Assembly (NCBI RefSeq): GCF_914768025.1
Contig: NZ_CAJZCE010000019.1
Coordinates: 1-40,522, forward strand
DNA: 40,522 nucleotides
Reading direction: 5' to 3'
Source: Snodgrassella gandavensis
GTDB taxonomy: Bacteria; Pseudomonadota; Gammaproteobacteria; Burkholderiales; Neisseriaceae
Shown: in pieces, positions 1-40,522 of the stretch
How the letters are laid out: every line of letters begins with the position of its first letter
How positions within the stretch are numbered: position 1 is the first letter of the stretch
The notes under the pieces: model-generated
The model's input: the letters and a program-made list of their open reading frames with translations, nothing else
Told to the model about the DNA's origin: nothing
Databases searched by the model: none
Translations under genes and position numbers: made by a program

Positions 1-592
1 GGCGAACTATACGCCTCACCTAAAACGCTGTCAACTACTTTCCCCCTTTATTTTTCTTTATTTCATCATATGACTGTTTTTTAAGATTTTATTTTTGACA
101 CGCTTTGACTCCATTTACGCCTGTCTATTTAAATTCTTCCCTTTACTCAGTCATGCTTTAGTACTGATTAATCTGTTATTCCTGTATTTCTGATTACTCT
201 GCTGCTTTTTATCCATGCCATATCTCTGTTTTAGTTGTCGCGTCAGGACTTAATATGTTGCCGTTGTATAGTTTGTGATTTTGGAAATTCTATATATGTT
301 ACTTCTATATCTTATTAAGCTTGTTTATGCTGTTACTTATAGATAGGCCTATTATTAATTATGGTTTTGCTGTTTCAGTATGGTTGTTGCCTTATTTGCT
401 AGTGCTTTTGTTTTTACTTTTTCTGAAACAATATATAAATGACTGTATGGCAGAATTTTATTTTTGCCGATCAATAAAACTGATACGTTGCTGATTGTGG
501 TTAGGGCTGGTTTAATCAGGAAACAGCTTATTTTATTAATTTCTAATCTTGCTATTTGGCTTGTTTGATTATTATTGGATTTTTTCATTATT
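1..592. other. AT-rich left-edge region, no supported gene
   Basis: No reading frame here has recognisable protein content. A 77-codon minus-strand frame (355-588) is Lys/Asn/Ile-rich, matches no family I know and looks like chance in AT-rich DNA. The region probably contains the rsmE promoter, but I cannot single out a convincing -35/-10 pair. Confidence 0.5.
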
Positions 593-1318
593 ATGCCTCG
601 TTTTTATGTTCCGTCTAGTATTTGTCATTCAGAGACTTTTTCTTTACCGGATGCAACTGCGCGCCATGTACAGGTTTTGCGTTGCCAGCCGGGCGAGCTG
701 ATTGAGCTGTTTGATGGTCTTGGCACTGTTTATCAAGCTGAAATTACAGCTATGGGTAAGAAAAATGTGGATGTGCTGATCCGTGGTAGTGAGATTGTTA
801 CGCTTGAGTCTCCATTGGCGATTACGTTGCTACAATCGGTTTCAAGCAGTGAGCGGATGGATATGACTATCCAGAAAGCTGTGGAATTGGGAGTTACGCT
901 GATTCAGCCGGTGCTGACGGAACGTAGCAGTCAGCGTTTAAGTGGTGACCGGGCGTTGAAAAAGCTGGAACGCTGGCAGGATATTGCGATTGGTGCATGT
1001 GAGCAATGCGGACGGACGATGGTGCCAGAAATTCGGCCGGTGATGGATTTGGCTAATGCATTGGCTGGTTTGGCTACTGATGATTTGAAGCTGCTGATGA
1101 GTTTATGCCGACCACAGGCATTAAATGAGTTTGCACAGCCACAGGCAGTAACGTTGTTAATTGGCCCGGAAGGTGGGTTAAGTAATGCTGAGGAGGAGCT
1201 GGCAATCAGGCATGGTTTCGCTGCTATTAGTCTGGGGCCACGGGTATTGCGTACGGAAACGGCTTCGCTGGCGGCAATTGCTGCGATGCAGGTGTTATGG
1301 GGTGATTTTCGCAAGTAG
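593..1318 (+). CDS. rsmE: 16S rRNA (uracil(1498)-N(3))-methyltransferase RsmE
   Basis: RsmE is a SPOUT-class enzyme that methylates N3 of U1498 in 16S rRNA using S-adenosylmethionine. The protein starts MPRFYVP, the usual RsmE N-terminus (PUA-like domain), and near residue 188 carries LLIGPEGGLS, the knotted SAM-binding loop of the family; LGPRVLRTETA follows near the C-terminus, as in RsmE. I chose the ATG at 593, giving 241 residues; an in-frame TTG at 575 would add six residues (MDFFII) not expected in the family. The gene stands alone and converges on the PPK2 gene, sharing a bidirectional terminator with it. Confidence 0.95.
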   Translation: MPRFYVPSSICHSETFSLPDATARHVQVLRCQPGELIELFDGLGTVYQAEITAMGKKNVDVLIRGSEIVTLESPLAITLLQSVSSSERMDMTIQKAVELGVTLIQPVLTERSSQRLSGDRALKKLERWQDIAIGACEQCGRTMVPEIRPVMDLANALAGLATDDLKLLMSLCRPQALNEFAQPQAVTLLIGPEGGLSNAEEELAIRHGFAAISLGPRVLRTETASLAAIAAMQVLWGDFRK

Positions 1319-1349
1319 TTCAGAATAGGTATTAAGATTTGAGAAAGAA

Positions 1350-1370
1350 CACCAGCCAGTGTGGCTGGTG
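1350..1370. terminator. Bidirectional hairpin terminator between rsmE and ppk2
   Basis: A 9-bp perfect stem, CACCAGCCA (1350-1358) paired with TGGCTGGTG (1362-1370), with a 3-nt loop, sits between two convergent genes. T-rich tracts follow on both strands, so it probably serves both transcripts. Confidence 0.85.
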
Positions 1371-1376
1371 ATGTAT

Positions 1377-2246
1377 TTAGTATTTTTCCGGAATGTAACG
1401 ATAAGGGTAATTGGGCTCCTGATAATTGCCTTTATCCTGCCGCTTTGGCAGTTCGACTTTTTTCCGTGGTGTTTTTTTGTATGGAATTTCGCTGAGTATG
1501 TGTTTGATGATGTTCAAACGCGCTTTCTTTTTGTCGTTGGAATCGACGACATACCATGGAGCCCATGAGGTATCGGTAGCCATAATCATTTCGTCACGGG
1601 CACGGGAGTAGTCGTACCAGCGACTGTAAGATTTGATATCCATGGGAGAGAGTTTCCAGATTTTACGCGGGTCATTAATTCGACCAAGCATGCGTCGGTG
1701 CTGTTCTTCCATGTTTACTTCAAGCCAGTATTTGAGCAGGATGATGCCTGAATTGATGATGGCCTTTTCCATAAAAGGAATGATTTCGAGAAATTCTTTG
1801 CTTTCCTGTTCTGTGCAAAATCCCATAACACGCTCTACACCAGCACGGTTATACCAGCTACGGTCAAAGATGATAACTTCGCCGGCTGCAGGTAAATGGG
1901 GAATGTAACGCTGCATGTACATTTGTGTTTTCTGGCGTTCACTCGGTGCTGGTAAGGCTACTACCTGAAATATGCGTGGGCTGACTCTTTCGGTAATTGC
2001 TTTAATTGCACCACCCTTGCCTGCACCATCACGTCCTTCGAAGATGATGCAAACTTTTTGCCCGGAAGCTTTCACCCATTCTTGCAGGGCGACCATTTCA
2101 CCCTGAAGTTTTTCGAGCTCTTTGTAGTATTTCTTTTTGGTTAATTTTTTGTGTTTGCTATTTTTGTCGGTACAGATATTGCTTTGTTTTTCAGTTTGCT
2201 CGGTATCAGGCGTTTCTGTCTCTGGTTGCAATTGTTTATCAGTCAT
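1377..2246 (-). CDS. ppk2: Polyphosphate kinase 2 (PPK2 family)
   Basis: PPK2 enzymes transfer phosphate between polyphosphate and nucleotides, usually regenerating NTPs or NDPs from polyP. The Walker A loop GRDGAGKGG lies near residues 71-79, followed by the family signatures PAPSERQ and FDRSWYNRAGVERVMGF; the C-terminus ends NYPYRYIPEKY, typical of short single-domain PPK2. Length is 289 residues from the ATG at 2246, which has an AGGGTGG ribosome-binding site about five bases upstream; a GTG three codons earlier (2255) is less likely. The Lys/Glu-rich N-terminal 45 residues look unstructured. The gene stands alone. Nucleotide preference cannot be read from sequence alone. Confidence 0.93.
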   Translation of the reverse strand: MTDKQLQPETETPDTEQTEKQSNICTDKNSKHKKLTKKKYYKELEKLQGEMVALQEWVKASGQKVCIIFEGRDGAGKGGAIKAITERVSPRIFQVVALPAPSERQKTQMYMQRYIPHLPAAGEVIIFDRSWYNRAGVERVMGFCTEQESKEFLEIIPFMEKAIINSGIILLKYWLEVNMEEQHRRMLGRINDPRKIWKLSPMDIKSYSRWYDYSRARDEMIMATDTSWAPWYVVDSNDKKKARLNIIKHILSEIPYKKTPRKKVELPKRQDKGNYQEPNYPYRYIPEKY

Positions 2247-2444
2247 AATTACCACCCTTTGCCGGTTGGTTTGTTAATAATTAAATTACTTTTACCTATA
2301 TAAACAGAATATTAATGATAACAGCCATTTGCAACTTGAGTTACGCGTTTTTACATTGTAATTTTATTCAGACATTCATGTTTATGTAACCTGATATATT
2401 TTTGGGCAGAATGGCCATCTGCTTTATTGAGGATATGGAACGAA

Positions 2445-3644
2445 TTATTGTGGCAATTGATTTTTTGCATTGGTACGCTGTTCGTCACGTACGGTAAACC
2501 ACCATACGATTAAGCCAATTATTGCTAGCACAACACCAACCCAAGCGGTACTGCTCCAGCCCCAGCCTGCGGCAATAGTTAAACCTCCCAAATAAGGCCC
2601 GAGGGCATTGGCGGCGTTGAAAGCGCTATGATTCAGTGCTGCGGCCAGAGTTTGGGCATCTTTGGCTACGTCCATAAGACGAATTTGTAACAAGGTACCT
2701 ACGGCACCGCTCATGCCGATGAGAACGACTTGTATGCATATCCAGTATGGATAATGTAGGGCAAAAGGGTATAAGGCTAACATGACTGCCGACCATGCCA
2801 GTAACCATGCTAGTCCTGACATTACATGGCGTCCAACCAGACGCGGTATGATGATGTTGCCTAGGGTCATGCCTACGCCGTATAGACACATAACCAGTGG
2901 CACGCTTTTGGGTGACATACCGGTAATGTTTTCGAGGGTTGAAGCCATGTAGGCATATATGCCAAACATGCCGCCAAAGCCGATAGCACCTATGGCTAGT
3001 GTGAGCCAAATCTGACGATTGGTGAGTGCACTGAGTTCGCGCACGGCATTGCTGCCGCCACCCTGCATGCAGTTTGGTGGTAAAAAAAGAGCTACTAAGA
3101 TGACGGTGATAGCAGCCAGTAAGGCAACTATGAGAAAGACGACGCGCCAACCTACTGCCTGTGCCAGCCAACTGCTTAAGGGCACGCCGATGGTGGTGGC
3201 AAGGGTTAAGCCAATCATCATTAACCCCACAGCCTGTGTTCTTTTTTCTGGTGATACCATGGCCGCGGCAACCAACGCACCAACGCCAAAATAAGCTCCA
3301 TGTGGTAAGCCGCTTAAGAAGCGAAATAACATTATGCTGTTGTAGTTCGGAGCGAGCATGGTGCCTAGATGTGCTGAAGCAAAAAATGCCATGAGCACTA
3401 ACAACAGACTGCGCCGACTGAAACGCGCGCCAAATATGGCAATAACTGGAGCACCTACAACAACACCAAGGGCATAAATACTGATTAGATGTCCTGCTGT
3501 GGGTTCGCTGATATTTAAGCCGCTGGCGATATAGGGTAAAACGCTCATGGTGGCAAATTCGGTGATGCCGATGGCGAAACCGCCAACGGCAAGGGCAAGT
3601 AATAGCCAGCGTGGATGGGGGATACGGTTAGGTTCTGTGTTCAT
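2445..3644 (-). CDS. MFS transporter, DHA1 family (AraJ/YdhP-like)
   Basis: This 399-residue protein has about 12 hydrophobic segments, the usual number for a major facilitator superfamily drug/proton antiporter. After a short cytoplasmic start, TM1 reads LLALAVGGFAIGITEFATMS, where GITEF is characteristic of DHA1 sugar/drug efflux proteins such as AraJ and YdhP. The TM2-TM3 loop FGARFSRRSLLL corresponds to MFS motif A. It is predicted to be an inner-membrane proton-driven exporter; the substrate is unknown. It is divergent from the aminotransferase operon starting at 4038 and might export that locus's product, but nothing direct links them. Confidence 0.85.
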   Translation of the reverse strand: MNTEPNRIPHPRWLLLALAVGGFAIGITEFATMSVLPYIASGLNISEPTAGHLISIYALGVVVGAPVIAIFGARFSRRSLLLVLMAFFASAHLGTMLAPNYNSIMLFRFLSGLPHGAYFGVGALVAAAMVSPEKRTQAVGLMMIGLTLATTIGVPLSSWLAQAVGWRVVFLIVALLAAITVILVALFLPPNCMQGGGSNAVRELSALTNRQIWLTLAIGAIGFGGMFGIYAYMASTLENITGMSPKSVPLVMCLYGVGMTLGNIIIPRLVGRHVMSGLAWLLAWSAVMLALYPFALHYPYWICIQVVLIGMSGAVGTLLQIRLMDVAKDAQTLAAALNHSAFNAANALGPYLGGLTIAAGWGWSSTAWVGVVLAIIGLIVWWFTVRDEQRTNAKNQLPQ

Positions 3645-4037
3645 AGGTATGTTGGTATGCGGACGTATTGTAGCCGGACTAATTGCTTGTTTATTAATAT
3701 TTAAGTCTAACTGATTGAGAAATATTAGTAAAAATACAGTTTTTTACTCTATAGCATATGATGTACTGTTTTTATTTTATTGTGTTAATCCTTGTGGATG
3801 ATGAAATTTGGTGACGCTATGTATTGGTAGACATTTTATTCTGTTATGGCTGTTAAATACGCTGTATTTTGGATTTTATGCTTCTACTTTGAATGCTAAG
3901 ATAATTTAATCTGCAGTAGGTAATGGTTTTATATGGCTATCAGTGTGTTGTTTTCTACAGGTGTTATGCTTTAGCAGGATATAATAGTATTGATTATGTA
4001 CTTTTTATAAGCTTTTTATTTGGAAAGAATGGAATTA
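3645..4037. other. Divergent intergenic region
   Basis: This AT-rich stretch separates the divergent MFS gene and the aminotransferase operon and must hold promoters for both. A TATAAT box at 3980-3985 is correctly placed for the rightward operon, but no good -35 lies at 16-18 bp from it, so the promoter may be weak or activator-dependent. No coding content is visible. Confidence 0.5.
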
Positions 4038-5456
4038 ATGATGAGTAAGCCTAGTGCTCAAACAATTGAAAATCGTCGGGATGATACGCAGTTGCTCGCT
4101 GATGAAGCAAAGTATTGTTCTTTTGGTGATACGGTACATTATGTTAATCCGCCGAAAATTTTTGATGGCTGCGAAGGCAGCTATATGTATGATAAAAATG
4201 GCACGCCCTATCTGGATTTGCAGATGTGGTATTCGGCCTGTAATTTTGGTTATGCTAATGAACGCCTGAATACGGTGTTAAAGCAGCAGGTAGATACTTT
4301 GCCGCAGTGTGCAAGCCAGTATTTGCATCCAACCAAAATTGAGCTGGCAAAAACTATTGCTGAGGATATGAAGCGCAAATTTGGGCGTGATGGTCGGGTT
4401 CATTTTAATGTTGGCGGTTCTCAGTGTATTGAGGATTCTCTGAAAATTATCCGTAATGCGTCTGAAGGCCGGTCATTGATGTTTGCGTTTGAAGGTGGCT
4501 ACCACGGTCGTACGCTGGGTGCATCTTCTATTACTTCAAGCTTCCGCTATCGCCGTCGCTATGGTCATTTTGCTGACCGTGCAATGTTTATTCCGTTTCC
4601 TTATCCGTTCCGTCGGCCTAAAGGTATGACAGCAGAAGAATATGGAGAACATCTGGTAGCTGATTTCGCCCGTTTGTTTGAAACGGAATACCACGGTGTG
4701 TGGGATCCGAAAGCAGGTCAGGCCGAATATGCGGCGTTCTATATAGAGCCGCTGCAAGGTACTGGTGGTTATATTGTGCCGCCACGTAACTATTTTAAAG
4801 GACTGAAAAAAGTTCTGGATCAGTATGGTATTTTGCTGGTGGTCGATGAAATACAGATGGGCTTTTATCGCACTGGTAAGTTATGGTCGATTGAACACTT
4901 TGATGTACAACCAGATATGCTGGTGTTCGCTAAAGCATTGACCAATGGTTTGAATCCTCTCGGTGGTTTGTGGGCACGGGAAGAGCTGATTAATCCGCAG
5001 GTATTCCCTGCTGGTTCTACTCATTCTACTTTTGCTTCAAATCCGCTGGGTACGGCTGTGGGTCTCGAAGTATTCAGAATGATGGCAGAAACCGATTATG
5101 AGAAAATGGTTATGGAAAGCGGTGCCTATTTCCTTGAAGGCTTGAAAACTTTGGAACAGCGCCATAAGGAAATCGGTGAAGTAGATGGTCTGGGACTGGC
5201 GTTGCGTGCCGAAATCTGTACTGAAGACGGCTTTACACCAAATAAAGTGCTGGTAGATAAGATGGTAGATATCGGTATGTCTGGCGATCTGGAATGGCAA
5301 GGCCAGAAAATGGGGCTGGTATTGGATATTGGCGGTTATTACAAGAATGTGATTACTTTTGCCCCATCATTGCATATTACGAAACAGGAAATTGATCAAG
5401 GTATTGAATTATTGGATCAATTGATTACGCGTGCTAAAAAAGAATTAAACGCTTAA
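4038..5456 (+). CDS. Class III PLP-dependent aminotransferase
   Basis: This is a fold-type I, class III aminotransferase of the family that includes ornithine, 4-aminobutyrate, acetylornithine and diaminobutyrate aminotransferases. Visible motifs are the PLP phosphate region VGGSQCIEDSLKI, the aromatic stacking segment GGYHGRT, the acidic VDEIQMGFYRTG (Asp binds the pyridine nitrogen) and the Schiff-base lysine in VFAKALTNG near residue 298. At about 472 residues it is slightly long for the family, with an N-terminal extension. ATGs lie at 4029, 4038 and 4041; GGAAAGA at 4022-4028 suits 4038. It is the first gene of a rightward operon with an acyltransferase and an arginase-fold enzyme, which points to a di- or polyamine-type substrate, but specificity is not determined. 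Confidence 0.88.
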   Translation: MMSKPSAQTIENRRDDTQLLADEAKYCSFGDTVHYVNPPKIFDGCEGSYMYDKNGTPYLDLQMWYSACNFGYANERLNTVLKQQVDTLPQCASQYLHPTKIELAKTIAEDMKRKFGRDGRVHFNVGGSQCIEDSLKIIRNASEGRSLMFAFEGGYHGRTLGASSITSSFRYRRRYGHFADRAMFIPFPYPFRRPKGMTAEEYGEHLVADFARLFETEYHGVWDPKAGQAEYAAFYIEPLQGTGGYIVPPRNYFKGLKKVLDQYGILLVVDEIQMGFYRTGKLWSIEHFDVQPDMLVFAKALTNGLNPLGGLWAREELINPQVFPAGSTHSTFASNPLGTAVGLEVFRMMAETDYEKMVMESGAYFLEGLKTLEQRHKEIGEVDGLGLALRAEICTEDGFTPNKVLVDKMVDIGMSGDLEWQGQKMGLVLDIGGYYKNVITFAPSLHITKQEIDQGIELLDQLITRAKKELNA

Positions 5457-5468
5457 GCCACGTAAGAT

Positions 5469-5499
5469 GGCAGCTCGGCTAGTATTTAAGCCAGCTGCC
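5469..5499 (+). promoter_or_regulatory. Intercistronic stem-loop
   Basis: GGCAGCT (5469-5475) pairs with AGCTGCC (5493-5499), and after a one-base bulge GGCT (5477-5480) pairs with AGCC (5489-5492), around an 8-nt loop. No T-run follows and the next start codon is only 12 nt away, so this looks like an mRNA-processing or stabilising hairpin or an attenuator, not a terminator. Confidence 0.55.
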
Positions 5500-5511
5500 G
5501 TATAGGATGTT

Positions 5512-6600
5512 ATGAATTATCTGACTCAACTGGAACCGGATGAACTGGTCGAAACTTTTTTGGCCAGTCCTCCACAAGATTTTACTGCATGGCAACTAAC
5601 GAGTGATGTACCCGCTTTTGCTGCACGCTTTAATTTACTCACTACCGCTGATTCTGCTTTTCAGCAAAAAATTCGTCATTGGCCACTATTTCGTTGGTGG
5701 CAACGGTTTCTGCAACCTCTTACCTGTTTTATTGGGACAACGGTATCTGAATATGCTTTGTTCACTCAACACCAATCAGCACAGCAATTAGCTTTAGAAA
5801 TAAAGCAGAATTATGGCAAAAAATACCCGCTGCTGATTGTGAAAGATATTCCGCAACAGTCACCATTACTGGATACTCAGGCAAATGATTATGCAGCCAC
5901 ACTGATTCAATCATTGCAGCAACAGGGATTTATTGCAGTGGAAGGTCAGGCTTTGGCGTGGGTGCCTATTGATTTTAATGATATTGACGAATATCTGAGC
6001 CGCTTATCTTATCAACGCCGCAAAAATTTTCGACGTAAGTTGAAAACGCAGTCACTGGTGGAAACTGGTTGTCTACGCAGCGGTGATGCGTATTTTCAGG
6101 ATGAGGACGTTTTAGCGCAGTTTTATCAGTTATATTTGAATGTTTACAATCAAAGTGAAATTCATTTTGATTTATTAACCCGGGAATTTTTTGTGCGCCT
6201 GTTACAGGACAGCAGCAATCAAGCCCGAATTTTTACCTATCATTATCAACAGCAATTGATTGGATACAATATTTGTTTTGTTCTCAATAATATGCTGGTA
6301 GATAAATATATTGGCTTTGTTTATCCACAGGCTCGGAAGCTGAATCTGTATTATCTGAGCTGGTTTTATAATCTGGATTACGCTAGACAGCACGGACTGG
6401 ATTTTTATGTAGCCGGTTGGACTGATCCACAAGTGAAAGCATCTTTAGGTGCACATTTCACTTTTACCAAGCATATGGTCTATGTACGCAACCCGGTTTT
6501 AAGAACCTTACTATCCAAGATCAGTAGCCGCTTTGAGCAGGACAAAACTTGGCAGGAAGTCAGTAAGCAACATAGTCAGGATAGTAAAAAACATGAATAA
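5512..6600 (+). CDS. GNAT / FemAB-like acyltransferase (BioF2-like domain)
   Basis: This 362-residue protein is most like the GNAT-superfamily acyltransferases with a FemAB-like (BioF2-like, Acetyltransf_6 type) domain. The basic stretch LSYQRRKNFRRKLK near residue 170 is the family's characteristic RR.N.RR-type segment. It is followed by an acceptor-side segment (YQLYLNVYNQSEIHFDLLT) and a GNAT-like core (QQLIGYNICFVLNNMLVDKYIGF) ending in a segment ordering Tyr-rich helices (LNLYYLSWFYNLDYARQHG). Such enzymes N-acylate amines or amino acids with acyl-CoA, acyl-ACP or aminoacyl-tRNA donors; donor and acceptor are not evident here. It follows the aminotransferase by 55 nt and overlaps the next gene by 8 nt, so the three are probably cotranscribed. 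There is no signal peptide, so it is cytoplasmic. Confidence 0.7.
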   Translation: MNYLTQLEPDELVETFLASPPQDFTAWQLTSDVPAFAARFNLLTTADSAFQQKIRHWPLFRWWQRFLQPLTCFIGTTVSEYALFTQHQSAQQLALEIKQNYGKKYPLLIVKDIPQQSPLLDTQANDYAATLIQSLQQQGFIAVEGQALAWVPIDFNDIDEYLSRLSYQRRKNFRRKLKTQSLVETGCLRSGDAYFQDEDVLAQFYQLYLNVYNQSEIHFDLLTREFFVRLLQDSSNQARIFTYHYQQQLIGYNICFVLNNMLVDKYIGFVYPQARKLNLYYLSWFYNLDYARQHGLDFYVAGWTDPQVKASLGAHFTFTKHMVYVRNPVLRTLLSKISSRFEQDKTWQEVSKQHSQDSKKHE

Positions 6601-7483
6601 ACCGGTAATTCTGGATTTTGACCACAGTATGGGCACAATAGCAGATGCTTTCAGAATTGAACTGGGGCAATGGCAGGAAGCTATTCGTTTTGGCTGTGCA
6701 CAAGCCAAATTCAAACAGTTACAGGCAGAACTGACACGACAGTTACCAGCGTGCTATGGTACGGTACTGATGGGTAGCGGCGATTACCACCATGTTTCAC
6801 TATTACTGATTAAACGTTTACAGCAGTATTTCAATGCTACTAATCCAATACAGGTAGTTATTTTTGATAATCATCCGGACAATATGCGCTATCTGTTCGG
6901 GATTCACTGTGGTTCGTGGGTAAGCTATGTGGCGCAATTGCCTTTTGTCAGCCATGTGCATGTACTGGGTATCACTTCAAATGATATTGGCTTTGCCCAC
7001 TGCTGGGAAAACCGGCTGACACCATTACTTCAAGGTAAATTAACTTACTGGTGTATGGATGTTCAGGTTGGCTGGGCAAAAAAAATCGGCCTACAACAGG
7101 CTTTTCGTGCCTTTGCTTCGCCAGAAGAGCTGGTTAGCGCATTTATTCAGGCACAGCAACAAACCAGTGAATCAGTATATGTTTCAATTGATAAGGATGT
7201 GCTGGGTAAGGATGTGGTGCAAACCAACTGGGATCAGGGTCGTATGCAGCTGGTGCATTTATTGACTGTAATTGCTGCGCTGGATCAGCGCATTATTGGT
7301 AGCGACATTACCGGTGAAGTATCGCAATGGCAATACACCAACCTGCTCAAACGTCTGCTCAGTGCCATGGACAAGCAGGAACCGATTCCGGCAGCCACGC
7401 TGGCTGCATGGCAGCAACAACACCATGCGGTTAACCAGCAACTGCTTGCTGCTTTAGCTCAGCATCAACAAACGGTATTCTGA
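6593..7483 (+). CDS. Arginase/agmatinase-fold (ureohydrolase family) protein
   Basis: The family hydrolyses guanidino groups or, in other members, amides at a binuclear metal centre. The metal-ligand motifs are recognisable but divergent: GSGDYHH (residues 61-67, for GGDHS), FDNHPDN (91-97, for DAHxD) and SIDKDVLGKD (199-207, for SxDxD). All core Asp/His positions appear kept, so it should be active, but the spacing and flanks differ from true arginases and agmatinases. The start at 6593 (MNKPVILDFDHS) gives 296 residues and overlaps the acyltransferase stop by 8 nt, indicating translational coupling. Its 3' end overlaps the convergent DegT-type aminotransferase by 19 nt. The substrate is unknown: a guanidino compound or N-acylated amine would fit the neighbours. 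Confidence 0.75.
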   Translation: MNKPVILDFDHSMGTIADAFRIELGQWQEAIRFGCAQAKFKQLQAELTRQLPACYGTVLMGSGDYHHVSLLLIKRLQQYFNATNPIQVVIFDNHPDNMRYLFGIHCGSWVSYVAQLPFVSHVHVLGITSNDIGFAHCWENRLTPLLQGKLTYWCMDVQVGWAKKIGLQQAFRAFASPEELVSAFIQAQQQTSESVYVSIDKDVLGKDVVQTNWDQGRMQLVHLLTVIAALDQRIIGSDITGEVSQWQYTNLLKRLLSAMDKQEPIPAATLAAWQQQHHAVNQQLLAALAQHQQTVF

Positions 7484-8652
7484 ATAACTTCAGCTATTCG
7501 GGAAAATTGTGCATCAGTAAGCCATGGACTATTGGTAATGGTTAACATACGTGCAGCAAAATCTTCAGCATTGGGCATGGCCATAGCTGGTACGAGTGGC
7601 CGCAGGTAATCGTATTGTGCCAGTGTATGGATGAATAAACGGGTAACGCCTAAGGGACTAGCCCATAATTGGTTTAATACTGCATCGCGGTGCTGGCCGG
7701 TGGGCAATAACACCATCAGAAATGGCCATACTCCCTGTCCATGCTGGTCAATAATTACCTGTACGCCGGTAATGCTCTGCAACTGCTGAATACGTTGCTG
7801 CGCCTGTTGTTGCAAGGTATATAAAAATGTCGGTAAGCGTTGTAAAGCATTCGCAGCGACATTCTGCCGCCAGCGGCTAACCCGATGCAAAGGGATAGCA
7901 AAATCAAAATCATCGCCTACTGCGGCAATCCATTGTTGCTGACGCAGGGCTTTGCGCCGGCCGTGTCCATAGGCAAAGTGCAACCCAGTAGGATTATATA
8001 AGGCTGTATACCCTAAAAGTTCGAGAGTGCGCAGTGCTTCCCATTTAAGCTGCAATGGTAATAACCTGTTAGCGGTGGTTTGCAAACTGCGGCGTAACTG
8101 TGTATCAGCTGCGGTTAGCAAACCACCTTCATACATGGTTAGTCCTTTACCGGCCGCCAGACTAAACAATATAACATCACCATGTTTGCCTACTTCAGCA
8201 CCCAATGCCTGCGCCGCATCTTCTATTACACTAATTTGGTATGGCTGTGCCAGTTGTTTAACGGTACCTACATCCGTTACCCGACCACCTAGATGGGTGG
8301 GTATGACAGCCAATACATGCTCATTTAACAGGGTAGTAAGTTGTGCAGTATCCAGATCAATACTATCTGGCTTTAAATCACATAGTTGTATCTGCAAACC
8401 GCAATGATGAATGGCCAAAGCCACCAGTGGACAGGTATAAGCCGGGACAATTACGGTTTTGCGCTGGGGGTGTTGTTGTGCCAGCGTAGTTAAGGCAACG
8501 ATCAGTGCCGCCGTACCGGAACAGGTTACCTGTAATGGCGACAAATTTAATTGTGTACTGACACTGTCTGGCAGTGATTGCTGTGTCGGCAACCAGTCAC
8601 GCCATTTCAATGGTAAACCGGCAGTAGGCGGATTTTCATAATAGTTGAGCAT
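7465..8652 (-). CDS. DegT/DnrJ/EryC1/StrS-type PLP aminotransferase
   Basis: This fold-type I enzyme of about 395 residues has the hallmarks of the DegT/ArnB group: CSGTAAL (44-50) at the PLP phosphate site, VIEDAAQALGAE with Asp145 for the pyridine nitrogen, and LFSLAAGKGLTMYEGG, where Lys169 is the likely Schiff-base lysine. The context around that lysine departs from the usual SF..TKN..tGEGG of sugar aminotransferases, so the substrate may not be a nucleotide sugar. The ATG at 8652 is preferred; a GTG at 8661 would add three residues. It is the last gene of the leftward operon, 21 nt after the second EamA gene, and its end overlaps the arginase-fold gene. Confidence 0.8.
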   Translation of the reverse strand: MLNYYENPPTAGLPLKWRDWLPTQQSLPDSVSTQLNLSPLQVTCSGTAALIVALTTLAQQHPQRKTVIVPAYTCPLVALAIHHCGLQIQLCDLKPDSIDLDTAQLTTLLNEHVLAVIPTHLGGRVTDVGTVKQLAQPYQISVIEDAAQALGAEVGKHGDVILFSLAAGKGLTMYEGGLLTAADTQLRRSLQTTANRLLPLQLKWEALRTLELLGYTALYNPTGLHFAYGHGRRKALRQQQWIAAVGDDFDFAIPLHRVSRWRQNVAANALQRLPTFLYTLQQQAQQRIQQLQSITGVQVIIDQHGQGVWPFLMVLLPTGQHRDAVLNQLWASPLGVTRLFIHTLAQYDYLRPLVPAMAMPNAEDFAARMLTITNSPWLTDAQFSRIAEVIQNTVC

Positions 8653-8682
8653 AAATGGCACTAAAACTCAGACCCAGAAAAT

Positions 8683-9090
8683 TTAACACGCTTCATCATC
8701 TTTGCAGTGTTCAGTTTGGATAATTTCTTTTTCAGCCAGAGCCAAAAAGATGATGCCAGCCACAATAAATACTGCACCAATAATACGGATAGCAGTGATA
8801 TGTTCATGAAACAGAAAAGCTGAAACCAGCATTACTGTGACCACTTCCAGATGCGAAGCAGCAAACGCCGGGCCTACTGGTGCTTTCTTGAGTAACACCA
8901 TCCAAGTAAAAAATGCCCCAATATAGCCTGCAATGGCAATATAGACCCATGGCTGAGTGAATACTCGGATAATCCAGTCCAGACTGGCTTCAAGGGGCTG
9001 GGCATGAATAGCAGTTAGTTTAAAACTGCTTTGTCCTAGCGTATCGAACAATAATAAGAGCGCAAAACCAATTAAATAAAATTTACGCAT
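8683..9090 (-). CDS. Half-size EamA/SMR-type membrane transporter, second subunit
   Basis: This 135-residue protein has four hydrophobic segments, the size of one EamA repeat or of an SMR/ArnE-ArnF subunit. It opens MRKFYLIGFALLLLFDTLGQSSFK; the FDTLGQ..FK motif is shared with the preceding gene, showing that the two are paralogues. The short C-terminal tail (IQTEHCKDDEAC) is polar. Its start codon overlaps the previous stop (TAATG at 9088-9092), so the two are translationally coupled and probably form a heterodimer. Paired small DMT proteins export polyamines (MdtI/MdtJ) or flip lipid-linked aminosugars (ArnE/ArnF). The substrate here is unknown. Confidence 0.8.
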   Translation of the reverse strand: MRKFYLIGFALLLLFDTLGQSSFKLTAIHAQPLEASLDWIIRVFTQPWVYIAIAGYIGAFFTWMVLLKKAPVGPAFAASHLEVVTVMLVSAFLFHEHITAIRIIGAVFIVAGIIFLALAEKEIIQTEHCKDDEAC

Positions 9091-9446
9091 TATGACGCTC
9101 CTACCAGTACTACCCCGATGGTGATACAGAACATGCCTATCAGCCGGAAACGGGTAAGTTTTTCCTGAAACAGCACCCGTCCAACCAACATCAGTACAAT
9201 AATATTAATTGAGCCCAGTAATATGCCCTGTGACAAAGGCACCTGACTTAAAAACGCCAACCACAATAAAAACTCAGCAACATAAGAACCGATGCCAATC
9301 CACAACCAGTAATTGCTGAACAGGTCGACCCAGTAATACCAACCATTGCGGTTATCCGGTGCTATGGCTGCATATTTAAATGCAGTTTGGCCAAGCGTAT
9401 CAAAACAGATGTTGGCCAACCATAGCATGAATACAATCAGGTTCAT
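9090..9446 (-). CDS. Half-size EamA/SMR-type membrane transporter, first subunit
   Basis: This 118-residue protein with four predicted membrane helices begins MNLIVFMLWLANICFDTLGQTAFK and ends at IGVVLVGAS, the typical GxxLVxxG end helix of the EamA fold. It shares the FDTLGQ.(A/S)FK helix-1 motif and the overall pattern with its partner at 8683-9090, with which it overlaps by one base. Being a four-helix protein it must dimerise to form a pore, most simply with that partner. It lies 35 nt after the alpha/beta hydrolase gene in the leftward operon. Its inner-membrane location and the surrounding enzymes suggest export or flipping of the locus product. Confidence 0.8.
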   Translation of the reverse strand: MNLIVFMLWLANICFDTLGQTAFKYAAIAPDNRNGWYYWVDLFSNYWLWIGIGSYVAEFLLWLAFLSQVPLSQGILLGSINIIVLMLVGRVLFQEKLTRFRLIGMFCITIGVVLVGAS

Positions 9447-9481
9447 ATAATATTTCTTTCTGCTACAAGATGAATATTCAC

Positions 9482-10303
9482 TTAAGCTGACTGAGCAATA
9501 TTTTCAAAAAAGGCAACTGACTGATTAATGACTTCACGCCGCTGCCGGTCAATGGTAATCAGATGATAACTGTCATCCAGCACCACAAGCTGGGTCATTC
9601 CGCTAACATGCTTTTCGACCAGACGGGCATTGGTATTGATATTGGCAATATCATCGTGACCGGAATGCATAATCAAACAGGGGGCTTTTACCTGTGGCAG
9701 TTGCCGCCGCATCAGTTTGGCCAGTGTCTGCATTTCCGCCAATGCCGGAAACGGATTGCCAGCCAGACCGGCACTGGCACTATCGCCACTGAACATACTG
9801 GCTGCCACAGTTGCACGGATACGTTCATCTTTCAGTCCGTATGGTGGTTTTTCAATAAAAGAGGTTTTCTGAAATAAATGTAGTTTCTTTAAAAAGGGTA
9901 ACAAAACAAAAAGCTGTTTTGCCCAGAATGGAATAGACCAGCCATCATAGCTAAACGTTACCCCATAGACACCAACACCCTTTACCAGTTCTGGCTGATC
10001 AGCAGCCAGCTTCAATGCCAGTAGCGCGCCCATTGATAATCCGGCCACAAACAGGCAATCAACATGTTGCTGTAAAAAGCGCGCTGCTTCCTGCACACTG
10101 GCATACCAGTCATGCCAGGTGGTCTGACACAAATCAGCCTCATCACCACAATGACCAGCCAGCTGCATTGCATACACAGTAAAACCGGCCTGATGCAACC
10201 CTTTGGCCAGAATACGCATTTCATTTGGTGTACCGGTTAAACCGTGAATCAGGAGCACGCCATTGCGATTACCGGGTAAAAAATAGGAAGAATCTTGAAT
10301 CAT
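9482..10303 (-). CDS. Alpha/beta hydrolase (carboxylesterase/monoacylglycerol lipase type)
   Basis: This 273-residue serine hydrolase has a complete apparent catalytic triad: Ser90 in the nucleophile elbow GLSMG, Asp217 or Asp218 in MHSGHDDI, and His247 in DSYHLIT. The oxyanion-hole HG is at residues 20-21 (LLIHGLTGTP). The layout, with a lid insert around residues 115-185, resembles Est30-type carboxylesterases and monoacylglycerol lipases. There is no signal peptide, so it is cytoplasmic. In the leftward operon it sits 24 nt after the HAD phosphatase and ahead of the EamA pair. It could hydrolyse or transfer an acyl ester or thioester in the pathway; that role is inference. Confidence 0.85.
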   Translation of the reverse strand: MIQDSSYFLPGNRNGVLLIHGLTGTPNEMRILAKGLHQAGFTVYAMQLAGHCGDEADLCQTTWHDWYASVQEAARFLQQHVDCLFVAGLSMGALLALKLAADQPELVKGVGVYGVTFSYDGWSIPFWAKQLFVLLPFLKKLHLFQKTSFIEKPPYGLKDERIRATVAASMFSGDSASAGLAGNPFPALAEMQTLAKLMRRQLPQVKAPCLIMHSGHDDIANINTNARLVEKHVSGMTQLVVLDDSYHLITIDRQRREVINQSVAFFENIAQSA

Positions 10304-10327
10304 AATTACAAATCAGCTTATAAAGCG

Positions 10328-11074
10328 TTATGCCGGAAACAGGCAGCAATTTTCAACCGGTGCTTTAATCAGGTTTGGCAAAATGGCAACAACATCACTA
10401 AAATCATTAATTGGCACATACTGAATGCCCTGTTGCTGACAAAAATCAATAAGTTTATCTTTAGCAAAAACCAGATCTACTTTATCTGCCACACAAAAAT
10501 CCGAAGTACCATCACCAACATAAAAAATCTTCTGAAAACCAACCAACTGCCGGCGATGCTGACATTTACAATTGCCACTGGCTTTAAGACAGTATTGATT
10601 GGCATAAGGAAAATCCAGTTTCCAGCCCTGCTGTTGATCATGCAATAGACGATTGGCAAAAATAGGCAAGAAGTTAAAACCATAGCGCTTCAGAATCGAC
10701 TGGATTGCATAATCCAGCCCATCACTGACAATGTGCACATTTATATTTGCATTTCGTACCAGATCAATAAATGCGCTAAATGCAGGATCAATTCTGATTT
10801 GTGCCAGCACACTGTCCAATTCAGCCTGACTAGCTTGCATATTGGCAATTTGTTGACGCATGCATTCACGCGAACCAATCATGCCATCCAACCATTGCTG
10901 CTCCAATAAGGCACATTTTTCATTGCCGAAATGGTTCAGTAAGGTATCAGTAACATCTTGTTCGCTGATGGTGCCGTCAAAATCACACAGTATCGTATAC
11001 TGAATTAAGCTATTGGCATAGAATAATGGTTTGTGGCTAGTCTGGTTCTCGACAATGGGAGTGAAACAGCTCAT
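10328..11074 (-). CDS. MtnX-like HAD-IB family phosphatase
   Basis: This 248-residue HAD phosphatase has its motifs in order: DFDGT (nucleophile Asp31, acid/base Asp33), motif II Ser117 in HIVSDGLD, motif III Lys182, and motif IV GDGTSDFCVA (Asp188). The Cys-rich insert CLKASGNCKC (162-171) is typical of MtnX-like proteins, whose founder dephosphorylates 2-hydroxy-3-keto-5-methylthiopentenyl-1-phosphate in methionine salvage; no other salvage gene is nearby, so the substrate here probably differs. The first 25 residues (MSCFTPIVENQTSHKPLF...) are an unusual extension. It is the first gene of the leftward five-gene operon, so the operon promoter should lie just right of 11074. Confidence 0.85.
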   Translation of the reverse strand: MSCFTPIVENQTSHKPLFYANSLIQYTILCDFDGTISEQDVTDTLLNHFGNEKCALLEQQWLDGMIGSRECMRQQIANMQASQAELDSVLAQIRIDPAFSAFIDLVRNANINVHIVSDGLDYAIQSILKRYGFNFLPIFANRLLHDQQQGWKLDFPYANQYCLKASGNCKCQHRRQLVGFQKIFYVGDGTSDFCVADKVDLVFAKDKLIDFCQQQGIQYVPINDFSDVVAILPNLIKAPVENCCLFPA

Positions 11075-11963
11075 ATTATCCCGAGTAAAAATTACAAACG
11101 AAAACAGGCTGGCATTGTAACAATGAAAAAGGTGGATTATTCAAAATGATTGAATACATTTGTGTGTAGACAAATATAACCAACACACTCAGTTTTCCGC
11201 CAATCACAACTTACAGCTATATATTGCAATCAGCTGAAACCGTGATTTACCAGCCTGGGGTTAATGAATTATCAAAATATATCAGTTGATCATTTTGAAT
11301 ATGAATTGCAGTTCAGTATATTGATACAAACAGGAATACTTTGCATGAATGTGCCTATGTATCCGGCTGAAATTCAAAATTACTTGCCGGCCCCTATCGG
11401 CACCAAACCTATCCTCATCAGATACTCATTTATTCAGATAACTGATATATCTGGCAAATTTAGTCAAACAAACCGTATATTCTAAAACATTTCAGCCAGA
11501 AATTAAACCTATGTAGTTGACGTATCTGTAAAATAATAAAAATAGATAGAGCGATAAAATGATCACCATTGTTATTTTTACAATGGTTATAAACAAGCAT
11601 TTGATTAATTTAGCTTAATTTTACACAACAATCAAGCTAAGTTCTTATCAATCTCTTTTAAACACAAGTAATCATTCTGTACAAAATAATTAGCTTAACC
11701 ACTTTGCCATTCTGTTTTATTATTCTACGCTCAAATCACTGCTGTTATTAAAACAGTTTAGTAGGCACTAGCCTGATTTACCTTAACTATCCATATTTGT
11801 CTGACCATTTATTTCTACAGCAATCTGTCCGTATTTCTAGAAAGCATATAAAGAAAAAGTGCGGAAAAATCCGCACTTTATATTCAAAACAATTCATTAG
11901 CAATATGTAATTCAGATATTATTTGAATTGCCATTATCCATAATTTACCTACTGCCACATCTG
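11075..11963. other. Long AT-rich intergenic region
   Basis: Nearly 0.9 kb separates the HAD phosphatase from the LysM protein gene. It must contain the promoter of the leftward operon at its left end and the terminator listed separately at 11856-11879. A 73-codon plus-strand frame (11264-11485) has no recognisable similarity or convincing translation signal. No tRNA or structured RNA was recognised. Confidence 0.5.
11856..11879 (-). terminator. Terminator of the LysM protein gene
   Basis: A perfect 10-bp stem, AAAGTGCGGA (11856-11865) with TCCGCACTTT (11870-11879), and a 4-nt loop lie about 85 nt beyond the LysM gene stop. On the minus strand the stem is followed by TTCTTT, giving a good intrinsic terminator. 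Confidence 0.85.
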
Positions 11964-13181
11964 TTAGCGCAAATCTTTTGATGAATTAGATACATGACTC
12001 CGATCATCGGTAACATCATCCAGATCGTGACCAGGATTCAACACCATATCCCCCACTTTTACTGAATCGGATGTACTTATAATAAGAGCCGATGACAGTT
12101 TGTCACTAACACGATAAATCAGTGCGAGCCCAACTTCCTCTGCAGGGATACTCAGGTATTTAAGCACACTACGTGATGCACTAGGATCAGTAGATATACC
12201 GGCTGTAAACTGGCGCCTCTTTTTATACAGACTCACGACTGTGCCCTTATCGACCCCATCATTGCTCCCCAAATTCAGGGTAATTGTCTGGTAAGTTCCT
12301 GCCTCCTGAGTTCCGTCCATAACAGAAATGACTTTGCCTTTAACCTGAGTACTAGGTGCGTGTGGCATCATCTGGAAAGAATCCTGCTCATCGGTTACTT
12401 TTAACAGATAATCACCTTTATTAATTTCCGATGCGACATTGGTAACCACCAACGGCTGCGCAGTACGGGTAGGTAGTTTAATCAACGGATTCAAGCGCGT
12501 ATAATATTCATCTTTGGGCAAGTTGGCAGCATCACTTGGACTGCGTTCAGCCAAAGCATTGTTTTTGCCTGTCAGAGTCGCTACCTCACCACTGAAGCGT
12601 ACCTGTTGCCCCAGATATTTATGTGTATCCGGATCGGTAATATTTTTTTCAATCCGGTAAACCAAATAGCGACCTGATTCCAGTGGGCGATCAGCATACA
12701 CACGGTCACCTGTTGTAAACATAATGCGACTTTCAGGCCCTCTGACAAGACGTGGTGCCTTTCTGGTTTGCTCTTTGTTAATCACTTGCGGATGCTGCAT
12801 AAATATACGGTAAAAATCGACATCTACAGTATTAATGCCATAACCGGAAGAAATATTACGCACCCGTGGCTGCAGCTTAACAGTTGGAATATCACCACTG
12901 TTGTCAAAATCGAGGCGGGGTTGACCATCAACATAACGAAGGCTTAAAACCTGCCCTGGATAGATTTTCTGTGGATTCTGAATCTGGGCACGATTAGCCC
13001 CCCACAATTGCGGCCATTGCCACGGGCTGTAAAGATACTTACCGGATATGCTCCATAGAGTATCGCCATTTTTCACTACATATTGTGTTGGTGCATCCGG
13101 ACGTAATTTCAGTTTGGCCATTACGGGTGCAGAGATTGCCATACCCAATGTACACAGCAAGGTTATAATATGTTTATGCAT
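11964..13181 (-). CDS. LysM-domain envelope protein
   Basis: This 405-residue protein has an N-terminal signal peptide (MHKHIITLLCTLGMAISAPVMA, cleavage near residue 22). One LysM domain follows at about residues 33-84 (YVVKNGDTLWSISGKYL...NPQKIYPGQVLSL), a peptidoglycan-binding fold. The remaining 300 residues contain no catalytic motif that I recognise, but include a possible carbohydrate- or protein-binding beta region. It is expected in the periplasm, attached to the cell wall. An AGGGA ribosome-binding site precedes the ATG. It is divergent from def, the same arrangement I recall from Neisseria, so it is probably a conserved lineage protein of unknown exact role. Confidence 0.85.
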   Translation of the reverse strand: MHKHIITLLCTLGMAISAPVMAKLKLRPDAPTQYVVKNGDTLWSISGKYLYSPWQWPQLWGANRAQIQNPQKIYPGQVLSLRYVDGQPRLDFDNSGDIPTVKLQPRVRNISSGYGINTVDVDFYRIFMQHPQVINKEQTRKAPRLVRGPESRIMFTTGDRVYADRPLESGRYLVYRIEKNITDPDTHKYLGQQVRFSGEVATLTGKNNALAERSPSDAANLPKDEYYTRLNPLIKLPTRTAQPLVVTNVASEINKGDYLLKVTDEQDSFQMMPHAPSTQVKGKVISVMDGTQEAGTYQTITLNLGSNDGVDKGTVVSLYKKRRQFTAGISTDPSASRSVLKYLSIPAEEVGLALIYRVSDKLSSALIISTSDSVKVGDMVLNPGHDLDDVTDDRSHVSNSSKDLR

Positions 13182-13338
13182 GTAAAGTATCCCTAGAAAG
13201 ATTACTGTTTTAAATGGTTGTTATATTACATAGTATGGATATTAGTGCCAGTTTACCTGAATCCATATCAACAATCTTTAAAAAATCCATATTGCCATCA
13301 TGTAATCAGGTCAAATTGAACAAGGAATTAAACACACA

Positions 13339-13842
13339 ATGGCTCTATTAAACATTTTACAATATCCTGATGAGCGTTTACATACTGTTGCGCAATCTGT
13401 GACTCAATTTGATGACAGAATTCGCACTCTGGTACAGGATATGGCTGAAACCATGTATCAAGCACGCGGTATTGGACTAGCCGCAACTCAGGTTAATGTT
13501 CATGAACGTGTAGTAGTGATGGATCTTTCTGAGGAACGTAACGAACTGCGCGTATTTATTAATCCGGTTATTACCGCTAGAGAAGGTGATACTGAATACG
13601 AAGAAGGCTGCCTTTCTGTACCCGGTATTTATGAGCTCGTGCACCGTTCAGAACGCATCACTGTTGAAGCATATAATGAACATGGTGAAAAATTCACACT
13701 AGAAGCGGATGGTCTGCTGGCTATCTGTATTCAGCACGAACTGGATCATCTCGCTGGCAAAGTATTTGTCGAATATTTATCCCCATTGAAACAGAATCGC
13801 ATCAGAACCAAACTGAAAAAACGCGCACGCGAAAAAATGTGA
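13339..13842 (+). CDS. def: Peptide deformylase
   Basis: Peptide deformylase removes the formyl group from the N-terminal methionine of nascent proteins, using a metal ion. All three signature motifs are intact: GIGLAATQV (Gln51 region), EGCLSVPG (metal ligand Cys91) and QHELDHLAG (ligands His133 and His137, catalytic Glu134). The length of 167 residues is normal for a type I enzyme. It heads the rightward cluster def-fmt-rsmB-DUF4390-ntrYX, is divergent from the LysM gene, and sits about 75 nt before fmt, whose product performs the opposite step. Confidence 0.97.
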
Positions 13843-13918
13843 ATAACCTGTTGTCAGCCCTGATATTTGTACCACCATCTTCAAATGATAGTGATGGTGT
13901 CTTTTGTGGATTTATTGC

Positions 13919-14860
13919 ATGAAGCCTTCTGTTATTTTTGCTGGAACGCCTGATTTTGCCGCGGCAGCACTTAATGCTATTGTTGCTGCCGGTTTTGATG
14001 TACCGCTGGTATTAACCCAGCCAGACCGCCCCTGCGGTCGTGGATTAAAGTTACAGCCTAGCGCAGTCAAAAAAGCTGCACTGGCACATGGTCTTACCGT
14101 AATTCAGCCAAGCACACTGAAAACGGCTGAAGCGCAGGCAGTATTACAAGAGCAGAATGCAGATGTAATGGTGGTGGCTGCTTATGGATTACTATTACCG
14201 CAAGCAGTGCTGGATATTCCCAGATATGGCTGTCTAAATATTCATGCGTCACTACTGCCACGCTGGCGTGGCGCAGCACCAATACAGCGCGCCATTGAAG
14301 CTGGTGATCAAGAAACCGGTGTATGTATTATGCAAATGGATGCTGGTCTGGATACTGGTGCAGTAATCAGTCGGCATATTTACACCATTGATTCTGATGA
14401 TACGGCTGCTGAAGTACACGATGCGCTGATGCATCTGGGTGCGAATGCAATTGTTGCAGATTTACAACAAATTACTCGGTTACAACCCACGGCACAAAGT
14501 GAAACTGGCATAACCTATGCTCGTAAATTAAGCAAAGCTGAAGCACAAATCAACTGGACACGTCCCGCCACGGAAATAGCCCGCAAAATTCGTGCCTTTA
14601 ATCCAGTACCAGGCGCATGGACTGTTTGGCAGGACAAACCACTTAAAATCTGGCGGGCACAAGTCACTTCGCATACTGGGGCACCAGGCACAGTATTACA
14701 CAGTAACGAGCACGAGCTGATTATTGCCTGTGGCTGTGGCGCCATCAGTATTGAGGAAATCCAGAAAGCTGGCAGCAAGGTCATGCCTGTTGCCGCCTTT
14801 CAGGCGGGTAATACTTTACAACAAGGTACTGTACTGGCATCAGTGGAGACCAATACATGA
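13919..14860 (+). CDS. fmt: Methionyl-tRNA formyltransferase
   Basis: Fmt formylates initiator Met-tRNA with 10-formyltetrahydrofolate. The protein begins MKPSVIFAGTPDFAAAAL, the standard start, and contains the catalytic/folate-binding segment HASLLPRWRGAAPIQRAI near residues 108-125 and the conserved DTGAVI loop; a C-terminal OB-like domain follows from about residue 205. The ATG at 13919 gives 313 residues, normal for Fmt; an in-frame GTG at 13904 would add MWIYC and is unlikely. Its stop overlaps the rsmB start by 4 nt (ATGA), showing translational coupling. Confidence 0.97.
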   Translation: MKPSVIFAGTPDFAAAALNAIVAAGFDVPLVLTQPDRPCGRGLKLQPSAVKKAALAHGLTVIQPSTLKTAEAQAVLQEQNADVMVVAAYGLLLPQAVLDIPRYGCLNIHASLLPRWRGAAPIQRAIEAGDQETGVCIMQMDAGLDTGAVISRHIYTIDSDDTAAEVHDALMHLGANAIVADLQQITRLQPTAQSETGITYARKLSKAEAQINWTRPATEIARKIRAFNPVPGAWTVWQDKPLKIWRAQVTSHTGAPGTVLHSNEHELIIACGCGAISIEEIQKAGSKVMPVAAFQAGNTLQQGTVLASVETNT

Positions 14861-16107
14861 GCATGGCGCGTGCCCAGCAACTGGCGGCTCACGCCATCGG
14901 TGAAGTATTAAACGGACATAATCTCAGCGATGTTCTGGTTCAGGTAATGCAGCATCCAGAACTGTCGGCTGCGGATAAAGGTGCCTTACAGGATCTCAGT
15001 CATGGTAGCCTGCGTCATTTAGGCCTGCTGCAACAACTTGTGCAACAAATGACGAAAACATTACCGCCAGCAGAAATTGGCTACCTTCTCGTCATTGCTT
15101 TATATCAACTGCACTTTACCCGCAATGCAGCCCATGCCGTGGTTAATGAAGCCGTTAATCATGCCCGCCAGCTGCACGGAGGCCGTTACCAGAAGCTGGT
15201 TAATGCTTTGTTACGGCGCTTTTTGCGTGAACGCGAAACCTTATTGGCCAGCGCACTCAAACAGGATGAAGCGCGTTACAACCTGCCTGCATGGTGGTTA
15301 AATTACCTGAAAAAGCATTATCCCCAGCACTGGCACAACATGGTCACAGCCATGACGCAACATCCGCCCATGACATTGCGGGTCAACCGTCGTCATACGG
15401 ATGCTCAACAATATCTGGCGAAACTAACGGCTGCAGGCATTCCGGCCAGAATTCTGGATACTCATAGCATCATGCTACAGCAGGCAGTAGCTGTACAGAA
15501 GCTGCCAGACTTTGCAGCCGGCCACGTGTCTGTCCAAGACTTCGGTGCCCAGCAGGCTATTCCCATGCTTAATCCGCAAAATGGTGAGCGTATTCTTGAT
15601 GCCTGTGCTGCTCCCGGTGGCAAAACCGGCCACATACTCGAATGGGCAGACTGTGATGTCACCGCGTTGGATATTGATCCGTTGCGTCTAAAGCGTGTAC
15701 AGGACAACCTGCAACGCTTGCAGCAACAGGCACACTTGCATTGTGCTGACGCAAAAGAGCTGCACTCATGGTATGATAACAACACTTTTGATGCCATTCT
15801 GGCTGATGTACCATGCACAGCTTCAGGTGTAGTAAAACGTCATCCAGACATCAAATGGCTACGCCAGCCACAGGATAGCCGGAAAACTGCGTTACAGCAG
15901 GAAGCATTACTGGACAGTCTGTGGCAAACATTAAAATCAGGCGGTCGTCTGCTTTTGGCCACCTGTTCGATTTTTATGGAAGAAAATCAGCAACAGCTAA
16001 CCCATTTTTTAACCCGACATGCGGATGCCCGCCAGCGTCAATCACGTGTATTGTTACCGGACAGCAAACAAGATGGCTTTTTTTACGCGCTTATCGATAA
16101 AATCTAG
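14857..16107 (+). CDS. rsmB: 16S rRNA (cytosine(967)-C(5))-methyltransferase RsmB
   Basis: RsmB (Sun/Fmu) methylates C967 of 16S rRNA. The N-terminal 140 residues form a NusB-like RNA-binding domain (AHAVVNEAVNHARQ, LVNALLRRFLRE), followed by the Rossmann methyltransferase domain with DACAAPGGKTGHILE (SAM binding), DVPCTASGVVKRHPDIKW (motif IV cysteine) and LLLATCSIF (motif VI catalytic cysteine). Length is 416 residues. It overlaps fmt by 4 nt, and its end overlaps the start of the DUF4390 gene by 35 nt, so the whole run is probably one transcript. Confidence 0.96.
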   Translation: MSMARAQQLAAHAIGEVLNGHNLSDVLVQVMQHPELSAADKGALQDLSHGSLRHLGLLQQLVQQMTKTLPPAEIGYLLVIALYQLHFTRNAAHAVVNEAVNHARQLHGGRYQKLVNALLRRFLRERETLLASALKQDEARYNLPAWWLNYLKKHYPQHWHNMVTAMTQHPPMTLRVNRRHTDAQQYLAKLTAAGIPARILDTHSIMLQQAVAVQKLPDFAAGHVSVQDFGAQQAIPMLNPQNGERILDACAAPGGKTGHILEWADCDVTALDIDPLRLKRVQDNLQRLQQQAHLHCADAKELHSWYDNNTFDAILADVPCTASGVVKRHPDIKWLRQPQDSRKTALQQEALLDSLWQTLKSGGRLLLATCSIFMEENQQQLTHFLTRHADARQRQSRVLLPDSKQDGFFYALIDKI

Positions 16108-16669
16108 TCTATTTTTTGCCTGTCTCCTCTGCCTGAGCACCACTGTAGTAAAGGCAGAGGGCATCATCACTACGCGTGCGCAGGCTTACATTACCAGCAA
16201 TGGCCAGCTTTCCATCAATACACGTTTTAACACCCAGCTACCCGATCAGCTAAAACAGGCACTGACACAGGGTGTACCATTAAATTTTGACCTGAACTAT
16301 CAGCTTACCTCCCCTACCCTTGCTTCCTACCGCAACCGGATTAACAACCTCATTGCGGGTGATAATCTTATTCAGTACAAGCTGGCCTATCACCCACTTA
16401 CCAATCGCTATCGTGTTAGTATGGGGTCGACCTTTTCTACAGAATACAACAGCCTTGATACCGCACTTAGAGCCATTGGCGCAGCTGCCAATTGGCGTGT
16501 ACTCAGCAGCGGTACACTCAGTGGTGTATCAGCAGGAGAAGTCCGTGCTGATGTACGCCTGAGCCTAAGCATCAGCCAGCTACCAAAACCATTTCAAATC
16601 AATGCACTAACCTCTCATAGCTGGCAGCTAGATTCTGGCTGGCATCGTCTTATTATCAACGTGGATTAA
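16073..16669 (+). CDS. DUF4390 family exported protein
   Basis: This protein of about 198 residues has an N-terminal signal peptide or anchor (MAFFTRLSIKSSLFFACLLCLSTTVVKA). The rest matches the pattern of DUF4390 proteins, small beta-rich proteins of beta-/gammaproteobacteria that are encoded just before ntrY-type kinases; their function is not known to me. I chose the ATG at 16073, which places the hydrophobic signal at the N-terminus; an earlier ATG at 16019 would put 18 polar residues in front of it. It overlaps rsmB by 35 nt and ends 5 nt before ntrY, so it may assist sensing by NtrY in the periplasm (inference). Confidence 0.8.
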   Translation: MAFFTRLSIKSSLFFACLLCLSTTVVKAEGIITTRAQAYITSNGQLSINTRFNTQLPDQLKQALTQGVPLNFDLNYQLTSPTLASYRNRINNLIAGDNLIQYKLAYHPLTNRYRVSMGSTFSTEYNSLDTALRAIGAAANWRVLSSGTLSGVSAGEVRADVRLSLSISQLPKPFQINALTSHSWQLDSGWHRLIINVD

Positions 16670-16674
16670 TCATA

Positions 16675-18777
16675 ATGAGACGGCTAATACTGGTCATGGC
16701 AGTGCTCTGCGTAGTAACCCTGTATGTTCTGGCCGTCGCCACTGGCAATACCAGTGTTTTATCGCAATATTTCTGGTTTGCGTTTGGCTTTGCTTCACTA
16801 TTAGTGCTTACACTGGCATTAATGGCCGGTTCTTACTGGTGGAAACTATTACAGAGCCGGCACCGGCATGAATTCGGTTCCAAAATTGCCATGCGTCTGG
16901 CCTCTATGTTTACACTGGTGGCCGTATTACCTGGTCTGTTCCTGTTTGGGGTATCTGCACAGTTTATTTCACACAGTATTCACTCATGGTTTGGTAACGA
17001 TACTGAAGAAGCACTCAACCGCAGTATCAGCCTGAGTAAATCCGCGCTGGATTATGAACTAGACAACAGTGTCCGCCGGGCAGCCAATATCCAGATCGCC
17101 CTGATTGCCGCTAGTGGTATGGAAGAACCACTCTTACCGGTTCTCGAAAGTAATGGCAAAAGCAAACAGTTCAGCCAGTTAAATATCCGCAATCTCCGCA
17201 GCAATCAGCTTGTTGCCGAATATAATCCACTGCATCTTTCCACACCTGAACTTAATAAAAATCAGATATACCAGTTACACACCACAGGTTCAGTACGTGA
17301 AATTGAAAGCATCAATAACATTCTTTATGCTCAGGGCTGGCTGATTTTACCGGGTCATAACAATGACAATGCCCTGTTTTTCCGTCAGCCCATTCCGCCC
17401 AAAGTTGCACAGGATGCCACACTGATTGAAGCTGCCCGCGCCAAATATGGCGAACTGAGCTTTACCAAAAAAAGTTTACAAACCTTTTTTCTGGCCACCC
17501 TGTTGATGGCCACCCTGCTGGCAATTGTTTTAGCCTTACTGGTAGCCCTGTATTTTGCCCGCCAGTTTGTTGCACCTATTCTGTCACTGGCAGATGGCGC
17601 ACGGGCAGTGGCCAAAGGTGATCTGGATGTCCAGCAAACCATTCACCGCAATGACGAACTGGGTAAACTGACTGATCTGTTTAATCACATGACAGTCCAG
17701 CTGCGCCATTCACGAGAACAGCAGGAAGCAGCCAGACATTACCTGGAATATATTCTCAACAGCCTGACTACCGGCGTAGTTACTCTTAATCCAGAAAATT
17801 GCCTGATTACTTTTAACCAGATGGCAGAAAACATTCTCGGGCAAAGTCTGAACTCAATTCTTGGGGAGAACATAAACCAGTTGGCCGAACAAAGTCCACG
17901 GGCAGCGATGCTGGCAGATGTATTCCAGCAGATTCTGGCTACAGAACACCAGAACAAACCAGCACAAATCACTTATAATCACAAAGATGAAACCCTAATA
18001 CTGCTTGGCAAGGCCACACCACTACCCAAAGACAGTGGCGGTGGCACTATACTGGTATTTGATGATGTCACTGCTCTGGTAAGCGCACAAAAAGAAGCGG
18101 CCTGGGGCGAGGTTGCGCAACGGCTGGCACATGAAATCCGCAATCCACTGACACCTATCCAATTATCTGCCGAACGGCTGGCGTGGAAACTCAGTGACAA
18201 ACTCAGCGAAGCGGATGCCCAGATTCTCAACCGTGCCACCAATACCATTATTCGACAGGTAGCAGCGATGAAAGATATGGTTGAAGCATTCCGCAATTAT
18301 TCCCGCTCTCCAGCATTAAAGTTCACAAATCTTGATTTAAATGAATTAATACGCGAGGTTTTGGTACTTTACGAAGGTAGTAATTGTACATTTGCGGTTA
18401 ATTTGAGTAAGATAGCAATGAATGTTAATGCCGACAGCGGAGCATTACGTCAGGTTATTCATAATCTGCTAAAAAATGCAGTGGAAGCAGCTACGGCTGA
18501 TACCTCACCCGAAGTCAGCATACTAACCGAGCTAAATAACGAACACATCATTATCTACGTAAGCAATAATGGCAAAACCTTCAGTCAGGAGATGTTATTA
18601 CATGCATTTGACCCTTATGTAACAGACAAACCCGGTGGTACCGGACTGGGATTACCAGTAGTCAAAAAAATCATTGAAGAACACGGCGGGCGGATCCAAA
18701 TCAGTAATCAGAAAAACGGACTGGCTTGTGTCAAAATAACCTTACCCTTACAGGTGAATAGAAATGCGAAGCAGTGA
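16675..18777 (+). CDS. ntrY: NtrY-type membrane sensor histidine kinase
   Basis: This 700-residue kinase has about four membrane segments (roughly residues 3-22, 31-53, 73-94 and 265-295) framing an extracytoplasmic sensor part. A HAMP domain follows (PILSLADGARAVAKGDLDV), then a PAS domain (LEYILNSLTTGVVTLNPEN...), a HisKA dimerisation domain with phospho-acceptor His486 in AHEIRNPLTPIQLSAERL, and an ATPase domain with N-box NLLKNAVEAA and G-boxes near GGTGLGLPVVKKIIEEHGG. NtrY kinases signal nitrogen, redox or envelope status to NtrX. It overlaps ntrX by 14 nt, so the two are produced together. Confidence 0.93.
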   Translation: MRRLILVMAVLCVVTLYVLAVATGNTSVLSQYFWFAFGFASLLVLTLALMAGSYWWKLLQSRHRHEFGSKIAMRLASMFTLVAVLPGLFLFGVSAQFISHSIHSWFGNDTEEALNRSISLSKSALDYELDNSVRRAANIQIALIAASGMEEPLLPVLESNGKSKQFSQLNIRNLRSNQLVAEYNPLHLSTPELNKNQIYQLHTTGSVREIESINNILYAQGWLILPGHNNDNALFFRQPIPPKVAQDATLIEAARAKYGELSFTKKSLQTFFLATLLMATLLAIVLALLVALYFARQFVAPILSLADGARAVAKGDLDVQQTIHRNDELGKLTDLFNHMTVQLRHSREQQEAARHYLEYILNSLTTGVVTLNPENCLITFNQMAENILGQSLNSILGENINQLAEQSPRAAMLADVFQQILATEHQNKPAQITYNHKDETLILLGKATPLPKDSGGGTILVFDDVTALVSAQKEAAWGEVAQRLAHEIRNPLTPIQLSAERLAWKLSDKLSEADAQILNRATNTIIRQVAAMKDMVEAFRNYSRSPALKFTNLDLNELIREVLVLYEGSNCTFAVNLSKIAMNVNADSGALRQVIHNLLKNAVEAATADTSPEVSILTELNNEHIIIYVSNNGKTFSQEMLLHAFDPYVTDKPGGTGLGLPVVKKIIEEHGGRIQISNQKNGLACVKITLPLQVNRNAKQ

Positions 18778-20044
18778 TATTTTAATTGTTGACGATGAAG
18801 TAGGTATCCGCGACTTATTATCGGAGATCCTACAAGACGAAGGTTATACCGTCACCACGGCCGAAAATGCCGATACTGCCCGCCAACTGCGTCAGCAAAC
18901 CCGTCCTGCCATGGTATTACTGGATATCTGGATGCCAGATTGTGATGGCATTACCTTACTGAAGGAATGGGCAAAATCCGGTCAGTTAACCATGCCAGTG
19001 GTGATGATGAGTGGCCACGCCAGCATTGATACAGCGATAGAAGCAACCAAAATCGGTGCACTGGACTTTCTGGAAAAACCCATTTCCCTGCAAAAATTGC
19101 TCAGCACAGTGGATCGTGCCCTGAAATATGGACAGATGCAGGCTGCTTCCAACTTGTCATTAGACAAACTCGGGCATAGTCCTGCTATCAAAGAGCTGCA
19201 TCAGCATCTGGAACGCATAGCCAAGTTCAGCACCCCCGTACTGCTAACTGGGGAACTAGGTTCACCTTTTGAACTGGTTGCACGTTCATTTCATAAAAAC
19301 GCAACCCCTTGGGTAGAACCATCAAAAGTAGAACAGATAGTTGACGCACCCATTGAATTATTGCAGAAAGCCTCCGGCGGCATACTCTATCTGGGTGATA
19401 TTGCCCAATATGGCAAAAGCACCCAGCAAAGCATCAGCTTTATCCTGACCAAAGCAGATCGCTACAATGTACGAATCATCTGTGTTTGTAGCCGGCCAAT
19501 CAAGGAAATGATTACCGACCCCCTGCAGGATAACAAACTGCTTAATACCCTTTCATCACTAATTGTTGCCATTCCACCATTACGCTCGCAACTAGATGAC
19601 ATGGTATTTTTGGTAGAACAAATTACGACCGAACTGGCAGAAAGTCAGAAAATTCCGCCAGTAAAATTTACCACAGCGGCTCTGAATGAACTGCGCCAGT
19701 ATGACTGGCCGGGTAATCTGGAACAGCTACGCAGTGTTGTCAAAAGCCTGATGCTAACAGCAGAGCATAACGAAATCGACGTTAACGCCATCAGTACCAT
19801 TCTGAATCAGTTCAAATATAATCACCCCCATGAAAGCATGACTGGTTTTAATTTTGATCTGCCACTACGTGAATTACGTGAAGATCTGGAAAGACGCTAT
19901 TTCGAATACCATATTGCTCAGGAAGGTCATAACATGAGTAAAGTAGCCCAGAAAGTAGGCCTAGAGCGTACCCATCTTTATCGCAAATTAAAACAGCTTG
20001 GTATCCAATTTTCACGCCGCCAGACTGAAAATAAGTCCTGCTGA
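18764..20044 (+). CDS. ntrX: NtrX-type response regulator with degenerate AAA+ domain
   Basis: This 426-residue regulator has an intact receiver domain (residues 1-120: acidic pair Asp10/Asp11, phospho-acceptor Asp54 in LLDIWMPD, Lys105) and an intact C-terminal Fis-type helix-turn-helix (MSKVAQKVGLERTHLYRKLKQLG). The central AAA+ domain is degraded: the Walker A site reads GELGSPFE (163-170) without the GK(S/T/E), about 40 residues that would include the sigma54-contact GAFTGA loop are missing, and Walker B reads GGILYLGD instead of GGTLFLDE. It cannot act as a normal sigma54 activator and probably binds DNA as a phosphorylation-controlled conventional regulator. I recall neisserial NtrX being similarly reduced, but could not check. 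Confidence 0.9.
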   Translation: MRSSDILIVDDEVGIRDLLSEILQDEGYTVTTAENADTARQLRQQTRPAMVLLDIWMPDCDGITLLKEWAKSGQLTMPVVMMSGHASIDTAIEATKIGALDFLEKPISLQKLLSTVDRALKYGQMQAASNLSLDKLGHSPAIKELHQHLERIAKFSTPVLLTGELGSPFELVARSFHKNATPWVEPSKVEQIVDAPIELLQKASGGILYLGDIAQYGKSTQQSISFILTKADRYNVRIICVCSRPIKEMITDPLQDNKLLNTLSSLIVAIPPLRSQLDDMVFLVEQITTELAESQKIPPVKFTTAALNELRQYDWPGNLEQLRSVVKSLMLTAEHNEIDVNAISTILNQFKYNHPHESMTGFNFDLPLRELREDLERRYFEYHIAQEGHNMSKVAQKVGLERTHLYRKLKQLGIQFSRRQTENKSC

Positions 20045-20153
20045 TTGGTACAAGTAAAAAATGCCAAAAACTGATTATTAATTTTATTCATAACAAATGA
20101 CGGATTTTTCAAAGAAAATACGCAATAAAACATTGATTGAGCATGCCTGAAAC

Positions 20154-20179
20154 GTTATGGTTAGATATCTAACCATAAC
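20154..20179. promoter_or_regulatory. 26-bp perfect palindrome upstream of metF (putative operator)
   Basis: The half-site GTTATGGTTAGAT (20154-20166) is followed directly by its exact reverse complement (20167-20179), with no spacer and the centre GATATC. It ends 21 nt before the metF ATG and just before the AGAGG ribosome-binding site. Position and symmetry suggest a dimeric repressor site or an mRNA hairpin that could hide the ribosome-binding site; the regulator is unknown. Confidence 0.6.
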
Positions 20180-20200
20180 TACTGGAGAGGCTGTTCAATC

Positions 20201-21034
20201 ATGAGTTTCACCCCGCTGAGCTTTGAATTTTTTCCGCCACGTACTGAAGAAGGACGGCGTAAACTTGCTATTACCCGCAAGCAACTAAGTCAATATCAAC
20301 CTGAATATTTTTCATGTACTTACGGCGCAGGCGGTACTACCCGCGCCGGTACGCTGCAAACCATTACCGATATCATGAATGATGGTGTGGCTGCCGCACC
20401 TCATCTGGCTTGTATAGGTGCCAGCCGCGCAGAAATGACAAGCCTGCTTCAAACCTATAAAGACATGGGTATTCACCATATCGTGGCTTTACGTGGCGAC
20501 GTTCCCTCAGGCGTAGGCTTCGGACATCAGGGCTTACGCTATGCCAATGAACTAGTTGGACTTATCCGTCAGGAATTTGGTGACTGGTTTCATATAGAAG
20601 TCGCTGCTTATCCCGAATTCCATCCGCAATCCCGCAGCGCCGAAGACGATATCAATCACTTTGTGCGCAAATGTCAGGCTGGTGCGAACTCTGCTATTAC
20701 CCAATACTTTTTCAATACAGACAGCTATTTCTGGTTTGTAGATGAAGTGCAGAGCCGTGGAGTGAATATTCCCATTATTCCCGGCATCATGCCCATTGCC
20801 AGCTTCTCCAAGCTGGCACGCTTTTCCGAAACTTGTGGTGCAGAAATTCCACGTTGGTTACGTCTGAAACTTCAGTCCTACGCTGACGACACTGCATCAA
20901 TTAAAGCACTGGGGCTAGATGTAGTGACCGAAATGTGCGATCACTTATTGCAACAGGGTGCACCCAGTTTACATTTTTATACCCTCAATCAGGCCGGATT
21001 GGTCTCCACCATCTGCCAGCGCTTAGGTTACTGA
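20201..21034 (+). CDS. metF: Methylenetetrahydrofolate reductase
   Basis: MetF reduces 5,10-methylene-tetrahydrofolate to 5-methyl-tetrahydrofolate, the methyl donor for methionine synthesis, with FAD as cofactor. The protein opens MSFTPLSFEFFPPRTEEG, the characteristic MetF start carrying the catalytic Glu, and contains YGAGGTTR, HLACIGASR, VALRGDVP and EVAAYPEFHP, all conserved in the TIM-barrel family. Its 277 residues are slightly fewer than in E. coli MetF. An AGAGG ribosome-binding site precedes the ATG. The gene appears monocistronic, with a striking palindrome in its leader. Confidence 0.96.
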   Translation: MSFTPLSFEFFPPRTEEGRRKLAITRKQLSQYQPEYFSCTYGAGGTTRAGTLQTITDIMNDGVAAAPHLACIGASRAEMTSLLQTYKDMGIHHIVALRGDVPSGVGFGHQGLRYANELVGLIRQEFGDWFHIEVAAYPEFHPQSRSAEDDINHFVRKCQAGANSAITQYFFNTDSYFWFVDEVQSRGVNIPIIPGIMPIASFSKLARFSETCGAEIPRWLRLKLQSYADDTASIKALGLDVVTEMCDHLLQQGAPSLHFYTLNQAGLVSTICQRLGY

Positions 21035-21126
21035 TTTAGATAGATACTAAAATACCGCACATAAAACTGTTCAACTTAATGGTTGTTCGCCTCAATTAAT
21101 TTCTTATATAACACCATAAAAATAAA

Positions 21127-21156
21127 AGCCCCCTATCAAATTAATGACTCGGGGCT
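21127..21156 (-). terminator. Terminator of the amino-acid ABC ATPase gene
   Basis: On the minus strand AGCCCC (21156-21151) pairs with GGGGCT (21132-21127) around a loop of 18 nt, and is followed by TTTTATTTTT. It lies about 70 nt beyond the ATPase stop, with correct polarity for an intrinsic terminator. Confidence 0.7.
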
Positions 21157-21226
21157 ATATAGATAATCTGTGACACTCAGTCTGGTACCCACCTGTTTCC
21201 AGCCAGTTACAACACAACAGATAATA

Positions 21227-21955
21227 CTAATGCGTTAACAACTGATTCAAAAACTGTCGGGCACGCTCATGCTGCGGCCGCTGGAAAAACTCTTCTGGCG
21301 CCGCTTCTTCAACAATTTCTCCATGATCAATAAAGACCACCCGATCTGCAACTTCACGGGCAAACCCCATCTCATGCGTTACCACCATCATCGTCATACC
21401 ACTGAGCGCCAAATCTTTCATTACCTTTAGCACTTCGCCAATCATCTCAGGGTCTAAGGCAGAAGTAGGTTCATCAAACAGCATCACCCGTGGTTCCATA
21501 GCCAGACCACGTGCAATCGCTACCCGCTGTTGCTGCCCACCGGATAATTGCTGTGGGAAAGCATCACATTTATGCGCAAGTCCCACCTTAGCCAGAAGCT
21601 CCTGTGCCTTGGCTTCAGCCTCTGCGCGGCTTTGTTTTTTCACCTTCATCGGTGACAGAATAATATTTTCCAGAACCGTCAGATGTGGATACAGATTGAA
21701 ATGCTGGAACACAAAACCAACTTCAGTGCGCACCCGATTTAAATCTGCTTTCAGATCGGCAACATTAATCCCATCCACCCAAATTTCACCCTGCTGAATT
21801 TTTTCCAGCTGATTTACAGTACGAATCAGCGTAGATTTACCACTGCCAGACGGCCCGCATACAACCACCACTTCCCCCTGGCTGACAGTCAGATTCACAC
21901 CATTAATAACATGTAAGTCCTTAAACCACTTATGGACATTCTTAAATTCAATCAT
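21227..21955 (-). CDS. Polar amino-acid ABC transporter ATP-binding protein (GlnQ-like)
   Basis: This 242-residue ABC ATPase is of the polar amino-acid uptake family. Walker [10 protein letters not shown] is at residues 34-42, the Q-loop is in [16 protein letters not shown], the signature is [16 protein letters not shown], Walker B is [14 protein letters not shown] and the switch histidine is in [22 protein letters not shown](L/M) and TSALDPE are typical of GlnQ/HisP/ArtP-type subunits. I chose the ATG at 21955 ([11 protein letters not shown]); the longer frame to 22009 adds residues without family similarity. No permease or binding-protein gene is in the window, so it must partner with components encoded elsewhere. 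It lies 37 nt after ksgA and may be cotranscribed with it. Confidence 0.9.
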
Positions 21956-21992
21956 GCATTCCCCACATCCTGAAACCATCTGAATCAACCAC

Positions 21993-22778
21993 TCAGACAG
22001 ACGCGCCATTTTGCAACAAATAATTACTTAATGCCACATAAAGCTCTGGCGTAATCCTCTCTGGCCGGCAGCCCGGATCAATCTCCACGGCCATTAATGC
22101 TGCATCATCTACCCATTCCTTCAGATTATTATGAATAGTTTTACGGCGCTGCTGAAAAGCCTGTTTAACCAAAGCAGCAAAATGATTAAAATCCTGCGCA
22201 ATTCCAATACGACCCCGCTGTGGAATCATCCTTACCACCGCTGAATCTACCTTCGGCGCAGGAGTAAATGCCTGTGGTGGCACATCAAGTAAATTTTCCA
22301 TCTCAAAAAAATACTGCAACATCACACTCAAACGGCCATAATCATTACTACCCGCACCTGCCACCATGCGTTCAACCACTTCTTTTTGCAGCATAAAGTG
22401 CATATCAACAATTTCATCAGCATACTGACCAAAGCGAAATAACAACGGCGTAGAAATATTATAAGGTAAATTACCCACAATTTTTTTTCGACCCGGCACA
22501 CTGGCAAAATCAAACTGCAACACATCACCTTCATGAATAACCAGCTTTGATGCAAATGGCAAAGTACGCAAACGCGCCACAATATCACGATCAATTTCAA
22601 TCACATGCAACTTATCAACAGCCGCCACCAGAGGAGTCGTAATAGCTGCCAGTCCCGGACCAATTTCAATCACAGTATCCGCAGACTGTGGACGTACCGC
22701 ACGCACAATATCCTGAATAATACTTTTATCCTGCAGGAAATTCTGGCCAAAGCGTTTACGGGCACGATGTTCTTTCAT
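21993..22778 (-). CDS. rsmA: 16S rRNA dimethyladenosine transferase KsgA (RsmA)
   Basis: KsgA dimethylates A1518 and A1519 of 16S rRNA late in small-subunit assembly. The 261-residue protein starts [17 protein letters not shown], the family hallmark, and carries the SAM loop [10 protein letters not shown] (38-47), the acidic EIDRD and the catalytic NLPYNIS (103-109). The C-terminal helical domain contains [14 protein letters not shown] and [16 protein letters not shown], both conserved. It is on the minus strand, upstream of the ABC ATPase gene. Confidence 0.97.
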
Positions 22779-22885
22779 ATCACTTCCTTCAAATTTGCCC
22801 TATTATAAAATAAAACCATTACCATCAACTTACCGGTTTAACCGGCACACGCTCATTGGCAAAAGCCACCAATACCAGCCAGTAT

Positions 22886-23623
22886 TTAATTAGACAGATA
22901 ACGCAACGGATTAACCGCCCGACTATTCACCCTGACCTCAAAATGCAGTTTTACCCCAGTAGTACCACTGTCGCCCATCGTCGCAATCGTCTGCCCCGCC
23001 TGCACACTCTGCCCATTACGTACTATAAGCGAGTCATTATATGCATAAGCTGTCATCGTACTATTACTGTGTTTAATCAGCACCAGCCTACCATATCCAC
23101 GCAACTCATCACCAGCATACTGCACCGTACCCGCAGCTGCGGCCTTAACCGGTGTACCGCGGCTACCAGCAATATCAATACCCTTTTGCGTCTGGCCATT
23201 AAACGTACTAATCACTTTCCCGCGTACCGGCCATTGCAAACGGATATCAGGAGCTGCTGTACTGGTAGTCACCGCTTCAGACTGACCTGCCACACGGCCA
23301 GACGGCGGTTTTACACCAGCAGACCGACCAGATACCACTGCCGGCTTGCGCACACGAATCAGCTGCCCCACCTCAATTGCATTAGCATTAGCCAGATTAT
23401 TCCAGCGCACCAGCGTATTTACATTCTGATTAAAACGTAAACCAATCCGATATAAAGTATCCCCACGCTGCACACGATAAAAACCATTTTGGGCACTACC
23501 ACTCATTACCGGTGCCTTAGCTGCAGTATTACTCTGACATCCGCCCAGTAACAATCCCATACATGCTATTAAACATAGACCAAACTGCCACAACATCCCG
23601 TACAGCTTCCATACCTGTCTCAT
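22886..23623 (-). CDS. nlpD: NlpD-like lipoprotein with LysM and degenerate LytM (M23) domain
   Basis: This 245-residue outer-membrane lipoprotein has the lipobox LLGGC with the lipidated Cys29. A LysM domain follows (YRVQRGDTLYRIGLRFN, about residues 48-92), then a Ser/Thr/Pro-rich linker and a LytM/M23 domain from about residue 130 (GIDIAGSRGTPVKAAAAGTV ... MGDSGTTGVKLHFEVRV). The zinc ligands of active M23 peptidases are mostly lost: the HxGIDI histidine is Gln/Lys (QKGIDI), and the usual AYAHN is AYAYN; only the LHFE histidine remains. E. coli NlpD is similarly inactive and works by activating the amidase AmiC during septum splitting, so that role is inferred here. Confidence 0.88.
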   Translation of the reverse strand: MRQVWKLYGMLWQFGLCLIACMGLLLGGCQSNTAAKAPVMSGSAQNGFYRVQRGDTLYRIGLRFNQNVNTLVRWNNLANANAIEVGQLIRVRKPAVVSGRSAGVKPPSGRVAGQSEAVTTSTAAPDIRLQWPVRGKVISTFNGQTQKGIDIAGSRGTPVKAAAAGTVQYAGDELRGYGRLVLIKHSNSTMTAYAYNDSLIVRNGQSVQAGQTIATMGDSGTTGVKLHFEVRVNSRAVNPLRYLSN

Positions 23624-23833
23624 TAATCTATCTCAACCCCAACAATAATCCGTACAAGCACAATAGGTTTAGTTACCCTATGGTCAATATTAACATAGCT
23701 TTTCCCTCACATCCGCCAGCCAACAGATCAATCCACCAACAGATACAGATAGCCATTTTGTAACCTGACATATTGAATTCCCCAATCCTGCAACCATCTA
23801 TAAAAACTGTTATAGCTAAAAAGGGAAACTCAC

Positions 23834-24304
23834 ATGCGATATATGGGTTGGGCATTAATAATACTGGCGGCACTGGAAGTGATTTCCATTATTCTGGTTA
23901 GCAACCTAATTGGCGGTGGCTGGACACTGCTTCTCATCATATTGTCTATTGCCTGTGGCGTGTTTATGCTACGCAATATCGGCCTATCCGGCTTATTTCT
24001 CGCCGTAGCTACCCTTCGTACCGGCAGCAACGTATCGCTCTACCAGTTATTATGGCCTCTCCGTTATGTACTGGCCGCTATCATGCTTATCAGCCCCGGA
24101 TTTGTATCTGATATATTTGCCGCCCTGCTACTACTGCCTATCAGCGGTAAGCCTTTAGCCAACGCCAGCAACAATCCTTTTTCCAACACACCACAACCAG
24201 ACCAAAGCGATATTATCGAAGGTGAATTCACCGTAGAAAACAACAACGGACAAACCCATCATCCCAACAGACAACAACACCTTCCACCCAAACAACCAGA
24301 TTAA
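23834..24304 (+). CDS. fxsA: FxsA family membrane protein
   Basis: This 156-residue inner-membrane protein has three or four hydrophobic segments (WALIILAALEVISIILVSNLIGGGWTLLLIILSIACGVFML..., then ...AIMLISPGFVSDIFAALLLLP). The PGFVSDIFAALLLLP block is the FxsA signature; E. coli FxsA suppresses F-exclusion of phage T7. The C-terminal 45 residues are a polar tail rich in Asn, Gln and His, ending in HLPPKQPD. The biochemical role is not known. It converges on lysS across a shared terminator. Confidence 0.88.
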   Translation: MRYMGWALIILAALEVISIILVSNLIGGGWTLLLIILSIACGVFMLRNIGLSGLFLAVATLRTGSNVSLYQLLWPLRYVLAAIMLISPGFVSDIFAALLLLPISGKPLANASNNPFSNTPQPDQSDIIEGEFTVENNNGQTHHPNRQQHLPPKQPD

Positions 24305-24312
24305 TAAAAACC

Positions 24313-24344
24313 AAAAGCCGCACGGAGTATATCCGGCGGCTTTT
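24313..24344. terminator. Bidirectional terminator between fxsA and lysS
   Basis: AAAAGCCG (24313-24320) pairs with CGGCTTTT (24337-24344), and after a small internal mismatch CGGA (24323-24326) pairs with TCCG (24332-24335) around a 5-nt loop. The A-tract before and T-tract after make it work in both directions between two convergent genes. Confidence 0.85.
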
Positions 24345-24358
24345 CTTCAATAATCCTC

Positions 24359-25882
24359 TTACTCTAAACGCATCTGCGGAAACAGAATCACATCACGTAT
24401 AGTCTGTGCATCTGTCAACAACATTATCAGCCGATCCATACCAATACCACAGCCACCGGTTGGCGGTAAACCATATTCCATGGCACGAATATAATCCGCA
24501 TCGTAGTGCATTGCCTCATCATCACCAGCATCCAACTGTGCCACCTGAGCCTTAAAGCGTGCCGCCTGATCCTCAGAGTCGTTTAACTCCGAATAACCAT
24601 TAGCCAGTTCACGCCCTACCACAAATAGCTCAAAACGCTCAGTTAAACCAGGTTTAGTATCAGAAGCACGTGCCAGCGGCGATACTTCTACCGGATAGTC
24701 GACAATAAATGTCGGCTGCCATAACTGAGCTTCAGCACACTCCTCAAACAGCGCCAACTGTAAACTGCCCAGTCCCTGTGCCACAGGTAAAGCCCCACCC
24801 AGTTTTTTAATTTCAGACTTCAGCCATGCCTCATCTACCAGATGTTCATCAGCATACTGCGGATTAAAATGCTTAATTGCCTCCACAATAGTCATCCGCG
24901 CAAACGGCTGGCTTAAATCCACTTCCTTACCGTTATAACTCACAACCGCACTACCTGTAGCCTCAATGGCTGCCGCACGAATCACCTTTTCCGTCATATC
25001 CATCATCCGCTGGTAATCACCATAGGCTTCATAGAATTCCATCATAGTAAATTCCGGATTATGGCGCGTGCTCATACCTTCATTGCGGAAATTGCGGTTA
25101 ATTTCAAATACCCGCTCCAGCCCCCCCACAACCAGCCGTTTCAGATAAAGCTCAGGCGCCACCCGCAAAAATAAATCCATATCCAGCGCATTATGATGCG
25201 TTACAAACGGCTTTGCCGTTGCCCCGCCCGGAATAGGGTGCATCATCGGCGTCTCCACCTCCAGATAACGCTCGCTTACCATCACATTACGAACCGCCTG
25301 AATAATCCGGCTGCGTTTCACAAAAGTATCCCGCGTCTGCTCATTAGTAATCAAATCCACATAACGCTGACGGTATTTCTGCTCCTGATCAGCCAATCCA
25401 TGGAACTTATCCGGTAATGGACGTAACGATTTAGTAAGCAGACGAAGAGTGGATACCCGCACTGTCAGCTCACCATGATTCGTTCTCATCAGCTCACCTT
25501 CAGCACCAACAATATCACCCAGATCCCAGTGCTTGAACGCATCATGTAACTGCTCACCTACTCCCTGATTATTAATATACAGCTGAATACGCCCGGTCAT
25601 ATCCTGAATTGTAGCAAAGCTGGCTTTACCCATATGACGCTTCAGCATAATACGTCCCGCAACCTTCACTGGAATAGCCTTTTCCGCCAGAACATCTTTA
25701 TCAAACTGCTCATACTGCTCATGCAGATCACCGGCAAAAGCATCGCGCTTAAAATCATTCGGAAACGCAATACCCTGCGTCCGAATCGCCGTCAACTTCT
25801 CGCGACGATTTGCCATAATCTGATTTTCATCCAGTTGCTCTTCGTGTGCGCCACCAACTGACGCATTATGCTGTTCACTCAT
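24359..25882 (-). CDS. lysS: Lysyl-tRNA synthetase, class II
   Basis: LysS charges tRNA-Lys. The N-terminal OB-fold anticodon-binding domain (about residues 60-170, [21 protein letters not shown]) is followed by the class II core: motif 1 around [15 protein letters not shown], motif 2 [22 protein letters not shown] and motif 3 [14 protein letters not shown] near the C-terminus. The ATG at 25882 ([11 protein letters not shown]) gives 507 residues and has a GGGAA ribosome-binding site; an in-frame ATG four codons upstream is less likely. A tRNA-Lys gene is present at 36978-37053, but is not linked to it. Confidence 0.97.
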
Positions 25883-26641
25883 ATGTATTCCCATACCATA
25901 ATATCTAGTTCTTTCCTGTGACCACCAGACAAAAACATCAACCCAACTGTGGCATTAATCAACCAGAAAATAACTACTTATTCTAATCCAAAATAGCCAT
26001 TTTAACACGCAAAGCACCAGCCTCTTATCTGATAGCCAAACAACGTACCGTTAAAAAAACAGCATCATCAACCCATATCCACAAAAACTGCACAATAAAC
26101 AATTAACTGACACACACCATATATCTTTTAACGATTAAATCTCACACAAACACATAATAAAATCCAGTTATATATTCTTACTTACAACACCCCACTGCAA
26201 ATATATTCACTTTCAAATAACACAATCACAGCAACCATTACCTACCAAATCCGAAAGAAAACAAACCAGATAGCAGCGTCTATACCACTACCAAGAAAGT
26301 AAAAAATTACTAAAAAAATAAATCAAAATTAAATTACCCCATTTCCACCAAATCAATTCAGCTTATATACAGTAATAATTAACCTAACCACATCCAGCAA
26401 TTACCCAATAAAAACCATATACAAATATAAAAATTAAAACCTACCAAAAATAACACCCCAAAACCCAGTTTAATAAAAATAAAATTTTCTTAAAATAATT
26501 CAATAAATTACATTTTGACTAATAACTAGCTTTGTAGTCGAATACAACAAGCAGATTTATTTTATAAACATTTACATTGATTTATATCAGGCAAGTATTC
26601 CTCAGCAGCACCACTACAGCATACAGAATCAGGAAACCCAA
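25883..26641. other. AT-rich intergenic region upstream of autotransporter 1
   Basis: About 0.76 kb of very AT-rich DNA, with poly-A and poly-T tracts, separates lysS from the large autotransporter gene. It must hold the promoters of both. A TTGACT at 26515-26520 resembles a -35 box, but the matching -10 is poor. No reading frame or structured RNA is recognisable. Confidence 0.5.
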
Positions 26642-29600
26642 ATGAATAAAACTTACCAACCAACATGGCGAATCAGAACAAAAGCATATATTAGTGCATC
26701 CGCACCAAAGCCAGATTTCAGAAAAAAAACACTGGTTCAACTAATGGCAGTTATCGGCATTATCGCTTTCACTACCAGCGAAGCATATGCCAACTGCTCT
26801 GATTCATCTAACAAAAATTGTATTACCAAAGAAACAAACTCATCGCCATCCACATACAGCGGAAACACCACCAATTTTGATGGCTATATCGCAAACGACA
26901 ACACAGACCCAGTCAATATCTCCACCAGCGACAAACCATTAAATAATTCACTAACCATCATAAACAATGCTGGCGCCAGCGATTTGAATGTCACCGTAAA
27001 AAATACAAATATAAAAAATATATATTCCCTTAACAACTCAGGAAAAGCAGCAATATCAATAACCACAACCGCAGACATGACAACACCCAATGGTTTTGGC
27101 ATCTCCGTGAGCAACGCCGGCACAAACCTCACCCTCAACACCAAAAACATTAACAGCCAGACAAACGCAATCTATGCTGTAAACTATGGTACCGGTGCCA
27201 CCTCTATCACCACAGCAGACATCACCTCCAGCGGCAGCAATGGCATCTATGCACAAAATAACAATAACACCACAGACCTGACCGTCACAACCGGAACAAT
27301 CAATGCCAATCAAGATGGCCTTTACCTCAAAAACAGTGGTACCGGTGTCACCTCTATCACCATCAACGGAGATGTCACCTCCGCCAATAGTGATGCCATC
27401 TATGCAGAAAACGACCCCGCCGCAACAGATCTAACCATCAATACCAAAACCATTAACGGCAAAAATAATGGTATCTACGCCGCCAATTTCGGCACAGGTT
27501 CAACAACAGTGACAGCAGAAGGCAACATCACCGCCACCAATCAAAACGGCATATACGCATTCAATCATGGCCAGCATCTAACCATCAACACACACAATGT
27601 ACAGGGTTCCCAAAGCGGAATTTATGCAACTAATGAAGGTAGCGGTTCCACCTCAATAACAGCCAAAGGCAACATCACCGCAACCAACAGCGATGCCATT
27701 CATATTGAGAATAAAAGCAATACCAAAGACCTAATTATCAAAACAGATAACGTAAACGCCAAAATGAACGGCATATATACCACCAACAACGGTACAGGCA
27801 TTACCTCCATAACTGTCAGCAACGACATTATCGCCGCCAATGGCACCGGTATATTTGCACAAAACTTAAATACAGCAGGCAACCTAAACATCAACGCAAA
27901 GAATATCAACGCCAACCTAAACGGTATATACGTCATCAATAATGGAACCGGCTCAACCTCAATCGCCACTGCTGGCACCATACAAGGCCTGCACCAATAT
28001 GGCATCCACGCAGAAAATAACCAAACAGGCACAGATATCAGCATTAACCAGACCAGTGGTTCCATTACCGGCGCGTTAGACGGCATTGATGTACTCAACC
28101 GCACCCCACATGGAAACAACACCGTCACCGTAACAGGGAAAGTCACTGGCGGCACGGGCGCAGGTATTTATACCAGCGGCAGCCCCGGAACTACCACAAT
28201 AATCACCCTTAATAGCGGCGCCAATGTCGATGCCACCTCAGGTACAGCGATTCGCGACGCTGATGACAACTCCATTGTCACCATCAACAATGGAGCCAAA
28301 GTAAGCGGCTCAATTATTCTGGGTAATGGCAGCGATACCTTAAACATCAATAGCGGAGCAGATACATCAGCTATTAGCGTACTTGATGGTGGCGATGACA
28401 CCAGCGATAGTGATGGGATGATTGATACACTCAATATCAGCCAGTCACTGACTGGTTCATCTAGCAGCAATGGCACAACTGGAAATATAGGCATCCGCAA
28501 CTGGGAAAATATCAACCTCCTACAACAAAGTACACTCACCCTGACCGGTGACTTAAATACCAGCAACCTTAATATCGACCCTGCTGCAACATTAAATCTT
28601 ATCCCATCCCTACATCAGGCCGTAATAAATGGCAATATCACAAATTCCGGTAATCTAATCTTAAGTAATAATCAAGCAGGTGACCACTTAACCATCAATG
28701 GCAACTATATCGGCAACAATGGCACAATTACCCTAGATACCATATCACAGGATAATAACAGCGCAACCGATAAATTGTTTATTAATGGTAATGCCTCCGG
28801 TCGAACCATAGTACAAATGAATAACACAAACGGACTGGGTGCTGATACCGGCACCACCGATGGTATTGAAATTATCAATATCACAGGTAACAGCACCAAC
28901 AACGCCTTTAATCTGCAAAATGATCATATTGATGCCGGTGCTTACGAATATCATTTATACAAAGGCAATATTAATGGTCAGAACAGCAACTGGTATTTAC
29001 GCTCTCAACTAGCAAAACCTGACGATCCGAACAACCCGAACAACCCCAATAACCCGAACAACCCGAATAACCCGAACAACCCGAATAACCCGAATAACCC
29101 GAATAACCCGAACAACCCGAACAACCCGAACAACCCGAACAACCCGAACAACCCGAACAACCCGAACAACCCGAACAACCCGAACAACCCGAATAACCCG
29201 AACAACCCGAACAACCCGAACAACCCCAATAACCCCAATAACCCCAATAACCCCAATAACCCCAATAACCCCAATAACCCCAATAACCCCAATAACCCCA
29301 ATAACCCGAATAACCCGAATAACCCGAATAACCCAAACAACCCAAACAACCCGAACAACCCAAACAACCCGAACAACCCGAACAACCCCAATAACCCCAA
29401 TAACCCCAATAACCCCAATAACCCCAATAACCCCAATAACCCGACTCAACCAGAAAAAGGTAATAGCTCATCAAAACTAAAACCTACTTACCGAAAAGAA
29501 GTCCCTCTGTATGCTGCTGTTGCTGCCCAACTCCGGCAAACTGATATCATCATGCTGAGCAATATGCATCAAAGAATTGGCACCACACCAACACCAGATG

Positions 29601-30430
29601 AACGCATGAGCTGGGGACGCATCATTTCTGGTCGAACCGATATTCGGCAAGATGGTGTTTCTGATGTCCACTCCACCGGCAACTATGTCGGAGTGCAACT
29701 TGGTAGTGACATCTGGCACAATCAAGGCTGGCGGATTGGTGGTTATTTAGGTTATATCTATAGTGATATGAATGTTGATGGCTTTGCCAGCGGCATATAT
29801 GGCAAAGTAGGCAAAAACACATCAAAATCCTACTTCCTCGGAGCCTATAGTAATTATGTTTATGCTAACGGTGCCTATCTTGATATCGTCCTGCAAGGCG
29901 CACACCATCATGTCGACATCAAACCCAATGGTAATAACGATAGCACCCAGAAAGGCCATGGTTTCACCGCATCAATCGAAACAGGTAAACCATTTACCCT
30001 TAGCAACAGCAACTGGAAAATAGAACCACAAGTACAAATAATGCATCAGTGGCTAGATTTAAACGACACTAATATCAGCGGCCGCACCAGCGTCAGCCAC
30101 AATCATAATAATGCATGGCTGTTCAGATTAGGCGGACGCATGCAAGGCAGCTATCAACTTGGCAAAGGTACCCTGCACCCTTATACCCGTGTTAACGTAT
30201 TCTACTCACCTGATGGAGCAGATCGAACCACCTACAGCGCCAATATCGCAGCAACGACATTGCATTCCGGTGCTGCGCATACCAGCACAGAACTGGCCAT
30301 AGGTGCCACCTACGATATTAATGAGAGCATAAAAATATACAGCGAAATCGGCCATACCTGGTCCAACGGCGGTAATGCACGAATAAAAGCACCGCTAAGC
30401 GGTTCTCTAGGATTGAAAGTTAACTGGTAA
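26642..30430 (+). CDS. Large autotransporter adhesin with PNN-repeat stalk (type Va)
   Basis: This 1262-residue autotransporter has a long signal region of about 50 residues. It opens MNKTYQPTWRIRTK, reminiscent of a degenerate ESPR, followed by the hydrophobic core LMAVIGIIAFTTSEAYA. The passenger (about residues 51-780) is Asn/Thr/Gly/Ile-rich and built from alternating rungs such as NGIYAxNxGTGxTSI and (D/N)GIYAxN...TDLTI, expected to form a right-handed beta-helix. A segment with DAGAYEYHLYKG...NSNWYLRS resembles the usual pre-barrel junction. Residues 796-933 are 46 tandem Pro-Asn-Asn units. The C-terminal 280 residues form the outer-membrane beta-barrel (WGRIISGRTDIRQDG... ending GSLGLKVNW). 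It is predicted to be displayed on the surface as an adhesin; the ligand is unknown. Confidence 0.92.
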   Translation: MNKTYQPTWRIRTKAYISASAPKPDFRKKTLVQLMAVIGIIAFTTSEAYANCSDSSNKNCITKETNSSPSTYSGNTTNFDGYIANDNTDPVNISTSDKPLNNSLTIINNAGASDLNVTVKNTNIKNIYSLNNSGKAAISITTTADMTTPNGFGISVSNAGTNLTLNTKNINSQTNAIYAVNYGTGATSITTADITSSGSNGIYAQNNNNTTDLTVTTGTINANQDGLYLKNSGTGVTSITINGDVTSANSDAIYAENDPAATDLTINTKTINGKNNGIYAANFGTGSTTVTAEGNITATNQNGIYAFNHGQHLTINTHNVQGSQSGIYATNEGSGSTSITAKGNITATNSDAIHIENKSNTKDLIIKTDNVNAKMNGIYTTNNGTGITSITVSNDIIAANGTGIFAQNLNTAGNLNINAKNINANLNGIYVINNGTGSTSIATAGTIQGLHQYGIHAENNQTGTDISINQTSGSITGALDGIDVLNRTPHGNNTVTVTGKVTGGTGAGIYTSGSPGTTTIITLNSGANVDATSGTAIRDADDNSIVTINNGAKVSGSIILGNGSDTLNINSGADTSAISVLDGGDDTSDSDGMIDTLNISQSLTGSSSSNGTTGNIGIRNWENINLLQQSTLTLTGDLNTSNLNIDPAATLNLIPSLHQAVINGNITNSGNLILSNNQAGDHLTINGNYIGNNGTITLDTISQDNNSATDKLFINGNASGRTIVQMNNTNGLGADTGTTDGIEIINITGNSTNNAFNLQNDHIDAGAYEYHLYKGNINGQNSNWYLRSQLAKPDDPNNPNNPNNPNNPNNPNNPNNPNNPNNPNNPNNPNNPNNPNNPNNPNNPNNPNNPNNPNNPNNPNNPNNPNNPNNPNNPNNPNNPNNPNNPNNPNNPNNPNNPNNPNNPNNPNNPNNPNNPNNPNNPNNPNNPNNPNNPTQPEKGNSSSKLKPTYRKEVPLYAAVAAQLRQTDIIMLSNMHQRIGTTPTPDERMSWGRIISGRTDIRQDGVSDVHSTGNYVGVQLGSDIWHNQGWRIGGYLGYIYSDMNVDGFASGIYGKVGKNTSKSYFLGAYSNYVYANGAYLDIVLQGAHHHVDIKPNGNNDSTQKGHGFTASIETGKPFTLSNSNWKIEPQVQIMHQWLDLNDTNISGRTSVSHNHNNAWLFRLGGRMQGSYQLGKGTLHPYTRVNVFYSPDGADRTTYSANIAATTLHSGAAHTSTELAIGATYDINESIKIYSEIGHTWSNGGNARIKAPLSGSLGLKVNW
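29027..29440 (+). repeat. 46 x 9-bp tandem repeat encoding (Pro-Asn-Asn)46
   Basis: The 414-bp array is read in frame as 46 uninterrupted PNN units between the beta-helix passenger and the barrel. Four synonymous unit types occur: CCGAACAAC, CCGAATAAC, CCCAATAAC and CCAAACAAC. Identical units are clustered: units 10-18 are all CCGAACAAC, units 23-31 and 41-46 are all CCCAATAAC. This is a sign of local expansion by slippage or unequal recombination. Because the unit is 9 bp, copy-number change alters protein length without breaking the frame. Confidence 0.97.
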
Positions 30431-30456
30431 CCAAACAAATAACCAGATGCATCATC

Positions 30457-30493
30457 GTCAAGGTCAAATCCCTCACAAGGATTTGACCTTGAC
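30457..30493 (+). terminator. Perfect 15-bp hairpin after autotransporter 1
   Basis: GTCAAGGTCAAATCC (30457-30471) pairs perfectly with its reverse complement (30479-30493) around a 7-nt loop, 27 nt beyond the autotransporter stop codon. No T-run follows, so it may be a Rho-dependent or RNA-stabilising 3' hairpin instead of a textbook intrinsic terminator. Confidence 0.6.
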
Positions 30494-30712
30494 CTGCTCA
30501 CCCGGACAACAAAAATATCAAACATATTGAATTATTTAACAACAATTACCCTGTTAAAAAGCATATTAACCCGCTATCCGAGAATAATTGAACTAGCTTA
30601 AATACCCCAAAACAAATTTTAAATCACAAACAGAAAATACCGAACACAACCCATCATTACAGCTTGCCATCTTCTGCGTAAAAACACATTGAAACAAACA
30701 GAGGAAATAACC

Positions 30713-31408
30713 ATGTATCAGCCCCATGAATACCCAACACGCACCGCAATGAACACAGCTCTTGCTACTGCCATCAGCAATAACCTACAACAAGCAGTTG
30801 CCCAGCGCTCTCAAGCATCACTGGCACTTTCCGGCGGACCTGCCGTTATAGAGCTGCTCCAGATACTAAGCCGCACCCCCCTACCTTGGGAAAAAATCCA
30901 TATCACCTTAGTAGATGAGCGTTGGGTAGACAAAGTGCATGAAGACAGCAACGAGCGTTTAATGCGTACCCATTTATTACAGAATCAGGCCAAAAATGCA
31001 CATTTCATCAGCCTGAAAACCATAGCCGACGCTCCCGGTGACAGCATTGATGAAATCCACACCCGATTACAGCAAGCCCTGCCCTTACCAATAGACGTAC
31101 TGGTATTAGGAATGGGTGAAGATGGCCACACAGCATCACTATTCCCCCATGCAGAAAACCTCAGCAAAGGACTGGATATGCATTCCAACAGAATGGTTAT
31201 TGATATGCAGCCTCTCACTGCCCCACATAAACGTATTTCATTAACCCTGCCGGTTATTCTCAATAGTCGTCATCTATATCTCCAGCTAGTAGGAAAAAAA
31301 CAGCAACAGGTATTTCAGCAGGCATTAGCTGGCAACGATACAGACCAAATGCCCATCCGAGCTGTATTACAGCAGCAACCAAAAATACAGATTTATCTGG
31401 CACAATAA
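30713..31408 (+). CDS. pgl: 6-phosphogluconolactonase
   Basis: Pgl hydrolyses 6-phosphogluconolactone to 6-phosphogluconate, the second step of the oxidative pentose phosphate pathway. The 231-residue protein has the family motifs LALSGGPAVIELLQIL, ITLVDERWVDKVHEDSNERL and LVLGMGEDGHTASLFPHA. The ATG at 30713 follows a good GAGGAA ribosome-binding site; an earlier TTG at 30689 would add eight residues. It is not linked here to zwf or gnd and lies between two convergent-facing surface-protein regions, sharing a hairpin terminator with the second autotransporter. Confidence 0.95.
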   Translation: MYQPHEYPTRTAMNTALATAISNNLQQAVAQRSQASLALSGGPAVIELLQILSRTPLPWEKIHITLVDERWVDKVHEDSNERLMRTHLLQNQAKNAHFISLKTIADAPGDSIDEIHTRLQQALPLPIDVLVLGMGEDGHTASLFPHAENLSKGLDMHSNRMVIDMQPLTAPHKRISLTLPVILNSRHLYLQLVGKKQQQVFQQALAGNDTDQMPIRAVLQQQPKIQIYLAQ

Positions 31409-31411
31409 AAA

Positions 31412-31432
31412 TGCGCCAGCAAAGCTGGCGCA
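31412..31432. terminator. Hairpin terminator between pgl and autotransporter 2
   Basis: TGCGCCAGC (31412-31420) and GCTGGCGCA (31424-31432) form a perfect 9-bp GC-rich stem with an AAA loop between convergent genes. On the minus strand it is followed by TTTTTATT, so it terminates the autotransporter gene well; the plus-strand tail is weaker. Confidence 0.8.
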
Positions 31433-31454
31433 ATACCTAAAATCAAATCCCCTC

Positions 31455-33944
31455 TTACCACGAATAACGGTAATTCAGATTAACCCCGAATTTCTGTTCG
31501 GTTTTCTGACCATTGGCATAATTAAGCTTAAAGTCAGCATGATTATTGTGATCAAAATCCACCCCCAGACCAGCTTCATACAAACCACTGTTACCAGCAC
31601 CGGCAATACGCAGATTTTCATCATCAACAACAGCATGACCCAGCCCACTTTTATCATGCAGCCAATATGCACCGACATAAGGATTCAAACTTACCTTATT
31701 CAAAGCAAATGAAGTTTTAACTGCGGCTCCCAGCTTACTGCGATAAAAAGTAGTACTGTTGGTATACTCATCACCAGATAACCGGCCTACCGTCATCCCG
31801 AGCTTCGGCGTAACCACCCACTTATCAGCCAGATTGAAATCCTTGCCCAACTGAGCATTCAGACTATTCGCATGCCATGTAGAATTATCCATCTTACTGG
31901 CAGACGTTTTCAGATGGCTGTATCGGTAAGCCGCATCTGCGAACCAACCACCGGCATTTTGCCAACCAACATAAATACCAGTAGTTATCGCCTTCAGATT
32001 ACCATCTTTATAATTGCCATTAAAGTCCACACTTGAATGCCCTTGTCCCACAAAAGCACCCAGATACGTCTGATTATTCTCACCATCACCCAATGGCAGA
32101 ACATGATCATAACCTAATTGCAGACTATAAGACTTCTGCTTGAAGCCTGCCGTAGCCAAACCATCGCTGGTGCCCGTACTATCAAAATGATCATGAGCAT
32201 AATTACTGTCCAGCCACAGATTATTATTACCCCGAGACTGCGATTTCAGACTAGCCAGACGCGCATTCAGCGGTTCCTGTAGCTGATACACAAACTGATT
32301 GGCGGCCTGACGCATACTGATCAGCGAATTGGCAAAATCACTGATTTCATAATCAGCACCATGATGACTGCCACCAGAAGACGCTGCGCCCTTATCATTG
32401 CTTAAAACCCATTTATTATCATCTTCCTGATGGAAGAAATAACGGTATTTACCCGCATCTACATAATCCTGCACCATAGTGAACGAACCATCACCACCAC
32501 CCTTGGACTCAACCAGCGTTACCTGACCATTCGGTGTTTTTGGTCGTTTACGGCTATCAGATACACTGATCTTATGCTCACCATGTACCTTACCTTCAAT
32601 CACAATCTTATCCGCCTGCCGATCAGCCAGACTGGTATTCAGATTAAACAAACCATTACTACCGCTCAGATCACCATGAATCGTCAGCGTCTTGAATTGA
32701 CCACCTTTACTAAAAGAAATACTAGAATCGTGAATATTCAGCTCATCCAGCTCACTATTACCATTAATCAGCCAGGAAGAACCATTCTTCAGATTAAACG
32801 TTACTTTTGGTGCCAGCTTTGGATTCTGATCAATATAAATGCGCCCAGCCAATTGCGAGTTATCTGCAGTTAAAGTAAGTGGTTGTTGCGCCGCAACTGT
32901 TTCATCACCTATTGCATCATCATCCTCAGCACCTTCTATATAAGTGCGATGGTCATTAATACCCAATAAAGCATCCTGCCCAATCAAACTGCTATTTTTA
33001 ATATTAAAGACGTGTGGAGCAGCTACTTCCTGATTAGTAGCTAACATGATACCAATACCGGAATTTATGGTACTGCCATCAATATTAACTGCACTCCCAT
33101 TATTCAGAAAAAAACCAGCGCTGAATGGGTTGGTAAAATTTATTTCCGTATTGGTAACATTGGCAATACTGTGATTTTTCAGATTGTGATTTGCTACATC
33201 AATACCAACATTCCCATACCCATTTCCTTGTATTTTCATGTTATTTATATTAACTATAGCATCTTGATCTTCCTCCACACTTTCGACGCGGATCGCAGAT
33301 GAATAATCAGCATTCTTACTTAAATTTATAACAGAATCATGAATATCGGCCACACCAAGTGAAATGTAATATGCAAGTGAATTAGGTGCAGTAATAGAAA
33401 AATCAGCCTGAGAATTCAGATTGCCGCCACTAAGCTCTACTCCGGTAATACCCCAATCAAATTCTTTCGGCTGGCCTTGCAAGCTAAAATGAACATTTTT
33501 AGGTAGCACAAACTGTGCATCTGCTCTCTCTGTGTGAAAACTCACGCCGGTATGTGCTACATCCTGCCTGAATGGCCCATACGCAGCATTATTTAGATAC
33601 GATGTATCTACCGTGATTTCAGTATTCGGAGAAAACTCCACCCGTGGCGGTTCAGTAGAACCGGGCAAATCATAAATATTAAATATTGTAAAACCGCGAA
33701 TATAAGTATTTTCCGGGATATCGTCGTCCTCGAATAAACTCTTGAATTCCTCTACAGTGGGTATTCCATTTCGATATTTCCCAGATGCAACAATGACCTT
33801 ATTACCATTATTCACATCTGGATTAACTTCACACGAATCCAAAGCAGGGCAAATAGTATCAGCCATACTATAAGCCGACAAACATCCTAGCACCACCAGC
33901 ATTAAAGCTTTAAGTTTCAATGGAGGATAAACTGATTTCATCAC
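31455..33944 (-). CDS. Autotransporter adhesin 2 (pertactin-like, type Va)
   Basis: This 829-residue autotransporter has a conventional signal peptide (KLKALMLVVLGCLSAYSMA, cleavage near residue 28). The passenger (about residues 30-540) is Asn/Ser/Asp-rich with short repetitive strands typical of a beta-helix. It ends in a pertactin-type junction (VDAGKYRYFFHQEDDNKWVLSN, then a Ser/Gly/His linker). The last 280 residues form the barrel, beginning near FANSLISMRQAANQFVYQLQEPLNARL and ending FGVNLNYRYSW with the usual terminal aromatic. No protease triad was recognised, so an adhesin or aggregation role is inferred. It lacks the Pro-rich tandem repeat of autotransporter 1 and has a different barrel sequence, so the two are not recent duplicates. 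Confidence 0.92.
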   Translation of the reverse strand: MMKSVYPPLKLKALMLVVLGCLSAYSMADTICPALDSCEVNPDVNNGNKVIVASGKYRNGIPTVEEFKSLFEDDDIPENTYIRGFTIFNIYDLPGSTEPPRVEFSPNTEITVDTSYLNNAAYGPFRQDVAHTGVSFHTERADAQFVLPKNVHFSLQGQPKEFDWGITGVELSGGNLNSQADFSITAPNSLAYYISLGVADIHDSVINLSKNADYSSAIRVESVEEDQDAIVNINNMKIQGNGYGNVGIDVANHNLKNHSIANVTNTEINFTNPFSAGFFLNNGSAVNIDGSTINSGIGIMLATNQEVAAPHVFNIKNSSLIGQDALLGINDHRTYIEGAEDDDAIGDETVAAQQPLTLTADNSQLAGRIYIDQNPKLAPKVTFNLKNGSSWLINGNSELDELNIHDSSISFSKGGQFKTLTIHGDLSGSNGLFNLNTSLADRQADKIVIEGKVHGEHKISVSDSRKRPKTPNGQVTLVESKGGGDGSFTMVQDYVDAGKYRYFFHQEDDNKWVLSNDKGAASSGGSHHGADYEISDFANSLISMRQAANQFVYQLQEPLNARLASLKSQSRGNNNLWLDSNYAHDHFDSTGTSDGLATAGFKQKSYSLQLGYDHVLPLGDGENNQTYLGAFVGQGHSSVDFNGNYKDGNLKAITTGIYVGWQNAGGWFADAAYRYSHLKTSASKMDNSTWHANSLNAQLGKDFNLADKWVVTPKLGMTVGRLSGDEYTNSTTFYRSKLGAAVKTSFALNKVSLNPYVGAYWLHDKSGLGHAVVDDENLRIAGAGNSGLYEAGLGVDFDHNNHADFKLNYANGQKTEQKFGVNLNYRYSW

Positions 33945-33977
33945 TAATTAACCTTAATATACATACACTACATCATA

Positions 33978-34004
33978 TTAACATAATTAGTTAATTTATG
34001 TTAA
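33978..34004. promoter_or_regulatory. Inverted repeat upstream of autotransporter 2
   Basis: TTAACATAA (33978-33986) and its reverse complement TTATGTTAA (33996-34004) flank a 9-bp spacer, 34-60 bp upstream of the autotransporter start. The arrangement would suit a dimeric regulator, but the sequence is so AT-rich that chance is possible. Confidence 0.35.
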
Positions 34005-34085
34005 TGAAAATATTTCTATACAGCTTGGTAATTACATATGCTTTTGTCATTTAAGTTACGAATAATAATGTAAATATCTCATTGC

Positions 34086-34110
34086 AACTCCCCCTAAAAT
34101 AGTACAGCCC
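34086..34110 (+). repeat. Left terminal inverted repeat of the IS3-family element
   Basis: The sequence CTCCCCCTAAAAT followed by AGTACAGCCC lies just before the transposase remnant. Its inverted counterpart occurs at 36452-36477 with only minor differences, so it is probably an IS end. Confidence 0.7.
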
Positions 34111-34159
34111 TAAAGTAGAAAATTCTTTCTATAAATCCACAAGAGGATTTAAACATCAA

Positions 34160-35072
34160 AAAAATGGCCGAACATCAAACCGTATCTATTCAAAAGAAGC
34201 TGAAGCCGGCCCTGTCAAAGAACTTTGCCATAGATATGGCATGAGTAATTCAACTTTTTATAAATAGCTGGAAAAATACAGTGATATAGAAACATCAGAT
34301 ATCAAACGTTTTAAAGAACTGGAAGCTGAAAACCGCAAGCTTAAGCAGATATTTGCTGAGCTAAGTTTAAAATCTCAGCTTCAGGAAGAAATCATCAAAA
34401 AGCGCTAGTGCCCACTAAGACACATAAAGCTAGGGTTATGCAACTACAGGCAAACACCCTGTCACTATTGTAATGAGCGGCTCTGTTGCTGGTTTAAGCC
34501 GAAATACTTACTATTATCAACCTAAGTTACAGAATGATTCCATAGCTATTTCGGTGCCAAGTGCGATCACCGACAAGCATTTAAGCTGGGGCTTTCCCAA
34601 GTGTTTTAAGCACATCAGCAAGCTCGGCTATAAATCAAATCATAAACGTGTTTATCGGATGAATTGTCAATTAAAGCTTAATCTCAGGATAAAGCGTAAA
34701 AAACATCCACCACAAAGCACAGAAAACTATCAGTATCCAATAAACAAGGTGAATGCTGGTCAATAGACTTTATGAATGACAGCAGCCGCAATCAACGGCG
34801 TTTTAGAATTTTCAATGTAATAATAATGGCATAACCATAGATTATATTCAACCAGACAACCCATACCAGAATGGATATATTGAACGATTTAACCGTTAGT
34901 ACCGTACGGAGGTACTGGATTTATATCTTTTTATAATCTGGAACAAGCAAGGAAAGTAACCAAAGAATGGCTAACAATTTATAACACCGAAAGACCCCAT
35001 AAAGCACTAAATAACATAATGCTGATTGAATATAAAACCCTAAAACAAAATGTATATAAGCTATGTACATAG
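34160..35072 (+). pseudogene. IS3-family transposase remnant (orfA + orfB)
   Basis: orfA is readable as KEAEAGPVKELCHRYGMSNSTFYK, then TAG at 34265-34267 where Trp is expected, then LEKY...SDIKRFKELEAENRKLKQIFAELSLK, ending at the TAG 34406-34408. orfB begins with GLSRNTYYYQPKLQNDS and LGYKSNHKRVYRMNCQLKLNLRIKRK, shifts frame near 34755, continues as CWSIDFMND (first catalytic Asp), then loses about 80 codons including the second Asp. It resumes as IQPDNPYQNGYIERFNR (catalytic Glu), an in-frame TAG, YRTEVLDLYLFYNLEQARK and YNTERPHKALN, ending at 35072. At least two nonsense mutations, one frameshift and one deletion make it a pseudogene. Confidence 0.88.
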
Positions 35073-35194
35073 AAGACGGTATCTGACTATTCATATTATT
35101 ATGTATTTCCCATACATTTATATTGATTAATTATCAATATAGAGTTAACATTATTCTAAATTATCATTTATTAACATACATAGGTATTCATAGT

Positions 35195-35602
35195 ATGAGA
35201 AAAATATTTAATTTACTGACAGGCTTATGCATTACCCTAGCACTTGCTGCTTGCGGTGGTGCTTCTACACCGGAAGCAGCCGCCAAAAAATATACTGAAG
35301 CGGTATATGCTGGCGACAGTGAAACAGCTATTTCTATGATTTATCTTAGTGAGAACGATAAAAAAGAAGCTGGATTGCCGGAGATGCTATCCGGTAAAAT
35401 TAAAGCTGAAATTGCCCATAGAAAAGAATTTGCCAATAAGAATGGCGGTGTAAAAGAAATATCTGTGGGAGAACCGCAATACGATAATGATAAAAAATTT
35501 GCTGATGTTCCGGTAACTGTCACTTTCAAAAAGTCAGAAAAACCCGAAGAAGAACATATACGTTTAATTAAAACAGATGATGGCTGGAAACTGAAAATTT
35601 AA
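35195..35602 (+). CDS. Small DUF4878-type lipoprotein
   Basis: This 135-residue lipoprotein has a signal peptide ending in LALAAC, with the lipidated Cys at residue 20. The mature part (TPEAAAKKYTEAVYAGDSETAISMIYL ... VPVTVTFKKSEKPEEEHIRLIKTDDGWKLKI) follows the pattern of DUF4878, an NTF2-like fold in which the final DGWKLKI strand is diagnostic. I chose the ATG at 35195 because it puts the signal peptide at the N-terminus; an upstream ATG at 35123 would precede it with 24 hydrophobic or basic residues. It is located between the IS remnant and a YiiX-like gene, with its own terminator. Function unknown; probably periplasmic-facing envelope protein. Confidence 0.8.
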   Translation: MRKIFNLLTGLCITLALAACGGASTPEAAAKKYTEAVYAGDSETAISMIYLSENDKKEAGLPEMLSGKIKAEIAHRKEFANKNGGVKEISVGEPQYDNDKKFADVPVTVTFKKSEKPEEEHIRLIKTDDGWKLKI

Positions 35603-35611
35603 ATAATGAAC

Positions 35612-35633
35612 ACCTGCTCTAAGCAGGTTTTTT
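35612..35633 (+). terminator. Intrinsic terminator after the lipoprotein gene
   Basis: ACCTGCT (35612-35618) and AGCAGGT (35622-35628) form a 7-bp stem with a CTA loop, directly followed by a run of six T (35628-35633). It ends six bases before the next start codon, so read-through would be needed for cotranscription. Confidence 0.85.
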
Positions 35634-35638
35634 AATAT

Positions 35639-36274
35639 ATGTGTAAACATCATAAATATTTTATTTGCTTTTTACTGATTATTCTCATTCTGGTGGGTGG
35701 TGCTGTTACATTTTTTTATGAACGGCATCGACCTTCTCAATATGGTAAGCTTCAGAATTTGCCTTCACTGAAGATTGGTGATTGGGTGGTGCGATTGGGT
35801 ACTATCAATGACAGTCGTTGGATCAGCTATCTGGGTAAAAGTGAGTATTCACATATAGGTATGATTGTCCAATTACATCCTAAAATTTTGGTTGTACATG
35901 CAACGACAGATGATGGCGAATCTGCCTCAAATCAGGTAATTGTTTCCGAGCTGGATCATTTTTTGAGTCCGGAGTTAGCACAGAAAGGTGCTATAATCCG
36001 ACCTATGTTTCTGAATCAGCAAGAAAAGCAACAGATTGCTGCTTTTGTTTTGAATCAGCGTGGAAAACCTTTTATCTTAAATAGTAAAGATGAACCGCAC
36101 CTGTATTGCACAACATTATTATCTGATTCAATTGCTCAATTTCATCCATCATTTAAGCCTAAATGGAACTATATATCTGTACCGTTTTTTAAAGGTGAAT
36201 ATCTGTTTCCTCAGGCTTTTGTGGACTATCCAGATATCAAAGTGATTTATCAGTTTGATAGTTTAATTATTTAA
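35639..36274 (+). CDS. Membrane-anchored YiiX-like permuted papain-fold protein
   Basis: This 211-residue protein has one N-terminal membrane helix (YFICFLLIILILVGGAVTFFY, about residues 7-27), followed by a periplasmic domain resembling the YiiX/YebB group of permuted NlpC/P60 (papain-like) proteins. Support comes from IGDWVVRLG, the likely catalytic His72 in YSHIGMIV and Cys157 in HLYCTTLL, in the His-before-Cys order expected for the permuted family. Such proteins are predicted amidases or lipid/peptide hydrolases. It follows the DUF4878 lipoprotein at 36 nt across a terminator, and sits between inverted IS ends, so it may have been carried in. Substrate unknown. Confidence 0.75.
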   Translation: MCKHHKYFICFLLIILILVGGAVTFFYERHRPSQYGKLQNLPSLKIGDWVVRLGTINDSRWISYLGKSEYSHIGMIVQLHPKILVVHATTDDGESASNQVIVSELDHFLSPELAQKGAIIRPMFLNQQEKQQIAAFVLNQRGKPFILNSKDEPHLYCTTLLSDSIAQFHPSFKPKWNYISVPFFKGEYLFPQAFVDYPDIKVIYQFDSLII

Positions 36275-36977
36275 CTTGAGAAAAATGTTTAAAAACCCTA
36301 TTGGCTTAATATAAAAATATGCGCCCTGTTGAATTACTTCTATTTTTGGAATAAGTGTATTTGGTTACTTTGATAATAAAAATTACCACACTGAAAATGT
36401 CCACATCTTTGTCTGGTTGAAAACATAATTCTCGAAATTGGCGGTTAAGTGGGGCTGTACAATTTTAGGGGGTAGTTATATATTGATTTTTGCTCTTTTA
36501 GCAGATAACGATTGCTGAATTGATTGCAATCTATCTGTAGTTCAAGAAACCAAAATAAGCTGGCATTCAATATCAGCGAAAAGATGACACAACGGCCTCA
36601 CCAATCCCATTACTAGTCATAATAATAAAGATTTTATGCAGTAAAAACTGCATCTATCAATATCAAATAATTTTATGACAAATATTAAATTGGCATTAAA
36701 AATGTTTGTATAATAGATAGTATCAATTCTTAAATAAAACCATTTATTTTTATAATAGCCTTACGGCTAGGCAGAATTCAGATTATTGAATCAACATGCC
36801 CGAAAATAGTACAGACTCTCCATGGGTATTGTGTATTAGGTTAATGTAATGTACACAATGTGGGTTGCTAACATTATGACAGATAATTGTCACAATTTAG
36901 GCACAGTAAACAAACCTTAGGAGGAAGTAATAACAGTAGATACGATGCGTAAAACACTGAAAGATACGAAAGAAAGA
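36275..36977. other. Intergenic region with the right IS end
   Basis: About 0.7 kb of AT-rich DNA without coding content. It contains the second IS-end copy (36452-36477, listed separately) and a TATAAT at 36709-36714 with no -35 at suitable spacing. Nothing else was recognised. Confidence 0.5.
36452..36477 (-). repeat. Inverted copy of the IS terminal repeat
   Basis: GGGCTGTAC followed by AATTTTAGGGGGTAGTT is the reverse complement of the left IS end at 34086-34110 apart from one substitution in the middle and a small difference at the outer tip. The two ends face each other and enclose 2.3 kb: the transposase remnant, the lipoprotein gene and the YiiX-like gene. Confidence 0.75.
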
Positions 36978-37053
36978 TGGTGGGTCGTGAGCGATTCGAA
37001 CGCTCGACCAACGGATTAAAAGTCCGCTGCTCTACCGACTGAGCTAACGACCC
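36978..37053 (-). tRNA. tRNA-Lys (anticodon TTT)
   Basis: On the minus strand the 76-nt gene starts GGGTCGTTAGCTCAG, with a 7-bp acceptor stem (GGGTCGT/ACGACCC), a D-loop with AGCTCAGTCGGTAGAGC, the anticodon loop CTTTTAA reading TTT, the T-arm GTTCGAATC and an encoded 3' CCA. It is next to phoR on the same strand but should be transcribed separately. Confidence 0.97.
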
Positions 37054-37066
37054 GAGAGCGCGCATT

Positions 37067-38419
37067 TTAGACATGAGTGGCGATGCTGTCAAGTCCTTTG
37101 TCGTTTTTCATCTGTGGCAATATGGCGCTAAAAGTACTGCCACTGCCAACCACACTTTCAATCTGTAATTTACCGTTATGTTCAGCCAGTGCATGTTTGA
37201 CAATCGCCAGACCAAGCCCAGTACCACCGCTCTGGCGTGAGCGGCCGGAATCCACCCGATAAAAACGCTCCGTCAGGTGCGGAATGTGTTCAGCAGCAAT
37301 GCCCGATCCGGTATCGCTAACCTGAAAAATTGCCTGCCAGGAATCATGCTGACACTGCTCACTCCTTAACTGGATGGCAATAGTTCCCTGTGGCGGCGTA
37401 TAGCGTACAGCATTAAACAATAGATTGCTGAAAGCATTATACAAATCTTGCTGAATACCATTTACCCAAATGTCTGTAGCCAGCTCACAGACAAAAGAAT
37501 GTTTACCCGCTGACAGAATTCTGGCTTCATGCACCACCTGTTCTGCCAGAGCAGTTAGATATACTGGCTGTCTGTGCATAGAGATATCGGTTTGGTTTTC
37601 CAGACGAGATAAGGTCAACAGATCGGCCAGCAGATTACGCATACGTGCGCCTTCTTTACTCATCAGGGCAATAAATGACTGGCGCTGCTCCTGAGGTAGT
37701 TCCGGCATATCAGTCAATGTTTCCAGAAAACCATTGATGACAGTCAATGGTGTCCTCAGTTCATGTGAAACATTGGCCACAAAGGCAGTGCGGGTAGCAT
37801 TTAACTGTTCAGCAGCAGTAATATCCTGAGTAATAATCAGTGTTGCCTGTTCGTCAAACGGCGTGCGAATAATATTTAATATTCGGGGTAATCCACTACC
37901 ACTATTATCAAGAGTAAGCTTCATATCCACTGACTCCGGCGCCTGTTCATTCAGAAATTGCTGAAATTGGGCATTTCCAATCAGTTCAGCCAGTATGCCA
38001 TTACTATCGCGCTCTGGATTCAGGTTTAAATGCGTGGCAGCCATATGGTTCAGCCACTGTATGCGTCCATCCAGCCCCAGAATCAGTACACCTTCCGGTA
38101 TAGTCTCGGCAATCCGGTTAAAACGCAGTAATGCCACGCCCAATTTCTGTTTGCGCTTTTTGCGACTTTTAGCCTGTAACATCAGCGTATTGAAAATATT
38201 GTTCCAGATACCAACTCCATATGGCACATTGCGCAGCTTTGGCCGCTCCAGCCAACGTACCAGTTTGATTAAATGATACCAGTAACCTACCAGCCATATA
38301 AAAGATAGGCAACACAGCCCTACCAGCATTAATTGCACGCCACCAATCAGCAGTGACAGCACAACGACCACTATTAGGGTAGCCAGTATTAAATACAGAT
38401 GACAGCGTAGTTCAGACAT
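37067..38419 (-). CDS. phoR: PhoR-type phosphate-regulon sensor histidine kinase
   Basis: This 450-residue kinase has two adjacent membrane helices near the N-terminus (about residues 8-25 and 28-47) with almost no periplasmic loop, as in PhoR. A PAS domain follows (about 100-200, TIPEGVLILGLDGRIQWLNH), then a HisKA domain with phospho-acceptor His219 in VSHELRTPLTVINGFLETL, and an ATPase domain with N-box NLLFNAVRYTP and G-boxes DTGSGIAAEHIP and GGTGLGLAIVKHALAEH. It lies 39 nt after phoB. Expected to control the response to phosphate limitation together with the Pst system encoded elsewhere. Confidence 0.92.
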   Translation of the reverse strand: MSELRCHLYLILATLIVVVVLSLLIGGVQLMLVGLCCLSFIWLVGYWYHLIKLVRWLERPKLRNVPYGVGIWNNIFNTLMLQAKSRKKRKQKLGVALLRFNRIAETIPEGVLILGLDGRIQWLNHMAATHLNLNPERDSNGILAELIGNAQFQQFLNEQAPESVDMKLTLDNSGSGLPRILNIIRTPFDEQATLIITQDITAAEQLNATRTAFVANVSHELRTPLTVINGFLETLTDMPELPQEQRQSFIALMSKEGARMRNLLADLLTLSRLENQTDISMHRQPVYLTALAEQVVHEARILSAGKHSFVCELATDIWVNGIQQDLYNAFSNLLFNAVRYTPPQGTIAIQLRSEQCQHDSWQAIFQVSDTGSGIAAEHIPHLTERFYRVDSGRSRQSGGTGLGLAIVKHALAEHNGKLQIESVVGSGSTFSAILPQMKNDKGLDSIATHV

Positions 38420-38458
38420 AAGGATGCATATTCCGGCCCGATATAAATTTAGTTATTA

Positions 38459-39151
38459 TTACTGATTACACGCAAAACGATAACCACTGCCACGCACAGT
38501 CTGTATCAGGTAATCATAACCAACGGTTTCAAGCCCGCGTCTTAAGCGACGGATATGAACATCTACCGTCCGTTCCTCAATAAACACATGATCACCCCAC
38601 ACCAGATCCAGAAGCTGGCGACGGGTGTATATCCGGTCGGGATGAGTCATAAAAAAATGTAATAATTTGAATTCGCTTGGTCCCAGAGCGATGATTTGTC
38701 CGTTTACCTGAACCCGCTGCTGCTGTGGATTCAGTTCCAAATCATGGATATACAGTGGTGTACTGGTTTTTTGTGGGGCACGCCGGCGCAGGAGTGCATT
38801 AATACGCGCAATCAACTCTCGTGGGGAAAAAGGTTTGGTAATATAGTCGTCGGCGCCTAGATTCAGTCCCTGTTCCTTGTCCATTTCTTCACCCCGTGCC
38901 GTCAGAAGAATAATCGGTAAATCACGAGTCCTATCTGTATCACGCAAATACTTTACAAACTGTAAACCAGAAACTCCTGGCAACATCCAGTCTAACAAAA
39001 TCACATCTGGTAACTGCGACTGCAATAGCGGCAATGCCTCTTCTACACTGGATATACTTTGCACCGTAAAACCGGCTTGCTCTAAAGTAAATTGAATCAG
39101 AGTGGAAATTGCATCCTCATCTTCCACCACCAATATATTGACCATCGTCAT
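38459..39151 (-). CDS. phoB: PhoB-type phosphate-regulon response regulator
   Basis: This 230-residue OmpR/PhoB-family regulator has a receiver domain (acidic residues in VVEDEDA, phospho-acceptor Asp54 in ILLDWMLPG, LLTARG with the switch Thr, Lys in YITKPFSPREL). A winged-helix DNA-binding domain follows (LGPSEFKLLHFFMTHPDRIYTRRQLLDLVWGDHVFIEERTVDVHIRRLRRGL). The WMLPG.SGLQ and GDHVF..ERTVDVHI motifs match PhoB specifically. The ATG at 39151 is preferred because AGGG lies eight bases upstream; ATGs at 39145 and 39157 are alternatives. It is the first gene of the phoBR operon. Confidence 0.92.
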   Translation of the reverse strand: MTMVNILVVEDEDAISTLIQFTLEQAGFTVQSISSVEEALPLLQSQLPDVILLDWMLPGVSGLQFVKYLRDTDRTRDLPIILLTARGEEMDKEQGLNLGADDYITKPFSPRELIARINALLRRRAPQKTSTPLYIHDLELNPQQQRVQVNGQIIALGPSEFKLLHFFMTHPDRIYTRRQLLDLVWGDHVFIEERTVDVHIRRLRRGLETVGYDYLIQTVRGSGYRFACNQ

Positions 39152-39623
39152 AATCATTACCCTAAGCCAGATCAACAATCTGTAACAGATTAATATAAAG
39201 GTTTAAAAGAGTAAAACCAATCATCCATATATTAGCAAAGGCATAATCATAAAATGTAATCCGTATGACTCACTGTACTTTACGTTCACATTAGTCTGAT
39301 TGTTTCATAAGCTGCTACTACTTATTTTTTAGCATAAACAAATCAACCCTCAAGTACATTAACATATAACCAATTTTAATTATGCCAAGAAGCTGAAATA
39401 ATTATTCAATTTTGTATTATAAGTGCAACCCTAATTAGGATATTTTTTTGACTTACATCAAATAAAAATCAATTCAAATAAAAATTTCAGTATAAAATTT
39501 TGTTTTTCAAAGATAAATAACTCAAAAGCGCACAATAAATCAAATACAACTATTTGTTTTAAAAATAAAATGTCATAAGCATTTTATGCTTATACATGAA
39601 TTGATTAATGATTACATACTAAA

Positions 39624-39651
39624 TTGACAAAATTACATACAAAAATATAGT
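39624..39651 (+). promoter_or_regulatory. Predicted sigma70 promoter of the ESPR surface-protein gene
   Basis: A consensus TTGACA at 39624-39629 is followed after 16 bp by TATAGT at 39646-39651. It lies about 85 bp upstream of the ATG at 39736 and points toward it. This is the best promoter match noticed in the window. Confidence 0.7.
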
Positions 39652-39659
39652 ATGTTTTT

Positions 39660-39689
39660 AAGTTAATTTTATTAAATTAATATTAACTT
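39660..39689 (+). promoter_or_regulatory. Inverted repeat in the leader of the ESPR gene
   Basis: AAGTTAAT (39660-39667) and its reverse complement ATTAACTT (39682-39689) are separated by 14 AT-only bases. They begin about where transcription from the predicted promoter would start, so they could be an operator or a leader hairpin. Confidence 0.4.
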
Positions 39690-39735
39690 ATTTTAACAAT
39701 TTTACTTAAAACTTATTTATCACAAAGACGCCCTT

Positions 39736-40522
39736 ATGAACAAAATATATAAGCTCATTTGGAATAGAAAAGAACAGGCTTATACCGTCACATCAGAACT
39801 AGTACGGAAACGAGGTAAAGTTACTGGGACAAAATTGGCGGTGGCAATCGGTGCAGCCATGTTATCGTCTAATATGGCATATGCTGAATGCTCGTCGTGT
39901 ACTGAGTCATCTGCAATATTTGAAAACCAAATCATACCTGCTGCCATAATTACTCTTGCAGATGCAGGTGATGACATTATAAACGAAACCAACAACGGCT
40001 CTGAGGACAGTGACGACGGCAAACTGCCTGATGACGGCAAACTGCCTGATGACGACAGCAAACAACCTGACGACGACGGCAAACTGCCTGACGACGACGG
40101 CAAACTGCCTGACGACGACGGCAAACAACCTGACGACGACGGCAAACAACCTGACGACGACGGCAAACTGCCTGACGACAACGGCAAACTGCCTGACGAC
40201 GACGGCAAACAACCTGACGACGACGGCAAACTGCCTGACGACGACGGCAAACAACCTGACGACGACGGCAAACAACCTGACGACGACGGCAAACTGCCTG
40301 ACGACGACGGCAAACTGCCTGACGACGACGGCAAACAACCTGACGACGACGGCAAACTGCCTGACGACGACGGCAAACTGCCTGATGACGACAGCAAACT
40401 GCCTGACGACAACGGCAAACTGCCTGACGACGACGGCAAACAACCTGACGACGACGGCAAACAACCTGACGACGACGGCAAACAACCTGACGACGACGGC
40501 AAACTGCCTGACGACGACGGCA
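39736..40522 (+). CDS. ESPR-containing secreted surface protein with Asp-rich repeats (5' part, runs off window)
   Basis: The reading frame is open to the window's right edge (262 codons visible). It opens MNKIYKLIWNRKEQAYTVTS followed by ELVRKRGK, a canonical extended signal peptide region found on type V secreted proteins (autotransporters, TpsA, trimeric adhesins). A hydrophobic core and AMLSSNMAYA then give a cleavage site near residue 53. The mature protein starts ECSSCTESSAIF, and after about 40 residues enters tandem heptads of GK(L/Q)PDDD. The strong Asp content suggests a flexible, acidic, possibly cation-binding stalk. The class of type V system cannot be decided because the C-terminus lies outside the window. 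Confidence 0.88.
   Translation, partial: MNKIYKLIWNRKEQAYTVTSELVRKRGKVTGTKLAVAIGAAMLSSNMAYAECSSCTESSAIFENQIIPAAIITLADAGDDIINETNNGSEDSDDGKLPDDGKLPDDDSKQPDDDGKLPDDDGKLPDDDGKQPDDDGKQPDDDGKLPDDNGKLPDDDGKQPDDDGKLPDDDGKQPDDDGKQPDDDGKLPDDDGKLPDDDGKQPDDDGKLPDDDGKLPDDDSKLPDDNGKLPDDDGKQPDDDGKQPDDDGKQPDDDGKLPDDDG
40018..40522 (+). repeat. About 24 copies of a 21-bp repeat encoding GK(L/Q)PDDD
   Basis: Twenty-four units are visible before the window ends; the array continues beyond it. The first unit is 18 bp (one Asp fewer), the others 21 bp. Units differ mainly at one codon, CTG (Leu) or CAA (Gln), in the order L L Q L L Q Q L L Q L Q Q L L Q L L L L Q Q Q L. Rare variants end in DDN or replace the following Gly with Ser. 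All units keep the frame, so copy-number change alters length without disrupting the protein. Confidence 0.95.

Follow-up and report, generated by a model that had tools for sequence, protein, structure and literature searches.

Among described systems, MprF, an aminoacyl-phosphatidylglycerol synthase, comes close to the locus analysed here. It has the tandem-GNAT fold predicted for the FemAB-like protein of the locus, which would likewise pair a synthase with a flippase and alter envelope charge. In contrast to MprF, the synthase and the putative flippase each have a gene of their own here, and the locus further comprises two PLP enzymes, one phosphatase, one hydrolase and the arginase-fold protein. 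The Arn system (L-Ara4N modification of lipid A) also combines a DegT-type PLP enzyme with a half-size EamA pair, and the ArnB, ArnE and ArnF models match proteins of the locus; however, all scores are far below the cut-offs, the eight genes include no sugar dehydrogenase/decarboxylase or glycosyltransferase, and the DegT-type gene is optional. The double-GNAT architecture is common to FemABX and natural-product aminoacyl-tRNA-dependent transferases such as VlmA, DhpH-C, PacB and Orf11, to which the FemAB-like protein is likened by its predicted fold; the main text of the review describing them does not contain the word 'aminotransferase' (PMC12945691). In the RtxA serinol (DHAP aminotransferase) route, transamination and dephosphorylation reside in one domain (PMC3222319). 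The same chemistry would yield an amino-alcohol headgroup, and a serinol-type route would fit the class III PLP-dependent enzyme (AT3) and the HAD-IB phosphatase of the locus by chemistry.

The window, i.e. the whole stretch of 40,522 nucleotides from Snodgrassella gandavensis, carries eight intact open reading frames between positions 4041 and 11074, arranged in two tail-to-tail arms whose 3' ends share 19 nt (7465-7483; Table 1). The sequence-only reading had named this arrangement and the gene families, and both were recovered, the families by Pfam and NCBIfam matches that were weak for the arginase-fold protein (23.0 bits, cut-off 22) and below the cut-off for EamA2 (26 bits, cut-off 28.2). 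The tight spacing it had stressed was found within the right arm (1-nt overlap TAATG between EamA1 and EamA2; gaps of 21 nt between DegT and EamA1, 35 nt between EamA2 and the hydrolase and 24 nt between the hydrolase and HAD) and between the FemAB-like and arginase-fold genes (8-nt overlap), but not between AT3 and the FemAB-like gene, which are 55 nt apart. Promoter-like sites numbered 17 (shuffled mean 23.9) and terminator-like sites 10 (shuffled 7.6). No ketosynthase (KS), ACP, exporter or two-component genes adjoin the locus in the window. Neither an OlsB-type acyltransferase, as in the ornithine-lipid (OlsBA) pathway, nor a serine palmitoyltransferase, as in the sphingolipid (Spt) pathway, appeared among the Pfam matches of the eight proteins or among the NCBIfam matches listed (in one table the best 25 of 69).

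Table 1 Genes of the locus in the window
Feature	Position	Strand	Remarks
Class III PLP-dependent enzyme (AT3)	4041..5456	+	PF00202, 246 bits; most conserved gene of the locus
FemAB-like tandem-GNAT transferase	5512..6600	+	PF04339/PF13480 (FemAB_like/Acetyltransf_6)
Arginase-fold metallohydrolase	6593..7483	+	PF00491; pairs with the FemAB-like gene
DegT/DnrJ-type PLP enzyme	7465..8661	-	PF01041; optional member
Half-size EamA transporter 1 (EamA1)	8683..9090	-	PF00892
Half-size EamA transporter 2 (EamA2)	9090..9446	-	EamA-like, under the Pfam cut-off; ArnF model weak
Alpha/beta hydrolase (ABH)	9482..10303	-	PF12146 (Hydrolase_4)
MtnX-like HAD-IB phosphatase	10328..11074	-	TIGR01489, 108 bits (cut-off 81.55)

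Independent occurrence of the two arms had been named beforehand as the finding that would speak against a single pathway. In a sample of 397 Pseudomonadota genomes, AT3 was present in 28, ABH in 30 and the arginase-fold gene in 20 (about 5-8%), and AT3 and ABH, which lie on opposite arms, occurred together in 27 (Fisher p 2e-37, uncorrected for relatedness). All 20 genomes with the arginase-fold gene also carried AT3 and ABH. Within the own genus, 11 of 14 genomes carried the arginase-fold gene and exactly these 11 also carried HAD, again from the opposite arm, and in genome G078 the block is missing between LysM and RsmE-like genes. The locus is thus not peculiar to this genome; its gene neighbourhood is met again in alpha-, beta- and gammaproteobacteria, far beyond chance, with the genes in other orders and orientations in other genomes. 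The single-pathway claim survived this test, and the two arms belong together as one unit. As a complete pathway the set of eight was claimed too strictly: among 84 collected loci, in which neighbour genes were counted by tblastn (a simple gene caller chose antisense frames in GC-rich loci), 40 contained all eight genes and 62 the seven other than DegT. The DegT gene was present in 40/84 loci, and a search of eight genomes whose loci lack it detected it in none; likewise, no arginase-fold gene was detected in 8 of the 28 AT3 genomes. FemAB-like and arginase-fold genes stood together in 75 loci; the other nine lacked both, and neither occurred alone. ABH was found in 12/12 genomes searched among the 21 loci lacking it in the collected locus DNA. 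HAD, AT3 and ABH look like the core, and the FemAB-like/arginase-fold pair, the EamA pair and DegT like modules. AT3 of the window is 82% identical to Bartonella, 73% to Xanthomonas and 67% to Agrobacterium plasmid copies, and the window copy nests within gammaproteobacterial Orbaceae, the result of a lateral transfer that apparently took place between bee-gut symbionts.

The locus had been proposed to be a single pathway that builds, modifies and exports an amine or aminolipid; its unity is well supported and the product class is plausible. The nature of the product is suggested by the neighbours of the locus in relatives. KS matches were obtained in 13/84 loci, one of them (L085, 34%) probably unrelated, and ACP matches in 12/84; the Cys-His-His of the KS is present by eye, and two loci (L124, L126) consist of a minimal ACP-KS-HAD-AT3-ABH set. 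CFA (cyclopropane) synthase genes occurred in six loci, an MBOAT with an AlgX-like partner in three, and a cyanophycin-synthetase-like pair, one member with Mur-ligase domains, in five; L127 has a CFA synthase, a fatty-acid desaturase and MipA. Given the few loci, the CFA synthase, MBOAT and cyanophycin-synthetase-like genes may be bystanders. In some relatives two-component genes lie beside the locus, as does a DevA-like ATPase with FtsX, HlyD and TolC genes that resembles the glycolipid exporter DevBCA-TolC. The ATPase of a Xanthomonas relative (L019, the only protein scored) matched the DevA model TIGR02982 best but under its cut-off (220.7 vs 295.8 bits), closely followed by LolD (lipoprotein release, 204.1 bits), and these exporter genes are absent from the locus of the window. 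Together, KS/ACP, CFA synthase, desaturase, MipA, the DevA-like exporter and the two-component genes point to an amine-bearing envelope lipid. We give a probability of roughly one half to the reading that both arms form one pathway whose product carries an amine and would be flipped across the inner membrane; this product would most likely be an envelope lipid of cationic or zwitterionic character.

A soluble secreted natural product, e.g. an aminoacylated amine with an antibiotic-like or signalling role, is unlikely but is the strongest competitor. It would leave the cell via the EamA pair with or without a tripartite pump, and KS/ACP would supply a short acyl or ketide unit. Small molecules are among the substrates of FtsX/ABC/HlyD/TolC pumps (DarD, the model for the darobactin exporter, gave 172.5 bits with the same ATPase, cut-off 375), and among the fold neighbours of the FemAB-like protein are Sbb17/Sba18, peptide synthases that depend on aminoacyl-tRNA and whose structures were determined with streptothrisamine. 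However, the ArnE/F-like pair and neighbouring genes for CFA synthase, desaturase, MBOAT and MipA indicate a lipid or the envelope, and so wide a distribution would be unusual for a specialised metabolite.

The AlphaFold2 model of the FemAB-like protein (mean pLDDT 90.1) has a tandem-GNAT fold as in FemABX and aminoacyl-tRNA-dependent transferases. Its top PDB matches in Foldseek were Sbb17, L-PGS, A-PGS, FemX and MprF, and all of the best 29 belonged to FemABX, aminoacyl-phosphatidylglycerol synthases/MprF or Sbb17/Sba18, except 2hqy_B, a protein of unknown function. TM-scores across these 29 were moderate (TMq 0.38-0.55), and other kinds of tandem GNAT (2wpw) match as well. The FemAB profile gave no meaningful sequence match to solved structures (three chance matches, E 0.36-0.39); Lys309 was conserved in 98/98 rows. 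By its model, the protein most resembles transferases that depend on aminoacyl-tRNA, namely Lys/Ala-phosphatidylglycerol synthases and FemX, and may use aminoacyl-tRNA itself, in which case 'N-acylated', as the product had been described, may mean 'aminoacylated'. A ceramide-synthase-like role, considered as a further possibility, was found in no paper of an open-access search. The name FemAB_like and the FemX fold match would also suit a modification of peptidoglycan, in which a precursor receives an amino acid from this enzyme and is then edited by the arginase-fold protein. This is improbable: the curated FemX equivalog NF047883 scored 17.4 bits (cut-off 500), so that the label FemX proper was rejected, the only Mur-type genes identified beside the loci are those of the cyanophycin-synthetase-like pair, and the scheme leaves HAD, ABH, KS/ACP and the EamA pair without a place.

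Class III aminotransferases and arginase-family enzymes make up the usual polyamine toolkit, and the locus could be read as synthesis or degradation of polyamines with export by EamA. The Schiff-base lysine K298 of AT3 and its Aminotran_3 domain are intact (lysine in 97/97 aligned rows). At the position of GabT R398, which we take to be the arginine binding the substrate alpha-carboxylate, AT3 has Thr439 in 97/97 rows, aligned with R in an alanine/serine racemase, 7vno, a broad-specificity racemase and a GabT entry; a fifth alignment (2eo5) stops short of this position. Since the GabT arginine is absent, it is uncertain whether AT3 is an aminotransferase at all. The arginase-fold model (mean pLDDT 93.0) has the ureohydrolase fold at TMq of about 0.5 and matches agmatinase and metformin hydrolase among others. 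It shares with the ureohydrolase superfamily the binuclear metal-ligand motifs, presumably H66/H67, D92, H94 and D96 (100/100 rows) and D200 and D202 (99/99 rows with a residue there). In contrast to that superfamily, Gly241, just after the aligned DIT/DVV, occupies in 99/99 rows with a residue there what we take to be the site of the guanidinium-binding Glu (E277 in ARG1, just beyond the printed alignment), and Cys presumably stands at the His141 position, mapped by eye. The earlier name thus stands for the fold, whereas the enzyme probably does not act on guanidine, and the label arginase or agmatinase was dropped because this Glu is apparently replaced. The Gly and the missing GabT arginine speak against polyamine metabolism, which also leaves KS/ACP, CFA synthase and the phosphatase unexplained and is, if anything, even less probable than the peptidoglycan scheme.

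K172 of DegT is present in 59/59 rows, and the HAD catalytic pair D31/D33 in 74/74; the latter is an MtnX-like HAD-IB protein and not MtnX proper (TIGR03333 87.3 bits, equivalog cut-off 303.2). The ABH nucleophile is S in 75 of 79 rows and C in the other four, and D217/D218 and H247 occur in all 79. The EamA proteins (118 and 135 aa) are encoded side by side across loci, as an ArnE/ArnF-like flippase would be. Scores against the ArnE and ArnF models (cut-offs 92 and 99 bits) were 32.1 and 31.2 for EamA1 and 23.0 and 27.2 for EamA2, and the labels ArnB, ArnE and ArnF were rejected.

That two unrelated operons merely met by chance is barely credible and was rejected: the convergent arms are transcribed separately, 15/84 loci show none of HAD, ABH, EamA1 and EamA2 in the collected locus DNA and 6/84 have right-arm members without FemAB-like/arginase-fold genes, but this is contradicted by the co-occurrence of genes from both arms in the sampled genomes, by their being absent together in members of the genus and by rearranged loci elsewhere.

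In the proposed envelope-lipid pathway, AT3 would place an amine on a headgroup or on an ACP- or lipid-linked precursor, and the phosphatase would remove a phosphate. Acyl chains would be supplied by a dedicated KS/ACP in some genomes, whereas the window genome would presumably draw them from general fatty-acid synthesis. The FemAB-like enzyme would join to the amine either an acyl group or an amino acid delivered by aminoacyl-tRNA, the arginase-fold hydrolase would trim or mature its product, and the EamA pair would flip it; where present, the DevA-like ATPase with HlyD, FtsX and TolC would move it onward under control of the two-component system. The likely role would be an altered envelope charge or resistance to peptides of hosts or competitors. 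Doubtful as a whole is a more specific, pan-proteobacterial version: an AT3 with altered carboxylate site, phosphatase and hydrolase would build the lipid, a soluble MprF/FemX-like tandem-GNAT enzyme aminoacylate it, an arginase-fold amide or imine hydrolase edit it and an EamA heterodimer flip it, the pathway having moved laterally among alpha-, beta- and gammaproteobacterial bee-gut symbionts and maybe aiding survival of host peptides.

The sequence-only reading knew of no described pathway with this set, and this holds within the open-access literature, in which searches directed at the locus, at its enzymes and hosts and at analogues turned up no paper describing the eight-family set. A set conserved in about 5-8% of 397 Pseudomonadota genomes is therefore without a described product in the literature searched. 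If the product is a new envelope aminolipid, the locus would join MprF as a second architecture for making aminoacylated lipids and would account for such uninformative names as 'arginase family', 'peptidoglycan biosynthesis' and 'MtnX-like'. It would also be a candidate colonisation trait common to unrelated gut symbionts and gained laterally.

The window holds all eight genes intact, and the spacings of the sequence-only reading were reproduced except for the gap between the class III PLP-dependent enzyme (AT3) and the FemAB-like tandem-GNAT transferase (FemAB), which measured 55 nt. The coordinates of the locus and of other features are listed in the table.

Features of the window, with strand where assigned
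Feature	Position	Strand	Remark
RsmE-like gene	575-1318		
PPK2-like and MFS genes	1377-3644		
Eight-gene locus	4041-11074	+ and -	AT3, FemAB, arginase-fold metallohydrolase on +; DegT/DnrJ-type PLP enzyme (DegT), half-size transporters EamA1 and EamA2, alpha/beta hydrolase (ABH), HAD-IB phosphatase (HAD) on -
Large autotransporter-like open frame (by eye)	26642-30430	+	very long NPN-type repeat linker ahead of the C-terminal part
Large autotransporter-like open frame (by eye)	31455-33944	-	
Low-complexity SSSG/LP repeat open frame	39780-40502	-	probably antisense of repeat region

To assess the co-occurrence of the two arms, 397 genomes of the phylum were searched at E-value cut-offs of our own choice (arginase-fold 1e-10, AT3 1e-150, ABH 1e-45). 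The three genes were detected in 20, 28 and 30 genomes, spread over 13, 17 and 20 of 232 genera, respectively. AT3 and ABH, located on opposite arms, occurred jointly in 27 of the 397 genomes (Fisher p 2e-37, uncorrected for relatedness); AT3 was found without ABH in G112, and ABH without AT3 in G221, G339 and G396 (weak matches). All 20 genomes with the arginase-fold gene also contained AT3 and ABH, and eight of the 28 AT3 genomes had no arginase-fold match. Of 83 genomes of the own family, 11 had the arginase-fold gene; all 11 are among the 14 own-genus genomes, and the same 11 carried HAD of the opposite arm, the genus-wide search covering these two of the eight genes. The joint occurrence of opposite-arm genes across phylum and genus bears out the earlier view of the two arms as one unit, and it is near certain that both arms encode a single pathway.

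Among the three own-genus genomes without these two genes, G074 is 60% complete. In the genome G078 the LysM gene is directly followed by the RsmE-like gene, hence the PPK2-like, MFS and all eight genes are absent from that site. Given this shared absence, the PPK2-like and MFS genes may belong to one island with the locus. The LysM gene of G076 stands beside different genes.

Searching genome contigs for AT3 gave at least 593 pattern matches, with 582 relatives among the matches listed. The best 80 of these were taken, so that the sample is selected for nearness to the window and for possession of AT3. Together with four plasmid loci they form a set of 84 (short loci L001-L016 excluded), in which 13 loci are shorter than 20 kb and L095 and L096 appear to be duplicates of one region. 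FemAB and the arginase-fold gene were present in the identical 75 loci, followed by HAD (69), EamA2 (65), EamA1 (64), ABH (63) and DegT (40). All eight genes were found in 40 loci and seven, with DegT not required, in 62. HAD, ABH and both EamA genes were all absent from 15 loci, and right-arm members without FemAB and arginase-fold occurred in six. Outside this set, L140 carried the arginase-fold gene without FemAB in a cluster at the contig start.

ABH was missing from 21 of the 84 loci. The genomes of 12 were searched, leaving out L017, L018, L060, L063, L065, L071, L076, L077 and L098, and ABH was located elsewhere in all 12. Seven such sites were fetched, four on the AT3 contig past the flank and three on a different contig. 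ABH was accompanied by HAD in five of them (L153-L156, L159), by the EamA pair in four of these five and by DegT too in three of the four; L157 and L158 contained ABH, the EamA pair, an acyl carrier protein (ACP) and a ketosynthase (KS), and L158 additionally DegT. DegT was found neither in the genomes of eight out of eight DegT-less loci nor in two of two further ones, the latter in the same run in which five of five known positives were detected. In L043-L047 (about 13.3-18.3 kb), from five Alcaligenaceae/Pigmentiphaga-type genomes, a cyanophycin-synthetase-like gene pair adjoins the AT3-FemAB-arginase-fold arm; in the three fetched, the right arm lies past this pair on the same contig. The same left arm adjoins MBOAT and AlgX-like genes on large Bartonella plasmids from bat feces (L017, L018).

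The closest AT3 record among the relatives scanned was L021, a Neisseriaceae metagenome bin (95% identity). Trees were calculated from seven concatenated proteins, one with 47 rows that each lack no more than one of the seven families, after removal of twelve near-copies or short loci (tree 1), the other under a mixture model with 28 rows chosen by us (tree 2). Both placed the window among Orbaceae. In tree 2 the window, L021 and five Orbaceae formed a clade of seven rows (support 100), sister to Gilliamella and ESL0721 (97), followed by Wohlfahrtiimonas (99); Bartonella and Tokpelaia joined next (100, and 91 in tree 1). Comamonadaceae were placed separately. Forcing the window and L021 into one group with seven beta-type rows was rejected in tree 2 (delta lnL 554, p 1.6e-62), with the group named after inspection of tree 1, L083 among the seven bearing no class label, and letter composition differing among rows. 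The placement shows lateral transfer of the locus, with a direction only as far as the nesting indicates. Many hosts in the tree are insect-gut dwellers.

Active-site residues were retained throughout the aligned rows: K298 of AT3 in 97 of 97, K172 of DegT in 59 of 59, the Asp pair of HAD in 74 of 74, and Asp and His of ABH in 79 of 79, with Ser (75) or Cys (4) as nucleophile; the catalytic roles in DegT, HAD and ABH are assigned by enzyme family. The Cys was read in frames of L127 (about 12.9-13.7 kb) and L137 (9481-10311), the latter a stretch with KS and ACP in which no AT3 was seen. AT3 is distant from characterised class III enzymes, the best solved match being an alanine/serine racemase. 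Whereas GabT has Arg in its NVLR motif, AT3 has Thr439 at the aligned position (97 of 97 rows); in the three other shown alignments reaching it, the partner has Arg too. FemAB gave no match to the PDB at sequence level. Its AF2 model (mean pLDDT 90.1) retrieved Sbb17, L-PGS, A-PGS, FemX and MprF as top Foldseek matches (E 1e-10 to 1e-7; TMq 0.38-0.55, top 29). The arginase-fold model (mean pLDDT 93.0) has the fold of ureohydrolases, with a best E of 3e-7 and a TMq of about 0.5, and the metal-ligand motifs are invariant in the aligned rows. Unlike arginase, the protein has Gly at the position of the guanidinium Glu (99 of 99 rows) and Cys at that of His141 (100 of 100), in a mapping to arginase numbering and roles made partly by eye. 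Since FemAB and the arginase-fold protein always travel together in the 84 loci, they would probably act in consecutive steps.

No described pathway with this eight-gene set was found in the literature searched, subscription journals lying mostly outside it. The core was examined in 20 stretches, mostly surrounding phylum-sample matches. Minimal sets were HAD-AT3-ABH (L123, L125) and ACP-KS-HAD-AT3-ABH (L124, L126); AT3 stood by itself in L122, and ABH without AT3 in L137-L139, with KS/ACP or KS-HAD adjoining the hydrolase in L137 and L138. Transporter-type matches in the 84 loci comprised HlyD (28), TolC (28), FtsX (32) and ABC (37), part of which, distant from AT3, are surely other transporters. 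Histidine kinases (32) and response regulators (31) were also recorded; one regulator and one kinase that were scored came closest to RstA and RstB, below the cut-off. Further families were MipA (21), KS (13, the L085 copy only 34% identical), ACP (12), cyclopropane (CFA) synthase (6), the cyanophycin-synthetase-like pair (5) and MBOAT with AlgX-like genes (3). L127 combines MipA, CFA synthase and a fatty-acid desaturase. The KS is FabF-like, with Cys-His-His retained by eye. Taken together, these accessory families favour a lipid or envelope product. The chances that this predicted product is an aminolipid are about even, and a predicted aminoacylation step is rated lower.
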